A DNA stretch of 64,000 nucleotides from Sphingomonas sp. Leaf357 (GTDB lineage Bacteria > Pseudomonadota > Alphaproteobacteria > Sphingomonadales > Sphingomonadaceae), in the NCBI RefSeq assembly GCF_001423845.1, contig NZ_LMPM01000001.1, positions 1,879,398 through 1,943,397 of the forward strand, given 5' to 3'. Numbering within the stretch: the stretch's first letter is position 1; every line of letters begins with the position of its first letter. A program made the translations under genes and the position numbers. Positions 1-64,000 of the stretch are shown piece after piece. A model generated the notes under the pieces. That model was not told where the DNA came from and did not search any database. It saw only the letters and a list, made by a program, of their open reading frames with translations.

Positions 1-534
1 GCCGTTGACGTCGGTCAGCGAGACGGCCTGGCCTTCCTTGGCTGCGGTCAGCGGCTCGCCTTCGACGGTGGTCAGCACGGTCTTGCCACCGCCGGCGTCG
101 ATCTTGGCGATCAGATCTGTCGCGCTGATCTTGCCGGGCACGACGTGATAGGTCAGCACCTTGACCAAGGTCGCCTTGTTCTCGGGCTTCAGCAGCGTGT
201 CGACCGTGCCCGGGGCGAGGCGCGAGAAGGCGTCGTTGGTCGGCGCGAAGACGGTGAACGGGCCGGGACCGGACAGCGTCTCTGCAAGGCCAGCGGCCTT
301 CACGGCGGCGACCAGGGTCGTCAGGTTCGGTGCGGTCGAGGCGTTTGCAACGATCGTCTTGGTCGCATCCATCGCGGCTCCACCGACGGCGGGGTTCGGC
401 GCGGCGGGCGCGGGCGCGGCGGCGGCCGGCGCAGCTTGCGCCGGGGCGGCGGGCGCTGCGGTCTGGGCCGAGGCGGCGGTGATCGACAACGCGCCGGCCA
501 GCGCGACCAGCGGGAATTTGGCGATGAAGGTCAT
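1..534 (-). CDS. Fasciclin (FAS1) domain secreted protein, 3' end cut by window edge
   Basis: The visible 178 residues start with a signal peptide (about residues 1-24, ending in an ASA-Q type cleavage site), then an Ala/Pro-rich linker to about residue 50, then a FAS1 domain. The FAS1 H1-type motif FTVFAPTNDAF lies at about 93-103 and the YHVVPGK motif at 129-135. The ATG at 534 is preceded by GGAGAG. FAS1 proteins are extracytoplasmic adhesion or matrix proteins; the specific partner is unknown. The gene is downstream of oxyR on the same strand, 74 nt away. The C-terminus lies beyond the window, so total length cannot be judged. Confidence 0.9.
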   Translation of the reverse strand, partial: MTFIAKFPLVALAGALSITAASAQTAAPAAPAQAAPAAAAPAPAAPNPAVGGAAMDATKTIVANASTAPNLTTLVAAVKAAGLAETLSGPGPFTVFAPTNDAFSRLAPGTVDTLLKPENKATLVKVLTYHVVPGKISATDLIAKIDAGGGKTVLTTVEGEPLTAAKEGQAVSLTDVNG

Positions 535-608
535 GTTTCTCTCCGGATTGATAGGCTGCGCCCGAGGGCACGCACCGGGAGATACGTTCCAAATCGCGAA
601 TGGTTTCC

Positions 609-1511
609 TCAGCGCGCCTCGGCCAGGGCACGGGCGAGCAGGTGAAAGTCCTTTTCGCGGGGCGACGCGCGCCGCCAGACCAGGGCGATCCGGCGCGACG
701 GATTTTCGGCTTCCAGCGGCCGCGCGGTCAACCCCGTATGCTCCAATATTCCCGCCTTCAGCGCCATTTCCGGCAGCATCGTCACGCCCAAGCCGTTATC
801 GACCATCTGCACGATCGTGTGTAGCGAGGTGCCCATTATCGTCGCCTCGGCGCGCAGTTCCGGGCGGTTGCAGGCAGCCAGCGCGTGATCCTTCAGGCAA
901 TGCCCGTCTTCGAGCAGCAGCAGCCGGGTCTCGTCGATCTCCGCCGCCCGCATCGACACGGCATGCGCGCCCAGTTCCGCCTCAGGCCCGGCGATGAACA
1001 GACGGTCCTCGAAGAGCGTTTCGCTCGACACCTCGCCGCACGCGTAAGGCAGCGCCAGCAGCACGCAATCGGTGCGCCCGTTGTGCAGCCCCTCGCATGC
1101 CGCGCCGCTCGGCTCCTCGCGCAGGAACAGCCTCAGGTCGGGATACTCGGCGCGCAACCGCGGCAGGATGCTCGGCAGCATGAACGGTGCGATCGTCGGG
1201 ATCACGCTCATGCGCAGCTCGCCCGATAGCGGCCGGCCGGCGGCGCGGGCGAGATCGCCCAACTCCTCCGCCTCGCGCAGCACGCGGCGGGCCTTGTCCG
1301 AAATGCGTTCGCCGATTGGCGTGAAGCGCACCACGCGGCGCGTGCGCTCGACCAGCACCACGCCGATCAGCGTCTCGAGTTCGCGGATGCCCGCCGACAG
1401 CGTGGATTGCGTGACGAAGCACGCCTCCGCCGCGCGGCTGAAGTGACCATGATCCCTGAGCGCGACAAGATATTGCAACTGCTTCAAGGTCGGGAGATAG
1501 GTCGCCATCAT
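609..1511 (-). CDS. oxyR: OxyR-type LysR-family peroxide-sensing regulator
   Basis: A 300-residue LysR protein. The winged helix-turn-helix is at residues 5-65 (FSRAAEACFVTQSTLSAGIRELE) and the substrate-like sensor domain follows. The key evidence is Cys205 in GHCLKDHA and Cys214 nine residues later, the same spacing as the peroxide-reactive Cys199/Cys208 pair of E. coli OxyR. It should activate peroxide-defence genes when this disulfide forms. Start is at 1511; the next Met (1508) is equally possible. The 70-nt upstream gap (1512-1581) is AT-rich with ATAG/CTAT-like elements, which could be an autoregulatory site but is unproven. Upstream neighbour is a TauE/SafE exporter. Confidence 0.9.
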   Translation of the reverse strand: MMATYLPTLKQLQYLVALRDHGHFSRAAEACFVTQSTLSAGIRELETLIGVVLVERTRRVVRFTPIGERISDKARRVLREAEELGDLARAAGRPLSGELRMSVIPTIAPFMLPSILPRLRAEYPDLRLFLREEPSGAACEGLHNGRTDCVLLALPYACGEVSSETLFEDRLFIAGPEAELGAHAVSMRAAEIDETRLLLLEDGHCLKDHALAACNRPELRAEATIMGTSLHTIVQMVDNGLGVTMLPEMALKAGILEHTGLTARPLEAENPSRRIALVWRRASPREKDFHLLARALAEAR

Positions 1512-1581
1512 CGCTCCGCTCGATCAATAATCGTCGGATAGACTATAGGATCGATAAAGCGCCGGACAGTATCGGTCGCCG

Positions 1582-2349
1582 TTATTTCAGCGCGACATAG
1601 AGGTTGAAGATGCTGGTCAGTGTCAGGATCGCACCGACCAGGAACATCAGCGTCTTTGCCGGAACGCGCCGTGCGAGCAGCGCTCCAAACGGAGCCGCGA
1701 TCACGCCGCCGATCAGCAGGCCGACCGTCGCCATCGTGAACGCAGCGAGCCCCAATTGTGTGATGAACGTGGCGGAGATCGTCGCGGTCAGGAAGAATTC
1801 GGCGGTGTTGACGGTGCCGACCGTCATGCGTGGCGAGGCACCCTGGACCAGCAGGTTGCTCGTCACCACCGGCCCCCAGCCGCCGCCGCCCGCCGCATCA
1901 AGGAAACCGCCGACCAGGCCGAGCGGCTCGACGATCTTCGGCTCGCGCTCGCGCGGTGGATAGCGCAGCGCGCGGAACAGCAGGTACAGGCCGATGCACG
2001 CAAGATAGGCGAGGATGAACGGCTTGGCGGTGGCGGCATTGATGTTCGACAGCACATACGCCCCGAGCACGCCGCCGATCACGCCGGGGATCATCAGGCG
2101 GAAGAACAGCTTCCAGTTCACGTTGCGATGCAGTGCGTGGCTGATGCCGGACACGGCGGTGGTGAACGTCTCGACCGTATGCACGCCGGCGGAGGCGGCG
2201 GCGGGGGGCACGCCGAGGAACAGCAGCAGCGAATTGGAGATCACGCCAAACGCCATGCCCAGCGCACCGTCCACCATCTGCGCGGCGAAACCCACGGCGA
2301 TGAACGGCAGCAGGGCTTCGAGCGTCGCAACCGACAGATAAGACTCCAA
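1582..2349 (-). CDS. TSUP/TauE-SafE family membrane exporter
   Basis: A 255-residue polytopic inner-membrane protein with about eight hydrophobic segments. It shows the duplicated family pattern: an N-terminal GFAAQMVDGALGMAFGV segment and the matching VGGFLDAAGGGGWGPV segment in the second half. TauE/SafE proteins are implicated in export of sulfite, sulfoacetate or related organosulfur anions; the substrate here cannot be read from sequence. It is divergent from the serine acetyltransferase gene (2510) with a 160-nt shared upstream region, which fits a loose sulfur-metabolism link, and lies upstream of oxyR on the same strand. Confidence 0.87.
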   Translation of the reverse strand: MESYLSVATLEALLPFIAVGFAAQMVDGALGMAFGVISNSLLLFLGVPPAAASAGVHTVETFTTAVSGISHALHRNVNWKLFFRLMIPGVIGGVLGAYVLSNINAATAKPFILAYLACIGLYLLFRALRYPPREREPKIVEPLGLVGGFLDAAGGGGWGPVVTSNLLVQGASPRMTVGTVNTAEFFLTATISATFITQLGLAAFTMATVGLLIGGVIAAPFGALLARRVPAKTLMFLVGAILTLTSIFNLYVALK

Positions 2350-2509
2350 GACGATCCCCAGTTTGACGGCGCGACCCGGTCGAAATCGCGCAACGCGGGA
2401 TATCCTACAAGGAAGATAGGGTTTGGCGCCAGAAACTTACGATGGGGCGGTGCTTTAATTTGATGCCCGGAACGATTAGATAGCGCGTCAGAAAACTAGG
2501 GGACTGACG

Positions 2510-3190
2510 ATGATACAGCGGCTGGTCGCTTATCTCGATTCGATCAAGCTGCGCGATCCGGCGCCGCGTTCGCGCTGGGAAATCCTCACTTATCCTGGGG
2601 TGTGGGCGCTCGGCTATCATCGCATCGCCCATCGCCTGTTCAAGGCGCGATTGTTCTTCCTCGCCCGGCTGGTCAACCACTGGTCGCGCATGTTCACCGC
2701 GATCGACATCCATCCCGGCGCGACGATCGGGCGCGATTTCTTCATCGACCACGGTTTCGTGGTGATCGGAGAGACGGCCGAGATCGGCGATAACGTCACG
2801 ATCTATCAATGCGTTACGCTGGGAGGCACCAGCCCGGACAATGGCGTGGCGGGCAAGCGCCACCCGACCTTGGCGGACGGCGTGATCATCGGGTCCGGCG
2901 CTCAGGTGCTGGGTCCGATCCTGGTCGGCAAGGGCGCGCGGGTCGGGGCCAATGCGGTCGTGACCAAGCCGGTGCCGGAGGGCGCGGTGATGGTCGGCAT
3001 CCCAGCGCGCGCGACGATGGTCGAGGGCGGGCAGAAACAGCCCGGCTTCCTGGCCTATGGTACGCCGTGCAGCGACGTGTTCGACCCGCAGACGCAAAAG
3101 GTCGAACTGCTGCGGTGCGAACTGGAGACGATGCGCAAGCGGCTCGATGCCCTGCTCGCCGAAAATGAGGATCTGCGCGACCGTGCCTGA
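2510..3190 (+). CDS. cysE: Serine O-acetyltransferase (short, EpsC-like form)
   Basis: This 226-residue enzyme acetylates L-serine with acetyl-CoA, the committed step of cysteine synthesis. The left-handed beta-helix of hexapeptide repeats spans about residues 62-170. Asp66 (in AIDIHPG) and His81 (in FIDHG) have the same 15-residue spacing as the catalytic Asp143/His158 of E. coli CysE, followed by GETAEIG and VTLGGT. The N-terminal helical domain is short, as in EpsC-type SATs, and the C-terminus (about 190-226) is a Leu-rich coiled coil. Start chosen at ATG 2510 after AGGGGA. The DUF2794 gene follows 18 nt later. Confidence 0.92.
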   Translation: MIQRLVAYLDSIKLRDPAPRSRWEILTYPGVWALGYHRIAHRLFKARLFFLARLVNHWSRMFTAIDIHPGATIGRDFFIDHGFVVIGETAEIGDNVTIYQCVTLGGTSPDNGVAGKRHPTLADGVIIGSGAQVLGPILVGKGARVGANAVVTKPVPEGAVMVGIPARATMVEGGQKQPGFLAYGTPCSDVFDPQTQKVELLRCELETMRKRLDALLAENEDLRDRA

Positions 3191-3208
3191 TCGGCGGGCC
3201 GAGGCCTG

Positions 3209-3556
3209 ATGGGTGTCGTCACGCCATTCCCGGTGCCGCCGCGCGGCGGGGAGACCCAGATCGGGTTCGAACGCGCCGAACTCACCAGGATCCTCGATCT
3301 CTACGGCCGGATGGTCGCGGCGGGTCATTGGAAAGATTATGCGATGGATCTCGGGCGCGAGGCCGCGATCTTCTCTGCCTTCCGCCGCGCGGCCGAGCGG
3401 CCCGAATTCCGAATCGAGAAGCGCCCGGCGTTGCGCAACCGGCAGGGCATGTGGGCGCTGATCGGCGAAGGCGGCGCGGTGCTGAAGCGGGGGCACGATC
3501 TGGCCCCGGTGCTGGCGCCGGTCGAACGGCGGCTGATGAAGCTGGTGGCTGAGTGA
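3209..3556 (+). CDS. DUF2794 family protein
   Basis: A 115-residue soluble protein that matches my recollection of the DUF2794 family, a small alphaproteobacterial family of unknown function. Recognisable features are FERAELTRILDLYGRMVAAGHWKDYAMD and the C-terminal VLKRGHDLAPVLAPVERRL, with no signal peptide or membrane segment. It starts 18 nt after cysE and is probably co-transcribed with it. No function is assigned. Confidence 0.8.
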   Translation: MGVVTPFPVPPRGGETQIGFERAELTRILDLYGRMVAAGHWKDYAMDLGREAAIFSAFRRAAERPEFRIEKRPALRNRQGMWALIGEGGAVLKRGHDLAPVLAPVERRLMKLVAE

Positions 3557-3585
3557 GCTTCACCCGCCGCTGACCGTCTCAACAT

Positions 3586-3668
3586 CGTCACCCCAGCGCA
3601 GGCTGGGGTATCCATGGGGCGGACGGTGCGCCCGCCCCACCGAGATCCCAACCTGCGCTGGGATGACG
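3586..3668. repeat. Intergenic palindromic repeat, family A
   Basis: An imperfect inverted repeat: left arm 3586-3622 (CGTCACCCCAGCGCAGG...) and right arm about 3631-3668, ending CCTGCGCTGGGATGACG. It lies between the convergent ends of the DUF2794 gene and the membrane protein gene. It looks like a REP-type dispersed element and could form a bidirectional 3'-end hairpin; no T-tract is present. Confidence 0.75.
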
Positions 3669-3674
3669 CGCTTG

Positions 3675-4745
3675 TTACGCGCTTACCGGCACCATCTGCC
3701 CCACCGGTGGCAGGCGATCCGCCACGCTGCCCAACGTGCCGACCACCAGCTTGCGCATCGGGTGCCAGAAGGCGGAGAGGGTCAGCAATGCGGAACCGAT
3801 GATCAGCGCGGTGAACGCCCAGGCCAATTCGACCGCACCGGCCGTCTCGAACAGCGAAGACAGAGCGTAGAGCACGTAGACGAGGCTGGAGACGAGCAAG
3901 GCGCGCCGGTCCACCGCCAGGGCGACGAAGCCGAACACGAGGTAGAGCGCGATCACGATCATCGCCATGCCGATGCCGATCGCCCCGTCGAACACGCCGA
4001 GGATGTTGAACAAGGCATGCGCGATCATCGGGGCGGCGGCGAGGTGCAGCCAGAAGGCGACGTCGGAGCGGCGCGTGCGGCGTTCGCGGTCGCTCATGTC
4101 CCAGCGCATCGCGAAGGTGAACATCGCGATGCCCGCGGCCAGCACCAGCCAATAAAGCGCGTCCTTGGCGGCGGGGATGAATCCGACGACCAAGGCCATC
4201 ACCACGGCGACCACCGCGACCGCGCCGGCGGCGACGGTGATCGGCACCATGAAGCGGCGCCAGTGCAGCACGGCCGCGCCGGCGGTGATCGCGGCGATGA
4301 CCGCGCCGATCACGCCGACGACCGGTTCGGGATGATTGGCGGCGTGATCGCGGACGAACGCCTGCAGCGCATCGCCATTGGCGACCACCAGGCCGAACAA
4401 CGCGCCCGCAACGCCGCCGATGAAGCCGATCAGCAGCAGGATCGAGGGCAGGGCCATGCGGCGCTGACGCGTGAAATATTCGGCCAGCCCCCAGGTTGCC
4501 GCCGCCACCGCGACGCCACCGAGCGCTTCGTGCACCGATCGCCCGAGCCAGCCGACCCCAAGCAACACGGCGAAGGCGGCGATCGATACGAAGATGTCGT
4601 TGAAGCCGGTCAGCAACCGGAAGCTTTCCTCATCGACCGCAGGGGCGGAGCGCCCGGCGGCGATATGGTTGCGCAGTGCCGCCGCCGTCTGGGCGCTGAT
4701 CGCCCCGGCCGTGACCGCCCCGTCGATATCGCTTTCGCTATACAT
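3675..4745 (-). CDS. Polytopic membrane protein, DUF2157/DUF4401-like
   Basis: A 356-residue inner-membrane protein with a short polar N-terminus (MYSESDIDGAVTAGAISAQ) and roughly ten to eleven hydrophobic segments starting near residue 47. The N-terminal helix followed by many TM helices resembles DUF2157/DUF4401 proteins, whose function is unknown; this match is by look only. The ATG at 4745 has a strong AGGAGG six to seven bases upstream. Upstream are an SD-pairing hairpin (4752-4777) and a perfect palindrome (4781-4810), which suggest dedicated regulation. The transport substrate, if any, is unknown. Confidence 0.7.
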   Translation of the reverse strand: MYSESDIDGAVTAGAISAQTAAALRNHIAAGRSAPAVDEESFRLLTGFNDIFVSIAAFAVLLGVGWLGRSVHEALGGVAVAAATWGLAEYFTRQRRMALPSILLLIGFIGGVAGALFGLVVANGDALQAFVRDHAANHPEPVVGVIGAVIAAITAGAAVLHWRRFMVPITVAAGAVAVVAVVMALVVGFIPAAKDALYWLVLAAGIAMFTFAMRWDMSDRERRTRRSDVAFWLHLAAAPMIAHALFNILGVFDGAIGIGMAMIVIALYLVFGFVALAVDRRALLVSSLVYVLYALSSLFETAGAVELAWAFTALIIGSALLTLSAFWHPMRKLVVGTLGSVADRLPPVGQMVPVSA

Positions 4746-4751
4746 TGGTGG

Positions 4752-4777
4752 ATCCTCCTGTCTGTGCGAAGGAGGAT
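4752..4777 (-). promoter_or_regulatory. Hairpin that can sequester the Shine-Dalgarno of the 4745 gene
   Basis: On the minus strand ATCCTCC (4777-4771) is followed after 12 nt by GGAGGAT (4758-4752). The second arm is the Shine-Dalgarno sequence of the membrane protein gene starting at 4745. The two arms pair perfectly over 7 bp, so the leader could hide the ribosome site. Whether the transcript begins far enough upstream to include both arms is not known. Confidence 0.5.
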
Positions 4778-4780
4778 ATC

Positions 4781-4810
4781 ATTAGTGTATTGGTGGCGCA
4801 ATACACTAAT
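4781..4810. promoter_or_regulatory. Perfect 12-bp palindromic operator candidate
   Basis: ATTAGTGTATTG (4781-4792), a 6-bp spacer (GTGGCG), and CAATACACTAAT (4799-4810) form an exact inverted repeat. It is much more AT-rich than its surroundings and lies 36 bp upstream of the membrane protein start codon. Centre-to-centre arm spacing of about 18 bp fits a dimeric HTH repressor. No regulator gene of GntR, PadR or similar type is adjacent, so the regulator would be encoded elsewhere. Confidence 0.65.
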
Positions 4811-4869
4811 TCAGGGTGAGGTCTACCTGGGGGAACAGCTTTCTCGTGGATCGCTTGTTGTTCGATACG

Positions 4870-4978
4870 GCGCTTCCCCGGCGAAGGCCGGGGTCCAGTC
4901 GGAAAGTCCGATGTGATAAGGCGCAACGCCGATCACATCTGCCTCGCAACTGGACCCCGGCCTTCGCCGGGGAAGCGC
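4870..4978. repeat. Intergenic palindromic repeat, family B, with inner hairpins
   Basis: A perfect 30-bp inverted repeat: 4870-4899 (GCGCTTCCCCGGCGAAGG...) and 4949-4978. The 49-nt interior holds a nested palindrome ATGTGAT (4911-4917) / ATCACAT (4932-4938) and GGCG/CGCC (4920-4923/4927-4930). It is a cruciform-like element between the PEP-CTERM gene 3' end and the membrane protein gene 5' region; it is probably a dispersed repeat. Confidence 0.8.
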
Positions 4979-5025
4979 TTGTTCGAAAGTAAGAGAGAGC
5001 GGAATGAGCCGCCCCTGCGCCGAAA

Positions 5026-5808
5026 TCAGCGTAGCAGCAGTTTCGCCTCGTGGCGCAGGAGCAACCGTGTCTTGATCGTCTTGTACGTCCGGCGCAGGAA
5101 CATGCCGATCAGGCCGAAGCCCAGGATCATCATGCCCCAGGTGGCCGGCTCCGGCACGGCGACGGCGAAGACCTGGCTCTGGCGCTGGTTGTTGCCGAAG
5201 AGATAGTTGAGCTGATAGTTGCTCAGGAACTGCCACGATCCGCTGGCGACGTTGCCGAGATATTGGTTGGCGAGCGACTGGCTGGCCGCCAGATTGACGT
5301 AGGTACCGCTGCTCTGGAAATTGCCGACGCGGAAATCGCCGCCGGTGACGTTGAACGGGGTGGTCGCCGTCTCATAGACGATCTCCCACACCGCCATCTG
5401 AGTCGCTGCGGAAACGATCGTCTTCTGGTCGCCGGTCGCGTTGGCCAGTTCGGTGGCGGAGTGCGACAGCAAAGCGCCCAGCTGCTGGCGACGCGACGCG
5501 TCCGGGACGATCGTCGAACCGGTCACATAGGTATACGAACCCGTCGACATCGAGGTGTAGAGATCGATGCAATAGCTGAAGATATCGACCGGCATGTTGT
5601 ACGACGTCGTGCCGACCAGTTCGAACTGGCCGATACCGGTATTGTCCAGCGCGAGATAGTTGGGCGACGACGGCGTGTAGCGGCGGACATCGCCGACGAC
5701 CAGGCCGGGCGACCAGTTCCAGCTCGTGACGTTGATCGACTGCGCGTTACCGGCACTCGACCCCAGAGCGGCGGCAAAGGTTGCGGCCGCGATCATCAGC
5801 TTCTTCAT
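5026..5808 (-). CDS. PEP-CTERM domain secreted protein with an extended C-terminal tail
   Basis: A 260-residue exported protein. It has a signal peptide at residues 1-22 (MKKLMIAAATFAAALGSSAGNAQ) and a sorting signal near the end: VPEPATW at about 218, a hydrophobic MMILGFGLIGMFL segment, then RR. Proteins of this type are recognised by an exosortase and attached outside the cell, often with EPS; no exosortase gene is in the window. The start is ATG 5808, which follows AGGGGAG; an in-frame ATG at 5850 lacks this. Oddly, about 20 residues (TYKTIKTRLLLRHEAKLLLR) follow the RR, whereas these proteins usually end within a few residues of it. Confidence 0.88.
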   Translation of the reverse strand: MKKLMIAAATFAAALGSSAGNAQSINVTSWNWSPGLVVGDVRRYTPSSPNYLALDNTGIGQFELVGTTSYNMPVDIFSYCIDLYTSMSTGSYTYVTGSTIVPDASRRQQLGALLSHSATELANATGDQKTIVSAATQMAVWEIVYETATTPFNVTGGDFRVGNFQSSGTYVNLAASQSLANQYLGNVASGSWQFLSNYQLNYLFGNNQRQSQVFAVAVPEPATWGMMILGFGLIGMFLRRTYKTIKTRLLLRHEAKLLLR

Positions 5809-5962
5809 GATAACTCCCCTTACACCCACGTGCGACGCCCCCGCGTACACGGTAGAATTAAGGGAATGTTAACCTCATTACGCCGCAGTATCAATCGTGT
5901 CTTTGTGCCGAAATGATACAGTATCGAGGCTTCGGGGTAGGTCGAGAACTAGCTCGCCCCAA

Positions 5963-5994
5963 GTCGCGTCCCCGACCTCGGCCGGAGACGCGAC
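5963..5994 (-). terminator. Possible hairpin downstream of the SDR gene
   Basis: GTCGCGTC (5963-5970) and GACGCGAC (5987-5994) form an 8-bp perfect stem just after the SDR stop codon. There is no clear T-tract on either strand, so a terminator role is uncertain; it may only be an mRNA 3'-end structure. The rest of 5809-6008 is the promoter region of the PEP-CTERM gene. Confidence 0.35.
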
Positions 5995-6008
5995 GACAGC
6001 GACGGGGA

Positions 6009-6908
6009 TCAGCCCGCCTGAAGCTTGCCCAGGATGCTGATCGACTGTTCCGAACCCGATTGCGGGGTCAGTTCGCCGGTACGATCGGTGATCTCGGCCC
6101 AATGCGCCGCGATTCCTTCAGGCGACAGATCGTCGCCGGTCAGCAACTTACCCTGCGTCAGCGTGACATAAGCGGCCTGGAACACGCCGGCGCCGGCACC
6201 GATGATCATGTTGGTCGGCGCATCCTCGGATACGAGATACAAAGCCGCCGGCGCGACCTTCTCGGGCGCGAAGGCGGCGAACGCCTCGGCCGGGAACAGA
6301 TCCTCGGTCATGCGCGTGCCCGCGGTCGGGGCGATCGTGTTGACCTTGATGTTGTTCTTGGCACCTTCGATCGCCAGCGTCTTGGTCAGGCCGGCCAGGC
6401 CGAGCTTGGCTGCGCCATAATTCGCCTGACCAAAATTGCCGTAGAGGCCGGTGGACGATGCGGTCATCAACAGGCGGCCGTAATTCTGCGCGCGCATCGT
6501 CTCCCACACCGCCTTGGAGACGTTGGCCGAGCCGTTGAGATGGACGTCGATGACGAAGCGGAAATCGGCCGGCTCCATCTTGGCGAAGCTCTTGTCGCGC
6601 AACACGCCGGCATTGTTGATGACGATATGCACGCCGCCCCAGGCTTCCTTGGCCTTGGCGACCATCTCGACCATCTGTTCATATTCGGTGACGCTGCCGC
6701 CGTTCGACATCGCGGTTCCGCCGGCAGCCTGGATTTCCTCGACGACCTTGAGGGCCGCATCGGAATGGCCGGTGCCGTCGCGCGCGCCGCCGAGATCGTT
6801 GACGACGACCTTCGCGCCGCGCTTGGCGAGTTCGAGGGCATAGGCACGGCCAAGGCCGCCGCCGGCACCGGTTACGATGGCGACTTTGTCGTCGAAGCGG
6901 ATAGACAT
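6009..6908 (-). CDS. Short-chain dehydrogenase/reductase, hydroxyacyl-CoA dehydrogenase-like
   Basis: A 299-residue NAD(P)-dependent SDR. The cofactor motif TGAGGGLG is at 13-20, NNAG at 98-101, catalytic Ser at about 151-152 (MTASS) and the YGAAK Tyr164/Lys168 pair follows. The N-terminal FDDKVAIVTGAGGGLGRAYALELAKRGA and VVNDLGG pattern and the longer C-terminus (about 250-299) resemble the dehydrogenase unit of peroxisomal multifunctional enzyme type 2, suggesting a 3-hydroxyacyl-CoA or related substrate; the exact substrate is inferred only. The start codon directly abuts the T-tract of a terminator-like hairpin (6909-6938). Confidence 0.85.
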   Translation of the reverse strand: MSIRFDDKVAIVTGAGGGLGRAYALELAKRGAKVVVNDLGGARDGTGHSDAALKVVEEIQAAGGTAMSNGGSVTEYEQMVEMVAKAKEAWGGVHIVINNAGVLRDKSFAKMEPADFRFVIDVHLNGSANVSKAVWETMRAQNYGRLLMTASSTGLYGNFGQANYGAAKLGLAGLTKTLAIEGAKNNIKVNTIAPTAGTRMTEDLFPAEAFAAFAPEKVAPAALYLVSEDAPTNMIIGAGAGVFQAAYVTLTQGKLLTGDDLSPEGIAAHWAEITDRTGELTPQSGSEQSISILGKLQAG

Positions 6909-6938
6909 AAAAAAGCGCTCCCAAAATGGTGAGCGCTT
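6909..6938 (-). terminator. Intrinsic-terminator-like hairpin abutting the SDR start codon
   Basis: On the minus strand AAGCGCTC (6938-6931), a 10-nt loop and GAGCGCTT (6920-6913) are followed by a run of T ending directly at the SDR ATG (6908). The hairpin could terminate transcription from the small gene upstream (7006-7287). It also contains the only plausible SD of the SDR gene (GGGAG), so it may act as an attenuator or translational control. Confidence 0.65.
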
Positions 6939-7005
6939 CCTAGGCTATCGGTCGCTGGTGGCAAGGGGGTGGACGATCACGCCCACCCCGCCTGCGGATG
7001 AGAGC

Positions 7006-7287
7006 CTACCGGCCGCCGCGCTCAATGCACTTGTCGGTCTGACCCTTCTTGCACACCGGATATTTCGCCAGCGGCGCTGGGGCGGGATAGGCCTGATCGG
7101 GCGTCGGTGCCTGCTGATAGACGATCCGGGCGCCGGGCGGAACAACCAGCGTGGTATTGGCCGGGCCATAGCCGCCGGTCGGCGTTGCCATGGCGGCGGC
7201 GTCCGGGGCGGGGGCGGCTGCGTCGGGCGCGGTCTGCGCGACTGCGGGGGCGGCCATCGCCAGGGCGGCGAGGATCAAAATCTTCAT
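7006..7287 (-). CDS. Small secreted Ala/Pro-rich protein with C-terminal Cys pair
   Basis: A 93-residue protein with a signal peptide (MKILILAALAMAAPAVAQ), an Ala/Pro-rich segment, and a C-terminus KYPVCKKGQTDKCIERGGR with two Cys. The start is ATG 7287, preceded by GGAGAC; an upstream in-frame ATG lacks support. It is a paralogue of the next gene (7443-7784): both end in a YPxC...TDxCxER pattern. The Cys pair likely forms a disulfide in the periplasm. Function unknown. Confidence 0.75.
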   Translation of the reverse strand: MKILILAALAMAAPAVAQTAPDAAAPAPDAAAMATPTGGYGPANTTLVVPPGARIVYQQAPTPDQAYPAPAPLAKYPVCKKGQTDKCIERGGR

Positions 7288-7408
7288 TTCAATGTCTCCT
7301 GCGGACGGGTCGCGTCTCGGCGACTCCGCTCCATCCAACGCACATTGTGCGTCATGGCTCCATCGTTGCGCAGGCGATTCGACATTTTTTGAAGGGCGGA
7401 AATGAAAC

Positions 7409-7434
7409 GGCCGGCGCCCTGTAAGGTGCCGGCC
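7409..7434 (-). terminator. Terminator for the 7443-7784 gene
   Basis: Read on the minus strand, GGCCGGCACC (7434-7425), a 6-nt loop and GGCGCCGGCC (7418-7409) form a strong stem with one G-U pair. A T-rich stretch (GTTTCATTT) follows. It lies 8 nt after the stop codon of the small secreted protein gene. The rest of 7288-7442 is presumed promoter of the 7287 gene. Confidence 0.6.
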
Positions 7435-7442
7435 GATCAGGC

Positions 7443-7784
7443 TTACTTGCGGCCCTTACGCTCGCGACAGGAATCGGTCACCGTCTTCGAGCAATAGGGA
7501 TAGTTGGTGGTCGACGCCGTTGGCGCAGGAGCGGCCATTGGCGCAGGTGCGGCCATCGGTGCGGGCGCGGCCATCGGCGCGGGTGCGGCCATCGGCGCTG
7601 CTGCCGGCGGCGGCGGGGGTGCGTCGGCAGCCGGCGGGGGTGCCGGTGCGTCGGCCGGTGGCGGGGGCGCGTCGGCCGGCGGCGCGGGCATCGCGGCATC
7701 CGGGGCCGGCGGTGGCGGCGGCGTGGTCTGCGCGAAGGCCGGCATCGCGATCAGGGCGGCGGCGGCCATCAGAATCGTCTTCAT
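7443..7784 (-). CDS. Small secreted Pro/Ala-rich repeat protein with C-terminal Cys pair
   Basis: A 113-residue protein with signal peptide MKTILMAAAALIAMPAFAQ, then a Pro/Ala-rich region containing four copies of a PMAAPA-like hexapeptide (encoded by 18-bp tandem repeats), and a C-terminus NYPYCSKTVTDSCRERKGRK. Start ATG 7784 follows GGAGACTTCCC; the longer frame to 8129 runs through a repeat element and is unlikely. It is paralogous to 7006-7287, with a longer spacer. The spacer may let the Cys-pair tail reach across the periplasm, which is speculative. Function unknown. Confidence 0.75.
   Translation of the reverse strand: MKTILMAAAALIAMPAFAQTTPPPPPAPDAAMPAPPADAPPPPADAPAPPPAADAPPPPPAAAPMAAPAPMAAPAPMAAPAPMAAPAPTASTTNYPYCSKTVTDSCRERKGRK
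7522..7593. repeat. Four 18-bp in-frame tandem repeats
   Basis: Units at 7522-7539, 7540-7557, 7558-7575 and 7576-7593 are near-identical (GGCGCAGGTGCGGCCATC type) and encode the PMAAPA hexapeptide on the minus strand. Copy number could vary by slippage without breaking the frame. Confidence 0.85.
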
Positions 7785-7894
7785 GGGAAGTCTCCTCGAG
7801 TGTGTACCGGCTGCCCAACGCACGCGCGCACGGATCGTTTCGCTGCACGCGGATTCAACGACCTGCCGAGTTCTTGGGAAGTCTTCGACCGTTT

Positions 7895-7969
7895 GCCCCG
7901 AGCCTGTCGAAGGACTGTCCTTATTCTTGCGTCGGCAAAGACGGACGGTGCTGCGACAGGCTCGGCATG
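7895..7969. repeat. Intergenic palindromic repeat, family C (GAGCCTGTCGAAGG type)
   Basis: GCCCCGAGCCTGTCGAAGGA (from 7895) and the inverted match GGACGGTGCTGCGACAGGCTCGG (about 7943-7965) form an imperfect palindrome between phoB and the small secreted gene. The CGAGCCTGTCGAAGG core is a familiar dispersed sequence in sphingomonad intergenic DNA, from general knowledge. Confidence 0.7.
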
Positions 7970-7995
7970 GACGGAGGATCCTGGCCGGCGGCGCT

Positions 7996-8688
7996 CTAGG
8001 CCCCCGTATCCAGCGCATAGCCCGCCGAGCGCACCGTGCGGATGATGTCCGGCCGGTCCTCGCCGTTGATCGCCTTGCGCAGGCGGCGGATATGCACGTC
8101 GACCGTGCGCGCCTCGATGTCGCTGTCATGGCCCCACACCGCGTCGAGCAGGCGTTCGCGGCTGAACACCCAGCCGGGATGTTCGAGGAAATGTTTCAGC
8201 AACCGGAATTCGGTCGGCCCGAGCGGGATGAACTCGCCGCCACGGCGGACCTTGTGGCCGACCGTGTCCATCTCGAGATCGGCATAGGTGAGCTGTTCGC
8301 CCGCCAGCGCCGGCCGCACGCGGCGCAGCACCGCGCCGACGCGCGCGACGAGTTCGCGCGGGGAAAAGGGCTTGGTGACGTAATCGTCCGCGCCGGTTTC
8401 CAGCCCGCGCACCCGGTCCTCCTCCTCGCCGCGCGCCGTCAGCATGATGATCGGTACGTTCTGCGTCTCGGGGCTGCGGCGCAGGCGGCGGCAGACCTCG
8501 ATGCCGGACAGCCCCTCGACCATCCAGTCGAGCAGCACGATATCGGGCACGCGTTCGCGCGCCAGCAACAGCGCCTCCTCGCCGTCCGGCGTATGCGCGA
8601 TCTCGAAATCCTCGCGTTTGAAATGATAGACGAGCAGTTCCGCGAGCGCGGCGTCGTCTTCGACCAGCAACATCTTGGCGCGTGCCAT
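7996..8688 (-). CDS. phoB: Phosphate regulon response regulator PhoB
   Basis: A 230-residue OmpR/PhoB-class regulator. The receiver domain (1-120) has acidic pocket residues Glu10-Asp12, phosphoacceptor Asp54 (VLLDWMVEG), the MLTARGEE Thr and the TKPFSP Lys. The C-terminal winged helix (about 130-225) contains the LGPTEFRLLKHFLEHPGWVFSRERLLDAVWG recognition region. Start ATG 8688 gives the standard length; the longer frame overlaps phoU. It is last in phoR-pstSCAB-phoU-phoB and should be phosphorylated by PhoR at low phosphate, then bind Pho boxes such as the one at 14094-14122. Confidence 0.96.
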   Translation of the reverse strand: MARAKMLLVEDDAALAELLVYHFKREDFEIAHTPDGEEALLLARERVPDIVLLDWMVEGLSGIEVCRRLRRSPETQNVPIIMLTARGEEEDRVRGLETGADDYVTKPFSPRELVARVGAVLRRVRPALAGEQLTYADLEMDTVGHKVRRGGEFIPLGPTEFRLLKHFLEHPGWVFSRERLLDAVWGHDSDIEARTVDVHIRRLRKAINGEDRPDIIRTVRSAGYALDTGA

Positions 8689-8692
8689 CGGA

Positions 8693-9385
8693 TTATCCTT
8701 CGTTGATCTGGAAAGAACTGCGATCGCGCTCGGCCATGTGGGTGCCGGTCGCGGCGTAATAGACCATTTCCGCGACGTTCGTCGCATGATCGCCGACCCG
8801 TTCGAGGTTCTTGGCGATGAACAAGACGTGCGCCATCTGGCCGATGGTCTTGGGGTTCTCCATCATGTGCGTGACGAGCACCCGGAACAGGCTGTTGTAG
8901 AAATCGTCGACCTGCCGGTCGCGGTCGCACACGTCGAGCGCGGCGGTCGCGTCGCGCGCGGCGAAGGCGTCGAGCACGTCGTGGACCATCGCGATGGCGA
9001 GAGTGGCCATCGCCGGCAGCACCGACAGCGGCTCCATGTCACCCTGCACGTCGATCAGCGGCACGCGCTTGGCGATGTTCTTGGCATAGTCGCCGATCCG
9101 TTCGATCACGCCGGCGATCTTCAGCGCGGCGACCACCTCGCGCAGATCGTCGGCCATCGGCGCGCGCAACGCGATGATGCGGATCGCGAGGCTTTCGACC
9201 TGCATTTCCAGCGCGTCGATCGCCTTGTCGCCGGCAACGATCGCGGCGGCACCCTCCAGATCGTGGCGGCGCAGCGCCTCGACCGCGGCGAGGATCGCCT
9301 GTTCGGCCATCCCGCCCATCTGGGCGATCAGCGCGCGCAGATCGCCGATCTCCTCGTCGAATGCCTTTACGGTATGGGTGTTCAC
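8693..9385 (-). CDS. phoU: Phosphate signalling protein PhoU
   Basis: A 230-residue all-helical protein with two tandem PhoU domains (about 8-100 and 115-215; metal-binding-type EERIGDYAKN-like and ERVGDHATNVAE motifs are visible in the halves). PhoU links the Pst transporter to PhoR and keeps the Pho regulon off when phosphate is ample. I chose the GTG at 9385 (reads MNTHTVKAFDEEI), with AAGGA about ten bases upstream; the longer frame runs into pstB. The stop is 4 nt from the phoB start. Confidence 0.93.
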   Translation of the reverse strand: MNTHTVKAFDEEIGDLRALIAQMGGMAEQAILAAVEALRRHDLEGAAAIVAGDKAIDALEMQVESLAIRIIALRAPMADDLREVVAALKIAGVIERIGDYAKNIAKRVPLIDVQGDMEPLSVLPAMATLAIAMVHDVLDAFAARDATAALDVCDRDRQVDDFYNSLFRVLVTHMMENPKTIGQMAHVLFIAKNLERVGDHATNVAEMVYYAATGTHMAERDRSSFQINEG

Positions 9386-9417
9386 GTGCGCGGTCGTCCT
9401 TGATCTCGAAGCGGGGC

Positions 9418-10176
9418 TCAGCCGTAGCGGCCGGTGATGTAATCCTTGGTGCGTTCGGCCTGCGGATTGGTGAAGATGGTCGACGTCTCGCCATATTCGA
9501 CGAGGCTTCCGAGGTGGAAGAAGGCGGTGCGTTGCGAGACGCGCGCGGCCTGCTGCATGTTGTGCGTGACGATGACGATCGCGTAGCGGCCCTTGAGTTC
9601 GTGTATCAACTCCTCGATCCGCGCGGTGGCGATCGGATCGAGCGCGCTGCACGGCTCGTCCATCAGGATCACCTCCGGATCGACGGCGATGGCGCGGGCG
9701 ATGCAGAGCCGCTGCTGCTGGCCACCCGACAGAGCGGTGCCGCTTTCGGTCAGGCGATCCTTCACCTCTTCCCACAGGCCGGCGCGCTTCAGTGATTTTT
9801 CGACGATCCCGGCCAAGTCGGTCTTGTTGCCGGCCAGGCCGTGGATGCGTGGGCCGTAGGCGACGTTCTCGAAGATCGATTTCGGGAACGGGTTGGGTTT
9901 CTGGAACACCATGCCGACGCGCGCGCGCAACTGCACCACGTCCATGTCGGGGGCGTAGATATCCTCGTCGTCGAGGCGGATGTCACCGGAAACCCGCGCC
10001 GAGGGGATCGTGTCGTTCATGCGGTTCAGCGTGCGCAGGAAGGTGGATTTGCCGCAGCCCGACGGGCCGATGAACGCGGTGACGTGATCGCGATCGACCT
10101 CGATCGACACGTCGTCGATCGCCTGTTTCGCGCCGTAGAAGACGTTGACGTTTCGGGCGGAAATCTTGGTGGTCAT
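9418..10176 (-). CDS. pstB: Phosphate ABC transporter ATP-binding protein PstB
   Basis: A 252-residue ABC ATPase. Walker [10 protein letters not shown] is at 37-45, the signature [14 protein letters not shown] and Walker [13 protein letters not shown] follow, and the switch His is in [14 protein letters not shown]. It energises high-affinity phosphate uptake by PstCA. The PstB family is shown by [16 protein letters not shown] and the C-terminal [15 protein letters not shown] 10176 overlaps the pstA stop by 4 nt, indicating translational coupling. Confidence 0.96.
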
Positions 10177-11429
10177 GACCAGCGGGTCTCGAACTTGTTG
10201 CGGAGGTAGATGGCGAACCCGTTCATCGCGAGCAGGAAGACGAGCAGGACGATGATCGCGGCACTGGTCTTCTCGACGAAGCCGCGATTGACCTGATCGG
10301 ACCATAGGAAGATCTGCACCGGCAAGACGGTGGCGGGATCGGTGATGCGGTCCGGCGGGGAGACCATGAAGGCGCGCATGCCGATCATCAGGAGCGGCGC
10401 GGTTTCTCCGAGTGCCCGCGCCATGCCGATGATCGTGCCGGTCAGGATGCCGGGCAGAGCGAGCGGCAGGACGTGGTGGAAAACGACCTGGATCGGGCTG
10501 GCCCCAACCGCCAGCGCGGCGTCACGGATCGAGGGCGGGACGGACTTGATCGCGTTCCGCCCGGCGATGACGATCACCGGCATGGTCATCAGCGCCAGCG
10601 TCAGCCCGCCGACCAAGGCGGCCGAACGCGGCAAGCCGAAGGTGCCGAGGAACACCGCGAGGCCGAGCAGCCCGAAGATGATCGAGGGCACCGCGGCGAG
10701 ATTGTTGATCGACACCTCGATCAGGTCGGTCCAGCGGTTTTTGGGGGCGTATTCCTCGAGATAGAGCGCGGACAGCACACCGATCGGGAAGGCGATCAGC
10801 AACGTCACGATCATCGTAAACAGCGATCCCTTGAGCGCGCCCAAGATGCCGACCATCGTGGGATCGGTGGAGTCCGAGCCGGTGAGGAAGTTGGGGTTGA
10901 AGCCGGTGGAGATCAGGTTCCGTGCCTGCAACCGTGCGACGATCGCCTCGGCCTGCGGGGTGCCTTCAGACTTTGCGGCGAGGTCGATCGCGTCTGAGGC
11001 GGGAACCTTGATGATCGCACCGCCCTGCAGAAGCGTCGGATCGGCCTTCACCGCCGCACGTACGCGGAGCCAGGCTCCGTCGGACAGCAGCTTGAACCCG
11101 TCTTTGCCGAACTGCGCGTTGGCGGCATTGTCGGTCGCGCTCTCGATACCCGCGGCGGCGAGCGCGAAATCGGCCCCCGGACCCCTGAGACGCGCCGGGT
11201 CCAGCGTCAGGCCGGCCCGGGGAAAATCGATGCGCAGTTTCAGTTGGGTCTGCGAAAATCCTCCCAAGCCGTTGATCAGCATGGTGATCAGCAGGAAGGC
11301 GAGGAACCCCGCCGACATCACGACGGCGGCCAGCCCGAGCCAGCGGAAGCGACGTTCGGACGCGTAGCGCTTGCGGATGCGTTTCTGCATCGCGTCGGTG
11401 CGCCAATTGGTCGGAGCCCGATCAGTCAT
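10173..11429 (-). CDS. pstA: Phosphate ABC transporter permease PstA
   Basis: A 418-residue inner-membrane permease. One TM helix at about 30-55 is followed by a large periplasmic insertion (about 60-200) and then the five-helix permease core; the EAA-type loop is around [23 protein letters not shown]. The long N-terminal periplasmic insertion is larger than in E. coli PstA (about 296 residues). The start at 11429 overlaps the pstC stop by 8 nt. With PstC it forms the phosphate channel. Confidence 0.93.
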
Positions 11430-12798
11430 AGGCTTCGCGATATCGTTTCACCACGCCGAGCGCGACGATGTTGAGCAGCAGGGTGATGACGAACAGGGTC
11501 AGCCCAAGCGCGAAGGCGGCGAGCGTCTTGGCGCTGTCGAACTCCGCCTCGCCGGTCAGCAGATCGACGATCTGCTTGGTCACGGTGGTGGCGCTGGCGA
11601 AGGGGTTGAGCGTCATCGTCGCGACGCCGGATGCGGCCATGACGACGATCATCGTCTCGCCGATCGCGCGGCTGATCGCGAGCAGGACGCCGCCGACCAC
11701 GCCGGGCAAGGCGGCGGGCAGCAGCACCTTGCGGATCGTCTCGGAACTGGTCGCGCCCATCGCCAGGCTGCCGTCGCGCATCGAGGCGGGCACGGCGGCG
11801 ATCGAATCGTCCGCCATCGAGGACACGAACGGGATGATCATCACGCCCATCACGAGGCCCGCCGCCAGCGCGCTTTCGGAACTGGCCCAGCTGACGCCGA
11901 TCGACACTGCGAAATCGCGCACGGCAGGCGCGACGGTCAGCGCGGCGAAATAGCCGTAGACCACGGTCGGCACGCCGGCGAGCATCTCGAGGATCGGCTT
12001 CATCCATTTGCGGACGGCGGGCGCGGCATATTGGGTGAGGTAGATCGCGCTCATCAGACCGAACGGGATCGCGACGATCATCGCGATCCCCGCGCCGATG
12101 AAGAACGTGCCCCAGAACAGCGGCACCGCGCCCAACGAAGCCCCGGGGTCTTTCGCGCCGATCACCTGTGGGCTCCAATGCGTGCCGAACAGGAAATCCG
12201 TGATCGGCACCATGCGAAAGAAGCGCGCGCTTTCAAACAGTAACGAAGCGACGATGCCGATCGTCGTGAGGATCGCGATGAGCGAAGCCGCGAGCAGCAT
12301 CAGCATAACCACGCGCTCGATCCGGCTGCGCGCGCGGAAGCCCGCCTTGACGCGGGTATAGGCCCAGGCCCCGCTGGCGAAGGCGAGCAACAGGGCGACC
12401 GCGCTGCCGATCCAATCGTAGCGCGATTGCGCGGCGACATAATAGGGCGCGAGCGTGCGGCTGAGCGGGTGGAAGGCGCCGAAACCGCGCCCCGCGCCCA
12501 GATTGCGCGCCTCGGACAGAATTGCCGCGCGTTCGAACCCCTTGGGCGGCAGCTGCTGTGCAGCGGGGGCGGTCAGCACCGCATCGGTGACGAGGGCGGG
12601 CGAGGTGAACAACCAGATCGCGAGGAACAAGGCGGCGGGCAGCAAGGTCCACAGCGCGACATAGGTGCCGTGATGCGCCGGCAGCGAACTGAACCGCATG
12701 CCATTGCTCCGCTTGAACGTCGCGGCCCGCGCGCGTGCCGCCAGCCAGCCGATCAGGGTGAGCCCGGCGATGAGGAAGAGGAGGGTGAGGGCGGACAT
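11422..12798 (-). CDS. pstC: Phosphate ABC transporter permease PstC
   Basis: A 458-residue permease, longer than E. coli PstC (about 319) because of an N-terminal extension with TM helices (1-20, 45-65) and a periplasmic segment containing LPPKGFERAAILSEARNLGAG. The core carries PIPFGLMSAIYL-like and SMRDGSLAMGATSSETIRKVLLPAALPG (EAA loop) motifs. I chose ATG 12798 (MSALTLLFLIAG), which begins with the first TM helix, over 12837, which lies in intergenic repeat DNA. It overlaps pstA. Confidence 0.93.
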   Translation of the reverse strand: MSALTLLFLIAGLTLIGWLAARARAATFKRSNGMRFSSLPAHHGTYVALWTLLPAALFLAIWLFTSPALVTDAVLTAPAAQQLPPKGFERAAILSEARNLGAGRGFGAFHPLSRTLAPYYVAAQSRYDWIGSAVALLLAFASGAWAYTRVKAGFRARSRIERVVMLMLLAASLIAILTTIGIVASLLFESARFFRMVPITDFLFGTHWSPQVIGAKDPGASLGAVPLFWGTFFIGAGIAMIVAIPFGLMSAIYLTQYAAPAVRKWMKPILEMLAGVPTVVYGYFAALTVAPAVRDFAVSIGVSWASSESALAAGLVMGVMIIPFVSSMADDSIAAVPASMRDGSLAMGATSSETIRKVLLPAALPGVVGGVLLAISRAIGETMIVVMAASGVATMTLNPFASATTVTKQIVDLLTGEAEFDSAKTLAAFALGLTLFVITLLLNIVALGVVKRYREAYD

Positions 12799-12845
12799 TA
12801 AACTGCGGCTTCCCCGGTGGGCGCCAGAGGTGCCCAAAGCCCTGC

Positions 12846-12941
12846 CATCATCCCGGACTTGATCCGGGATCCAACGCCCCGCACGTCCACCCGGAGTTGC
12901 GTTTGCGGCACGTTGGACCCCGGATCGAGTCCGGGGTGACG
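12846..12941. repeat. Palindromic repeat inside the pst operon (family D)
   Basis: CATCCCGGACTTGATCCGGG (left, about 12848-12867) and CCCCGGATCGAGTCCGGGGTGA (right, about 12918-12939) form an imperfect inverted repeat; each arm is also a small palindrome. It sits between the pstS stop and the pstC start, so it would fold in the operon mRNA. Confidence 0.75.
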
Positions 12942-12958
12942 GCTTGGGGCGGTGGATG

Positions 12959-14020
12959 TCACTTCAATTCCGCTGGTTTCAGCAGCGTGCCGGTCGCCAA
13001 CACCGCCACCGCCTGGGCCCGCACGGACGGCGGCGCGGCGATCAGGCCCTTGGCGGTGAGCGGTCCGCCCGGATTCCACAGACCGGCATAGATTTTCAGG
13101 AAATCGGCGAGCCCGGGGATTGCGCTCAGATGCGCCTTCTTCACGTAGAGATAGAGTGGCCGCGATCCGGGATAGGCAGTGTCCGCGATCGTCGCATAGG
13201 TCGGCAGGGTGCCGTTCAGCGGCACGCCGTTCACGTTGTCGCGATTCTCTTCCAGATACGAATAACCGAAGATGCCGATCGCGTTGGGGTTGGACTGCAG
13301 CTTCTGGACTATCAGATTGTCGTTCTCGCCCGCGTCGATATAGGCGCCGTCCTCGCGGATGCGGGTGCAGAGGGCGGCGTAACCGTCGTGATCCGCGTCC
13401 TTCATCGCATGTGCGCGGGGCGCGACCGCCTCGCAGCCCTTATCGAGGATCAGCTCGGTCAGGGCATCTCGCGTGCCGCTGGTCGCGGGCGGGCCGTAGA
13501 CTTGGATCGGGGTGGCGGGCAAAGCGGGGTCAACATCGGCCCAGGTGCGCGCGGTATTGGGGTTGCCGCCCGGCGACGCGGCGAGCGCCTTGTAGAGATC
13601 GGCCGGGGTCAACTGCATCTTCGGCCCGTTCTTCGCCTCGGCGAAGGCGATGCCGTCCAGCCCGATCTGGATCTCGATGATGTCGGTCACGCCGTTCTTC
13701 GCGCAGATGGCGTATTCGGACGCCTTCATCCGGCGCGAGGCATCGGCGATGTCGGGATGCCCGGCGCCAACGCCAGCGCAAAACAATTTCATCCCCGGCC
13801 CGGTGCCGGTCGATTCGATCACCGGCGCCTTGATGCCGGGCGCGGAATTGACGAACTGTTCGGCGGCGATCGTGGTGAAGGGATAGACGGTCGACGATCC
13901 CACCGCGGTGATATGATCGCGCGACCCCGCGCCGCCGCCGCTCGCCTGGTCCTCGCACGCCGCCAGCGCCAAAGCGGGTAGCGCGAGCGGGATGAGCAGG
14001 AAGGGCAACAGCCTCGGCAC
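12959..14020 (-). CDS. pstS: Phosphate-binding lipoprotein PstS
   Basis: A 353-residue periplasmic phosphate receptor. The N-terminus MPRLLPFLLIPLALPALALAAC is a lipoprotein signal with LAAC lipobox (Cys22), so it is probably membrane-anchored. Phosphate-site motifs VGSSTVYPFT (about 41-50), ESTGTGPGMKLFCAGVG, IADASRRM and PPATSGTRDALTELIL are visible. It is the first of the pst genes and has a Pho-box-like element about 74-102 bp upstream. A palindromic repeat separates it from pstC, which could raise its expression over the permease. Confidence 0.93.
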   Translation of the reverse strand: MPRLLPFLLIPLALPALALAACEDQASGGGAGSRDHITAVGSSTVYPFTTIAAEQFVNSAPGIKAPVIESTGTGPGMKLFCAGVGAGHPDIADASRRMKASEYAICAKNGVTDIIEIQIGLDGIAFAEAKNGPKMQLTPADLYKALAASPGGNPNTARTWADVDPALPATPIQVYGPPATSGTRDALTELILDKGCEAVAPRAHAMKDADHDGYAALCTRIREDGAYIDAGENDNLIVQKLQSNPNAIGIFGYSYLEENRDNVNGVPLNGTLPTYATIADTAYPGSRPLYLYVKKAHLSAIPGLADFLKIYAGLWNPGGPLTAKGLIAAPPSVRAQAVAVLATGTLLKPAELK

Positions 14021-14093
14021 GTACGAAAGTCTCCAGCGAAAGGCGACGAACGGCCCGGCGAATCCGCGCCTAGCCTGTCGCTCCTGCGGCTGT

Positions 14094-14122
14094 GTGACAG
14101 TTCGGTTGCGTTTTTATGACAG
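14094..14122 (-). promoter_or_regulatory. Pho box candidate upstream of pstS
   Basis: On the minus strand CTGTCAT (14122-14116) and CTGTCAC (14100-14094) repeat at exactly 22 bp, twice the 11-bp period of PhoB half-sites, with a degenerate unit between them. The element is 74 bp upstream of the pstS ATG and matches the known PhoB consensus half-site CTGTCAT. It is probably the PhoB-activated promoter of pstSCAB-phoUB. The rest of 14021-14219 shows no ORF. Confidence 0.75.
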
Positions 14123-14219
14123 CGGATTTGGAGCGGTGATCGGAGTTGCGTGATTTGGAGGGCGACGCTGCCTGCTCCGCACCATTCCGGGGCGGGGGGT
14201 CGATCGCGCTGACCGGCCC

Positions 14220-15413
14220 TTACCCCTTCACTCCATGCGCTGGCAGCACGATCGATACGGTCGTGCCAGTGCCGACGACGCTGGCGATATCCAGTCGGCC
14301 GCGATGCCGCTCTACGATATGCTTGACGATCGCGAGGCCGAGGCCGGTGCCGCCGCCGGCGCGGCTGCGGCCGGGATCGACGCGGTAGAAGCGTTCCGTC
14401 AGGCGGGGGATGTGTTCGCTGGGGATGCCGTCGCCCTGGTCGGCGACGCTCAGGCGCACCATGCCGGCATCCTGCCACAGCCGCACGGTGACGGGCGCAT
14501 CGGCGCGGCCATATTTGATCGCGTTGCCGACGAGGTTGTGGAGCATCTGGCTGAGCTGCACGCGGTCGCCGGTGACCGCCGACACGCCGTCGCCCAAATC
14601 CAGCACGATCCGGCCCTTGACGATCTCCGCGCGGACCTCGCCAACCAAGTCGGCGAGATCGACGGCGCGGTCGGGCAGGCGGTATTTCTCCGCTTCGATC
14701 CGGCTGAGCGAGATGAGATCCTCGACGAGCCGCTGCATCCGCCGCGCCTCGTCGTCCATGATCTTCAGGAAGCGCCCGCGCAGCGCCGCGTCCTCTCCGG
14801 CCTCGTCGCTCAGCGTTTCGATATAGCCGAGGATCGAGGCGAGCGGCGTGCGCAGTTCGTGACTGGCATTGGCGACGAAATCGACGCGCATGCGCTCGGC
14901 GGCGTAATTGCCGGTCTGGTCGATAAGGTGGACGATGCGCTGGCCTCCGGCCCCCAACGCGACGCGCATCTGCCAGCGCTGGTCGAGCGTGCCGAGCCCG
15001 ACCAGATCGATCGGCTCCGCCGTGCCCGGCGCGATCGGCCCGACCAGCCGTTCGGCAGCCGCAGGGTGGCGGATCGCGAGGCGCACGTTCTGGCCGAGGA
15101 TATGTCCGCCGAGCAAAGCGCGGGCCGGGGCGTTGGCCTGCGTCACGCGGCCCTCGGTCACGATCAGGATCGGCTCGACGATCGCCTCCAGCACATCGCC
15201 GAGATCCAGCGGCGGCGCGTCCGTGGAAGCCGGGGGCTGGTCCGGATCGACCGCGATCTCGCTCGTGCCCGCGGCCGTCAGCACCGCCGCGACGCCGCCG
15301 ATCAGCGTGACCAGAGTCGCCTGTACATCATGCCCGAGCAGGAAAACGGCGATCGCGGCCACGGCGACGAGGCCGATCGCGGTGAGCGTGCGTATGCCGA
15401 ACCCCTGAACCAT
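14220..15413 (-). CDS. phoR: Phosphate regulon sensor kinase PhoR
   Basis: A 397-residue membrane histidine kinase. Two hydrophobic segments at about 8-27 and 32-50, a PAS-like domain at about 70-165, then DHp with phospho-acceptor His185 in FVANASHELRTPL, N-box NLVGNAIKYG, G1 DQGDGIP and G2 GGTGLGLAIVKHI. The start is ATG 15413, the only one placed before the TM hairpin; the longer frame reads through the divergent gene. It is first of the Pho genes but has 199 nt before pstS and may have its own promoter. Confidence 0.92.
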   Translation of the reverse strand: MVQGFGIRTLTAIGLVAVAAIAVFLLGHDVQATLVTLIGGVAAVLTAAGTSEIAVDPDQPPASTDAPPLDLGDVLEAIVEPILIVTEGRVTQANAPARALLGGHILGQNVRLAIRHPAAAERLVGPIAPGTAEPIDLVGLGTLDQRWQMRVALGAGGQRIVHLIDQTGNYAAERMRVDFVANASHELRTPLASILGYIETLSDEAGEDAALRGRFLKIMDDEARRMQRLVEDLISLSRIEAEKYRLPDRAVDLADLVGEVRAEIVKGRIVLDLGDGVSAVTGDRVQLSQMLHNLVGNAIKYGRADAPVTVRLWQDAGMVRLSVADQGDGIPSEHIPRLTERFYRVDPGRSRAGGGTGLGLAIVKHIVERHRGRLDIASVVGTGTTVSIVLPAHGVKG

Positions 15414-15494
15414 TATGGCACGCCTTAGCGCAAACGTGCTTAACCGGGATAGGGTCGCTTGCGTGGGCCGGACGATTGTGAAAGGGCTAGGGGC

Positions 15495-15908
15495 ATGAGC
15501 GACGATGTTCCTCCCCTGCCGGCCGAAGAGATGCCCGCGCCCGGCGCGCTCGGGCGTCGCGCGCTGATGCTCGGCGCGGTGGGGGCGTCGGCGATCATCT
15601 CGATCCGCCCGGCGCTCGCGCAGACCAATGCGTCGGTGATGGCGTGCGAGATCCCGGTGCCGGATGCCGGCCGTGCAGGATCGGCGATCGCCGCCGATGG
15701 ATCGGTCGTGCCGCGCGGAACGCCGGGATCGTTCGCCGCCAATGGCCGCGTGTTCAAGGCCGCCGACGTCAAGCGCGCGATGTCCGGTGGGCAATTGCCG
15801 GGCACCGATTACGAAACTAACCGCGCGTATATGAGCTACATCCGCAAGCTGCAGTCGGGCACCAGCGGCTTCACCTGCTTCGCCTCGCTGCAGATGCCGC
15901 GCGGCTGA
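15495..15908 (+). CDS. Tat-type secreted protein of the HPr-rel-A locus (possible substrate)
   Basis: A 137-residue protein with a twin-arginine-like signal (GRRALMLGAVGASAII, Arg21-Arg22, likely cleaved after Ala42 in PALA-Q). The mature part has two Cys (51 and 128), a Gly/Pro-rich middle (PRGTPGSFAANGRVF) and TDYETNRAYMSYIRKLQSGTSGF near the end. I recognise no domain. It starts at ATG 15495 and its stop is 4 nt before the PqqD-like gene, which continues into kinase and nucleotidyltransferase genes with overlaps. By position it is the likeliest substrate or partner of that system, but this is inference. Confidence 0.72.
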   Translation: MSDDVPPLPAEEMPAPGALGRRALMLGAVGASAIISIRPALAQTNASVMACEIPVPDAGRAGSAIAADGSVVPRGTPGSFAANGRVFKAADVKRAMSGGQLPGTDYETNRAYMSYIRKLQSGTSGFTCFASLQMPRG

Positions 15909-15912
15909 GGCT

Positions 15913-16188
15913 TTGGCCGATCCGCTGTTCCGCAGCGTCCGCGTGGAGACGCTGCGCATCGATTGGCTCGACGATTTCACGCTGATCTATCACCGTGCAT
16001 CGGGCATCACTCACCTGTTGAACGCGCCCGCGCCGGAGATCCTGGCGACATTGGGCGAAGCGGGCATGACGCTGGCGGAACTGACCGACACTCTGGCGGC
16101 ACAGTTCGATCTGCCCGATCTGGATGCGGGCGCGCTGGCCGCGCGGCTCGACGAACTGGTGTCGGCCGGTCTGGTCGTCGCCGCATGA
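15913..16188 (+). CDS. HPr-rel-A system PqqD-family peptide chaperone
   Basis: A 91-residue PqqD-like winged-helix protein (RiPP recognition element fold). Visible features are LRIDWLDDFTLIYHRASGITHLLNAPAPEILATLG and ALAARLDELVSAGLVV, the pattern of PqqD-type chaperones which present peptide substrates to modifying enzymes. It uses a TTG start at 15913, 4 nt after the preceding stop, and its TGA overlaps the kinase ATG. Family databases name this type HPr-rel-A system PqqD; the substrate is unknown. Confidence 0.85.
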   Translation: MADPLFRSVRVETLRIDWLDDFTLIYHRASGITHLLNAPAPEILATLGEAGMTLAELTDTLAAQFDLPDLDAGALAARLDELVSAGLVVAA

Positions 16189-17057
16189 AGCACGTCTTCT
16201 CGGTCAAGATCGGGCCGGTCGGGTTTCGCGTCGGCGCCGACTGGCGCGCGCCGATCGCGCAACTGGCCGATCTTTATGCGGGCTATCCCCGGCCCGACGA
16301 CGGCGTGCCCGATTTCACCGTGCGCTTGTTCGCCGCGCGGCCGTGGCGGCGCTTCGTGCGCCCGGCGGTGATGATCGGCGGTGATTTCGTGCTGCCCGAG
16401 GCCGCGCCGCTGCCGCTTGCGCAGGGGCTGCTCGCGGCGGAGATGGGGATGAACCTGCAGATGGCGCTCGGGCAGCGGCGCTATCTGCTGCTGCACGCCT
16501 CGGCGGTCGAGCGGGATGGGCGGGCGCTGTTGATGACCGGCGTGTCGGGCGCGGGCAAGTCCACGCTCGCGGCGCTCCTCTCGCTGCGCGGCTGGCGGCT
16601 GATGGGCGACGAATTCGCCTTGCTCGATCCGGCGACCGGGCTGATCCACGCCTTTCCGCGCCTCGTGAGTCTGAAGAACACGGCGATCGGCGTGGTCGAA
16701 CGCGCCGCGCCGGAGCGCCGGTTCGGGCCGTTGCTCGCAGGCACGCCGAAGGGCGACATCCGCCATCTCGTGCCCGATGCGGCTGCGGTCGCGGCGATGC
16801 AGGTGCCCGCGCGACCGACCTTGATCCTGTTCCCCAGCTTCGGGTTCGATCCGGCGCAGCGCGAGATATCGCACAGCGAGGCGTTCGTCCGGCTGACCCA
16901 GGCATCGACCAACTATGTCTCGCTCGGCGAGCGCGGCTTTGCGGCGCTGACCGGACTGGTGAAGAATACGCCCGCGCTGGCGATCGATTATCCCGATACC
17001 GACAGCGCGATCGCGCAGGTCGAAGCCGTCTGGGAAGCCCTGGGGGAAAAGCTGTGA
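16185..17057 (+). CDS. HprK-related kinase A
   Basis: A 290-residue P-loop kinase related to HPr(Ser) kinase. Walker A TGVSGAGKST is at 118-127, preceded by LLLHASAVERDGRALL (His104) and followed by GWRLMGDEFALLD with an acidic Walker-B-like GDE. HprK-type enzymes phosphorylate Ser on a protein; related kinases in lasso peptide clusters phosphorylate the peptide precursor. There is no HPr/PTS gene nearby. ATG 16185 overlaps the PqqD stop by 4 nt and its own stop overlaps the nucleotidyltransferase start. Target unknown. Confidence 0.88.
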   Translation: MKHVFSVKIGPVGFRVGADWRAPIAQLADLYAGYPRPDDGVPDFTVRLFAARPWRRFVRPAVMIGGDFVLPEAAPLPLAQGLLAAEMGMNLQMALGQRRYLLLHASAVERDGRALLMTGVSGAGKSTLAALLSLRGWRLMGDEFALLDPATGLIHAFPRLVSLKNTAIGVVERAAPERRFGPLLAGTPKGDIRHLVPDAAAVAAMQVPARPTLILFPSFGFDPAQREISHSEAFVRLTQASTNYVSLGERGFAALTGLVKNTPALAIDYPDTDSAIAQVEAVWEALGEKL

Positions 17058-18055
17058 ACGACGGCTGGCTCCTGGCGCGCGCGCTGCGTCTGCCCGGCCA
17101 GACGCTGGCGTTGGACGCGGCGGGTTGGACCGACCTGCTCGCCATCGCGCGGGCCGAACAGATGATCGGCACGCTCGCGCATCGGCTGAACGGGCTGAAG
17201 CTGCCGAGCGCGGTGCAGCGCATTCTGGAGGATGCCCGCGCCTCCGCCGACCAGGGCCGATCCGTCGCCTTGTGGGAGGCGGAGGTCGCGCGGCGCGTGC
17301 TGACGCCGATCGGTGTGCCGGTCGTGCTGCTGAAGGGCACCGCCTTCGTCGCCGCCGGGCTGAGGGCGGGGCAGGGGCGGTCGATCGGCGATCTCGATAT
17401 CCTCGTGCCGCGCGATGATATCGATCGGGTCGAGGCGGCGTTGCTCGCGAGCGGTTGGGAATGGGTGAAGCCCGATCCGTACGACGACGCATATTATCGC
17501 CGCTGGATGCACGAGCTTCCCCCTTTGATCCATCGCGACCGCGACCGGATGATCGACGTCCACCACACCATCCTGCCGCTGACCGCGCGGATCACGCCCG
17601 ATGCGGCGGCGCTGCTGGCGGACAGCGTGGAGATCGCGCCGGGCCTGCGCACCCTGTCCGCCAACGACATGCTGGTCCACGCCGCGGCGCACCTGTTCGC
17701 CGATGGCGATCTGGCCGGCGGCATGCGGAACCTGTGGGACGTGCATTGCCTGGTCGAGGAATACGGTACGGAAGGGCTGGCCGCGCGGGCCGCGCATCAC
17801 GGGCTGGCGAAGGAAACGGCGCACGCGCTGCGTCTCGCGGCGGCGCTGTACGGCGAGGTCGCCAGGATCGGGCTCGTCGATTGGCTATACCTGCGCCGCA
17901 TCACCGCCCGCGATGGCTGGGGCTGGCCGACCCGCCCGGTTGCGCGCCAGGCCTTCTATGTCCGTTCGCACTGGTTGCGCATGCCGCCGACGATGCTCGC
18001 GCGGCATCTGTGGACGAAGTGGCGCAAGGGCGGCGCCGGCCCGTCGGCGGGATGA
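17054..18055 (+). CDS. Nucleotidyltransferase family protein (PF14907-like) of the HPr-rel-A locus
   Basis: A 333-residue protein. The nucleotidyltransferase core has VVLLKGTAFVAAGL (Lys94-Gly95) and SIGDLDILVPRDD with the paired Asp113/Asp115 expected to bind metal, followed by a helical C-terminal half (HAAAHLFADGDLAGGMRNLWDVHCLVEEYG). Uses GTG 17054, overlapping the kinase stop by 4 nt. It would transfer a nucleotide or phosphate to the system's target. The same family recurs in the EPS locus (51602-52771). The target is unknown. Confidence 0.82.
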   Translation: MNDGWLLARALRLPGQTLALDAAGWTDLLAIARAEQMIGTLAHRLNGLKLPSAVQRILEDARASADQGRSVALWEAEVARRVLTPIGVPVVLLKGTAFVAAGLRAGQGRSIGDLDILVPRDDIDRVEAALLASGWEWVKPDPYDDAYYRRWMHELPPLIHRDRDRMIDVHHTILPLTARITPDAAALLADSVEIAPGLRTLSANDMLVHAAAHLFADGDLAGGMRNLWDVHCLVEEYGTEGLAARAAHHGLAKETAHALRLAAALYGEVARIGLVDWLYLRRITARDGWGWPTRPVARQAFYVRSHWLRMPPTMLARHLWTKWRKGGAGPSAG

Positions 18056-18167
18056 ATGCAAGATGACCGATAGCTTTCAATAAGCTGTCAGGAGAATTCA
18101 GCCGCTCGACATCCGTATAGTTTTAATACCCGTCCTATCTGGTTGAATGGAAGAGGACGGACTGATC

Positions 18168-18374
18168 ATGGCTAACCGACGCTGGACCGACGAAGACGTC
18201 GAGGATTTGCGCCACCGTGTCGCAGCCGGGCAAAGTGTTCGCGATATCGCGATCGATATCATGCGATCGCAGGAAGCGACGCGCGCGCGCATGCAGACTC
18301 TAGGCCTCACCAAGCCGCGCGCCTTCAAGGGCGAACGCATTTTATGCGGGGCGTCCGAAGATGCGGAACAATAA
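18168..18374 (+). CDS. Small HTH-like protein
   Basis: A 68-residue protein, MANRRWTDEDVEDLRHRVAAGQSVRDIAIDIMRSQEATRARMQTLGL..., whose predicted helices and WTDEDVEDLRHRVAAGQS pattern look like a Myb/SANT- or GcrA-type DNA-binding helix-turn-helix. ATG 18168 follows AGAGGA; an upstream ATG at 18147 is weaker. It may be a small regulator, but no target is evident. The 112 nt before it, after the nucleotidyltransferase stop, contains only a likely promoter. Confidence 0.65.
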   Translation: MANRRWTDEDVEDLRHRVAAGQSVRDIAIDIMRSQEATRARMQTLGLTKPRAFKGERILCGASEDAEQ

Positions 18375-18419
18375 TCGCAAGTCCCTGTTACACCCCCGTT
18401 ACAAACAGGGAGAGACTCA

Positions 18420-18740
18420 ATGACCGACTATAGAAACGATCGTGAAACCGTAGTGGTGAAGAAGCGTAGCGGCGGCACGATCATCGCGATCGTTGTGGTC
18501 GCCGCTCTGGTGATCGTCGGCCTGCTGTTCGCCACCGGCTTCTGGAGCGCCGACGTGACCAAGACCGGCGCGCTACCGGAAGTATCGGTCAAGGGCGGCG
18601 AACTCCCGAAGGTCGATCTGGATTCGAAGGAAGTCGTCGTCGGCACCAAGAAGACCGAAGTCGACGTTCCCAAGGTGAAGACCGAAAAGGAAACGCTCAG
18701 CGTTCCGACCGTCGGCGTGAAGGACAATGGCGAGAAGTAA
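18420..18740 (+). CDS. Single-pass membrane protein with Val/Lys-rich periplasmic repeats
   Basis: A 106-residue protein with a basic N-terminus, one TM helix at about 19-41 (GGTIIAIVVVAALVIVGLLFATGFW), and a periplasmic segment of repeated VxVP/VxVK-type motifs (LPEVSVKGG, LPKVDLDSK, VDVPKVKTE, LSVPTVGVK). The start follows GGGAGAG. It is followed by a strong bidirectional-type terminator. No family is recognised; function unknown. Confidence 0.75.
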   Translation: MTDYRNDRETVVVKKRSGGTIIAIVVVAALVIVGLLFATGFWSADVTKTGALPEVSVKGGELPKVDLDSKEVVVGTKKTEVDVPKVKTEKETLSVPTVGVKDNGEK

Positions 18741-18764
18741 GCATTCGCCATCTTTTTGATAACG

Positions 18765-18794
18765 GGGCCTCCACCACGCGGTGGGGGCCCTTTT
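18765..18794 (+). terminator. Rho-independent terminator between convergent genes
   Basis: GGGCCTCCACC (18765-18775), loop ACGC, and GGTGGGGGCCC (18780-18790) form an 11-bp stem with one G-U pair, followed by TTTT. It ends the 18420-18740 transcript; gph converges from the other side with its stop at 18799. Confidence 0.85.
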
Positions 18795-18798
18795 CGTA

Positions 18799-19482
18799 TC
18801 AGGCGAGCCGCTCCAATGTCGGGATCAGCTCGTCATACTTCTGGATCACCGCGTCGGCACCGAGTTCCTCGACCGGCTGCATCAGAAATCCGAAGCCGAC
18901 CGCGATGCCGGGGATGCCCGCATTCTTCGCCGCCATGATATCGTAGATCGAATCGCCGACGAATGCCGCGCGGGTCGTCCCCACCTCGCCGCCGCAGCGC
19001 CGGATCATCTCGTCGATCGGCGCGCGGTGCGGTTTCGAGAATCCCTTGCCCATCGTGTCGCCCCCGATCAGCGCGGCGAAGCGGTCGCGCAGGCCGAGAT
19101 CGCCGAGCAATTTCGCCGCGAACGCCTCGAACTTATTGGTCACGATCGCCGTCTTGACGCCCATCGCATCGAACCGGTCGAGCACGTCCAGCGCACCGGG
19201 ATAGGGGTGCGAATGAACCGAAATGTGCGCCTCGTAATAGCCGAGCATGCGCTTGTAGAGCGTGCGAAACTCGTCCGCGTCGCAGCCGCCGGTCGCCTCC
19301 AGCCCGAGCGTCAGCATGTGCTTGGCACCGCCGCCGATCATCGTCTTGACCTTGTCGATGCTCAGCGTCGGCCGACCGGCAAAGGCGAGCGTATCGTTGA
19401 CCGCCGCGGTCAGGTCGCCGCTGGTATCGAGGAAGGTGCCGTCGAGATCGAAGCCGACGATGGCGAATGAAAAATGCGTCAT
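18799..19482 (-). CDS. gph: Phosphoglycolate phosphatase (HAD family)
   Basis: A 227-residue HAD phosphatase. Motif I FDLDGTFLDTSGDL (Asp12/Asp14) and motif IV FVGDSIYDIMAAKNAG, with TIVTNKFEAFAAKLL as motif II. Length and the SGDLTAAVNDTL region fit Gph, which removes 2-phosphoglycolate; other HAD substrates are possible. Start ATG 19482; an upstream in-frame ATG is possible. It is divergent from glmU with only about 60 bp between starts, so the promoters overlap. Confidence 0.8.
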   Translation of the reverse strand: MTHFSFAIVGFDLDGTFLDTSGDLTAAVNDTLAFAGRPTLSIDKVKTMIGGGAKHMLTLGLEATGGCDADEFRTLYKRMLGYYEAHISVHSHPYPGALDVLDRFDAMGVKTAIVTNKFEAFAAKLLGDLGLRDRFAALIGGDTMGKGFSKPHRAPIDEMIRRCGGEVGTTRAAFVGDSIYDIMAAKNAGIPGIAVGFGFLMQPVEELGADAVIQKYDELIPTLERLA

Positions 19483-19543
19483 GATCGCCAACCCTGACAG
19501 CATCGCTCTGGAAATGGCAATATGGTCGTGGCAGGGCAGGGGC

Positions 19544-20926
19544 ATGAGCCAGCCCCCCCTGAGCCGACCGCCCCTGAGCCGTCCGATCGCCGCGATCGTC
19601 CTCGCCGCCGGCAAGGGCACGCGCATGAAATCCGATCTGCACAAGGTGCTCCATCCGATCGCCGGGCGCCCGATGCTGCTGCATCTGGCGGCGTCGGTGG
19701 CGGAGCTGGGGGCGGAGCGCACCGTTGTCGTCACCGGCGCGGGGCGCGAACAGGTCGAGGCGGCGGTTGCGCCGCTCGGCATCGCGACGGCCGTGCAGGC
19801 CGATCAGCTCGGCACCGCGCACGCCGTGTTGCAGGCGGAGGCTGCGCTGGCTGGCTTCGAAGGCGACGTGTTGATCCTCTATGGCGACGTGCCGCTTGTC
19901 TCGACGGAGACGATGCGGCGCATGCTCGATATGTTGCAGGCCGAGGATGCGCCGACCGTGGTCGTGCTGGGCTTCCGGCCGGACGTGCCGGCTGCCTACG
20001 GGCGGATCATTGCCGATGGGGATGGCCGGATCGTCAAGATGGTCGAGGCGAAGGATGCGTCGCCTTCCGAACTGGCCGAAACCTTGTGCAATTCGGGGTT
20101 GATGGCCGTGCGTTCGGCGGACCTGTTCCGGTTGCTCGCCAAGGTCGGCAATGACAATGCGGCGGGCGAATATTATCTGCCCGACGTGGTAATGCTCGCG
20201 CAGGGAGAGGGTGGCTTCTCGGTCGTGACCGAAACCGACGCGGACGAGGTTGCCGGCGTCAACAGCCGTGCGGAACTGGCGACGGTGGAGGCAAGCTGGC
20301 AGGTCAAGCGCCGCGCCGCCGCGATGGCAGACGGCGTCACGCTGATCGCGCCCGAAACCGTGTGGTTCGCCCATGACACGCGGATCGGGCGCGACGTGGT
20401 GATCGAACCCAACGTCTTCTTCGGCCCCGGCGTGACCATCGCCGACGGCGCGACGATCCGCGCCTTCTGCCATATCGAGGGCGCGAGCGTCGGTGCGCAG
20501 GCGGAGGTCGGCCCATATGCCCGGCTGCGGCCCGGCGCGGTGATGGGCGCGAAATCGAAGATCGGCAATTTCGTCGAGATGAAGAAGGCGGTACTGGGCG
20601 AAGGTGCCAAGGCCAACCATCTGTCGTATCTCGGCGACGCGGAGGTCGGCGCGGGCGCGAATATCGGCGCGGGAACGATCACCTGCAACTATGACGGTTT
20701 CTTCAAATACAGGACGGTGATCGGCGCAGGCGCTTTCGTCGGATCGAACAGCGCCCTGGTCGCCCCGGTGTCGATCGGCGCGGGCGCGATCGTGGCGGCG
20801 GGGTCGGTCGTGACGGCGAATGTCGAAGCGGACGCATTGTGTCTCGTCCGTCCCGTACAGACGTCCAAACCCGGCTGGGCGAAGCGCTTCCGCGACGCGA
20901 TGCGCGCGAAGAAGTCTGGCAGATGA
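19544..20926 (+). CDS. glmU: Bifunctional GlcN-1-P acetyltransferase / GlcNAc-1-P uridyltransferase
   Basis: A 460-residue enzyme making UDP-GlcNAc. The N-terminal uridyltransferase has LAAGKGTRMKSDLHKVLH (about 20-37) and GDVPLVS; the C-terminal left-handed beta-helix (about 250-440) has hexapeptide repeats and the acetyltransferase region NFVEMKKAVLGEGAKANHLSYLGDAEVG. Start ATG 19544 follows GGCAGGGG; frames extending to 19262 lie over gph. glmS lies about 0.75 kb downstream, separated by a toxin-antitoxin pair. Supplies UDP-GlcNAc for peptidoglycan, LPS and EPS. Confidence 0.95.
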   Translation: MSQPPLSRPPLSRPIAAIVLAAGKGTRMKSDLHKVLHPIAGRPMLLHLAASVAELGAERTVVVTGAGREQVEAAVAPLGIATAVQADQLGTAHAVLQAEAALAGFEGDVLILYGDVPLVSTETMRRMLDMLQAEDAPTVVVLGFRPDVPAAYGRIIADGDGRIVKMVEAKDASPSELAETLCNSGLMAVRSADLFRLLAKVGNDNAAGEYYLPDVVMLAQGEGGFSVVTETDADEVAGVNSRAELATVEASWQVKRRAAAMADGVTLIAPETVWFAHDTRIGRDVVIEPNVFFGPGVTIADGATIRAFCHIEGASVGAQAEVGPYARLRPGAVMGAKSKIGNFVEMKKAVLGEGAKANHLSYLGDAEVGAGANIGAGTITCNYDGFFKYRTVIGAGAFVGSNSALVAPVSIGAGAIVAAGSVVTANVEADALCLVRPVQTSKPGWAKRFRDAMRAKKSGR

Positions 20927-20951
20927 TATCGCGATATGATATCGGCATATC
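20926..20951. promoter_or_regulatory. Palindromic operator before the toxin-antitoxin pair
   Basis: ATATCGCGATAT (20926-20937) is a perfect 12-bp palindrome overlapping the glmU stop. It is followed by a second related half-site set (GATATCGGCATATC) up to the antitoxin start. AT-rich tandem palindromes like this are typical of autoregulated toxin-antitoxin operators bound by RHH antitoxins. Confidence 0.65.
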
Positions 20952-21296
20952 ATGCGCACGCTGATCGACCTTCCCGAAGACGATATGAAGTGGCTTGACC
21001 GCAAGGCGGCCGAGCAGGGCAGGTCGCGCGCTGCTCTCGTCCGTGAGGCAGTGTCCAACTATCGCGCCGGGTCGAAGCCGGTAGAAGACATGAGTTGGCT
21101 GGACGACGCTTTCGGGATCTGGAAGCATCGAACGGATATCGGAGATGCGGTCGAGTGGCAGCGACGGGAACGCGCAAGTTGGACGCGGCCTTGGGACCAC
21201 GACTACGAAGATGTGAAAGCAGAATTTCCTGATCTGTTCGACGAAGAGGACGATCGGCAGCGCGCAATCTATCTCGCGAAGCAAAAAAAGCCGTGA
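20952..21296 (+). CDS. Ribbon-helix-helix antitoxin
   Basis: A 114-residue protein. The N-terminal ribbon-helix-helix (MRTLIDLPEDDMKWLDRKAAEQGRSRAALVREAV, residues 1-34) resembles CopG-type antitoxins. The C-terminal 75 residues are acidic/aromatic (WKHRTDIGDAVEWQRRERASW, then DEEDD) and longer than a minimal RHH antitoxin; they probably wrap the toxin. The gene overlaps the PIN toxin start by 4 nt and lies immediately after the palindromic operator. The C-terminal extension could alternatively be a separate function. Confidence 0.8.
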   Translation: MRTLIDLPEDDMKWLDRKAAEQGRSRAALVREAVSNYRAGSKPVEDMSWLDDAFGIWKHRTDIGDAVEWQRRERASWTRPWDHDYEDVKAEFPDLFDEEDDRQRAIYLAKQKKP

Positions 21297-21661
21297 GCGC
21301 GATTTCTTTCGACAGCAATATTTTGATCGACGCGCTCAACGGCGAGGTGCGCGCGCACACCGAAATTGCCCGCGCGACCCAGCGCTGGATCAGCCGGGCG
21401 ACCTGGATCGAGGTGCTATCGAGGATCGAGGGCGACACGATGCCGGTGGTCTTGCGCTTTCTGGCAGGTTTCGAAATCGATGAACTCGACATCGAAATCG
21501 CCGATCGTGCCGCGGCCCTGCGCCGTGAGCGGCGTCGACTGAAGCTGCCGGATGCCGTGATTCTCGCGTCGGCCCAAGCGAACGGCCGTATCCTCGTTAC
21601 CCGCAATACCAAGGATTTTCCGGTCAACATGCCCGGCATCCGTATTCCCTACACCCTCTAG
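21293..21661 (+). CDS. VapC-like PIN-domain toxin
   Basis: A 122-residue PIN ribonuclease. Acidic metal-binding residues are in FDSNILID (Asp7), IEVLSRIEGD (Glu), LPDAVILASA (Asp) and NTKDFP (Asp). GTG start 21293 overlaps the antitoxin stop by 4 nt, giving a type II toxin-antitoxin operon. VapC-like toxins cleave tRNA or rRNA; the target here is unknown. It lies 16 nt before glmS, so the pair is embedded between two aminosugar genes. Confidence 0.85.
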   Translation: MSAISFDSNILIDALNGEVRAHTEIARATQRWISRATWIEVLSRIEGDTMPVVLRFLAGFEIDELDIEIADRAAALRRERRRLKLPDAVILASAQANGRILVTRNTKDFPVNMPGIRIPYTL

Positions 21662-21676
21662 CGTAAGAGACAGTCC

Positions 21677-23500
21677 ATGTGTGGCATCGTTGGCATCCTG
21701 AGCACTGAAGACGTCGCGGATCGCCTGCTCGACGGGCTCAAGCGGCTCGAATATCGCGGTTACGATTCGGCCGGCATCGCCACCGATCATGACGGGCAGA
21801 TCGATCGCCGCCGCGCGTCGGGCAAATTGGTCAACCTCGCCAAGGAACTCGCCGCCAATCCGCTGCCCGGCCATACCGGAATCGCGCACACTCGCTGGGC
21901 GACGCATGGCGGGCCGACGACCAACAATGCGCATCCGCATGCGACGGGCGAAGTGGCGGTCGTCCACAACGGCATCATCGAGAATTTCAAGCCGCTGCGC
22001 GACGAACTGATCGCGCGGGGCCGGACCTTCACCAGCGAGACCGATACCGAGGTCGTCGCGCATCTGATCAGCGAGAAGGTCGAGGCCGGAATGGCGCCGG
22101 CCGATGCGGTGCGCGAGGTTTTGCCGCGGCTGCACGGTGCGTTCGCGTTGGCGATCCTGTTCCGCCAGCATCCGGACCTGCTGATCGGCGCGCGCCTGGG
22201 CTCGCCCTTGGTAGTAGGCCATGGCGACGGCGAGATGTATCTCGGGTCGGACGCGCTCGCGCTCGCGCCGCTGACGCAGCGCATCTCCTATCTCGACGAA
22301 GGCGACTGGGTCGTGCTGACGCGCGACGGCGCACAGGTCTATGATCACGAGAATTCGCCGGTAGAGCGTGCGATCACGATCTCGGGCGTGACCGGCGATC
22401 TCGTGTCGAAGGGCAATCATCGGCATTACATGCTGAAGGAGATCTACGAACAGCCGATCGTCGTCGCGCAGACCCTGCGTTCGTACCTCCGGCGGATGGA
22501 GGAGCGCGTGACGCTGCCGATCCCCGAGTTCGATCTCTCCACGATCCGGCGCGTGACGATCGTCGCGTGCGGCACCAGCTTCTATGCCGGCATGGTCGCG
22601 AAATATTGGTTCGAGCAATTCGCCCGCGTGCCGGTCGATCTCGATGTCGCCTCCGAATTCCGCTACCGCGAGCCGGTGATGGAAGAGGGCGGCCTGGCCC
22701 TGTTCATCAGCCAGTCCGGCGAGACGGCCGACACGCTGGCGGCGCTGCGCCATGCTCGCGCCGAGGGGCAGACGATCGCAGTGGTCGTCAACGTGCCGAC
22801 CAGCTCGATGGCGCGCGAGGCGGACATCCTGCTCCCCACGCATGCCGGACCGGAGATCGGTGTCGCCTCGACCAAGGCCTTCACATGCCAACTCGCCGTA
22901 TTGGCGGCGCTCGCCGCCAATCTCGCCCGCGCCAAGGGCAAGCTCGACACCGCGTCCGAGAAGGCGATCGTCAAGCATCTGGCCGAGGCACCCGCCGCGC
23001 TGAACGGGGCGCTCGCTTATGACGAGGCGATCGAGGCAATGGCGCACAACATCGCCGGCGCGCGCGACGTGCTGTATCTCGGGCGCGGCACGGATTATCC
23101 GCTGGCGCTGGAAGGCGCACTGAAACTCAAGGAGATCAGCTATATCCATGCGGAAGGTTATGCCGCGGGCGAGATGAAGCACGGCCCGATCGCCTTGATC
23201 GACGAGAACGTGCCGGTGATCGTCATCGCACCTTCGGGTCCGCTATTCGACAAGACCGTGAGCAACATGCAGGAGGTGCAGGCGCGCGGCGGCAAGGTCG
23301 TGCTGATCAGCGATTATGACGGCATCCAGGCTGCGGGCGAGGGCTGTATGGCGACGATCACCATGCCCAAGGTCCACCCGCTGATCGCGCCTTTGGTCTA
23401 TGCAGTACCGGTGCAATTGCTCGCGTATCACGTCGCGGTGATCAAGGGCACCGATGTCGATCAACCGCGCAATCTGGCGAAATCGGTGACGGTGGAGTGA
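21677..23500 (+). CDS. glmS: Glutamine-fructose-6-phosphate aminotransferase
   Basis: A 607-residue enzyme making glucosamine-6-phosphate, the first step to UDP-GlcNAc. Cys2 (MCGIVGILS) is the glutaminase nucleophile; HTRWATHG and the glutamine site follow. The two SIS domains contain ACGTSFYAGMVAKYW, SQSGETADT and the C-terminal KSVTVE. No glmS ribozyme-like leader can fit in the 16 nt after the toxin gene. The product feeds glmU. Confidence 0.96.
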   Translation: MCGIVGILSTEDVADRLLDGLKRLEYRGYDSAGIATDHDGQIDRRRASGKLVNLAKELAANPLPGHTGIAHTRWATHGGPTTNNAHPHATGEVAVVHNGIIENFKPLRDELIARGRTFTSETDTEVVAHLISEKVEAGMAPADAVREVLPRLHGAFALAILFRQHPDLLIGARLGSPLVVGHGDGEMYLGSDALALAPLTQRISYLDEGDWVVLTRDGAQVYDHENSPVERAITISGVTGDLVSKGNHRHYMLKEIYEQPIVVAQTLRSYLRRMEERVTLPIPEFDLSTIRRVTIVACGTSFYAGMVAKYWFEQFARVPVDLDVASEFRYREPVMEEGGLALFISQSGETADTLAALRHARAEGQTIAVVVNVPTSSMAREADILLPTHAGPEIGVASTKAFTCQLAVLAALAANLARAKGKLDTASEKAIVKHLAEAPAALNGALAYDEAIEAMAHNIAGARDVLYLGRGTDYPLALEGALKLKEISYIHAEGYAAGEMKHGPIALIDENVPVIVIAPSGPLFDKTVSNMQEVQARGGKVVLISDYDGIQAAGEGCMATITMPKVHPLIAPLVYAVPVQLLAYHVAVIKGTDVDQPRNLAKSVTVE

Positions 23501-23507
23501 GGCTGGC

Positions 23508-23873
23508 CTAGAGCGTGCGCACCGCGATCTGCTTGCGACGCCGGAAGCGGTAGTAATGCGGCGAGTTCCATCGCGCGGCGAGAATGACGGCCAGCGCGGG
23601 CAGGATCGTGATCGCAATGTCGATCGCCGCCTCACCCGATAGCAGTGGCCAGCCCGGGACCAGATTGCGGATGAAATCGAACGCTTCGTTGATCAGTTCG
23701 AGCACGAGGACGATCCCCAGCGGCAGCCAGGATCCGAGCGGCCGCCGAAGGATCCAGCCGAAGCCGAACGTCAGCGCCAGCCCCAGGATCAGGTGGATAT
23801 CGTGGTGGGACAGATCCAGCGTGGCCGACAGCCAGACCTTGAAAGTTTCCCAGTCGAGGACGATCGCGAACAT
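23508..23873 (-). CDS. Small membrane protein of unknown function
   Basis: A 121-residue protein with about three hydrophobic segments (LILGLALTFGFGWIL, LPLGIVLVLELINEAFDFI, AAIDIAITILPALAVILAA) and a basic C-terminus (RFRRRKQIAVRTL). The ELINEAFDFI...DIAITI pattern recalls VanZ-like proteins but is too weak to assign. It converges on glmS and is divergent from the EPS priming transferase. Confidence 0.6.
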   Translation of the reverse strand: MFAIVLDWETFKVWLSATLDLSHHDIHLILGLALTFGFGWILRRPLGSWLPLGIVLVLELINEAFDFIRNLVPGWPLLSGEAAIDIAITILPALAVILAARWNSPHYYRFRRRKQIAVRTL

Positions 23874-24111
23874 CGCCTGCCCTTGGTGAATTCCGGCGAT
23901 GGCGTCCAGCGTTTCGGGGCAGGACCCTCAGATCGGGCGTCTCGTTGCGCGGATAGGCGGCAATCGACCGGCTTCCATCCTATCGACCTCTCAACCGCTT
24001 GCGGAACGGTCGCGTCGCGGGGTAAGGGCGGCGTGGTGGACTGACGGGTATCGCCACGGCTGGCGCGCGATCGATGTTATTTGTCTATCGCCCTGTATCG
24101 AGGTGGATTTC

Positions 24112-25407
24112 TTGCTTATCACGAGCGATCACGGAGGGTCTGGCCGGACGGGTCATGCCTTCGGACGGGCGTTGCGATCCTTGATCGCGGTCGCGCTGAC
24201 ATCTTATTTCGTGCCGTTGATCGCGCCGCTGGTGACGTTCGGAACGCTGGCGCAGAATATGTCCGGCACGATCAACACCCAAATCGCATCCTTGATCTCC
24301 GCGGTGACCGCCTTGTTCCTGTTTCGTCGCGTGACGGTGTACCCCGGAACGCGCGCCTTCGGGTTCATCCTGCCGGCGTTTTCGACCACTTTCGGCATCG
24401 CGGCGGCGGCGTTGCTGTTTTCGCGCGCGGATTACAGCGGCGCGATGCTGCTCGTCGGTTATATCGCGTCGGTCGGGGTGACGTTCCTGCTCGGTTATTT
24501 CGGACAGCGTGCCGCTCCGAAACGCATGTATTACGTCCCCACCGGCAATACCGGCATCGTGGCCGACGCCACGGACATCGATTGGGTGCGCCTGGATGCG
24601 CCGATCGTCCCGGATGATCCCGACATGTCGATCGTCGCCGATCTGCGTACCAATCATTCGCCCGAGTGGGAACGTATGCTGGCGCAGGCAGCGATCGCCG
24701 GCATCCCGGTCTACCATACCAAGCAATTGCGCGAATCGCTCACCGGGCGCGTGCAGATCGAGCATCTGTCCGAAAACAGCTTCGGCTCGCTGCTGCCCGC
24801 ACTCGGCTATCGTGGGATCAAGCGGACGATCGATTTGCTGGCAAGCATCGTTCTGCTGCCGATCCTGATCGTCCCGCTGCTGATTGTCGCCGCGTTCGTC
24901 GCGCTGAGTTCGCCCGGGCCGGTGCTGTTTCGGCAGCGACGCATGGGCTATCGCGGCGTGCCGTTCGACGTGTTGAAGTTTCGCACGATGGTGCAGCACG
25001 ACCAAAGCGGGGACGACGACATGCTGCGACAGTCGGCGATCACGCAGGATGCCGATGATCGCATCACGCGCGTCGGCAAGTTCCTGCGGCGGTCACGGAT
25101 CGATGAACTGCCGCAGATCATCAACATCCTGCGCGGCGAGATGAGTTGGATCGGCCCGCGGCCCGAAGCCGTCCCGCTCAGCGCATGGTATGAAAGTGAA
25201 CTCCCTTTCTATACTTATCGGCATATCGTGCGGCCGGGGATCACCGGATGGGCGCAGGTCAATCAGGGGCACGTCGCCGGGCTCGACGACGTCCACGTCA
25301 AACTTCACTATGATTTCTATTATATCAAATTCTTCTCGTCCTGGCTCGATCTGCTGATCGCTCTTCGGACGATCGGCATCATGATCACTGGGTTCGGCGC
25401 GAAATAG
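24112..25407 (+). CDS. Undecaprenyl-phosphate sugar phosphotransferase (EPS priming enzyme)
   Basis: A membrane-bound polyprenyl-phosphate hexose-1-phosphate transferase. The N-terminal half has about four TM helices; the C-terminal catalytic domain starts at KRTIDLLASIVLLPILIV and holds SSPGPVLFRQRRMGYRG, FDVLKFRTM, DELPQIINILRGEMSWIGPRP and GITGWAQVNQG. It begins lipid-linked EPS repeat synthesis. I chose the TTG at 24112 (431 aa) because GAGGTG lies six bases upstream; the frame is open to 23899 and a GTG at 24103 is also possible. First gene of the EPS locus. Confidence 0.85.
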   Translation: MLITSDHGGSGRTGHAFGRALRSLIAVALTSYFVPLIAPLVTFGTLAQNMSGTINTQIASLISAVTALFLFRRVTVYPGTRAFGFILPAFSTTFGIAAAALLFSRADYSGAMLLVGYIASVGVTFLLGYFGQRAAPKRMYYVPTGNTGIVADATDIDWVRLDAPIVPDDPDMSIVADLRTNHSPEWERMLAQAAIAGIPVYHTKQLRESLTGRVQIEHLSENSFGSLLPALGYRGIKRTIDLLASIVLLPILIVPLLIVAAFVALSSPGPVLFRQRRMGYRGVPFDVLKFRTMVQHDQSGDDDMLRQSAITQDADDRITRVGKFLRRSRIDELPQIINILRGEMSWIGPRPEAVPLSAWYESELPFYTYRHIVRPGITGWAQVNQGHVAGLDDVHVKLHYDFYYIKFFSSWLDLLIALRTIGIMITGFGAK

Positions 25408-25794
25408 TCAGGCGAGCAGGCGCAACGCCACCAGCGCGCCGATCCCGAGCGCGACCAGCGCGATCCCGCGCCAGCGCCGGCGGCGATAGGGGCGGGGCAA
25501 GGCGTGCGGATGGCGCCGGTCGTAGCGCCCGAGCCGCTGCTGCACCGCACGCTGCCGCAGGATGTGCAATCTCTCGGCCTCGGCCAGCATCGCATCGTGC
25601 GCTTTCCGCGTCTCCTGCACCGACAGGCAGCGATACGCCTGTTGCACATCCTGAAAGCGGCGGGGCAGATCGCCATCCTCGCTCGCGACATCAGGATGAT
25701 GCAACTTGCTCAGCCGGACGAACGCCGCGCGAATGTCGGGCTGGGTCGCATCGGGTTGGATGCCAAGAACCTGATAGAAATTGCGATGCGTCAA
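25408..25794 (-). CDS. Membrane-anchored J-domain protein
   Basis: A 128-residue protein with an N-terminal J-domain (about 4-70): NFYQVLGIQPDATQPDIRAAF, the HPD motif in LHHPDVASE, and RRFQDVQQAYRCLS. A basic region (RPYRRRRWRG) precedes a C-terminal TM helix (ALVALGIGALVALRLL). HPD motifs stimulate DnaK ATPase, so this is likely a membrane-recruited Hsp70 co-chaperone. It overlaps the M48-type protease by 4 nt, suggesting a shared membrane-proteostasis job. Confidence 0.85.
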   Translation of the reverse strand: MTHRNFYQVLGIQPDATQPDIRAAFVRLSKLHHPDVASEDGDLPRRFQDVQQAYRCLSVQETRKAHDAMLAEAERLHILRQRAVQQRLGRYDRRHPHALPRPYRRRRWRGIALVALGIGALVALRLLA

Positions 25795-26765
25795 GGCGTG
25801 CGGCGCTCCGCGACCAGGGCCTGGATGGCAGCGATCCGCGTTGCCGGCGATTCGTGTCGGGCGAGCAAGGCGATGCCGAAATCGCTGCCGCCGAGTCGCG
25901 GCAACAGCGCGGCACCTCGCACCGGATCGAATCCGGCATCGAGCATCAGCGTAGCGCCGAGCCGGTCCGCCGCACTCTCGATCTGTCGGACGCCTTGACG
26001 ACCGCCGACGGTGCCGCTGCGCATCAGGGCCGCGTGACCGAGGATGTTGTGCGCCATTTCGTGCGCGATCAGGAACGCCAGTTCGTCGTCGTTGCGAAGC
26101 TGCGCCACCACGCCGGTCGTCAGGAAGACATGGCGACCGTCGGCAAAGGCGTTGCGTTGTCCCGAGCGTGCGAGGTGCACGCGCGACGGGCAGGCGGGCC
26201 GGGGTGTGATATCGATAGTGTGGCTGGTGCCATCGCGCAGCACGGTCACCCCCCGCGCCGTCTGCAGCAGATCGTTGACGACATCCGCGCGGTGACGGGC
26301 GCGTGCGGCATCGAACGGCAAGGCGAGATCTGGGTCGGGCGGGATGGCCTGGCCATCGATCGCGAGCAGAATATCACCCGCGTCGATTCCGGCGACCGCG
26401 GCCGGACTATCCGGCACCACCACGATTACCCCGGGACCGCGATCGATTGGAAATGCGGCGACCACGCTCGCACGATCAGCCGCCTGAAATTGCGATAGGT
26501 GTTGGAGCACCAGACCGGTGGCGGGATCGAGTTTCGAGCAGTTCCGGCGTGAGGCCATCGCGAGGCTGAAGGCCAATCGGGCCACGCGCGCGTCGTCCTC
26601 ACGGCCAGCTAGATAGGATCCGCCAGCGGATGTCTTCGTGATTGAGGTGCGGACCTTTTCGGCGGACGCGTTCACAGCGGCACCGGTGCCAACTATGCCG
26701 ATGGTCAACCCGGCAGCGCTCAGGAAAAGCGCCCGAACCGTCGATGACACGGTCGAGAAAATCAC
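25791..26765 (-). CDS. PDZ-containing M48-like metalloprotease
   Basis: A secreted or membrane-anchored zinc protease of about 324 residues. A PDZ domain (FPIDRGPGVIVVVPDSPAAVAGIDAGDILLAIDGQAIP) is followed by the catalytic helix HEMAHNILGHAAL (His235) and the third ligand in ESAAD (about 263). No ATG lies near; the frame is open to 26945. I placed the start at GTG 26765, which gives a signal-like N-terminus (VRALFLSAAGLTIGIVGTGAAVNA); GTG 26747 is an alternative. It is upstream of and coupled to the J-domain gene. The PDZ-before-protease order resembles BepA/LoiP-like envelope proteases only loosely. Confidence 0.8.
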   Translation of the reverse strand: MIFSTVSSTVRALFLSAAGLTIGIVGTGAAVNASAEKVRTSITKTSAGGSYLAGREDDARVARLAFSLAMASRRNCSKLDPATGLVLQHLSQFQAADRASVVAAFPIDRGPGVIVVVPDSPAAVAGIDAGDILLAIDGQAIPPDPDLALPFDAARARHRADVVNDLLQTARGVTVLRDGTSHTIDITPRPACPSRVHLARSGQRNAFADGRHVFLTTGVVAQLRNDDELAFLIAHEMAHNILGHAALMRSGTVGGRQGVRQIESAADRLGATLMLDAGFDPVRGAALLPRLGGSDFGIALLARHESPATRIAAIQALVAERRTP

Positions 26766-26820
26766 CGGAGATAAAAACCCTGTAAAAGCGAAGAGGATCG
26801 AAGCCGAAGAAGCGAACAAC

Positions 26821-26854
26821 AAAAAAAGGCCGCCCGAGTCAATCGGACGGCCTT
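26821..26854 (-). terminator. Terminator of the 26878 gene
   Basis: On the minus strand AAGGCCGTCCGA (26854-26843), loop TTGAC, and TCGGGCGGCCTT (26837-26826) form a 12-bp stem with one G-U pair. A T-run (from the A-run 26821-26827) follows. It lies 24 nt after the 26878 stop and precedes the M48 gene. Confidence 0.9.
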
Positions 26855-26877
26855 CCTCGTATCTAATGCAGAACAGC

Positions 26878-27117
26878 TTACGGGCTGGTCGGCTTCGTGT
26901 CGTTCTTGTCGACAGCGACGTAGATGCCGGCGCCGATTGCTGCAACCGCTGCGAGAGCGATGATCAGCGAGGAACCACCAACTGCTGCGTTGTCGCCGTC
27001 AACCTTCTCGGTTGCCGGCTGCGTCAACGGAGTCGCGATCGGTGCGGCTGCTGCCAACGTCGGAACTGCCAGCAGCGAAGCTGCCGTCATTGCCGTGTAG
27101 AAACCTTTAAACTTCAC
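26878..27117 (-). CDS. Small exported protein with C-terminal TM
   Basis: A 79-residue protein with an N-terminal signal peptide (MKFKGFYTAMTAASLLAVPTLAAAA), a short acidic segment, then a C-terminal TM helix (SSLIIALAAVAAIGAGIYVAV) and a DKNDTKPTSP tail. It has its own strong terminator, implying an abundant short transcript. It lies between the priming transferase region and the epimerase, so it may be linked to EPS synthesis, but no family is recognised. Confidence 0.72.
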   Translation of the reverse strand: MKFKGFYTAMTAASLLAVPTLAAAAPIATPLTQPATEKVDGDNAAVGGSSLIIALAAVAAIGAGIYVAVDKNDTKPTSP

Positions 27118-27300
27118 TTTGCTTCTCCCTTTCAGAACCCTTCAGCTCCGAATCTCATAGAGCTTCTAGTTCATCGTAACTCGGTATGTCCACCCCAAAA
27201 AGCCGGCGTCGACAGCGACCTAACAGACGTTCGTAACCAAACCGCAAACTCGCATTTTATACTTAAGTTCCAATGGAATTTATAGCAACGAACATCCCAC

Positions 27301-27328
27301 GGATCTGTGGCTTTCGGGCCACAGATCC
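27301..27328. terminator. Perfect 10-bp hairpin after the epimerase gene
   Basis: GGATCTGTGG (27301-27310), 8-nt loop, CCACAGATCC (27319-27328). It lies just after the epimerase stop (27338, minus strand). No T-tract follows on the minus strand, so it may be a 3'-end stabiliser rather than an intrinsic terminator. The rest of 27118-27337 is AT-richer and contains the likely promoter of the 27117 gene. Confidence 0.5.
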
Positions 27329-27337
27329 TCTTAAAAA

Positions 27338-28333
27338 TCAGACGCCGTGATACTTGCGGTACCACGCCACGAAGCGCGGCACACCCTCGGCGATCGTCGT
27401 GCGCGGTTCGAACCCGAGATCGCGCTGGATCGCGCTGATGTCGGCGAAGGTGTCGCGGACATCGCCGGGCTGCATCGGCAACAGGTTACGCTCCGCCGGT
27501 CGTCCGCACGCCTGTTCGATCAGCGAGATCATCTCCCCCAATTCTTCCGAGCGGTTGTTGCCGATATTGTAGAGCCGGTGCGGGCTGATGCTGCCGCCGG
27601 CGTTGGGGGCACCATCGTCCGCCGGGGGATTGTCCAGGCAGGCGACGATGCCGGCGACGATATCGTCGATGTATGTGAAATCGCGGCGCATGCGCCCTTC
27701 GCCGAAGACGTCGATCGGGCGATTTTCGAAGATCGCTTTGGTGAACAGCCACATCGCCATGTCCGGGCGGCCCCACGGCCCGTAGACCGTGAAGAATCGC
27801 AGCCCCGTCTGCGGCAGGCGATAGAGATGCGCATAGGTCTCGCTCATCAACTCGTCCGCCTTCTTGGTCGCGGCGTAGAGCGACAAGGGCTGATCGACGC
27901 GATCCTCGACCCGGAAAGGCAGGGTGTCGTTGCCGCCATAGACCGAGGAGGAGGATGCATAGACCATGTGCTCGACCCGCCGATGGCGCGCGACCTCGAG
28001 CAGATTGAGATGCCCGGCGAGATTCGAGCGGAGATAGGCACGCGGGTTCTCGATCGAATAGCGTACGCCGGCCTGCGCCCCCAGATGCACGATGCGATCG
28101 AAACGCTGCCCGTCGAGCACCGCGTCGAGTGCAGTCTCGTCCGCGAAATCGACCTGCGCGAATGCGAACGCGTCGCCCGACTTGGCCAGTTCGGCGAGAC
28201 GGGCATGCTTCAGGTTGACGTCGTAATAGTCGTTCAGACTGTCGATCCCGAAAACCTGGTCGCCCCGCGCGAGCAGATGGCGCGAGACATTGAAGCCGAT
28301 GAACCCGGCCGCGCCGGTGACGAGAACTCTCAT
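27338..28333 (-). CDS. NAD-dependent epimerase, UDP-glucuronate 4-epimerase type
   Basis: A 331-residue extended SDR. GAAGFIGFNVSRHLLARGD (7-25) binds NAD; GIDSLNDYYDVNLKHARL is typical of UDP-glucuronate 4-epimerases; catalytic YAATK and the FFTVYGPWGRPDMA segment follow. It probably makes UDP-galacturonate. Together with the nucleotide-sugar dehydrogenase at 50167 and two AsnB amidotransferases it points to an acidic or amidated uronate in the polymer. Confidence 0.88.
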   Translation of the reverse strand: MRVLVTGAAGFIGFNVSRHLLARGDQVFGIDSLNDYYDVNLKHARLAELAKSGDAFAFAQVDFADETALDAVLDGQRFDRIVHLGAQAGVRYSIENPRAYLRSNLAGHLNLLEVARHRRVEHMVYASSSSVYGGNDTLPFRVEDRVDQPLSLYAATKKADELMSETYAHLYRLPQTGLRFFTVYGPWGRPDMAMWLFTKAIFENRPIDVFGEGRMRRDFTYIDDIVAGIVACLDNPPADDGAPNAGGSISPHRLYNIGNNRSEELGEMISLIEQACGRPAERNLLPMQPGDVRDTFADISAIQRDLGFEPRTTIAEGVPRFVAWYRKYHGV

Positions 28334-28579
28334 GGGGAAACTCCTGGATTTCGCTGGTGCCCTAGAGAATGAGGGGTGGGCACGGCAAGGAAAACGCGCG
28401 CAGATGCTGTCAGAATAGGATTCGGAACAACCGACCGCTCACGTCGGGCCGGCACTACAACGCAACCGTTCCGTGAGGTACTGGATCGCGGCGTCGATGC
28501 GGCATCGAAGGCCACGCGTTGCGAAGCGCGGCCATCCCTTCTAAGCGAAATTTTCGTCTCGCTTTCCTAGGACTTCATC

Positions 28580-29659
28580 CTGCTACCGTACTGGATCCTT
28601 TTCATCGCTTGGATGCTGGCGGCGCTGGCGAACAATTGGGTGCCAAGTGTGGTCGACGGGGCAGCGTCAAAACGTCTGGCACCTTCGCTTGCCCTCAACA
28701 TCATGGGGCTGGCGACGGCGCTGATGATCGGCCTTCGTTTCGAGGTGGGCGGCGACTGGATCCCGTATCTCGAGAATTACAATCTGGTCCAGATCCTGGC
28801 TTTTCGGGAAGCGATCTCACAGTTCGACGTAGGATATTCCGCGGTCGTGCTGATCGCGGCCAGGCTCGATGCCGGCATGTGGCTGGTCAATACGATTTGC
28901 GGGCTGATCATGACGCTCGGTATCATCCGTTTCTGTGCGCGGCAGCCAAACCCTGCGCTGACCTTTCTGGTCGCGATCCCGTACCTCGTGATCGTCGTGG
29001 GGATGGGGTACACGCGTCAGGGCGTCGCGATCGGCATCATCCTGGCGGGGTTCGCCGATGTCGAAGAGAAATCCATCGTTCGGTTGGTGATTTACATTTT
29101 TGCCGCCGCGTTGTTTCACAAGACCGCGTTGTTGATGCTGCCGATCGCCATGGCGCCGATCCTGCGCCGCAATTTGGTCCAGTCTGTCTTGGGCGGCCTT
29201 ATTTTTGTGACGTTGTTCTACGTACTGCTGAGCGATTCTGCCGATCAGCTGATCACCGGCTATGTTGATTCGGATTACGAGTCCTCCGGAGCTGTCGTTC
29301 GCGTGGCGATGAATTTCGTACCGGCGGTTCTGGCCCTGTTGTTGCGAAAGAGACTCGGCTTCAACACGTACCAGCAAGATATGTGGAGCGTGATCGCACT
29401 CGTTGCGCTGGCAACCCTTCCGCTGGTGATCTTCGCCAATTTCACGACGGCGATCGACCGGCTGGCGCTGTTCCTGATCCCGCTTCAACTCGCTGTCCTG
29501 CCCCGTATCCCGTACGTCTTCGGCAACAAAAGTGGGACCAGCACTCAGTTGACGCTGGCGGTTTGCGGTTATTCGGCGGCGGTACAAATGGTATGGTTGG
29601 TGTTCGCGACGCATGCGCAATACTGGGTGCCGTACCGGATTTATTTCCTCGGCGAATGA
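28580..29659 (+). CDS. EpsG-family EPS polymerase-like membrane protein, CTG start inferred
   Basis: A polytopic membrane protein of about 359 residues with FEVGGDWIPYLENYN, TRQGVAIGIIL and FHKTALLMLPIAM motifs typical of EpsG-type polysaccharide polymerases. The annotated-looking ATG (28613) would cut the first TM; in the same frame LLPYWILFIAWMLAAL precedes it, as in EpsG N-termini. Only CTG (28580) is available after a stop at 28568-28570, with AGGA about seven bases upstream. It starts the plus-strand glycan-assembly block. 28334-28579 holds only its promoter region and the divergent epimerase promoter. Confidence 0.75.
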   Translation: MLPYWILFIAWMLAALANNWVPSVVDGAASKRLAPSLALNIMGLATALMIGLRFEVGGDWIPYLENYNLVQILAFREAISQFDVGYSAVVLIAARLDAGMWLVNTICGLIMTLGIIRFCARQPNPALTFLVAIPYLVIVVGMGYTRQGVAIGIILAGFADVEEKSIVRLVIYIFAAALFHKTALLMLPIAMAPILRRNLVQSVLGGLIFVTLFYVLLSDSADQLITGYVDSDYESSGAVVRVAMNFVPAVLALLLRKRLGFNTYQQDMWSVIALVALATLPLVIFANFTTAIDRLALFLIPLQLAVLPRIPYVFGNKSGTSTQLTLAVCGYSAAVQMVWLVFATHAQYWVPYRIYFLGE

Positions 29660-29686
29660 TGCGACGCGCCGCTTGGACAACTAACC

Positions 29687-30940
29687 ATGACTTCGAATAG
29701 GGTGGACGGTAATCAGAAGATCCCCGTGATCTATATGTGCTACGACGGCGTGCTTGAGCCGCTCGGCGAGAGCCAGGTCGTGGCATATCTCGAAATCTTG
29801 GCGGACGAGTATTCCATTCATCTGATAAGCTTCGAAAAGCCCGCCGATGCCGCACGGAAAGAGCTTGTCGCGCGAATGTCGCGGCGGCTGGAGACGGCCG
29901 GCATCATCTGGCACCGTCGACGCTATCACAAGCGTCCACGAATCCTGTCGACGCTGTGGGACATGGGCGGGGCGATTCTGCTCGCGATTTGGCTGGCAGT
30001 CCGCCACCGAGCGCGCGTTTTGCATTCGCGTAGCGTGCTGTGTGCGGCGATGCTGTATCCGGCCCGCCTCTTCGGTCGTGCACGGTTCGTCGTCGATATT
30101 CGTGGCTTCTGGGTCGATGAGCGCGTCGATGCCGGGTTGATTCCAAACGGCGGCATCATCTTTCGGGTCTTGAAGCGTATCGAAAAAACGATGCTGCGCA
30201 ACGCCGATCATATCGTCACGCTGACACACGCCTCAGTTCCGTATCTGCGCGATGACGATCGCTTGGGCCGGACGCACGCGCCGATCAGCGTGATTCCGAC
30301 CTGTGCTGATCTCGACTTGTTTTCGCCGGAAGAAACGTCGTGCGATACGCGGTCCCCGGGGGGCAGCGCGACCGCGCTCACGCTCGGTTATGTCGGTCAA
30401 CTCGGCACTTGGTACATGCTCGAGGAGATGCTTGCCTTCTTCGCGGCGATCCGCCGCCTTCGTCCGGCGGCGAGATTGCTCGTCATCAACAAAAATCAGC
30501 AGGATGAGGTGCGCGCGGGGTTGGAACGCGCCGGGATAGATCCCGCGGTGGTCGAGATACGCGGCGCGACTCGTGACGAAATGCCCGAGCAGATCCGCCG
30601 GATGGATGCCGGACTGGCCTTGATCCGACCATATTTTTCGAAGATCGCCAGCGCCCCGACCAAGCTCGCCGAATATCTCGGCTGTGGCGTGCCGGTCGTC
30701 GGCAATGCCGGCTGCGGCGATATGGTGCGGATCATCGAAGACGACGGCGTGGGTGTCGCGATGGCCGATACGCGGGCGGACACGATCGAGGCCGCCGCAA
30801 TCGCCTTGCTTGATCGGCTGGAGGATCCCGCGATCGGTGCGCGCTGCACGGCGTCGGCGCGCCGACATTTCCTCCTGACCGATGGTGCCGCGCGGTACCG
30901 CGACATCTACCGCTCGCTCACCACGGGCTGCCCGCTATAA
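29687..30940 (+). CDS. GT4-type glycosyltransferase
   Basis: A 417-residue GT-B glycosyltransferase. The N-terminal lobe reads VIYMCYDGVLEPLGESQVVAYLEILADEYSIHLISFE; the C-terminal GT4 lobe has GYVGQLGTWYMLEEML and the donor-binding APTKLAEYLGCGVPVVGNAGCGDM. ATG 29687, 27 nt after the EpsG stop. Its stop overlaps the next ATG (TAATG). Adds a sugar to the lipid-linked EPS unit; donor and acceptor unknown. Confidence 0.87.
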   Translation: MTSNRVDGNQKIPVIYMCYDGVLEPLGESQVVAYLEILADEYSIHLISFEKPADAARKELVARMSRRLETAGIIWHRRRYHKRPRILSTLWDMGGAILLAIWLAVRHRARVLHSRSVLCAAMLYPARLFGRARFVVDIRGFWVDERVDAGLIPNGGIIFRVLKRIEKTMLRNADHIVTLTHASVPYLRDDDRLGRTHAPISVIPTCADLDLFSPEETSCDTRSPGGSATALTLGYVGQLGTWYMLEEMLAFFAAIRRLRPAARLLVINKNQQDEVRAGLERAGIDPAVVEIRGATRDEMPEQIRRMDAGLALIRPYFSKIASAPTKLAEYLGCGVPVVGNAGCGDMVRIIEDDGVGVAMADTRADTIEAAAIALLDRLEDPAIGARCTASARRHFLLTDGAARYRDIYRSLTTGCPL

Positions 30941-32016
30941 TGACGAATATCCTGATCCTTTGCCCATATCCGCAGGGCGTGGCGGCGGGACAAAGGCTGA
31001 AATACGAACAATATCTCGATGACTGGCGTGCCGCAGGATTCACGGTCACCGTGTCCTCGTTCATGGACCTAGCAACTTGGGAAACCGCATACCAACGCGG
31101 CAATTTGTTCGGGAAAGTGGTTGGAACGATGCGGGGGCATCTCCGCCGGTTGCGCGATCTGATCCGGCTGCGGCACTATGATATCGTATACATCTCGATG
31201 TGGGTCACACCATTCGGCACGTCGTGGATGGAGCGCATCACGCGCCGCCTGTCGCGTGCTTTGGTCTACGATATCGAGGATAATCTGCTCACTGACGATG
31301 GCGCACCGGTCGGTTTGCGACAGCGACTGAAGAATCGGGGCAAGGCGCGTTTCCTGCTCGAACATGCGGATCACGTCATCACCGCGTCGCCATTTCTGCT
31401 CGAACGATTTCGCGCCTTGAACGCGCGACGGGCCGTTTCGCTGATCTATCCATCCGTCGACACCGATACGTTTCGCCCGCGCGACACCCGGTCGAATGAA
31501 AAGAAACCGGTGATCGGCTGGACGGGGACGTTCAGTTCGGAACCCTATCTCGATCTACTGCGCCCGGTGTTCCAGGAATTGGCGCGGCGCGTCGACTACA
31601 AGTTGATCGTAATCGGCAATTTTCCGTATGCGCTCCCGGGTGTCGATCTCGAAGTCTTGACGTGGTCGCGGCAGGAGGAAGTGGCGCAGATGCAGCGCCT
31701 GGATATCGGCGTATATCCATTGCCGGACGACGATTGGGTGCTGGGCAAGGCCGGGCTCAAAGTTATCCAGTACATGGCGTTCGGCCTGCCCAGCGTATCG
31801 AGCGCGATCGGCACCGCGACGCGTCAGGTGACCGATGGTGTCGACGGTTTCCTGGTCGATAGCGATGATCAGTGGTTGGAAGTGCTGCAGCGCCTGTGTC
31901 GAGATGCCGGGCTGCGGAACAAGATCGGTGCGGCGGCACGGGCCACGGCAGTCGATACCTACTCGCGGCAGATGACGGCGAGACAATATCTTTCGATATT
32001 ACGGTCATTCAGGTGA
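30940..32016 (+). CDS. GT4-like glycosyltransferase
   Basis: A 358-residue GT-B glycosyltransferase overlapping the previous gene by one base, so the two are coupled. Motifs: PQGVAAGQRLKYEQYLDDWRAAGF at the N-terminus, GWTGTFSSEPYLDLLRPVF opening the C-terminal lobe, and KAGLKVIQYMAFGLPSVSSAIG at the donor site. Acts in EPS repeat assembly; specificity unknown. It converges on the 32108 gene. Confidence 0.83.
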   Translation: MTNILILCPYPQGVAAGQRLKYEQYLDDWRAAGFTVTVSSFMDLATWETAYQRGNLFGKVVGTMRGHLRRLRDLIRLRHYDIVYISMWVTPFGTSWMERITRRLSRALVYDIEDNLLTDDGAPVGLRQRLKNRGKARFLLEHADHVITASPFLLERFRALNARRAVSLIYPSVDTDTFRPRDTRSNEKKPVIGWTGTFSSEPYLDLLRPVFQELARRVDYKLIVIGNFPYALPGVDLEVLTWSRQEEVAQMQRLDIGVYPLPDDDWVLGKAGLKVIQYMAFGLPSVSSAIGTATRQVTDGVDGFLVDSDDQWLEVLQRLCRDAGLRNKIGAAARATAVDTYSRQMTARQYLSILRSFR

Positions 32017-32107
32017 TTCGTAGCCGGTCATTTGAAATTCAGCAGAACCGCTCGCGACCGCGCCATTTTCCAAAGAACAGCAAGGCCTTGAAATCATTCG
32101 GTGATGC

Positions 32108-33232
32108 TCAAGTTTTCTTAGGCGTGCCGATTGGGTCGCTTTGAGGAACAGCCAGATTTTGCCATAGGTGACAAATCTTTGCCTGGGAAAAACGATCGGC
32201 AATCGAACGTGCCGCCGTGCCGATCCGGTCCCGCAGATTTTCGTCTCGTAAAAGCCTCAGGCAGCGTTCTGCGGCAATCTCCTCGTCACCGACGTTTACG
32301 AGATAGCCGTCGATGCCGTCTGTGATCAGTTCGGACGGGCCGGTCGGACAATCAAATGCGACGCAGGCTTTGCCATACGCCATGGCTTCCGCCAGCACGT
32401 TGGGAATGCCTTCGTACCGGGATGTCAGCAAAAACACGTCGATCTGAGACCAGATTTCTGCAAGGTGATCGAACCGGGGGAGAAACAGCACGCGGTCCCG
32501 CAGGCCAAGCTTTTCTGCCTGTGCGCGATGTTGCGCTTCGAGGTCGCCCTCACCGACAAGGATGAGCCTTGCCCCTGGGCGTTCGTGCAAGATCTTTGCA
32601 AAGATTGGCAGCGCTAGATCGAAACCCTTTTGCCAATCATGCCGGCCGATGCAGGCGATCACCTCGTCGTCTGCCAGGTGAGCAAGCGCAGGTGAGGGAG
32701 CCGGGAGCGGGTCGAGCGGTCGGTCAACCACGTTCGGAATGACGATCAGACGATCAGCTCCGATTCCTAGACGGTCCCGATAATAATCGGCGGTGCGATT
32801 GGTCTGACAGATGATGCCGTCTAACCGCTTGATGGTGAGCGCCCGTAAGGCCCGCCACTTCTTCGACATTTGCAGCATGGGTGGGTACGCGCGTTCGCTG
32901 CCGTAAACCCGCGTCCAGTGACACCCGATCGTAACCCCCCGGAGGATTGCCGAGGTCGATTGACCCATGCCGATACAAATGTCTGGCCGTCGATCGATAA
33001 CGTATCGACGAAGCTCCTTCAGCAGCGTGAAGCCTCCAGCATGCCGGTTCGCGCCGTAGTTCGAGACGCCGCGCACGAAATCGAACCTTTCGGCAAATCC
33101 GCCGACGACCAGTTGTAGGCAGAGGATTGTGACGTCGTGGCCCGCCGTGGAGAGGCACTTGGCCGCCGCCACGGTCGAGCGTTGCAACCCGCCAGCCGCA
33201 TAATCGTCGTGGATCAGGAACAGGATCGTCAT
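32108..33232 (-). CDS. GT4 glycosyltransferase
   Basis: A 374-residue GT-B enzyme. The N-terminus MTILFLIHDDYAAGGLQRSTVAAAKCLSTAGH includes the AGG-Q acceptor-side motif; the C-terminus has CIGRHDWQKGFDLALPIFAKIL and EAMAYGKACVAFDCPTGPSELITDGIDG. Start ATG 33232 is preceded by CGGAG; a longer frame to 33277 lacks a good SD. First of the minus-strand run 32108-35361 with DUF1919 and the flippase, all of EPS type. Confidence 0.87.
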   Translation of the reverse strand: MTILFLIHDDYAAGGLQRSTVAAAKCLSTAGHDVTILCLQLVVGGFAERFDFVRGVSNYGANRHAGGFTLLKELRRYVIDRRPDICIGMGQSTSAILRGVTIGCHWTRVYGSERAYPPMLQMSKKWRALRALTIKRLDGIICQTNRTADYYRDRLGIGADRLIVIPNVVDRPLDPLPAPSPALAHLADDEVIACIGRHDWQKGFDLALPIFAKILHERPGARLILVGEGDLEAQHRAQAEKLGLRDRVLFLPRFDHLAEIWSQIDVFLLTSRYEGIPNVLAEAMAYGKACVAFDCPTGPSELITDGIDGYLVNVGDEEIAAERCLRLLRDENLRDRIGTAARSIADRFSQAKICHLWQNLAVPQSDPIGTPKKT

Positions 33233-33254
33233 CGGCTCCGATGTACTGCGGGCG

Positions 33255-33809
33255 TCAGTCACGGACGAGAATGCCATCGAAGAACTTCGTTAGACGGCGC
33301 AGCAGAGCGCGGTCGAGCATCACCAACTCGGCGGGTGGCGCGGGTGCCGGTCCGATCACGAAAACATCGTCGTACTGCGACGATAGCCGCGACAGCATCG
33401 GAGCCTCAAGGCCGTCGCGAAGCGAAGCGATGACGATCATTTTGCGAGCGTCGAGGCGACTGAAGCGGCTGTTCCACTTCTGGGCAGCGATCTCCGGATC
33501 GCGATAATGTAGGAAAACGATCGCCGGCTTGCTCTGGTGCAGGAGCATAGGGCATTCCGACGCCTGATCGACGACGAGATCCGCAGCATTTACCGGGGTC
33601 CACCCTGTCAGGTTTCCGCGCGCATAGTCATCTAGGAACGCGGGAAAGGCGTCGTCGCGAAAGAAGATCCCAACAGTGGGCGTGCGTTTGGGCAACTCCG
33701 CAAGTTCATAGAGCAATCCGGCCACACAATTATTGGCGAGGAGTGCAAAACCGCGTCGGTCGAGGGCGATCATCTGATGGGAAAGACGCCGCCGGACCAG
33801 AATCGTCAT
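33255..33809 (-). CDS. DUF1919-family EPS biosynthesis protein
   Basis: About 184 residues. The pattern FALLANNCVAGLLYELAELPKRTPTVGIFFRDDAFPAFLDDY, then IVFLHYRDPEIAAQKWNSR, matches DUF1919, a family seen in capsule and EPS clusters with unknown catalysis (possibly a transferase). Start ATG 33809 is chosen; the frame is open further upstream and GTG codons exist, so the N-terminus is uncertain. It is followed by the GT4 gene and preceded by the flippase. Confidence 0.78.
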   Translation of the reverse strand: MTILVRRRLSHQMIALDRRGFALLANNCVAGLLYELAELPKRTPTVGIFFRDDAFPAFLDDYARGNLTGWTPVNAADLVVDQASECPMLLHQSKPAIVFLHYRDPEIAAQKWNSRFSRLDARKMIVIASLRDGLEAPMLSRLSSQYDDVFVIGPAPAPPAELVMLDRALLRRLTKFFDGILVRD

Positions 33810-33909
33810 CACCGTTTTGGCCCGCACGCTCAACGACGTGTGAACGCGCGTGAGCGCGCGGGCGATTACTCGGCCTGTTGCAGGAGGACGACCCGATAAT
33901 GTGTTCGTA

Positions 33910-35361
33910 TCAGGCACGAGTGCGCCATCCGATTCGCGAGAGCAGGCCGTTTCGCAAGTCAACCGGCGTGCCGTACAGGCCCAGAATAGTCGAGATCGCC
34001 AGACACCCAACCAAGGCAACCGTCCAGCGCAGGGAGAAAGCAGTCGTAGATCGGGAAAGTGCCAGCGCGAATCCGAGGACCAGGCTGCAAATCGCTAGCA
34101 TTACGCCGCTCCGTCGCAGCGTCCCTAATTCGAATTCAAGCAATACATAATTCATGGCGACCCTGAACACATAAGCGGCGGCAACACCGACCAACCCAAA
34201 AAAGGTCAGTGCGCAATACAGGACGACCCAGTAGGGGACGACCTGAACCAGATCGACCTTGGCGACCAACTCGGGGCGAGACTGCGCGCGTAACGCATAT
34301 AAAGGAATACGAGACATAGAATCGAACCAAGCACCGACCATAAGAATTTGCCCGACGGCAGCCGAGAAGCTGGCGAAGTCCCGCCCGACCCAAAGCGTTA
34401 AGAATGGGCCGATCGCGAATATCCCCACGACGATGATCGGCAACATAATCACCATCAACAAGCGTTCGAAACGAACGCTCTGGTGCAGCAAGTCATCGCC
34501 TCTCAACGCCGAAAGTTTAGGGAAGATAGCCGAACCTAGAGAATTGGCGATGATCGTTGAGCGGTCGCTGAGGCTGTAGGGCACCGAAAAATAGCTGACC
34601 GCACCGGCGCTGATGCCGGCACCGATCGCAAAACGGTCGATGCCGCTCATCAACGGTGAAAATAACGACGATAAGGTCACCCATCCACCGAACTTGAGCA
34701 TGCTCACCATGCGTTGTCGGGAATAGCTGGCTCGATGGCCGGACAGGACCACGCGTCGAACTTCGAACCAAAGCAGCAATAGCGTCAACACGCGCGCCAA
34801 CAAAGCAACGGGAAGAACGACCGTGAGCTTCGGCGATACCAGCAGCGCCGCCAGCAGCGGCAGAATTTGAAACAGCAATGTGCCGCCGGCGGAAAACATG
34901 TTCAGCTTTCCGAACCGGTTCAATCCCTGAAGCGCGCCGCCCAGAACTCCGGTAATCGTGACGAGTGGCACACCGAGGGCGAGCCAAGGCACGGCCGTCG
35001 TCATCTCCAGACGCATCGCCGGATCGGTTTTCATCACATGGGTGAAATAATAAGTCGCGATAGGCCACAGGATCAGGCCGCCCAACATGCCGATCGCGGA
35101 ATTCGTGATCAGCGCACTCCAGACGAGTTGGGCCCGCTCTTCATCGGCGTCGTTGCTGGTGGCCGCGAGATGATGGGACGTCGCCATTCCCAGTCCGAGA
35201 TCGAACAAGCCGAAATAACCGAGAAAAAGCCAGACGATCGCCAGGATCCCGAATCTAACCTCGCCGATCGCGTGCAGATATGCGGGGACTGTTGCCAGCG
35301 ATACAGCGACCGGAAGGGCTGCACCTAGCAGATTATAGGCGGTATCTCGCTTGGTGCTCAT
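33910..35361 (-). CDS. Wzx-type oligosaccharide flippase
   Basis: A 483-residue polytopic protein with about twelve to fourteen TM segments, starting MSTKRDTAYNLLGAALPVAVSLATVPAYLHAIGEVRFG, the usual start of MATE-like Wzx/RfbX flippases (NxxGA and PxYLHAIGxxRFG). It moves the undecaprenyl-linked repeat across the inner membrane, between the glycosyltransferases and the polymerase. It is divergent from the FkbM gene across 147 nt (35362-35508). Confidence 0.87.
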   Translation of the reverse strand: MSTKRDTAYNLLGAALPVAVSLATVPAYLHAIGEVRFGILAIVWLFLGYFGLFDLGLGMATSHHLAATSNDADEERAQLVWSALITNSAIGMLGGLILWPIATYYFTHVMKTDPAMRLEMTTAVPWLALGVPLVTITGVLGGALQGLNRFGKLNMFSAGGTLLFQILPLLAALLVSPKLTVVLPVALLARVLTLLLLWFEVRRVVLSGHRASYSRQRMVSMLKFGGWVTLSSLFSPLMSGIDRFAIGAGISAGAVSYFSVPYSLSDRSTIIANSLGSAIFPKLSALRGDDLLHQSVRFERLLMVIMLPIIVVGIFAIGPFLTLWVGRDFASFSAAVGQILMVGAWFDSMSRIPLYALRAQSRPELVAKVDLVQVVPYWVVLYCALTFFGLVGVAAAYVFRVAMNYVLLEFELGTLRRSGVMLAICSLVLGFALALSRSTTAFSLRWTVALVGCLAISTILGLYGTPVDLRNGLLSRIGWRTRA

Positions 35362-35508
35362 CGCAGGTCATGCATCGTGGACGAGGTCGTTAGTCGAGAA
35401 GAATGAGCGCCACAAGGCTGTCCCCGCCGCATCCTGACTGCCGGGTAATTGCCTATCTGCAAAAGCATGCCTAGTGGGTTTTTGTTATTCGGATCAGAGG
35501 GTACGACA

Positions 35509-36294
35509 ATGCAGTGGCGCCAGCGCCTGATCCATCTTTCCCGACATCGCTCGCTGCAGCCTGTCTGGGAATTCACACATCGGTCGTCGTTGGTTTCGAT
35601 GAACTTCTGGGCGTCGCTGTTCCGGACGAGTGGGGAGCGTGAGGCCCTGGACGTTGTTTTCGGAAGATTGAACGGCCGGGCGCCAATCCTTTTCGATGTC
35701 GGTGCCAATATCGGTGACTACACCGCGATGCTGCTCGACCGGTTTGGATCTTCCGCGAAAATATTCGCTTTCGAGCCCAGCCTGGGCGCCTTTGGAGCAT
35801 TGAGCGAGAAGTTCGACGCTGTCCCATCGGTCACGTTGAGCCGACTGGCATTGAGCGACGCATCGGGGGATCGCACCCTTCACAGCGACGCGGACGGATC
35901 GACGATTGCCTCACTGGAGAATCTGGAAAGTCCGATACGACCTTTCGATCCCGATCATTTCCAGACCGTCGCGTGCATGCGTCTCGACGATTATTGCGCG
36001 GAGCATGCCATCGCACGGATCGATTTCCTGAAGGTTGATGTCGAGGGGCATGAATTGAGCGTACTCCGCGGAGCAACGCGTTTACTGGCCAGCCGAGCGA
36101 TCGACGTAATCCAGTTCGAATTTGGCGAGCCGAACATCGATTCACGCACATTCATGCGTGACTTCGTCAACTTGCTCCAGGGTTACGACTTCTTCCGGAT
36201 CGTTCCGGGAGGCCCGGTCCCATGGACATATGCCGGCGGGCGATCGGAAATTTTCGCGACCATCAATTACCTTGCTGTCCGCCGCGACGCCTGA
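35509..36294 (+). CDS. FkbM-family methyltransferase
   Basis: A 261-residue SAM-dependent methyltransferase. Motif I ILFDVGANIGDYTAML, motif II-like FAFEPSLGAFGAL, and the FkbM hallmark DFLKVDVEGHELSVLRGATRLL are clear. Start ATG 35509 after AGAGGG. Members methylate sugar hydroxyls in EPS clusters; the position methylated is not known. Next gene (36372) is a second methyltransferase. Confidence 0.88.
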   Translation: MQWRQRLIHLSRHRSLQPVWEFTHRSSLVSMNFWASLFRTSGEREALDVVFGRLNGRAPILFDVGANIGDYTAMLLDRFGSSAKIFAFEPSLGAFGALSEKFDAVPSVTLSRLALSDASGDRTLHSDADGSTIASLENLESPIRPFDPDHFQTVACMRLDDYCAEHAIARIDFLKVDVEGHELSVLRGATRLLASRAIDVIQFEFGEPNIDSRTFMRDFVNLLQGYDFFRIVPGGPVPWTYAGGRSEIFATINYLAVRRDA

Positions 36295-36371
36295 TTTCTT
36301 GTTTCAAAGGCGCCAGACTTTGAATGCGACGATATCTTTGAGCCACGCGCAACTGAAAGAAATTCAAGCTG

Positions 36372-37337
36372 ATGAACGATGATTTGATGCGGCTGTGTGA
36401 CCCCGAAACCGGCGATGCGCTGCTCGAGCAGGACGGTAAGCTGGTGGCGAGATCGGGCGGCGAGTATCCGATCGTGGACGGCATACCCCGTTTTGTCCCA
36501 TCGGAATTCTATGCCGCGAACTTTGGCAAACAGTGGCGTATGTTCCCGAAGACGCAGCTAGATTCTTTTACCGGAATACCTATTTCCGGCGATCGTCTGA
36601 AGCGCTGTCTGGGAGGCAGCTTCGATCTCGTGCGCGGCAAGTCCGTGTTAGAGGCGGGTTCGGGAGCAGGCCGGTTTACGGAGGTGTTTCTGGCGGAGGG
36701 GGCGGTACTAGACTCGTTCGACATCTCCTCAGCCGTCGAGGCGAATGCGAAGAATAACGCCGCCAACACCTTCAATCTCGTGCAAGCCGATATCAGGTCG
36801 ATCCCGTTCAAAAACGAGGCTTACGACCTGGTCGTATGTCTTGGCGTGCTTCAACATACGCCAGACACCGAACAAAGCATTGCTAGCCTCTGGACGAAGG
36901 TGAAACCGGGCGGCACGCTGGTGATCGATCATTATGATTGGAACCGTTGGCGCCTGCCGCCACCGATCGGTGGCGCGGAAATTTTCCATCGCCCGAGAAT
37001 CTTGAGGATGGCTGCAGAAAAGCGATGGCCTGCGGTCAAGAAAAGCGTCGATTTCTGGTTTCCAGTCTACTGGCGGTATCGCGATAACGCGATCATGCGC
37101 CGCGTTCTTTCCAGGATTGGCGGGATTAATTTCTATTATCCGGATTTGCCTTTGGGAAGTCGCGAAGCGCATTATCAATGGTCGTTGCTGGACACGCACG
37201 ACGCCCGTACAGATTTTTACCATCGCTATCGCACCGTGGGCTCGATTAAATCCACCCTCGATAGTTTGGGTGCTGTCGACATCGCCGTCTGGAAAGGCGG
37301 CAATGGGGTCGAGGCTCGATGCGCCAAGCCACTTTGA
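36372..37337 (+). CDS. Class I SAM methyltransferase with Trm112-like N-terminus
   Basis: A 321-residue protein. The N-terminal 50 residues (CDPETGDALLEQDGKLVARSGGEYPIVDGIPRFVP) look like a Trm112/UPF0434-type small domain with only one of the expected Cys; the Rossmann methyltransferase follows (VLEAGSGAGRFTEVFLAEGA, DLVVCLGVLQHTPD). C-terminal WRYRDNAIMRRVLSRIGGINFYYP is typical of EPS-locus homologues. Likely methylates an EPS sugar. Followed 25 nt later by AsnB1. Confidence 0.8.
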   Translation: MNDDLMRLCDPETGDALLEQDGKLVARSGGEYPIVDGIPRFVPSEFYAANFGKQWRMFPKTQLDSFTGIPISGDRLKRCLGGSFDLVRGKSVLEAGSGAGRFTEVFLAEGAVLDSFDISSAVEANAKNNAANTFNLVQADIRSIPFKNEAYDLVVCLGVLQHTPDTEQSIASLWTKVKPGGTLVIDHYDWNRWRLPPPIGGAEIFHRPRILRMAAEKRWPAVKKSVDFWFPVYWRYRDNAIMRRVLSRIGGINFYYPDLPLGSREAHYQWSLLDTHDARTDFYHRYRTVGSIKSTLDSLGAVDIAVWKGGNGVEARCAKPL

Positions 37338-37362
37338 GAAACGAAAGCGCAGGCGTCTCCTC

Positions 37363-39336
37363 ATGTGTGGCATAACTGGACTTATCGGCCCGGGCGCTGC
37401 TGCCCCGGAAATTATAGCGGCGATGACCAAACGCATCGGGCATCGCGGACCTGACGACCAAGGTACTTGGCGCGATGCCGAGACACCGATCGCGTTGGGA
37501 CATCGTCGACTTGCAATCGTCGATCTGTCGCCGACGGGCCATGAGCCTATGATCAGCGCGTCGGGTCGCCTCGTCGTAGTATTCAACGGTGAAATTTATA
37601 ACCACGTTGCCCTGCGCAAGCGGCTGGATGCCGAGGGGCGCGCGCCGGAAGGCGGGTGGCGCGGTCACTCGGATATCGAAACGTTTCTCGAGGCGATCGA
37701 ACATTGGGGGCTCGATAGCGCGCTGGACTCGGCAGTCGGGATGTTTGCCCTTGCGATCTGGGATCGCCAGCTGCGCCGCGCATCTCTCGTTCGAGATCGG
37801 TTCGGCGAGAAACCGTTATATTACGGCTGGGTCGGTGGAGATTTCGCATTCGGTTCGGAATTGAAAGCTCTGGCGGCGCATCCACGGTTCGACAACGGCA
37901 TCGATCGCGCAGCGCTGACGTTGCTGACCGAGCGTGCCTATATTCCCGCACCGTTTTCGATTTATCACGGGATATATAAACTTCTGCCAGGCACTATTCT
38001 TGAGATCGAAGGTACCGCCCCGCCATCCGAACTCAAGAAAGCTCCCGTTGTCGGGCGGCGCTACGACGGTTTGTCGATCCGTCAATTTTATTCCTATCGG
38101 AACGTCGTTCGGAGCGGGACAGAAAATCGCTTCGTCACCGAAGGTGACGCCACGGATGCGCTTAATGCTGCCTTGCGCGCCGCCATCGTCGATCAATCGG
38201 TCGCTGACGTGCCCGTCGGAGTATTCTTATCGGGCGGGATCGACAGTTCGACGGTGACGGCGCTCTACCAGTCGATCAGCGACACGCCCATTCGGAGCTT
38301 TTCGATCGGGTTTTCCGAAGCTGGCTATAATGAGGCGGAAGACGCCAAGCGTATCGCAGCGCATCTGGGGACCGTGCATCACGAGCTCTACGTCAGCCCC
38401 GGCGACGCGCTGGAGGTGATTCCGCTTCTCCCGGAAATCTACGACGAGCCGTTTGCGGATTCGAGCCAGGTTCCGACCTATCTCGTCAGTCGCTTCGCAC
38501 GGCAGCATGTCAGCGTAGCACTGACCGGCGATGCAGGGGACGAGCTGTTCGGCGGCTATTATCGCCATTTCATGGTGGAAGCGATTTGGGAAAAGCTGAG
38601 ATCCGTCCCACGATTTGCACGCGCGATCGCGGCGCGCCCGGCGAGCGGCATGCCTGATGCCATCTTGTCTGCTGCAGCCCGGACGGCGGGGTTCGGCGGG
38701 ATTGCAAAAGATCCGGGTAAGATCCGCAAGTTTCTGGCCATCATCGGAACGTCTCGAGGGCTCGAAGACGTCCTTCAGAGCTTCCTCGACGAATGGACGC
38801 AGCAGCCTTCAATCGTGCTGGGCGGGGACCGGTCGGCGCTACACCCAGATCTCGATCTGGGGTCAAAGGCCAGCGCACTTGACCGCGTCACGTATCATGA
38901 TGCGGTCAGCTACATGAGCGACGATATCCTGTGCAAGGTCGATCGGGCGGCAATGGCCGTGAGCCTGGAGACCCGAGTTCCTATGCTCGATCACCGCGTT
39001 GCAGCAGTTGCCGCCCGGATTTCGCCCGGGATGAAAATTCAGAAGCGCAAGGGCAAGATACCTTTGCGGACCCTGCTCGACCGGCACGTACCTGTGCGTC
39101 TTACCGATCGGCCGAAGGCCGGCTTCGCTGCTCCGGTCGACCATTGGCTCCGTGGGCCGCTTCGCGACTGGGCAGAGGCGTTGCTCGATGCCAAGGAAAT
39201 GCGCGAGGATGGCTGGTTCGATACCGATCGTGTGCAGACCGAATGGCGACAATTTCTTGCGGGCAACGCTGTCCCGGCCAGCCGATTGTGGCCGATATTG
39301 ATGTTTCAGGCTTGGAAGCAACACAATAATCGATAG
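37363..39336 (+). CDS. AsnB-type glutamine-dependent amidotransferase, copy 1
   Basis: A 657-residue class II amidotransferase. Cys2 (MCGITGLIG) is the glutaminase nucleophile, HRGPDDQG and FNGEIYNH complete the glutamine site, and FLSGGIDSSTVTALY is the ATP-pyrophosphatase loop; DDILCKVDRAAMAVSLETRVPMLD is conserved. ATG 37363 starts with Cys2; the ORF continues upstream but cannot begin earlier. In EPS clusters these enzymes amidate sugar carboxylates or act on asparagine. Paralogue of 40610-42592. Confidence 0.87.
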   Translation: MCGITGLIGPGAAAPEIIAAMTKRIGHRGPDDQGTWRDAETPIALGHRRLAIVDLSPTGHEPMISASGRLVVVFNGEIYNHVALRKRLDAEGRAPEGGWRGHSDIETFLEAIEHWGLDSALDSAVGMFALAIWDRQLRRASLVRDRFGEKPLYYGWVGGDFAFGSELKALAAHPRFDNGIDRAALTLLTERAYIPAPFSIYHGIYKLLPGTILEIEGTAPPSELKKAPVVGRRYDGLSIRQFYSYRNVVRSGTENRFVTEGDATDALNAALRAAIVDQSVADVPVGVFLSGGIDSSTVTALYQSISDTPIRSFSIGFSEAGYNEAEDAKRIAAHLGTVHHELYVSPGDALEVIPLLPEIYDEPFADSSQVPTYLVSRFARQHVSVALTGDAGDELFGGYYRHFMVEAIWEKLRSVPRFARAIAARPASGMPDAILSAAARTAGFGGIAKDPGKIRKFLAIIGTSRGLEDVLQSFLDEWTQQPSIVLGGDRSALHPDLDLGSKASALDRVTYHDAVSYMSDDILCKVDRAAMAVSLETRVPMLDHRVAAVAARISPGMKIQKRKGKIPLRTLLDRHVPVRLTDRPKAGFAAPVDHWLRGPLRDWAEALLDAKEMREDGWFDTDRVQTEWRQFLAGNAVPASRLWPILMFQAWKQHNNR

Positions 39337-39365
39337 CAGAAGTGTCGGAAACTATCGGCAAAAGA

Positions 39366-40400
39366 TCATCGCCGGCTTTTCCGATCGAGAAATCTTTCAC
39401 TGCCCCACACGGTGACCAGGGCGATCCGCGCCAGCTCCTTCGCGAGCCGACGGGAAGACCAGTACGTGCAGGCGAGAAGCGCTGCCCTGCTGGCGGCATA
39501 AAATATCTGTCCGGAGTAAAGCGCTGCCATGTATCTGAAATCTTGCGCCATCAGTGCCTGGCGGCGCAATTGTTTGCGATGATCGGGAAAGCCCTGCAAT
39601 AATCTTTGAGTTCCGAGAACGTTTACATACCCGCGGGTGATAGTCCTGAGAGCCTGTTGCTTGGTTTGCGATTGACCGCTCGTGTTCCCGGTGAATATTC
39701 GGTACTGGAAGAGAGGCTGGTTCACGAAACCGACTTGCGAGCCGGTATTGGTTACGATGACGAACTGAGCGATCAGGTGATCTTGATAGCTCAGTCGCCG
39801 GAACATCGGCACGGAGACGCTATCGATGAAGCGTTCCAGTTCCACCAGATCGATCGCTGCGCGCCGGATGCTGAACGCACTGCCCAACCATACGCCCCGG
39901 TAGGAGAGTATCGACTGTTTCAGTGCCTCTGACAGTCCCTCCTGGTCCGCATGCCGTCGAACGATGCGCCTGGTATTGCGTTGCGTATCGTCGAGTGTCC
40001 GGGTCCGCAGGCCTTCCGCATCGATGATCGCGTAATCATGCGAGAGCAGGACGACATCGGCTCGATCCCGCCAGATCGGAGCGATAACCGCAAGCTTTTC
40101 TGGGCTCCACAGATCATCGCCATCTAGGAATGCGACTATGTTGCCGGTGCTGGCCCGAATCCCGGTTAGTGTCGCGTTCAAGACGCCGCCATTTCGATCG
40201 AGTTTGACCAGCCTGACGCCGTTCCCGAAGGCGGCTATCACGTCCACCGACCGATCGGTGCTCGCATCATCGATCACGATGATTTCGTGAGGGCTTCTGC
40301 GCTGATCCAAAACGGACTGAATGGCCGGGCCAATATATCGTTCGAGGTTATAACACGTGATGACGACGCTAATTCTCGGCTCGTCTTCAGAACTTGTCAT
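39366..40400 (-). CDS. GT2 glycosyltransferase
   Basis: A 344-residue GT-A transferase. ISVVITCYNLERYIGPAIQSVLDQ, VIDDASTDRS (acidic cluster) and FLDGDDLWSPEKL are diagnostic. Start ATG 40400 (MTSSEDEPRIS) follows AAGGGTGG; frame extends to 40427. Placed between and opposite in strand to the two asnB genes. Adds a sugar in EPS synthesis; specificity unknown. Confidence 0.87.
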   Translation of the reverse strand: MTSSEDEPRISVVITCYNLERYIGPAIQSVLDQRRSPHEIIVIDDASTDRSVDVIAAFGNGVRLVKLDRNGGVLNATLTGIRASTGNIVAFLDGDDLWSPEKLAVIAPIWRDRADVVLLSHDYAIIDAEGLRTRTLDDTQRNTRRIVRRHADQEGLSEALKQSILSYRGVWLGSAFSIRRAAIDLVELERFIDSVSVPMFRRLSYQDHLIAQFVIVTNTGSQVGFVNQPLFQYRIFTGNTSGQSQTKQQALRTITRGYVNVLGTQRLLQGFPDHRKQLRRQALMAQDFRYMAALYSGQIFYAASRAALLACTYWSSRRLAKELARIALVTVWGSERFLDRKSRR

Positions 40401-40609
40401 AGCCACCCTTTTGTCGAGCTTCATCAACGACCGTGACCGGCGTTCGCGCGACGTTTTCGCGCTGAATGGCGCGTGTGGTCGGCAGTTAAAACGTGAGCCG
40501 TCAGGTGTCCAGCTACCGTCCGGTAGCAGGTTCTTCGAACCGAAGGTTGCCGACCACCGTCACGGTCGGTAAGCGCGTCGACTCTAGGTGTTTCGGGAGT
40601 AGCAGGACG
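40401..40609. other. Structured intergenic region between GT2 and asnB copy 2
   Basis: This 209-nt divergent gap carries a perfect 10-bp inverted repeat, CGACCGTGAC (40428-40437) with GTCACGGTCG (40559-40568), plus small hairpins CTACCG-TC-CGGTAG (40513-40526) and GGTTC-TTC-GAACC (40529-40541). It probably holds both promoters. No ORF is convincing. Confidence 0.5.
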
Positions 40610-42592
40610 ATGTGCGGCATCGCAGGCGCGATTGGCGTCAAGCCGATCGATCCGCCGGTGGCGGTAGCGATGCGGGATACGCTGGCGCATCGTGGCCCGG
40701 ATGATGCGGGGGCCTGGTTCTCCGACGATCGTCGTATCGCTTTGCTGCATCGGCGCTTGTCGATCGTGGATCTCTCGCCGCTCGGCCATCAGCCGATGGC
40801 GTCGGCCGGGGGGCGCTACGAACTCGTCTATAATGGCGAGATCTACGATCACCTCGCGATCCGTGCCGAGTTGGAGGCGTCGGGCACCGCGCCGGTGTGG
40901 CGCGGCCACTCGGATACCGAGACGTTGCTCGCCGCGATCGATGCGTGGGGCGTGCGCCGAGCGATCGAGCGCGCCACGGGCATGTTCGCGATCGCGCTGT
41001 GGGACCGGCACAGCGGTACGTTGACGCTCGCGCGCGACCGGTTCGGCGAGAAGCCTTTATATTATGGCTGGGCAGGGGGTATTTTCGCTTTCGCGTCCGA
41101 ACTGGGCGCGATCCGCGCTGTGCCCGGTTTCGCCAATCCTGTCGATCGCGCGGCCTTGTCGTCCTTGCTGTCGCGGACCTACATTCCGTGCCCACAATCT
41201 ATCTATCAGGGCATCTTCAAACTGCCGCCCGCCATGGTGCTTACGCTAACCCCGGACGCGGTGGCACAGCCGCGCCGCGTTCCGTTCGCCGAAGGGATGC
41301 AAGATGGCGCGACCCTGGAGCGTTACTGGTCGTATCGCGATGTCGTGCGTGACGGGCTCGACACGCCCTTCGCCAGCGAGGCCGAAGCGGTCGAGGCGGT
41401 TGAGGCGGCAATGTCTACGGCCGTGGCCGGGCAGGCGATCGCCGATGTTCCGGTCGGCGCGTTTCTGTCGGGCGGTTTCGATTCCTCCACTGTCGTCGCA
41501 TTGTACCAGGCGGCCTCGCGCGGCACGATCCGCACCTTCTCGATCGGGTTCGAGGAAGCCGGTTTCGACGAAGCGGTTTATGCCCGAGAGGTTGCGCGGC
41601 ATTTCGCCACCGAACACCACGAGATGTATGTCGGTTCGGCGGATGCGATCGCGGTCATTCCTCGCCTGCCTAGCATGTATGGCGAACCGTTCGCGGATTC
41701 CTCCGCCTTGCCGACACACCTCGTCAGCGCTTTCGCGCGCCAGCATGTGACAGTCGCACTATCGGGCGATGGCGGCGACGAATTGTTCGGCGGCTATAAC
41801 CGCTATCTCCACGCGCCGCGGCTGTGGCGGTCGCTCGCGCCGTTGCCGCGCGCGCTACGCCGGATCGCGGCGGGGGCGGGGGCGCGGCTTCCCGATGCGG
41901 CGTGGAATACGCTGGGGTCGATCGCCGCGCGCAAGCGGCGTCCGCCTTTCTTCGGCGGCAAGGTGCGCAAGGCGTTGCGCACGGCGGCGGATGCGCGCGG
42001 GCTGGACGACGTCTTCGCCTCATTGCTCGACGAGTGGCATTTGCGCGCGACGCCGGTGCTCGACGCGGACGGTTGGCGCCGGACGCCGCTTGATATGGAT
42101 ATCGGGGTCGCACCCGATGCGGTGCGCATGATGTATGCCGATGCGACGACCTATATGACCGACGATATTCTCGCCAAAGTCGATCGCGCGGCGATGTCGG
42201 TCAGTCTCGAGACGCGCGTGCCGTTCCTCGATCACCACGTCGCGACCGTCGCGGCACGTGTGCCAATCGATCACAAGATCGTCGGCGGAAGCACCAAGCA
42301 CGTATTGCGCCAAGTCCTGTATCGTCATGCTCCGAAAGCGATGTTCGAACGGCCCAAAGCGGGCTTCGCGATGCCTGTCGGCCAATGGCTGCGCGGCCCG
42401 TTGCGCGACTGGGCGGAGGACCTGCTCGATCCCGTGCGCATGCTGCAGGAAGGGTATCTAGATCCGGCCCCGATCCAGTTGCGCTGGCAGCGGCATCTTG
42501 CCGGCATGGCGGAAGATACCCCGGCTTTATGGGCGGTATTGATGTTTCAAGCCTGGCTGCGTCAGGGCGGTGCGGCACCGAGCTATGCCTAA
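40610..42592 (+). CDS. AsnB-type glutamine-dependent amidotransferase, copy 2
   Basis: A 660-residue class II amidotransferase with Cys2 (MCGIAGAIG), HRGPDDAGAWF, YNGEIYDH, AFLSGGFDSSTVVALY (Phe where copy 1 has Ile) and DDILAKVDRAAMSVSLETRVPFLDHHV. It has the same domain order as the 37363 copy and looks like a duplicate that diverged. Starts at ATG 40610 after GCAGGAC. Overlaps the next glycosyltransferase by eight bases. Confidence 0.88.
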   Translation: MCGIAGAIGVKPIDPPVAVAMRDTLAHRGPDDAGAWFSDDRRIALLHRRLSIVDLSPLGHQPMASAGGRYELVYNGEIYDHLAIRAELEASGTAPVWRGHSDTETLLAAIDAWGVRRAIERATGMFAIALWDRHSGTLTLARDRFGEKPLYYGWAGGIFAFASELGAIRAVPGFANPVDRAALSSLLSRTYIPCPQSIYQGIFKLPPAMVLTLTPDAVAQPRRVPFAEGMQDGATLERYWSYRDVVRDGLDTPFASEAEAVEAVEAAMSTAVAGQAIADVPVGAFLSGGFDSSTVVALYQAASRGTIRTFSIGFEEAGFDEAVYAREVARHFATEHHEMYVGSADAIAVIPRLPSMYGEPFADSSALPTHLVSAFARQHVTVALSGDGGDELFGGYNRYLHAPRLWRSLAPLPRALRRIAAGAGARLPDAAWNTLGSIAARKRRPPFFGGKVRKALRTAADARGLDDVFASLLDEWHLRATPVLDADGWRRTPLDMDIGVAPDAVRMMYADATTYMTDDILAKVDRAAMSVSLETRVPFLDHHVATVAARVPIDHKIVGGSTKHVLRQVLYRHAPKAMFERPKAGFAMPVGQWLRGPLRDWAEDLLDPVRMLQEGYLDPAPIQLRWQRHLAGMAEDTPALWAVLMFQAWLRQGGAAPSYA

Positions 42593-43700
42593 AACCATCG
42601 TTCTGTCGATCAACACCAGTTGGAATATCCTCAATTTCCGCCGTAACCTGATCGAACGGTTGCAGCACGAGGGCTTCGACGTCGTCGCGGTGGCACCGCG
42701 CGATGCGTATAGTGCCGCCTTGGTGGCAATGGGCGTCCGCTATTTTCCGATCGAGATTGACAGTAAGGGTCTGTCTCCGCTGCAGGATATCATGCTAACG
42801 GTAGAATATTATCGTATCCTGAAACGCTTGCGCCCGGCGGCCTATCTCGGCTGGACGATAAAACCCAACGTGTACGGGTCACTTGCCGCGCATGCGCTCG
42901 GCATTCCGGTCATCAACAACATTTCGGGTCTGGGTACTGCATTCATCAAGGTGGGGTTGCTCACGCGACTGGTGCGGCGCTTGTACCGAGCAGCCTTATC
43001 GCGCTCGGCGACGGTGTTCTTCCAGAACCGGCACGATCGCGACCTGTTCGTCGCGCAGGATCTGGTCTCGTCGATGCAGACCGCGTTGTTGCCGGGCTCG
43101 GGCATCGATCTCGCGCACTTCGCACCCGATCCGGCGGAGGAGGCACCCGTACCAACCTTCCTGATGGTCGCGCGGCTATTGCGCGACAAGGGCGTGGTCG
43201 AATTTGCCGATGCGGCGCGAATCGTGCAGCAGGCGCGCCCGGACGCCCGCTTCGAACTGCTCGGCTTTCTAGACGTGCAGAATCGCACCGCGATCGATCG
43301 CGAGATGGTCGAGTGCTGGGAGCGGGAAGGCGTGCTGCACTATTTGGGCGAGGCGAGCGATGTCCGCCCGCATCTTGCGCGAGCCATGGCAGTCGTGCTG
43401 CCATCCTACCGGGAAGGCATGCCGCGCTCGCTGCTCGAGGCGGCGGCGATGGGGCGCCCGCTGATCGCGACCGACGTTCCTGGTTGTACCGAGATCGCGC
43501 GGCATGGCGACAACGCGCTGCTGTGCCGGGCGCGTGACGCGGCGTCGCTTGCCGAAGCGATGCTCGCCATGCTCGCGCTGACCCCGGCAGACCGCGCCAC
43601 GATGGGCGCGCGCAGCCGGAAGATTGCCGAGCAGGAGTTCGACGTGACGCTGGTCGAGGCGCGCTATCTCGAAGCGATCGGGCGCGCGACGTCGCTCTGA
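42585..43700 (+). CDS. GT4 glycosyltransferase (PglA/WbpX-like)
   Basis: A 371-residue GT-B enzyme. WTIKPNVYGSLAAHALGIPVINNISGLGTAFIK is typical of the HexNAc transferase group; LMVARLLRDKGVVEFADAARIV and SLLEAAAMGRPLIATDVPGCTEI follow. ATG 42585 overlaps the asnB stop. It likely adds a HexNAc or related sugar early in the unit. Convergent with the O-antigen ligase gene at 43702. Confidence 0.87.
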   Translation: MPKTIVLSINTSWNILNFRRNLIERLQHEGFDVVAVAPRDAYSAALVAMGVRYFPIEIDSKGLSPLQDIMLTVEYYRILKRLRPAAYLGWTIKPNVYGSLAAHALGIPVINNISGLGTAFIKVGLLTRLVRRLYRAALSRSATVFFQNRHDRDLFVAQDLVSSMQTALLPGSGIDLAHFAPDPAEEAPVPTFLMVARLLRDKGVVEFADAARIVQQARPDARFELLGFLDVQNRTAIDREMVECWEREGVLHYLGEASDVRPHLARAMAVVLPSYREGMPRSLLEAAAMGRPLIATDVPGCTEIARHGDNALLCRARDAASLAEAMLAMLALTPADRATMGARSRKIAEQEFDVTLVEARYLEAIGRATSL

Positions 43701-43701
43701 T

Positions 43702-45051
43702 CTACAGGTTCAGGTGGCGCGCCGAGGAGGTGATCCGCTGCCGCCGCACATAGGGGCGGGCACCGGTAATCAACGCGACGCATGCAGAGAATACGGCGGA
43801 CAGCGCGGCGGTACGCAGCGGATAATCGACGAGGCTGTGTAGCATCATCGCGACGATCGCGATGATAGCCGCTTGCGCAAAATGATCAGGGCTTTCCGCC
43901 TGCCAGATCGCGCGTGCGCGCACCGCTACCCAAGCCAGGAAAACTACGGTCAATACCATCCCCGGCAGCCCGGTTTCGAGCAGCAGTTCGAGCCAGTCAC
44001 TGTGGGCGTGATTCATGAACGTCGATGTGACCGATGGCAGCTTTTCATGCATGTGATAGACCGACTGGAAGCTGCCGATCCCCGATCCTATCGGGAAGAA
44101 CTCGCGTGCTGCTTCCCATGTCAGCGAGAACGACGTCTGGCGAGAGGCCTCGACGTTCGCATTTTGCTGCCCGAACAGATTGTTGCCGAACGGTCCGACC
44201 GCGATCGCCACGATCGTGGCGACGGTCGCGACGATCGTGACGATCGCCAATGGCTTGCGCAGCACCGGACGCTGCTTCCCGAACACCAGCCAGGTCCCCA
44301 GAGCGATGGGCACGCTCAGCCCAATGCCGGCCAGCGACGAGTTAAGCAGCAGGCCTACGAAAATCAGGATATACATCGCGACGGTCAGCAGCCGGATCGC
44401 CGATGCGCTGCGCGATTTGGCACCGCGGCTCAACAGGTTTGTCTGCAGCGCGGCAAGAAACGGAATACACACCAGCAACAGCGTCGCAGTGTGGTTGCTG
44501 TTGGCGAAAAAGCCGACGGCGAGGCCGAAATTGGTGATCTCGTAGAAATATGCGCTTTCCGATCCGTCGACCACCTGCAGCGCGCCTAGAACGATCGATG
44601 CCAGGGTTACCAGCACGATTACCCCTGCAATGCTTCGCGCGCGGAATGCTCCGATCATTATGATGCCGAGGAATGTCGCGAATGCCGGCAGCAACCATAA
44701 CAGGCTGGCCAGCGCCCGATCGGGTGCCAGCGTCAGAGGCAGCCAGGGCAGGGGTACCCCGATCAGGCCGTAGCCTTTTGCAATGGCATCGCGCCCGGGT
44801 AGCAGGGTCCATATCGCGGGCGGCAGCGGAATTAGTTGCAACAGCGCGATCGCGACCAACGCCGCGCCGAGCGCCAGAGCGGTGCGCACTTGGGGAGAGA
44901 CGCCGGACTCGATCAGATGCCAGAGCGACCAGACGATCAGTGGCAATGCGATCAGCTGCAGCGTCAGATTGGCGATGAAGCCCGCGGCGCTGGCACCGCC
45001 AAGGAGAAGGCAGGCGAGCAGATAGGCCGGGACGATTGCGTGGCGGCTCAT
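43702..45051 (-). CDS. O-antigen ligase/Wzy-like polymerase
   Basis: A 449-residue polytopic protein with about eleven TM segments and the PF04932-type large loop including FMNHAHSDWLELLLETGLPGMVL. Such proteins polymerise lipid-linked repeats or attach them to lipid A; with Wzx, Wzc and Wza nearby a Wzy role is most likely. Overlaps the TPR protein gene by 4 nt (ATGA), so they are coupled. Confidence 0.83.
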   Translation of the reverse strand: MSRHAIVPAYLLACLLLGGASAAGFIANLTLQLIALPLIVWSLWHLIESGVSPQVRTALALGAALVAIALLQLIPLPPAIWTLLPGRDAIAKGYGLIGVPLPWLPLTLAPDRALASLLWLLPAFATFLGIIMIGAFRARSIAGVIVLVTLASIVLGALQVVDGSESAYFYEITNFGLAVGFFANSNHTATLLLVCIPFLAALQTNLLSRGAKSRSASAIRLLTVAMYILIFVGLLLNSSLAGIGLSVPIALGTWLVFGKQRPVLRKPLAIVTIVATVATIVAIAVGPFGNNLFGQQNANVEASRQTSFSLTWEAAREFFPIGSGIGSFQSVYHMHEKLPSVTSTFMNHAHSDWLELLLETGLPGMVLTVVFLAWVAVRARAIWQAESPDHFAQAAIIAIVAMMLHSLVDYPLRTAALSAVFSACVALITGARPYVRRQRITSSARHLNL

Positions 45052-46277
45052 TTAGGGGCTCCCGCCGCAGCGACAGTGCGCAGGTCGAGGTCGCGCAGGC
45101 TCAGATTGATCGGCGTGGGGAATTCACCGGCCGCGCCGGATAGCGTCAGTTGCTGGGCCGGGCAATTGGCTGGAACGACGAAGTCCGCGGTGTTGCGATG
45201 CGGCCCGCCCGTCGTAACGACGGGCAGCGTCATCAGGTCGCCCGTGCCGCCGGTCTTGCAGCGCAGCGACCAGATCAGGGATGGCCCGGTTCCGGTCTTG
45301 CTCCCTTCCGCAGTGATCGTGAAGCGATATCGGCCAGGACGCAGCACGAGCAATTGTTGCGCCAGATCGCCATTGTCGCGGCCGTAATAATTGATCGACA
45401 AGGTCCCGCCGCGGATATCTGCCGCACCGAGGCTGTTGGCGACCAAAGTCCAGTTGAAAGGAGATGATCCGGGTACTTGCTGGAAGCTGGCATCGAAAAC
45501 CGGGGTGGCGGTCTGTTGGGGGGACAGGCCGTAGACTCTTTGCCACACCGATCTTGCCGCGGCATAGTGGCCTTTGTCGATCAACCGGTTGACCAGCACC
45601 GGGCCCCATCCTTGCGGGGCACCGGCATCCCGCCGCGCGGCTGGGCTGGCCAGCGCGAAGATCGTCGTCGGTGCGGCATCGGACCTGGCCAACGCGACCA
45701 GAACGTCGGATTCCAGCGCCGGGTCGGCGGCCAGCGTGCGGCGGACGGCGTCGCGCGTTTCCGGCGCCAGGCTCATCTGCGCCATCGCATTGGCGATCGC
45801 GCCCTGGGCCGGGCCGACCAGCCTCGATGAAACCGAGAATTGCGCCGCCGCCTCGCTGTAGCGACCGGTGCGCAGATAGCGATCGAGCAGGAGCAGGTGC
45901 ACGACACGGTCGCGCGGATCGCGCAACTGTGCCGCCTCCAGCGTGGCGAGCGCGCGGTCGGCTTGCCCGTCAAGCAATTGCTGATGGCCCAGGATCAGGA
46001 ACGGGCGGGCATCGAGGGGCGCGCGCTGCGCTGCACGGCGAACATCGTTCAGTGTCGCGGTGTCGAGGATGCCGCGCTGTTCGACCAGCGCGGTCACTGC
46101 CGGCCCTAGGATCACATCGGGATCTCGCGGTGCGATCTGCGCCACGCTGGCGGACGTAACGGGCACGGCCTGCACGATGGCGGCCCGCACGCAAAGATAT
46201 CCGACCCAAGCCGCGGCGATCGCCAATACGAGCGCGACAATGATCCCGCGCGAGTTCAGCAATCGCTCAATCCCCAT
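45048..46277 (-). CDS. Membrane-anchored TPR protein with C-terminal jelly-roll-like domain
   Basis: A 409-residue protein. An N-terminal TM helix (IIVALVLAIAAAWVGYLCVRAAIV) is followed by TPR-like helices (RPFLILGHQQLLDGQADRALATLEAAQLRDPRDRVVHLLLLDRYLRTGRYSEAA, about 90-160) and a C-terminal beta-rich segment (about 240-400; FNWTLVANSLGAADIRGGTLSINYYG, LVLRPGRYRFTITAEG). It lies between Wzy and Wzc, overlapping both, and probably sits in the periplasmic part of the polymerase/export complex. No characterised family is recognised. Confidence 0.72.
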   Translation of the reverse strand: MGIERLLNSRGIIVALVLAIAAAWVGYLCVRAAIVQAVPVTSASVAQIAPRDPDVILGPAVTALVEQRGILDTATLNDVRRAAQRAPLDARPFLILGHQQLLDGQADRALATLEAAQLRDPRDRVVHLLLLDRYLRTGRYSEAAAQFSVSSRLVGPAQGAIANAMAQMSLAPETRDAVRRTLAADPALESDVLVALARSDAAPTTIFALASPAARRDAGAPQGWGPVLVNRLIDKGHYAAARSVWQRVYGLSPQQTATPVFDASFQQVPGSSPFNWTLVANSLGAADIRGGTLSINYYGRDNGDLAQQLLVLRPGRYRFTITAEGSKTGTGPSLIWSLRCKTGGTGDLMTLPVVTTGGPHRNTADFVVPANCPAQQLTLSGAAGEFPTPINLSLRDLDLRTVAAAGAPK

Positions 46278-48504
46278 TTTTCGTCGTCAACATGATCCGG
46301 CGCTTCTTGTCGTTGCTGTCCGCGACGTAGCGATACTGATCCTTGTTCTGGCCATAGCCATATCCGTAGCCGTACCCGTAAGAAGCCTGCGCCTGGTAGC
46401 GCGTCAGGATAGCACCGATCACATGCGCACCGGCGGTCCGCAGCCGGTTCTGCGCCTCGACCACCGCGCGGGTGCGCGTGCGGCCGGATTCGACCACCAT
46501 CAATGTCGCCTGCACCATCGTCGAGAGCAGAGGCGAATCGGCAAGGCCGAGGATCGGCGGGCCGTCGATGACGACGTGGTCGAACGTCGCCGCCGCATCG
46601 GCGAGCAACGATGCGAACCGCGCCGAGGCGATCAATTCCGGCGGGCTCGGGGGCACGGTGCCGGCCGGCATGATCCAGAGCCCCTCGACCTCGGTCTGCA
46701 GAACGTGTTCGCTGAGCGACGAACCGTTCGTCAGGACGTGCGACAGGCCCACCTCGTCCTTGCCCGTCACGAAGGCGGGGCGGCGCATGTCTGCGTCGAT
46801 CAGCAACACCGTCTTGCCCAGACGGGTAAAGCTCTGCGCCAACGCCCAGGCCGACGTCGATTTGCCCTCCGCCGGTCGCGTGCTGGTCATCAACAGCGTT
46901 TTCGGCGCACCACCTTCGGCGACGAACTGCAACGCCGTCGCGGTCGACAGATAGGCCTCGGTGACCGGCGACAGCGGGTCCTTCAACTCGTCGATCGGCT
47001 TGGCCAGCTTGGCGTTGGGGATTCCGCCGAGGAACGGCAACTGCATCTTGTCGCGCACGTCGTCGGGTGTCTTGATCGTATCGTTGATGAATTCGAGCGC
47101 GATCGCGGCGAGCATACCGAGGATGAAGCCCAGTCCCGCACCGATGGCGAGGTTGAGGTACAGGTTGGGCGAGAACGCGCCGCTCGGCACGGGGCCGCGA
47201 TCGACTACGGAGGCGACCGCGGTACCGATGCCGCTGGCGACGCCGATCTCCTTATAGCGTTGCAGCAGGGCGTCGTAGAGTGATCGGTTGGTGTCCACGT
47301 CGCGTTGCAGGATCGTGTATTGGATGCGGCGTCCGCGCTGGTCGAGCACCGACGAACTCAGGCCGGCAACCTGAGCGCGTAGGCGGTTTTCCTCGCCTTG
47401 CGCCGCCTGATATTCCTGCCGCAACGAACCGACGCGATCGCTATTCGCGGTCCGCGTCTCACTGGTCACGGAGGCGCGCAATGCATCGATCCGCGCGCGC
47501 AACGCTACCATTTCGGGATATTCCGGGCGGAACGTCTGGAGCTTCTGCTGATATTCGGCATCCAGCGCGGCGATCTGGGCGCGCAACGGTGCCGCATTGG
47601 CGCTTCCCTCGGTAGTAGCCCCGCCGAGCACGGCCTCGCGATAGCGCTGTTCGGCGGCGATCCGCTTAGCCTGGGTCGCTCCCAGCGCATTGTTGAGCGC
47701 CACCAGCGTGCTGCCCGTCAGCGAGTTGGTGTCGCCGCCGGTGTCGCTGCTGCCGGTGGTGATCAGCCCCTCCTGCTGGGCATAGGCCGTCAGCTGGCGC
47801 TCGGATTTCTCCAATTCGCGCCGCGTATTGACGATCTGACGCTGCAGGAACTCGCGCGCATAGGAGGATGAGGCGTAGCGCCGTTCGAGATTGGTCGAGA
47901 CATAGGCATCGGTGATGCCGTTGACGATCACCGAGGCGAGTTGCGGATCGCGCGCGGTGAAGCTTATGTCGACCAGCTGGCTTTGCGGGCGCAGTTTCAC
48001 TTTCGTGCCGCTCTGCACGACGCTCGCTGCGATCTTCGTGTTCTGCGTGCGGTCCGTGCCCTTGCCGACGACCTTGGGATTGCTGGCGAGGTTGAGATCC
48101 TGCGCCACGCGTTCGGCCAGCGCCTGACTGTTCAGCAGGCCCAATTGCGTGCCGATGAAATTCACGTCGCGCATCGCCGACGTCTGGCGGCCACCCTTGC
48201 TGCCTTCGCCCGAAATCACCTCGATTTCGGGCGGGGTCAGTTCGATCGTCGCGACCGAGCGATATTTGAGCGGTGTCAGCAACGTGACCAGCACCGCGCC
48301 CGCCAGTCCGATCCCGATCGCGGCGAGGATCAGCCAGCGCCATTCCACCAGCACGCGCCACAACAGCGCCAGCGACAATTCGCGGCTGCTCTTGGCGGTG
48401 CCGTAGCCGCCATACCCGGCACCTGCAAAGGGTACGGCCACGTCGCGGGATTGTTCGCGCGTGACCGTGAGGTTCGTTGGGGCCGCCGGCCCGCTGCTTG
48501 CCAT
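46267..48504 (-). CDS. Wzc-type polysaccharide copolymerase and tyrosine kinase
   Basis: A 745-residue protein with N-terminal Wzz-like domain and TM helices at about 50 and 455 flanking a long coiled-coil periplasmic region. The cytoplasmic BY-kinase has Walker A STRPAEGKSTSAWALAQSF and Walker A' LLIDADMRRP, and a tyrosine-rich tail YGYGYGYGYGQNKDQYRY at about 709-726 for autophosphorylation. It controls chain length and export. The stop overlaps the TPR gene start by 11 nt. Confidence 0.9.
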   Translation of the reverse strand: MASSGPAAPTNLTVTREQSRDVAVPFAGAGYGGYGTAKSSRELSLALLWRVLVEWRWLILAAIGIGLAGAVLVTLLTPLKYRSVATIELTPPEIEVISGEGSKGGRQTSAMRDVNFIGTQLGLLNSQALAERVAQDLNLASNPKVVGKGTDRTQNTKIAASVVQSGTKVKLRPQSQLVDISFTARDPQLASVIVNGITDAYVSTNLERRYASSSYAREFLQRQIVNTRRELEKSERQLTAYAQQEGLITTGSSDTGGDTNSLTGSTLVALNNALGATQAKRIAAEQRYREAVLGGATTEGSANAAPLRAQIAALDAEYQQKLQTFRPEYPEMVALRARIDALRASVTSETRTANSDRVGSLRQEYQAAQGEENRLRAQVAGLSSSVLDQRGRRIQYTILQRDVDTNRSLYDALLQRYKEIGVASGIGTAVASVVDRGPVPSGAFSPNLYLNLAIGAGLGFILGMLAAIALEFINDTIKTPDDVRDKMQLPFLGGIPNAKLAKPIDELKDPLSPVTEAYLSTATALQFVAEGGAPKTLLMTSTRPAEGKSTSAWALAQSFTRLGKTVLLIDADMRRPAFVTGKDEVGLSHVLTNGSSLSEHVLQTEVEGLWIMPAGTVPPSPPELIASARFASLLADAAATFDHVVIDGPPILGLADSPLLSTMVQATLMVVESGRTRTRAVVEAQNRLRTAGAHVIGAILTRYQAQASYGYGYGYGYGQNKDQYRYVADSNDKKRRIMLTTKNGD

Positions 48505-48542
48505 GTAACGGAAGTCCTAGAAACTGTGTCGGGAGTAGGGCG

Positions 48543-49241
48543 TCAGAGCGCCAGGAAAAGCGTGGTCAGCGGCAGCGCCTGCAGAATGTCGCGCTGCGCC
48601 TTCTTCACCCCGGATCCATCGACCACCACGGTATCGCCGGGATAGATCTGCGGATCTTCCTCGGTCCCGCGGCGGATTCGCGTTAGGTCGAATGCGGCGG
48701 CCATGCGCTTGCCGTCGATCGTGCGGAACACCGCCACGCGCTTGGGATTGGCGAGGTCGTCGGTGCCGCGCGCCAGTGCCACGGCCTGCAACAGCGTGAG
48801 CGCGCCGACGGCGGGGAAGATGCCGGGCTGGCGCACCGATCCGTCGACCGTGACGACGCGGCTCGCGGAATCCTTCAGCGTGACGGTGACGTTCGGATTG
48901 CGCAGATACTTCTCGCCCAGCTTGCGTTCGATCGCCGTGGCGAGTTGGCCCGTGCTCAGCCCGACCGCGTCGAGCCGCCCGACCAGCGGCATCGTGATGC
49001 GCCCGCTCTGGTCGACGGCGTAATCGCGACTGATGTCCGCCACCTGGAACACGCTGACGGTGATCGTATCGAGCGGTGCCAGCTTGTAGGTATCGTCGGC
49101 CGCGGCCACCTTGGGCGCATCCGGCGTTCCGAAATTGCTGACATTGTAAGGAATTACGCCACCGCGGCTGCCCCCGCACGCGGATAGCAGCATGGCCAGA
49201 CCAACCACCATGAGTCGGCCTATCAATCCGCTACACGTCAT
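48543..49241 (-). CDS. Wza-type polysaccharide export lipoprotein
   Basis: A 232-residue outer-membrane export protein. Lipobox LLSAC at Cys22, then the Poly_export domain (YKLAPLDTITVSVFQVADISRDYAVDQSGRITMPLVGRLDAVGLS) and SLBB-like segment (VTVDGSVRQPGIFPAVGALTLLQAVALARG). It forms the outer-membrane channel with the Wzc partner next to it, 38 nt downstream. Confidence 0.88.
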   Translation of the reverse strand: MTCSGLIGRLMVVGLAMLLSACGGSRGGVIPYNVSNFGTPDAPKVAAADDTYKLAPLDTITVSVFQVADISRDYAVDQSGRITMPLVGRLDAVGLSTGQLATAIERKLGEKYLRNPNVTVTLKDSASRVVTVDGSVRQPGIFPAVGALTLLQAVALARGTDDLANPKRVAVFRTIDGKRMAAAFDLTRIRRGTEEDPQIYPGDTVVVDGSGVKKAQRDILQALPLTTLFLAL

Positions 49242-49327
49242 ACCAAATCGCCCTGCAATCCCATCGCATCCAAGCCGATGCGGGCCGAACGCTTACAATT
49301 AACCGCGTCTTCTCGCAAGCCGCGCGA

Positions 49328-50095
49328 CTATTCGCCGGTTGCCACGAAGGTCAGGTTCGCTCCCTCGATCACGGCCGCAGTCAGTATTCCGGTTCGATAG
49401 GCGCCGGTATCGATGCCGATCCGGTTCGCGCGCCGTTCCACGCCGTCGCTGATCGTATGGCCGTGGATCACCATGCAGCCATGATCGTGTCCGTCGGACA
49501 GGAATGGCTGGCGGATCCAGCGCAGGTCCTGCGGCTGTTGTTCCTCGATCTTCACACCCGGGCGGATTCCGGCGTGAACGAACAGATAGTCGCCGAAGCT
49601 GAACGTATCGCCCAGATCTTCGAGAAACCGGATATGCGCCGGCGGGATCGCCGCGCGCAGCATTTCGGCGATCCGCTCCTCGCTCATCGCCTGCAACGCG
49701 GAGGGCGCGACGCCGTAACTTTCGACACAGGCATCGCCGCCATAATCGAGCCAGTCATAGGCGATGTTGGGTTCCGCGTTCAGCACACGGAGCAGCATTT
49801 CCTCGTGATTGCCCATCAGACCCAGCGTCTTGGCCGGGAAATTGCCGAGCGAACACAGCCGTTCGACCACGCCGGCGGAATCCGGTCCGCGATCGATCAG
49901 GTCGCCCAGAAAACACAGCCCGATCGTCGGCAACGGACGTTCGACGATGTCGTCCTCGATCCGCGCGAGCAGGTCGTCGAGCAGATCCAGCCGCCCGTGG
50001 ATATCGCCGATCGCATAGACGCGCTGCCCGTCCGGCCCGGAAAATTCGGACGCGGCGATATTCTCGGAAATGCGACGGAACAGTTTCTTGAACAA
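49328..50095 (-). CDS. Metallophosphoesterase, serine/threonine phosphatase-like
   Basis: A 255-residue calcineurin-like phosphatase. Motifs GDIHGRLDLLDDLL, GDLIDRGPDSAGVVE, GNHEEMLLRV, VHAGIRPG and VIHGHTISDGVERRANRIGIDTGAY are all present with metal ligands. It resembles PrpA/E-type protein phosphatases and the EPS-locus phosphatases. It could dephosphorylate Wzc or another phospho-target, which is inferred from position only. Single promoter region 49242-49327 separates it from Wza. Confidence 0.87.
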   Translation of the reverse strand: MFKKLFRRISENIAASEFSGPDGQRVYAIGDIHGRLDLLDDLLARIEDDIVERPLPTIGLCFLGDLIDRGPDSAGVVERLCSLGNFPAKTLGLMGNHEEMLLRVLNAEPNIAYDWLDYGGDACVESYGVAPSALQAMSEERIAEMLRAAIPPAHIRFLEDLGDTFSFGDYLFVHAGIRPGVKIEEQQPQDLRWIRQPFLSDGHDHGCMVIHGHTISDGVERRANRIGIDTGAYRTGILTAAVIEGANLTFVATGE

Positions 50096-50166
50096 ACGGA
50101 CCTCGATGATGACGCGCGTGCCGCGGCGGCGGGATTAGCCGGTCCGCAGCAATGTAAGCACGATCG

Positions 50167-51438
50167 TTACAGCGTCCATAGCCGCATGTCGTGCGGCACC
50201 TGGGCCGATCCGGCGAGCGCGTTCTTCAGGTCGACGATCCCGCCACCCGGCGCGACGAGTGCGGCGAAGCGCCCGAAATCGGCCAGAAGTGCCTGATGCG
50301 GCACCGCCAGCACGACGAGATCATATGGCCCCGACGGCGCATCGACCAGCGGGATGGCATATTCGTGCAGCGCTTCGGGCGCGGAGACGAGCGGATCGTG
50401 GACTTCGACGGCATGGCCCCGTGCCTCGAACGCGGCGACCAGATCGGCGACCTTCGAATTGCGCAGATCGGGCACGTCCTGTTTGAAGGCCAGCCCAAGG
50501 ACGAGCACCTTCGCGACCTTGCCGCCGTTCCAGTCGTGCACCTGCCCGGCGACCCAATCGGCCATCCCGTCATTGGTGTCGCGCCCGGCCAGGATGATGC
50601 GCGGATCGCAGCCCAGCTCGGTCGCCCGGTGCGCGAGGTAATAGGGATCGACGCCGATGCAGTGGCCGCCGACCATGCCGGGTTCGAACTTCAGGAAGTT
50701 CCACTTCGTCCCCGCCGCGGCCAGTACGTCGTAGACCGACAGATTCATCTTCGCGAAGATCTGCGTGATCTCGTTGACGAAGGCGATGTTGATGTCGCGC
50801 TGCGCATTCTCGATCACCTTCGCCGCTTCCGCCGCCTTGATCGAGGCCGCGCGGAACACGCCGCCGGTCGTCACGCGCCCGTAGAGTTCGGCGACCTGAT
50901 CGAGGATTTCGTGCGTCTGCCCGGATACCACCTTGATGATGCGATCGACGGTATGTTCGCGGTCGCCCGGATTGATCCGCTCCGGCGAATACCCGAGAAA
51001 GAAGTCCTCGCCGCACACCAGTCCGCTGACGCGTTCCAGTTCCGGCCCGCACATATCCTCGGTCACGCCGGGATAGACGGTGCTTTCATAGACGACGATC
51101 GGCCGCCGCCCGGCCTTCAGCATCCCGCCCACGGTGCGCGTCGCGGCCATCACGATCGACAGATCGGGCGTGTTGTTGGCGTCGACCGGCGTCGGCACGG
51201 TGACGATATAGAAATCGGCCTCCGGACAGGCGGCGGGGTCGGTCGTCAATTGCAGGCTGGAGGCGGCAAGGCGATCGTCATCGATCTCTCCCGTGCGATC
51301 GTGCCCGTCCTGCAATTCGGCGATGCGCCCGGTGTCGACGTCCAGTCCCCAGGTCGTGAAGGATTTCGCCAGCGCCACGGCCAGCGGCAAGCCGACATAA
51401 CCCAGCCCGACCACCACGACATTCGTATCTGCGGCCAT
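50167..51438 (-). CDS. UDP-sugar 6-dehydrogenase (VipA/TviB-type)
   Basis: A 423-residue NAD-dependent nucleotide-sugar dehydrogenase. GLGYVGLPLAVALAKSF (11-27) binds NAD; catalytic Cys260 lies in GMVGGHCIGVDPYYL. The sequence resembles the TviB/WbpO/WecC group that oxidises UDP-HexNAc to the uronic acid, rather than UDP-glucose dehydrogenase. ATG 51438 after AAGGAAG; the ORF beyond it runs over the divergent gene. It supplies a uronate for EPS, possibly an amidation substrate. Confidence 0.87.
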   Translation of the reverse strand: MAADTNVVVVGLGYVGLPLAVALAKSFTTWGLDVDTGRIAELQDGHDRTGEIDDDRLAASSLQLTTDPAACPEADFYIVTVPTPVDANNTPDLSIVMAATRTVGGMLKAGRRPIVVYESTVYPGVTEDMCGPELERVSGLVCGEDFFLGYSPERINPGDREHTVDRIIKVVSGQTHEILDQVAELYGRVTTGGVFRAASIKAAEAAKVIENAQRDINIAFVNEITQIFAKMNLSVYDVLAAAGTKWNFLKFEPGMVGGHCIGVDPYYLAHRATELGCDPRIILAGRDTNDGMADWVAGQVHDWNGGKVAKVLVLGLAFKQDVPDLRNSKVADLVAAFEARGHAVEVHDPLVSAPEALHEYAIPLVDAPSGPYDLVVLAVPHQALLADFGRFAALVAPGGGIVDLKNALAGSAQVPHDMRLWTL

Positions 51439-51601
51439 TGCCGACTTCCTTAACCTGATCCAATTGCGGGCTTCTTTACCGGCAAAGCGCCACACGGCAA
51501 GCGGTGCGAGAGCGCGACCGGGGTCTCGCCCCACGCGCCGACCGGCATTTTCGCGCCGTGTTGTGCTTGCGCGGCGCGGCGCGTCATCACATGATCGCGC
51601 G

Positions 51602-52771
51602 ATGCTTGGTGTATCCGATCCCGACCGAGCCGAAGCGCGCACCTTTCGCTATCTCGCCGATCTGTGTGGCGCGGTCGCCACCGATACGCCGATCGGCGGC
51701 GCGGTGCCGGACGATCCGGCCGCGATCCCCGCGCTGGTGCGACGCCACCGCATCGCGACACGAGCGACCGCCGCGCTCGCCACGGCGTTGCGCCCGTACG
51801 ATCCCGCCGTCGCTGGCTGGTTGTCAAAACGGGCCCGGGCGCGCAGCGTCGCGGCATTGCACCGCACCGAACGCATGGCGGCGATATCGACGATGCTGTC
51901 GGCGGCGGGCATCCGCCATTTCGGGATCAAGGGCCCGGTCCTGGCGCAGCAGATCTACGGCGATATCGGCGCGCGCGACAGCAAGGATATCGATCTGCTC
52001 GTTGATCCCGCGACGATCGCGCGGGCCGCGACTGCGCTCGAGACGATGGGTTTTGCCGAATCCTCCGGTCATGCCGAAGCGGGCGAGCAATTCGCCAACA
52101 AGCACCGCACCTTTGTTGGCCATGGTATCGAGGTGGAGGTGCATACGCGCCTGCTCGACGTCGACGCGCTGTTGCCGCTGGCGTTCGAAGCCGTGTGGGC
52201 GCGCCGCGAAACGGTGTGGCTCGGCACTGTCGCGGTCCCGGCGCTCTCGATCGTCGATACCCTGCTGTATCTGTGCGCGCACGGCGCGCAGCACCTCTGG
52301 TTCCGGCTCAAATGGCTCGAGGATATCGCGCGGATCGCGACGCTGTCGGGATCGGCGGACGGTCCCTCGGTCGTGCGAGCCGCGATCGCCGCCGCGCGCG
52401 CCAGCGGGGCCGAGGCGGTCGTCACCAGTGCGCTGACGCTCGTCGACCGGGTCTTCGGACTGAAGGTCGCCACGCCGATCCGGACGTCTCGCACCAGCCG
52501 CGCGATCGTGCGACTGTCCGAAGCGGCGCTCGCCGCGCCCGCCGATTATGCATCCGCGCCGCCCGTCGGCTGGATCCTGCGCAAGCTGCCCGTCCAGTTC
52601 GGCATGGCACGCAACTGGCGATATCGCCGCGATCTGCTGCGCCTGCTTCTCCTGGCCCCGCGTGACTTCGATGCGACGGCGCTGCCTCGGGGCTTCGGCT
52701 GGCTGCGCCTGCCGTTGCGACCGGTGATGCTGCTGCGCGATCGCTGGACGCGCGGATCGAGCAGCAATTGA
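51602..52771 (+). CDS. Nucleotidyltransferase family protein (PF14907-like), EPS-locus copy
   Basis: A 389-residue protein with HFGIKGPVLAQQIYGDIGARDSKDIDLLVDP, matching the KG...D-x-D nucleotidyltransferase core of the 17054 gene, followed by a helical region containing LSIVDTLLYLCAHGAQHLWFRLKWLEDIARI, and a basic C-terminus. Starts at ATG 51602; an open frame upstream lies over the dehydrogenase. It is divergent from that dehydrogenase. Its target is unknown; adjacency to EPS genes suggests polymer or lipid-intermediate modification. Confidence 0.8.
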   Translation: MLGVSDPDRAEARTFRYLADLCGAVATDTPIGGAVPDDPAAIPALVRRHRIATRATAALATALRPYDPAVAGWLSKRARARSVAALHRTERMAAISTMLSAAGIRHFGIKGPVLAQQIYGDIGARDSKDIDLLVDPATIARAATALETMGFAESSGHAEAGEQFANKHRTFVGHGIEVEVHTRLLDVDALLPLAFEAVWARRETVWLGTVAVPALSIVDTLLYLCAHGAQHLWFRLKWLEDIARIATLSGSADGPSVVRAAIAAARASGAEAVVTSALTLVDRVFGLKVATPIRTSRTSRAIVRLSEAALAAPADYASAPPVGWILRKLPVQFGMARNWRYRRDLLRLLLLAPRDFDATALPRGFGWLRLPLRPVMLLRDRWTRGSSSN

Positions 52772-52848
52772 CTTCGCCGGCGCGCCGAACGAGGTCGTCG
52801 CCATGAATCGATGCTGCGGCGAGGACGGTAGATGAGAGTGTTACGGCG

Positions 52849-53691
52849 ATGAAGGCGGTCTCCGATCCACAGATCGCGTTCGGCGGCATGCAGGGCGTAT
52901 ATCGCCACGCATCCGAGGCCACCGGCACGGACATGACCTTCTCGGTCTATGTCCCGCCGCATGCCGAATGCGCTCGTCTGCCGGTACTGTGGTATCTCTC
53001 GGGCCTGACCTGCACGCATGTCAACGTTACCGACAAGGGCGAGTATCGTAGCGCCTGCGCCGAGGCTGGGGTGATCTTCGTCGCGCCCGATACGTCACCG
53101 CGCGGTGACGATGTGCCGGACGACAAGGAGTACGATTTCGGCCAGGGCGCCGGCTTCTATGTCGATGCGACCGAGGCACCGTGGTCGGCGAACTTCAACA
53201 TGCGGCGCTATATCGAGGACGAATTGCCGGCGTTGATCGCGGCGGAATTTCCCATGGCCGACATGAATCGCCAGGGCATCACCGGCCATTCTATGGGCGG
53301 GCACGGCGCGTTGACGATCGCGCTGCGCAATCCTGAACGCTTCAGGAGCGTTTCCGCCTTCGCGCCGATCGTCTCGCCGCTGAATTGCCCGTGGGGCGAG
53401 AAGGCGCTGGGCGGGTATCTCGGGCCGGATCGCCACGCCTGGCGTGCTTACGATGCCTGCGCGCTGATCGAGGATGGCGCGCGCGTGCCCCAACTGCTGG
53501 TCGATCAGGGCGATGCCGATCAGTTCCTGACCGACCAGCTCAAGCCGGAATTGCTGCGCGCAGCCTGCGACGCTGCCGGGATCGATCTGACGCTCAGGAT
53601 GCAGCCGGGCTACGATCACAGCTATTATTTCATCTCGACGTTCATGGCGGATCACGTCAAGTGGCACGCGGAGCGGCTGAAGGGCGGATAG
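52849..53691 (+). CDS. fghA: S-formylglutathione hydrolase
   Basis: A 280-residue esterase-D family alpha/beta hydrolase. Nucleophile Ser148 in GHSMGG, acid in [10 protein letters not shown], His in YDHSYYF, and [10 protein letters not shown] near the N-terminus. It hydrolyses S-formylglutathione to formate in glutathione-dependent formaldehyde detoxification. Followed by an oxidoreductase gene 4 nt later. Confidence 0.92.
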
Positions 53692-53695
53692 GCGG

Positions 53696-54925
53696 ATGCA
53701 GCATTACGATGTGGTGATCGTCGGCGCGGGCCATGCCGGCGCGCAGGCTGCGATCGCGTTGCGTCAGGCCAAGTTCGCCGGAACGGTCGCGATGATCGGC
53801 GACGAGCCGGAACTGCCCTATGAACGCCCGCCGCTGTCGAAGGACTATCTGTCGGGCGAAAAGACTTTCGAACGCCTGCTGATCCGCCCGCCGGCCTTCT
53901 GGGTCGAGCGCGATGTCGAGATGCTGCTCGGGCAGCGGGTGACGGCGGTCGATCCGCAGGCGCACACCGTGTCGGTCGGCGAAACCGCGATCGGCTATGG
54001 CCATCTGATTTGGGCCGGCGGCGGATCCCCGCGCCCGATGACCTGTTCGGGCCATGATTACGCCGGTGTCCACGGCGTGCGCACGCGCGCCGATGTGGAC
54101 AGATTGATGGGCGAACTGGCCACCACCAAGCGTGTCGTCGTGATCGGCGGTGGCTATATCGGGCTGGAAGCGGCGGCAGTGCTGACCAAGCTGGGCAAGC
54201 ACGTCACCGTGCTGGAGGCGCAGGACCGCGTTCTCGCGCGCGTCGCCGGGGAGCAGTTGTCTCGCTTCTACGAGGGCGAACATCGTGCGCACGGCGTCGT
54301 GGTGCGGCTCGGCGTGATGGTCGCGAGCATCGAGGGTGAGGGCGATAAGGTCACCGGTGTGCGACTGTCCGACGACGAGGTCGTGCCCGCCGATATGGTC
54401 ATCGTCGGCATCGGCATCATCCCCGAAGTCGCCGCGCTGATCGCCGCCGGTGCCGAAGGCGGCAATGGCGTCAACGTCGATCGCCATTGCCGCACCAGCC
54501 TGCGGGACGTGTTCGCGGTCGGCGATTGCGCGATGCATGCCAACGACTTTGCCGATGGCGCGCCGATCCGGCTCGAATCGGTTCAGAACGCCAACGATCA
54601 GGCCACCTGCGTCGCCAAGTTCATCACCGCTGGTGATGCCGAAGCTCAGCCGTATCACGCGGTGCCGTGGTTCTGGTCCAATCAATACGATCTGAAACTG
54701 CAGACCGTCGGCCTGTCGATCGGCTATGATTCGACCGTGCTGCGCGGCGATCCCGCAGCGCGCAGTTTCTCGCTGATCTATCTGCGCGGCGGCAAGGTCA
54801 TCGCGCTCGATTGCGTCAACGCGACGCGGGATTACGTGCAGGGCCGGGCGCTGGTGCTGGCCGGATCGTCGCCCGATCCCGCGCGACTCGCCGATCCCGA
54901 ACAGGTGCTCAAGGAACTCGCATGA
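53696..54925 (+). CDS. FAD-dependent ferredoxin reductase-like oxidoreductase
   Basis: A 409-residue pyridine nucleotide-disulfide reductase family protein. The FAD motif is [15 protein letters not shown] (8-22), the NAD(P) motif [17 protein letters not shown], and DVFAVGDCA closes the FAD site. It resembles rhodocoxin/putidaredoxin reductases, which feed a ferredoxin and a P450 or dioxygenase; no ferredoxin is adjacent, so the partner is unknown. Overlaps the ROK kinase by 4 nt. Confidence 0.87.
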
Positions 54926-55821
54926 CCGCCCCCCTGATTGCTGGTCCCCTTATCGCTGGCGTCGAACTCGGCGGCACCAAGTGCAATTGCATCCTGGCGA
55001 CCGGGCCGGACGATATCCGCGAGGAAATCCGCATCCCGACGACCACGCCGGAGGAAACCCTCTCGGCGATCGAGGCGGTGCTGGATCGCTGGACCGGCTA
55101 CGAGGCGCTCGGCATCGCCAGTTTCGGGCCGGTCTCGATCGACCCGCAGGCGGCCAATTACGGCTTCATAACCGCGACGACCAAGGCCGGCTGGACGAAC
55201 ACCGACGTCGCCCGGCGGCTGGCGGCACGGGCCGGCGTGCCGACCGGGTTCAACAGCGACGTGGCCGGCGCGGCGCTCGGCGAGGGAAAGTGGGGCGCGG
55301 CGCAGGGGCTGGCCGATCACGCCTACATCACCGTCGGCACGGGCGTCGGAGTCGGCCTCGTCATGCATGGCGAACCGACCAGCGGCATGACTCATCCCGA
55401 ACTCGGCCATGTCCGCACCTCGCGGCTGCCGGGCGACGCGTGGCCCGGCATCTGCACCTTTCACGGCGATTGCGTGGAGGGCATGGCGTCCGGCCCGGCG
55501 ATTCAGGCCCGCACCGGCACCCGCGCGCCGGATCTGGCGCTGGATCATCCCGCCTGGGACAATGTCACACACACGCTCGCGCAATTGCTCCACACGCTGG
55601 TGCTGACCGGTATTCCGCGTCGCATCGTCCTGGGCGGCGGCGTGATGACCGGCATGCCGCATCTGTTGCCGATGATCCGCACGCGGCTGGTGGAGAGCCT
55701 GGGCGGCTATGGCGCGACCGGGGATATCCAGCCGGTCGATGCCTTCGTCGTGGCGGCGGCACTCGGCAACAATGCCGGTCCGCTCGGCGCGATCGTCCTG
55801 GGGCAGCGCGCACTTCTTTAG
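54922..55821 (+). CDS. ROK-family sugar kinase, fructokinase-like
   Basis: A 299-residue ROK kinase. Phosphate-binding [11 protein letters not shown] at the start, GTGVGVGLV in the middle, and the ROK zinc/HxC region ([19 protein letters not shown]) typical of the bacterial fructokinases (Mak/ScrK-ROK). ATG 54922 overlaps the reductase stop. Probably phosphorylates fructose or a related hexose; substrate by family only. Confidence 0.85.
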
Positions 55822-55848
55822 CTGCGAATCCCACTTCGCGGGCGGGGC

Positions 55849-56931
55849 TCAAAGCAGCAGCAACGCCTGTTCCGCTTCCGCCTCGTCCTCCAATATTCCC
55901 GATAGCGTCAGCCCAAGCAGGCGCACGCCGTTCGGCACCGGCAGCTGGGCGTCCAGCAGCATGACGCCCGCCGCGAGGAACGCCGCCTGGTCCGCCACCG
56001 GCGCGGAAAACGAGCGCGCCCGCGTGATCGTGTGGAAGCCCGTGAAGCGCAGCTTCAGCGTGACCGTGCGGCCCTGCGCCCCGCTGCGGTCGATCCGCAC
56101 CCACGCCGCCTCCGCCACGCGCTCCAGCGCGGCGATCAGGTCGGCGCGTTCGGTGAAGTCCTGGTCGAACGTGCGTTCCGCGCCGACCGACTTGGTCTGC
56201 CGGTGCACCCGCACCGGGCGATGATCCTCACCGCGCGCGGCGGCGAACAGATAGTCCGCGCTGCTGCGGAAGTTCGCGCGCAGCATCTCGATCGGCTGTG
56301 CGCGCAAATCCGCCCCGGTCACGATGCCAAGTCGCTCCATCTTCGCCGCCGTCACCGGGCCGACGCCGTGGAAGCGTCGCACCGGCAGGCTCGCGACGAA
56401 CGCCGCGCCCTTGGAGGGTGGGATGACGCAAATGCCGTCCGGCTTGTTCTGGTCCGACGCCAGCTTGGCGATGAACTTGTTGTAGGACACGCCCGCGGAT
56501 GCGGTGAGCCTGGTCTCGGCCTTGATCCGCGCGCGGATCTCCTCCGCGATCGCCCGCGCCGAACCGAGCCCGCGAACATCCTCGGTGACGTCGAGATACG
56601 CTTCGTCCAGCGACAGCGGTTCGATCAGGCCGGTATAATCCGCGAAGATCGCCCGGATCTGCTGGCTCACTTCGCGATAGACATCGAAGCGCGGCGACAC
56701 GAACACCAGATCGGGGCAGCGCCGGATCGCGGTGACCGAGGGCATCGCCGATTTCACCCCGAAGGTGCGCGCCTCGTAACTCGCCGCCGCCACCACGCCG
56801 CGCGCCTTCGATCCGCCGACCGCGACCGGTTTGCCGCGCAAGCTGGGATCGTCGCGCTGTTCGACGCTCGCGAAAAAGGCATCCATGTCGATATGGATCA
56901 CCTTGCGCTGGGGTGTGTCTTCGCAGGACAT
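55849..56931 (-). CDS. dinB: DNA polymerase IV
   Basis: A 360-residue Y-family polymerase. HIDMDAFFASVEQRDDPSLRGKPVAVGG opens the palm, SLDEAYLDVTEDV holds the catalytic acids, and RFHGVGPVTAAKMERLGI is the thumb helix-hairpin-helix. The little finger follows. It does translesion synthesis. No LexA box is visible in the short upstream stretch; convergent with the ROK gene. Confidence 0.95.
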   Translation of the reverse strand: MSCEDTPQRKVIHIDMDAFFASVEQRDDPSLRGKPVAVGGSKARGVVAAASYEARTFGVKSAMPSVTAIRRCPDLVFVSPRFDVYREVSQQIRAIFADYTGLIEPLSLDEAYLDVTEDVRGLGSARAIAEEIRARIKAETRLTASAGVSYNKFIAKLASDQNKPDGICVIPPSKGAAFVASLPVRRFHGVGPVTAAKMERLGIVTGADLRAQPIEMLRANFRSSADYLFAAARGEDHRPVRVHRQTKSVGAERTFDQDFTERADLIAALERVAEAAWVRIDRSGAQGRTVTLKLRFTGFHTITRARSFSAPVADQAAFLAAGVMLLDAQLPVPNGVRLLGLTLSGILEDEAEAEQALLLL

Positions 56932-57099
56932 TACGAGAACATCATAACCGTTCGCGCCGGCCGGGACTAGCTATGTGGCGCATTCGATTGGCGATTCCGG
57001 GCATAATCCGCCGATCCTGCGCAGCGAATTCGCCCCGGTCGCCACTTTTGACTTGATCGCCGGGGGCCTGCCAGCTAGGCGCACCGACCTGCAATGTGT

Positions 57100-57176
57100 C
57101 GGGGCGTGGCGCAGTCTGGTAGCGCACTGGTCTCGGGGTCCAGGGGTCGTAGGTTCGAATCCTATCGCCCCGACCA
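57100..57176 (+). tRNA. tRNA-Pro (CGG anticodon)
   Basis: A 77-nt cloverleaf with acceptor CGGGGCG/CGCCCCG, encoded CCA, D-arm GCGC...GCGC, T-loop TTCGAAT, and an anticodon loop CTCGGGG with CGG at positions 34-36, which reads CCG (Pro). The anticodon stem CTGGT/TCCAG has one U-U mismatch at 31-39, so the stem is slightly irregular. It lies just after the dinB promoter region. Confidence 0.92.
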
Positions 57177-57219
57177 TTGCAGCGATATCACCGATATCGA
57201 TCCGCAGGCCGCAACGGCC

Positions 57220-58521
57220 TCACACCCCGTCTCGCGCCGCCATCATCTCCTCCACGCCGACGAATTTCTCGCGCGGCGCGCCGTCGCGCGCGGCGGCGAT
57301 TTCGGCCGCCTCGATTCTCTGCCAGTCGCGGAAGGTGACGACGTCCACCTTGCGCGCCGCCAGCAGCGCGTCGAGCGCCGGGCGGCCCTGCTTGCCGCTG
57401 TCTCCGGGCAGGTCGGCGGCGATCTGTTCGGCGATACGGAAACCGTCCGGGCGGTTAGTGCCGATCGTGCCCGTCGGCCCGCGCCGGGCCCAGCCGACCG
57501 CGTACAGGCCCGGCGCAATACGGCCGTCCACGTTCGCGAATCGCCCCAGCGCCTCGTCGTACGGCACGCCGGGGATCGGGGGCGTACGATAGCCGATGCA
57601 GCTCACCACCAGCCCGGCGGGGATCGCGTAGGTCTCCCCGGTGCCGTGCGCGTGGCCGTCCTTGTCGAGCGCGGTGCGTTCCACGATCACGCGCTCGACC
57701 TTGCCGTCGCCTTCGACCGCGACCGGCATGGCGAAAAAATCGAACACGACCCGGATCGGCTTGTCGCCGGGGTGCGCGGCGAAGGCGCGCAGATGGGCGA
57801 CCGCCTTGCGCTGGCCCGGATCGAGCGTCGCATCCTCGGCGAGCGGGGGCAGGTCGGCCGTATCGACCACCGCGGTGGCGCGGGTTAGGTCGCCGAGTTC
57901 GCCGAGTTCCTTGGGCGTCATCGCGATCTGATGCGGTCCGCGCCGGCCGAGCAGGGTGACGGTATCGATCCGATGTCGTCCCAGGCCCTGCAGCGCGTGG
58001 CTGACGATGTCCGATCCGTCGAATTCCGCCCCGGTCTTGGCGAGGATCCGGGCGACGTCGAGCGCGACGTTGCCGTGGCCGACCACCACCGCGCCGGGGC
58101 CGTCGAGCGGCGGGGCCAGTCCGGCGAAATCGGGATGCCCGTTGTACCAGCCGACGAACGCCGCCGATCCGATCACGCCCGGCAGGTCGTCGCCCGGTAC
58201 GCCCAGCGGTCGGTCGGCCGGGGCGCCGGTCGCCAGCACGACCGCGTCGTAGAGTTCGCCCAGTTCGGCGATGCTGATGTCCTGCCCGACCGAGACATGG
58301 CCGACGAAACGGACATTGTCGGTCAGCGCCACGGCTTCGTAGCGTCGCGAGACGCCCTTGATCGCCTGATGATCCGGCGCGACGCCGCTGCGGATCAGCC
58401 CGAACGGCACTGGCATCCGATCGATGATGTCGACCCGTACGTCGTCGCCGAAGGTCTTCTGACATGCCTCGGCGGTGTAATAGCCTGCCGGGCCGGAGCC
58501 GATGATCGCGATATGGCGCAT
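57220..58521 (-). CDS. NADPH-dependent adrenodoxin-reductase-type flavoprotein
   Basis: A 433-residue FAD/NADP oxidoreductase. IAIIGSGPAGYYTAEACQ (4-21) is the FAD motif, VVVGHGNVALDVARIL the NADP motif, and YAVGWARRGPTGTIGTNRPDG the C-terminal motif of adrenodoxin/FprA-type ferredoxin-NADP reductases. Start ATG 58521 after GGAGAGG; the longer frame lacks an SD. It transfers electrons between NADPH and ferredoxin. Confidence 0.9.
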   Translation of the reverse strand: MRHIAIIGSGPAGYYTAEACQKTFGDDVRVDIIDRMPVPFGLIRSGVAPDHQAIKGVSRRYEAVALTDNVRFVGHVSVGQDISIAELGELYDAVVLATGAPADRPLGVPGDDLPGVIGSAAFVGWYNGHPDFAGLAPPLDGPGAVVVGHGNVALDVARILAKTGAEFDGSDIVSHALQGLGRHRIDTVTLLGRRGPHQIAMTPKELGELGDLTRATAVVDTADLPPLAEDATLDPGQRKAVAHLRAFAAHPGDKPIRVVFDFFAMPVAVEGDGKVERVIVERTALDKDGHAHGTGETYAIPAGLVVSCIGYRTPPIPGVPYDEALGRFANVDGRIAPGLYAVGWARRGPTGTIGTNRPDGFRIAEQIAADLPGDSGKQGRPALDALLAARKVDVVTFRDWQRIEAAEIAAARDGAPREKFVGVEEMMAARDGV

Positions 58522-58634
58522 AAAGCCTCTCCGTTTTGCCGGTAATGCTAGTACCGCGCGGAGAAGAGGGGAAGTTCCCAATTCCGCCGGGAGGCATCTC
58601 GACCTTAACGAATGCGCTGCTATGGCAAAGGGCA

Positions 58635-59192
58635 GTGTCCCTGGTCGAAATCCTCGCCTCGTTGCTGATCGTCGTGAACGTCGTGCTCGTCGCGCGGCGC
58701 AGCGTGTGGAACTATGCCTTCGCCATTGCCGGGGTCGCGATCTACGGCTGGATCTTCTTCGAGGCGAAACTGTACAGCGACATGCTGCTGCAGGGATTCT
58801 TCCTGATCGTGAATCTGTACGGCTGGCGACATTGGGCGCGCGGCATTGCCGAGGCGGGCGAGGTGCGGGTCGGGCGGCTGACCGTAGCGGCGCGAATGCT
58901 TTGGCTTGCCGCGATCCTCGTGGCCACGTTCGTCTGGGGAGGCCTGATGCACCGCTTCACGGACGCCTCCTATCCGTTCGTCGATGCCGGCGTGGCGATG
59001 GCCAGCGTGGCCGCGCAGATCCTGCTTTCGCGCCAGAAGCTCGAAAACTGGATTTTGTGGATCGCGGTCGATGCCGTCGCGGTCTGTCTGTATGTCGCCA
59101 AGGATCTGTGGCCGACGGCGATCCTCTACATCCTGTTGCTGGCGATCTCGGTCTGGGGCTTGATCGACTGGCGCAAATCGGAACGCATATGA
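58635..59192 (+). CDS. pnuC: PnuC-like nicotinamide riboside transporter
   Basis: A polytopic protein of about 185 residues with VSLVEILASLLIVVNVVLVARRSVWNYAFAIAGVAIYGWIFFEAKLYSDMLLQGFFLIVNLYGWRHW, the classic PnuC pattern including WNYxFxI and YGWxxW. I chose GTG 58635 because PnuC proteins start just before this segment; the frame is open to an ATG at 58536. It precedes the NadR-like kinase, overlapping by 4 nt, so the two form a nicotinamide-riboside uptake unit. Confidence 0.85.
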   Translation: MSLVEILASLLIVVNVVLVARRSVWNYAFAIAGVAIYGWIFFEAKLYSDMLLQGFFLIVNLYGWRHWARGIAEAGEVRVGRLTVAARMLWLAAILVATFVWGGLMHRFTDASYPFVDAGVAMASVAAQILLSRQKLENWILWIAVDAVAVCLYVAKDLWPTAILYILLLAISVWGLIDWRKSERI

Positions 59193-59707
59193 CCCGCACG
59201 ATCTGCCTGCACGGCCCGGAGAGCACCGGCAAATCCACCCTCGCACCGCGGTTGGCGCGGGCATTGGGGGGCGCGGTGGTCGACGAATATGGGCGCACCT
59301 TCGCCGAGGCCAATGGGCTGGATTTCACGATGGCCGATCTGGTCCGCATCGCCGAGACGCATGACGGCATCACGCGCGCGCTGGCGGCGGGCGGGATCGA
59401 TCCGCTGATCCTCGATACCGATCCTTTGATGACCGCGGTGTGGGCCGACATGCTGTTCGGCCACCGCGATCCGTGGTTCGATACCTGGCAGGGTACCGCG
59501 GACCTGTACCTGCTGCTCGATATCGATCTGCCCTGGGTGGAAGACGGAACGCGGATGTTCGGATCGGTCGAGGACCGGCAACGTTTCTTCGATCTCTCCA
59601 GAGCCGAACTGGAGCGGCGCGGGGTGCGCTGGGCGCTGGTCGGCGGGCAGGGTGACGGACGGTTCGCCAATGCGCTGGCCGCGGTGGAGGCGGCAGGGCT
59701 GGGTTAG
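59189..59707 (+). CDS. NadR-like ribosylnicotinamide kinase/ATPase
   Basis: A 172-residue P-loop kinase with ICLHGPESTGKSTLAPRLA (Walker A), EYGRTFAE and LILDTDPLMTAVWADMLFG, matching the C-terminal kinase domain of NadR. It would phosphorylate nicotinamide riboside imported by PnuC to NMN. ATG 59189 overlaps the pnuC stop. The NMN adenylyltransferase domain of NadR is absent. Confidence 0.87.
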   Translation: MTRTICLHGPESTGKSTLAPRLARALGGAVVDEYGRTFAEANGLDFTMADLVRIAETHDGITRALAAGGIDPLILDTDPLMTAVWADMLFGHRDPWFDTWQGTADLYLLLDIDLPWVEDGTRMFGSVEDRQRFFDLSRAELERRGVRWALVGGQGDGRFANALAAVEAAGLG

Positions 59708-59994
59708 TTCTTGCGCGGGGCCTTCGATCTGGACGTGCCTTTGGTCATCAGGTCCGGCTTGGGCGGCGGTTTCCATCCCGGCGGCGGAGTCACGCGCTGG
59801 CGGCTGGTGCCGATTCCCATGCTGCCGGGCTGCTGACGGGTAAGGCCGCTGGGGTCGATCGTATTCATGTCGGCGTCGGCGGATTGACCACGCAATATGC
59901 TGATGCGGTCGCGTAGAGACGCGGCCAGCGCGAAATCCTGCGCCTCGGCGGCGGCCTCCATCTGAAGGCGCAAGTCTTCGATCGTCACGGCCAT
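59704..59994 (-). CDS. UVR-motif small protein
   Basis: A 96-residue protein whose N-terminus (MAVTIEDLRLQMEAAAEAQDFALAASLRDRISILRG) is a UvrB/UvrC-like UVR coiled-coil motif. The remainder is a Pro/Lys-rich disordered tail ending KAPRKN. ATG 59994 is used; an ATG five codons upstream is possible. Overlaps the kinase stop by 4 nt in antisense. Function unknown; UVR motifs mediate protein-protein contacts. Confidence 0.75.
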   Translation of the reverse strand: MAVTIEDLRLQMEAAAEAQDFALAASLRDRISILRGQSADADMNTIDPSGLTRQQPGSMGIGTSRQRVTPPPGWKPPPKPDLMTKGTSRSKAPRKN

Positions 59995-60032
59995 CCGCAC
60001 CCAACGCACGGACGGCCAGGACGATGCGCGGC

Positions 60033-60569
60033 TTACTTCTTCGCCAGCTTGTACTTCTTCACCGCGTCCAGCGTGCCCTGCACATGGCCGACCGGGTTCA
60101 TCTGGCTGAGCGTGAAGATGATCTTGCCGTTCGGCGCGATCACGTAGCTCGTCCGGTCGGTCCAGCCGGCCTTGGCGGCGAGCGCCACGTCATAGCCGCT
60201 GATCACCGCCGGCGTCGCCGCACCGACGGGAAATTTGTCGCGGCATTCCACCTTGGAGAATTCGGCGATCCGCTCGACATTGCCGGCGGTCAGCCCGATC
60301 AGCGTCGCGCCGTTCTTCTCGAACTCGGCGGCCGCCTCGGCGAACTCATGCGCTTCGGCGGTGCAGCCCGAGGTGAAGGCCGCGGGGAAGAAATACAGGA
60401 CCACCGGGCCTTTTTTTAGCGCTGATTTGAGGGAGAAATCGTACATCTTCCCGCCTTTCGCCGCCTTGGTGACGATGTCGGGCGCGGTGGCACCCACCTT
60501 CAGCGCGGCGAGCGCGGGCGTGGCGAGCGAGAGGGCCGTGACGGCGAGCAGGGCAGGGGCGATACGCAT
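60033..60569 (-). CDS. Secreted PrxQ/BCP-like peroxiredoxin
   Basis: A 178-residue AhpC/TSA-fold protein with an N-terminal signal (MRIAPALLAVTALSLATPALA). The peroxidatic site is PAAFTSGCTAEAHEF; the TxxC spacing matches PrxQ, and a second Cys lies in VECRDKF. The exported form is unusual for BCP but known. Its ATG (60569) is one base from a perfect 10-bp inverted repeat (60571-60600), with the SD (GGAG) in the loop. Confidence 0.87.
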   Translation of the reverse strand: MRIAPALLAVTALSLATPALAALKVGATAPDIVTKAAKGGKMYDFSLKSALKKGPVVLYFFPAAFTSGCTAEAHEFAEAAAEFEKNGATLIGLTAGNVERIAEFSKVECRDKFPVGAATPAVISGYDVALAAKAGWTDRTSYVIAPNGKIIFTLSQMNPVGHVQGTLDAVKKYKLAKK

Positions 60570-60570
60570 G

Positions 60571-60600
60571 AGGGGCTACACTCCGGTGGATGTAGCCCCT
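60571..60600 (-). promoter_or_regulatory. Perfect hairpin adjacent to the peroxiredoxin start codon
   Basis: On the minus strand AGGGGCTACA (60600-60591), a 10-nt loop carrying GGAG, and TGTAGCCCCT (60580-60571) are followed by one base and the ATG. There is no T-tract. The structure could control translation start or mark the end of the upstream CsgG-like transcript. Confidence 0.55.
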
Positions 60601-60657
60601 GCATAATGCGGAATCGTCGGGAGCGATATGGGTGTCGCCGGCCTTATTCTGACGCGC

Positions 60658-61626
60658 TTATTGTGACGGGGCGAGCTTCGTGTTCAGCACCCAGCCGACA
60701 TTGTCGTTTTCGTCGGCGACCTCCCACCACAGGCCAGCTTTCTGCCCGGTCGGATACAGGATCGATCCGGCGGGCAGCGTGCGCATGACCTTGCCGGTCG
60801 TGGCCGCGGCGGTGCGCATCGCTACCGGGCCCTGCGCGGTGAAGGTCTTGGCCGGAGCCGCCTCCGCCGTGCCGGTGTCGCCCGGATTGACGTAACCCAG
60901 GCTGTTGACCAGCTTGGCGTAGGATTGAATGAACGCCAGCGTCACGATGCGGCCGATATCGGTGTTGTCGTAACCGCCGCCGACCACGCCGCCCGCGACG
61001 CCGCCGCCGAACATGCCGCCGCCACCGCCGAAGCTCAGGCTGTTCTTTGCGGCATACCCGTCTTCGGTCGCCAAGGTCTCGGTCGTGCGCACGTTGGTGA
61101 TCGACAGCACCACGTTCGCTTCCATCTTCTTGCTGCGGATGCCGCCCAGGATCCCGCCGATCGGCCCGCCCAGCACGCCGCCGATGCCGGCACCGATTCC
61201 GCTGCCGCTGGCATTGCCGTTCGCCGCCTGCACTTCGGCCTGCAGCACGTAATCGGCCGCCTTGATCTGGCCCTGGCCCACGTTCGACCGGCGTTGCAGC
61301 CCGAGATTGCCGCCGATGTCGCGCTCCAGTTGCGCGGCCTGTAGGCCGCTGCCGCGATCGACGAGGTTGAAGCAACCCGAACGCTGCACCATCACCTTGA
61401 GCAGTTTCGACGGCGCGGCGAGGCTATATTGCGTCCAGCCGCGGGGATCGTCGCCATCGACGATCGAGATCGTGCCATGCTTGCGCGCACATTTCGGCAC
61501 GTCGTTCATCGTCGCCTGCTGCAACTTCTGCGTACCGGACGGCTTGGCGAGTCGCTGCGCCGAAACACCCTGCGGCAACATCGCGAGAATCACCGCGCTC
61601 GTCGTCAAAGACTTGATCTTGAACAT
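60658..61626 (-). CDS. CsgG-like protein with C-terminal SH3 domain
   Basis: A 322-residue exported protein. Signal peptide [24 protein letters not shown], a CsgG/HfaB-like domain ([36 protein letters not shown], and a Gly-rich insertion [20 protein letters not shown]) and an SH3b segment at about 260-318 ([42 protein letters not shown]). CsgG proteins form outer-membrane secretion pores or lipoproteins; there is no lipobox Cys here. It is divergent from lepA. Role unknown. Confidence 0.82.
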
Positions 61627-61786
61627 CTTTACCCCCCGGTTTTTTGATCTTGCGAGTTCTTATCAAAATTCTCCCGATCCGCCTAGATTGTTGCGGAACG
61701 GGCATGCGCGCTTGTGCCTTTGTGCGGCGCACCCGGCAATGCTATGGCGCGCGCCTGTTCCTATCCGCACTAGCCCGGGCGATTAC

Positions 61787-63607
61787 GTGACCCCTCTCGA
61801 TAAAATCCGCAATTTCAGCATCATCGCCCATATCGACCATGGCAAGTCGACGCTTGCCGACCGCCTGATTCAGGAAACTGGCGGGCTGACCGCGCGTGAG
61901 ATGTCCGAGCAGGTGCTCGACAATATGGACATCGAGAAGGAGCGCGGCATCACGATCAAGGCGCAGACCGTGCGCCTCGCCTACAAGGCGGATGACGGCG
62001 AGACCTACACGCTGAACCTGATGGACACGCCGGGGCATGTCGACTTCGCGTACGAGGTGTCGCGCAGCCTGGCCGCGTGCGAGGGCGCGTTGCTGGTGGT
62101 GGACGCGGCGCAGGGCGTCGAGGCGCAGACGCTCGCCAACGTCTATCAGTCGATCGAGCATGACCACGAGATCGTGCCGGTCATCAACAAGATCGATCTG
62201 CCCGCCGCCGATCCCGAGAAGGTGCGGGCGGAGATCGAGGAAGTGATCGGGCTCGATGCGAGCCAGGCGGTGCTGACGTCGGCCAAGTCGGGCATCGGCA
62301 TCCGCGAGGTGCTCGAGGCGGTCGTCACGCGCATCCCCCCGCCGAAGGGCGATCCCGATGCGCCGCTCAAGGCCATGCTGGTCGACAGCTGGTACGATCC
62401 GTATCTCGGCGTCGTTATTCTCGTGCGCGTCGTGGCCGGCACTTTGAAGAAGGGCCAGCTGATCAAGTTCATGGCCACCGGCACGCAGCACCTGATCGAT
62501 CGCGTCGGCTGCTTCCGCCCGCGCATCGAGCAGCTGACCGATCTCGGCGTCGGCGAGATCGGCTTCATCACCGCGCAGATCAAGGAGGTCGCGCAGACCC
62601 GCGTCGGCGACACGATCACCGACGTGAAGCGTCCGGCCGCCGAACCGCTGCCGGGCTTCAAGGAAGTGCAGCCGGTGGTGTTCTGCGGGCTGTTCCCGGT
62701 CGATGCCAACGACTTCGAGAAACTGCGTGAGAGCATCTCGAAGCTGCGCCTGAACGATGCGAGCTTTTCGTTCGAGATGGAGACCAGCGCGGCCTTGGGC
62801 TTCGGCTTCCGTTGCGGCTTCCTCGGCCTGCTGCATCTCGAGATCATCCAGGAGAGGCTGACGCGCGAATATGATCTCGACCTGATCACGACGGCGCCGT
62901 CCGTGGTCTACGAGATCGAGCTGACCCACCCCGATCCCGCCGGCACGACGCATATCGAGCTGCACAACCCCGCCGACATGCCCGAGCCCAACAAGATCGC
63001 GATGATCAGCGAGCCGTGGATCGAGGCGGTCATCTATGTGCCCGACGAATATCTCGGCTCGATCCTGAAGCTGTGCCAGGATCGCCGCGGCGTCCAGAAG
63101 AACCTCACCTATGTCGGCGGCCGTGCCCAGGCGACGTACGAACTGCCGCTCAACGAAGTGGTGTTCGATTTCTACGATCGCCTGAAGTCGCTGTCGAAGG
63201 GCTATGCCAGCTTCGACTACAACCAGATTGGCTACCGCGAAGGCGATCTCGTCAAGATGAGCATCCTCGTCAACGAGGAGCCGGTCGATGCGCTGTCGAT
63301 GATCGTCCATCGCGGCACCGCCGAGGTGCGCGGGCGCGGCATGGTCGAACGGCTGAAGGAACTGATCCCGCGCCACCTGTTCAAGATCCCGATCCAGGCG
63401 GCGATCGGCGGCAAGGTGATCGCGCGCGAGACGATCAGCGCGATGCGCAAGGACGTGACCGCGAAATGCTATGGCGGCGACGCCAGCCGCAAGCGCAAGC
63501 TGCTCGACAAGCAGAAGAAGGGCAAGCTGAAGATGCGCGAATATGGCAGCGTCAGCATCCCGCAGGAGGCGTTCATCGCCGCGCTCAGGATGGGCGATGA
63601 TGCATGA
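61787..63607 (+). CDS. lepA: Elongation factor 4 (LepA)
   Basis: A 606-residue translational GTPase. [16 protein letters not shown] (G1), DTPGHVDF (G3) and [13 protein letters not shown] (G4) lie at the N-terminus, and the LepA C-terminal domain contains [26 protein letters not shown]. It back-translocates ribosomes. GTG 61787 is the start, giving the usual length; the longer ORF reads through antisense intergenic DNA. Confidence 0.96.
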
Positions 63608-63757
63608 GGCCCGGGGCTGAGCGAAGCTTGGCCGCGGACTAGCCGAATGCCGGCCGGCGGTTCGGTCGAACCAGTCCTCGACCGCACCGTCCGACGACGC
63701 GGCTTTGCCGCGGCGCCTTCCCATCGTAAGTCGAGACGCGGCACAGGGAGATCGCCC

Positions 63758-64000
63758 ATGACACTCAAAGGCATCACCGGCTGGATCGCGGCGGCTCTGC
63801 TCTGCGCCGTGCCGACTCTCGGCCAGGCCCAGCCGCGCCCGCCGCTGGTGCTCGCCGCCGCCAGTCTCCAGGAATCGATGACGGCCGCCGCCGATGCCTG
63901 GGCGAGGAAGGGGCATCCCAGGCCGGTGATCTCGTTCGCGTCATCCTCGGCGCTGGCGCGGCAGGTGCTGTCGGGCGGGGCGGCCGATCTGTTCGCGTCG
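63758..64000 (+). CDS. modA: Molybdate-binding protein ModA, 3' end cut by window edge
   Basis: The first 81 residues are visible: signal peptide MTLKGITGWIAAALLCAVPTLGQAQ, then LVLAAASLQESMTAAADAWARKGHPRPVISFASSSALARQVLSGGAADLFAS, the family start with the molybdate-contacting AAASL and SSxLxxQ segments. ATG 63758 follows AGGGAG. It is the periplasmic receptor of a molybdate ABC importer; permease genes would lie beyond the window. Confidence 0.85.
   Translation, partial: MTLKGITGWIAAALLCAVPTLGQAQPRPPLVLAAASLQESMTAAADAWARKGHPRPVISFASSSALARQVLSGGAADLFAS

Follow-up and report, generated by a model that had tools for sequence, protein, structure and literature searches.

A Tat-leader protein as the probable substrate of the HPr-rel-A-type enzymes encoded beside it in Sphingomonas

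The locus described here raises the question of what an HprK-related kinase, a PqqD-like protein and a nucleotidyltransferase act on when they are encoded together with a small protein that carries a Tat-type leader. It lies in a 64,000-nucleotide stretch of DNA from Sphingomonas sp. Leaf357 (the window), where four plus-strand genes follow one another with one 4-nt gap, between the first two, and then two 4-nt overlaps. The first gene (15495..15908) encodes a protein of 137 aa, called X below, which has a Tat-type leader and a lineage-variable middle and is the proposed substrate; the second (15913..16188) starts with TTG and encodes a PqqD-like (RRE-type) protein of 91 aa, the proposed leader-binding helper; the third (16185..17057) encodes an HprK-related kinase A of 290 aa; and the fourth (17054..18055) encodes a PF14907 nucleotidyltransferase of 333 aa with the residues D113-x-D115. 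ATG starts were adopted for X and the kinase, for which the open-reading-frame list had TTG 15459 and, in the kinase frame, TTG 15963. Gene calling and translations agree on these four genes, with the coordinates and strand given in a preliminary description of the window. The family names it assigned to the last three products are borne out by models above their cut-offs: TIGR04353 scores 66.6 bits against the PqqD-like protein (cut-off 35) and TIGR04352 243.1 bits against the kinase (cut-off 200) in the NCBIfam search, and PF14907 scores 169.4 bits against the fourth gene product (cut-off 31.2) in the Pfam search.

As context only, a phoR-like sensor kinase gene lies divergently beside the operon (14220..15413, minus strand), and gph-like and glmU-like genes lie downstream. 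By our own gene labels, which missed one phoR that the gene caller had not called (L099), 52 of the 66 other Sphingomonadales kinase loci have a phoR-like gene on the opposite strand among the five genes that precede the kinase, and gph and glmU stand within five genes downstream in 53/66 and 43/66, respectively. A Pho-box was sought since the phoR neighbour hinted at Pho control; none was found in the window's 81-nt gap, where the best site has four mismatches. Over 53 such gaps, near-matches with one mismatch numbered 4 against 0.9 expected from doublet shuffles, and those with two mismatches numbered 20 against 9.7, so that some relatives may be under Pho control.

The set of genes resembles two kinds of known system. 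It shares with the HPr-rel-A system both TIGR04352 and TIGR04353, above cut-off and in adjacent genes, and a PF14907 nucleotidyltransferase beside the kinase, which we take to be a defining part of that system, is also present; it differs in that X has no NCBIfam or Pfam model. Literature searches that left most subscription papers outside their reach found no paper on HPr-rel-A, the HprK-related kinase, TIGR04352/TIGR04353 or PF14907/NTP_transf_5, nor on PqqD with an exosortase or with an HPr kinase in Sphingomonas. Other HprK-like kinases, SynChlorMet ScmC and HprK-related kinase B, are matched here at 25.1 and 27.1 bits, far below the cut-offs of 125 and 200 bits.

The second likeness is to the phosphorylated and phosphoglycosylated lasso peptides (paeninodin with PadeK/ThcoK and pseudomycoidin with PsmK/PsmN), whose systems, like this operon, combine an HprK-type kinase and a nucleotidyltransferase with a PqqD-type helper; in both, the substrate has a conserved Ser at its C-terminus or close to it. 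An HprK homologue is described as acting on the linear precursor, whose C-terminal Ser it phosphorylates, and as needing the residues H-K-D-D (PMC9266682). Another report describes PsmN, which carries a nucleotidyltransferase annotation, as required for the addition of one or two hexoses to the Ser phosphate, with nucleotidylation followed by the action of a host enzyme as the alternative (PMC8498205). The differences are also clear. The Ser of the lasso precursors is the last residue, whereas the corresponding Ser here is residue 131 of 137; X carries a Tat-type leader, the operon has no leader peptidase, and the product may be the whole protein. The preliminary description had seen no lasso cyclase or protease in the operon, and a genome-wide search with the lasso cyclase model NF033535 agrees with it, as no match reached the cut-off in the genome (the best, elsewhere, had 267 of 525 bits) and none lies in the operon. 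A lasso cluster in this genome was thus set aside, its only candidates being asparagine-synthase-like matches below cut-off, two of which, inside the window, are genes of an exopolysaccharide cluster.

The kinase and the nucleotidyltransferase both keep catalytic-type residues. In all 104 aligned kinases H104, K125, D142 and E143 are kept, as are K164, K189, N243, E86 and N90; the second acidic residue is Glu and never Asp in 104/104, so that the signature is H-K-D-E here compared with H-K-D-D in the lasso kinases (PMC9266682). Similarly, K94-G95, R109, D113-x-D115, Y143, Y148, D168 and H209 are kept in 97/97 nucleotidyltransferases. The nearest solved structures to the kinase are HPr kinases, with a weak sequence match (E 0.016).

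X itself contains the twin arginines R21-R22 (codons at 15555..15560, plus strand), a hydrophobic stretch, a cleavage-type site A-L-A, a first Cys past the leader, Cys51 (15645..15647, plus strand), and a C-terminal motif T127-C128-F-A-S131-L (15873..15890, plus strand), in which Ser131 is the proposed modification site. The Tat-type leader and the two Cys read from this sequence earlier are both present, and a tatC gene is present in the genome. No Pfam or NCBIfam model matches X, and the Tat-signal model TIGR01409 leaves the window's X unmatched and gives one relative 14.8 bits against a cut-off of 16.7. AlphaFold2 models X poorly (pLDDT 59.6), and there is no PDB match at E<=0.001. X is nevertheless not a chance open reading frame, because 2324 of 2409 candidate proteins match it at E<=1 (the named near homologues include Sphingomonas and Stakelama species) and because its columns are conserved: 76 of 137 are invariant or near-invariant in the 34 rows of alignment A1 and 77 of 137 in the 60 rows of A5, counted over selected close homologues, and they include the last 12 residues.

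Beyond the close homologues, leader and tail are shared while the middle is not. One or both Arg of the RR pair, the first Cys past the leader and C-x-x-S are invariant in each of the lineage alignments A1–A4, and the counterpart of Cys51 is invariant in A5 as well. RR is found in 94/94 X linked to a kinase. A home-made Tat-like score is reached by 92/94 linked X and by 48/919 of the other genes in those loci, and [STGA]CxxS near the C-terminus occurs in 79/94 and 17/919, respectively; the picking of X demanded [RK]R and rewarded the motif and so is biased toward both features, and the 919-gene control, free of such selection, still includes a few second X copies, some of them among the 17 motif-bearing genes. 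Two candidates (L093 and L150) were judged false and left out of the counts. The motif is present in 60/60 linked X of Sphingomonadales and in 19/34 outside the order. Its consensus is [ST]-C-hydrophobic-x-S-hydrophobic: among 80 X with this tail (type I, window included), the residue before the Cys is S in 58, T in 21 and A in 1, a hydrophobic or aromatic residue follows the Cys, I, L, F, V, Y or A follows the Ser, and the median distance from the Ser to the end is 7 residues. Between lineages, the mature parts show no significant alignment (best probability 19%), and for several of the pairs the strongest of the weak matches falls, by position, on the C-terminal motif. The middle is Asp-rich, Asn/Gly-rich, Ser-rich or almost missing. 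Some lineages have two X genes per locus or a second, unlinked copy.

If X is the substrate, it should be found where the enzymes are found, and the preliminary description, which had proposed that X is modified by them, looked to genomes with the three enzyme genes and no homologue of the 137-aa protein as evidence to the contrary. A TIGR04352 search of 118 Sphingomonadales genomes put 65 above cut-off and two just below it (197.7 and 187.8 bits), and the kinase-bearing set of 67 includes these two and the window's own genome, leaving 51 without the kinase. Profile A1, made from the close homologues of X, matches 24 of the 118, all of which have the kinase: three lie outside the window's family, and the remaining 21 are every genome of that family with the kinase, whereas its kinase-less genomes give no match. 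It misses 43 of the 67 kinase-bearing genomes, so in the literal sense the trio does often occur without a close homologue; yet a diverged or analogous X is found there. Strict homology was too narrow as a co-occurrence test, and place, architecture and lineage profiles were used instead. Since the protein found in the genomes missed by A1 has a leader of this kind and shares the C-terminal motif, the idea of X as substrate is kept in a broader form, in which X accompanies the enzymes nearly everywhere sampled, even when unlinked.

In Sphingomonadales, an X counterpart is present in 67/67 kinase-bearing genomes, directly upstream in 61 and elsewhere in 6, and in 60 of the 66 other kinase loci the PqqD-like gene has a Tat-leader protein with [STGA]CxxS encoded upstream of it. 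A3 matches 40 and A4 57 of the 118 genomes, all kinase-bearing; together with A1 they match 66 of the 67, the remaining one (G006) having X by place (L098), and none of the 51 kinase-less genomes (0/51). Profiles A2–A4 were built from the X of the same genomes, so their recall is mostly by construction and the informative results are the zeros and the unlinked cases. In five loci (L035, L082, L084, L089 and L093) X is located elsewhere in the genome, next to phoR, and in L091 the contig ends at the kinase and X is on a separate contig, probably through an assembly break. Unlinked X is thus retained in four genomes of one genus, g5 (G031, G072, G086 and G097), and in G045; G037 is left out of the count, its X being on a different contig, probably because of an assembly break.

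The association extends beyond the order. TIGR04352 is above cut-off in 51 of 397 Pseudomonadota genomes, and none of these 51 is labelled as of the same class but outside the order; the separate scan of named genomes includes one Rhodobacterales record (L214). Among 37 kinase loci in 36 genomes outside Sphingomonadales, a Tat-leader X is upstream in 34 and on another contig in 3. Profile A2 matches 27 of the 397 genomes, every one of them kinase-bearing, and three genomes with an unlinked X (G139, G185 and G193) took no part in profile construction. The named-genome scan gave 504 kinase relatives, of which 80 were retained (27 from Betaproteobacteria, 23 from Gammaproteobacteria, 22 from Magnetococcia and eight from others or unassigned), some on the same contigs as loci of the other set. 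By pattern, X is present in 71 of these 80 loci; four have less than 725 nt available upstream, too short to judge, and in five (L199, L206, L219, L220 and L227) X was not found nearby upstream.

The tails of X fall into three types. By pattern, 164 X (the window's, 94 linked and 69 named ones, some on the same contig) comprise 113 of type I, 36 of type II and 15 of type III. Type II lacks the motif and often has S-P-G-[YF]-W and A-x-Y-L-N-A, while type III mostly has I-L-S-S-x-S-A-x-S-hydrophobic with Ala or Ser in the Cys position. The 15 of 94 linked X that lack CxxS are all outside Sphingomonadales, and because of them and of type II the Ser is not a universal site. Placed on the kinase tree, a quick tree with long branches, the tail types need 3 changes over 155 rows; the shuffled mean is 46, and 0 of 200 shuffles were as low. 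Common descent of one operon could alone produce this agreement; what the tree adds is that the tail is constant within a clade and the middle is not.

The computed results are thus that the four genes are real, that X co-occurs with the kinase and has a shared architecture, that catalytic-type residues are conserved and that tail type agrees with kinase clade. Because of the co-occurrence, the shared leader and tail, and the tail type that tracks the kinase tree, X is the most likely substrate, and we consider it probable that these enzymes act on it. The reading of the whole operon as a secreted protein with its modifying enzymes, working in the following steps, is given a slight preference. 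The PqqD-like protein would bind X in the cytoplasm, probably at the leader, and pass it on to the HprK-like kinase, which would phosphorylate the Ser near the C-terminus (S131 in T-C-F-A-S-L), a choice of site whose chances are about even; and the PF14907 enzyme would add a nucleotidyl or sugar group onto the Ser phosphate, though that the last group added is a sugar or a nucleotide is a tentative proposal. By analogy with the lasso systems, phosphorylation of Ser131 and then nucleotidylation or glycosylation would precede Tat export, after which the leader would be removed and modified X may act in the periplasm or beyond the cell, possibly together with exopolysaccharide. We infer both the Tat route and the exopolysaccharide link.

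Three other explanations have to be weighed. The kinase and the nucleotidyltransferase may serve a small molecule, converting a sugar to a sugar phosphate and an NDP-sugar for exopolysaccharide, with X as a periplasmic partner rather than a substrate. The genomic context of the cassette does point to the cell surface: a second PF14907 gene is part of an exopolysaccharide cluster in the window, a search of 13 kinase-bearing Sphingomonadales genomes placed XrtA no more than 15 kb from the kinase in 8, and in a scan of eight loci outside the order, which took in chosen neighbours only, XrtA/PEP-CTERM-system models are above cut-off in five (L138, L137, L140, L158 and L166) and not in L156, L165 and L173. 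However, the 36 kinase-bearing genomes from outside the order divide into 15 with XrtA above cut-off, 6 with it below and 15 with no match (many being fragmented assemblies), and of 10 kinase-less Sphingomonadales genomes searched, 8 have XrtA above cut-off. XrtA was therefore rejected as a requirement, and on these counts it is not tied to the cassette. A small-molecule role also sits poorly with the PqqD-type peptide binder in the set, the retention of X where it is unlinked and the tail type that follows the kinase clade, and this explanation is considered unlikely.

It is quite improbable that X is a RiPP-like precursor whose C-terminal core is modified, cut out and secreted as a small peptide. 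A conserved leader and tail around a variable middle would suit such a precursor, as would the X of L202, in which two Cys and the motif are retained although only about 18 residues lie beyond the presumed cleavage site; many A3-type X, in contrast, have more than 150 residues beyond the leader. Also in its favour, an HtrA/trypsin-like protease gene is found in 9 of 14 type II loci, but only 3 of 79 type I loci have one, and it is absent from the window's operon. Another improbable explanation is that the two conserved Cys form a stabilising disulfide only, the Ser is structural and the enzymes act on another protein. The invariance of the first and the C-terminal Cys in A1–A4 agrees with a disulfide, while the type III X (15 of 164) have Ala or Ser for the C-terminal Cys and retain Ser-hydrophobic, a retention that partly defines the type.

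Modification of X by its neighbours thus being preferred, a wider reading may be considered, though it is less likely than not: the cassette might be a general device for C-terminal tagging of Tat-exported proteins, which would place a phospho-sugar or nucleotide on the Ser and give a product fitted for attachment to a surface polymer such as exopolysaccharide. The adaptor, kinase and nucleotidyltransferase would then possibly recognise a common leader and tail motif, whatever the middle, with lineage-specific tail types, which is likewise a speculative proposal. HPr-rel-A kinases are named in NCBIfam and little studied, and a substrate family with a predicted site makes this orphan enzyme set testable. 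If the tail is the site, phosphorylation and phosphoglycosylation of the lasso type would reach beyond small natural products to exported proteins.

In family f5, second, unlinked copies of X, the counterpart of the 137-aa Tat-leader protein proposed as the enzyme substrate, are found in loci L184, L185, L186, L187, L188, and L104, each adjoining a gene that encodes 427–439 aa; in L184 and L104, the two loci inspected, the product of this gene reads by eye like an ECF-type sigma factor. One X from Magnetococcales (locus L202, frame at 3378–3710) extends only some 18 residues beyond its presumed cleavage site, and the PqqD-like gene lies directly 3′ of it.

The genome that carries the window has a second HprK-like gene at about 2363–3289 of L105 (G000:C1:1217000-1222500), which scores 47.5 bits to TIGR04352, under the cut-off, and is adjoined by a sulfotransferase gene. 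The window also has a second PF14907 nucleotidyltransferase (51602–52771; 139 bits), located in an exopolysaccharide cluster (34003–52771) that encodes Wzc-like and Wza-like proteins, a nucleotide-sugar dehydrogenase, and two asparagine-synthase-like amidotransferases; no kinase or PqqD-like gene was recognised beside this nucleotidyltransferase gene.

Located 3′ of the operon is an ORF of 75 aa (18147–18374), whose match to GcrA is sub-threshold (21.9 bits, cut-off 26.9). Further downstream, a VapBC-like pair, RHH_1 followed by a PIN domain (20952–21661), is flanked by glmU and glmS, and homologues of the pair are close to glmU in several relatives.

As for the sequence 5′ of X, one-mismatch Pho-box-like sites are present in 4 of 53 gaps between X and the phoR-like sensor kinase gene (for instance, L060, L066, L081, and L097), compared with 0.9 expected from shuffles, and the gap in the window has no such site. 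A short element, T[TC]AC[CG]ATTG..., recurs in L054, L055, L056, L062, and L067, some 40 nt upstream of X, and a looser form of it is present in the window; this element may belong to a promoter or an operator.
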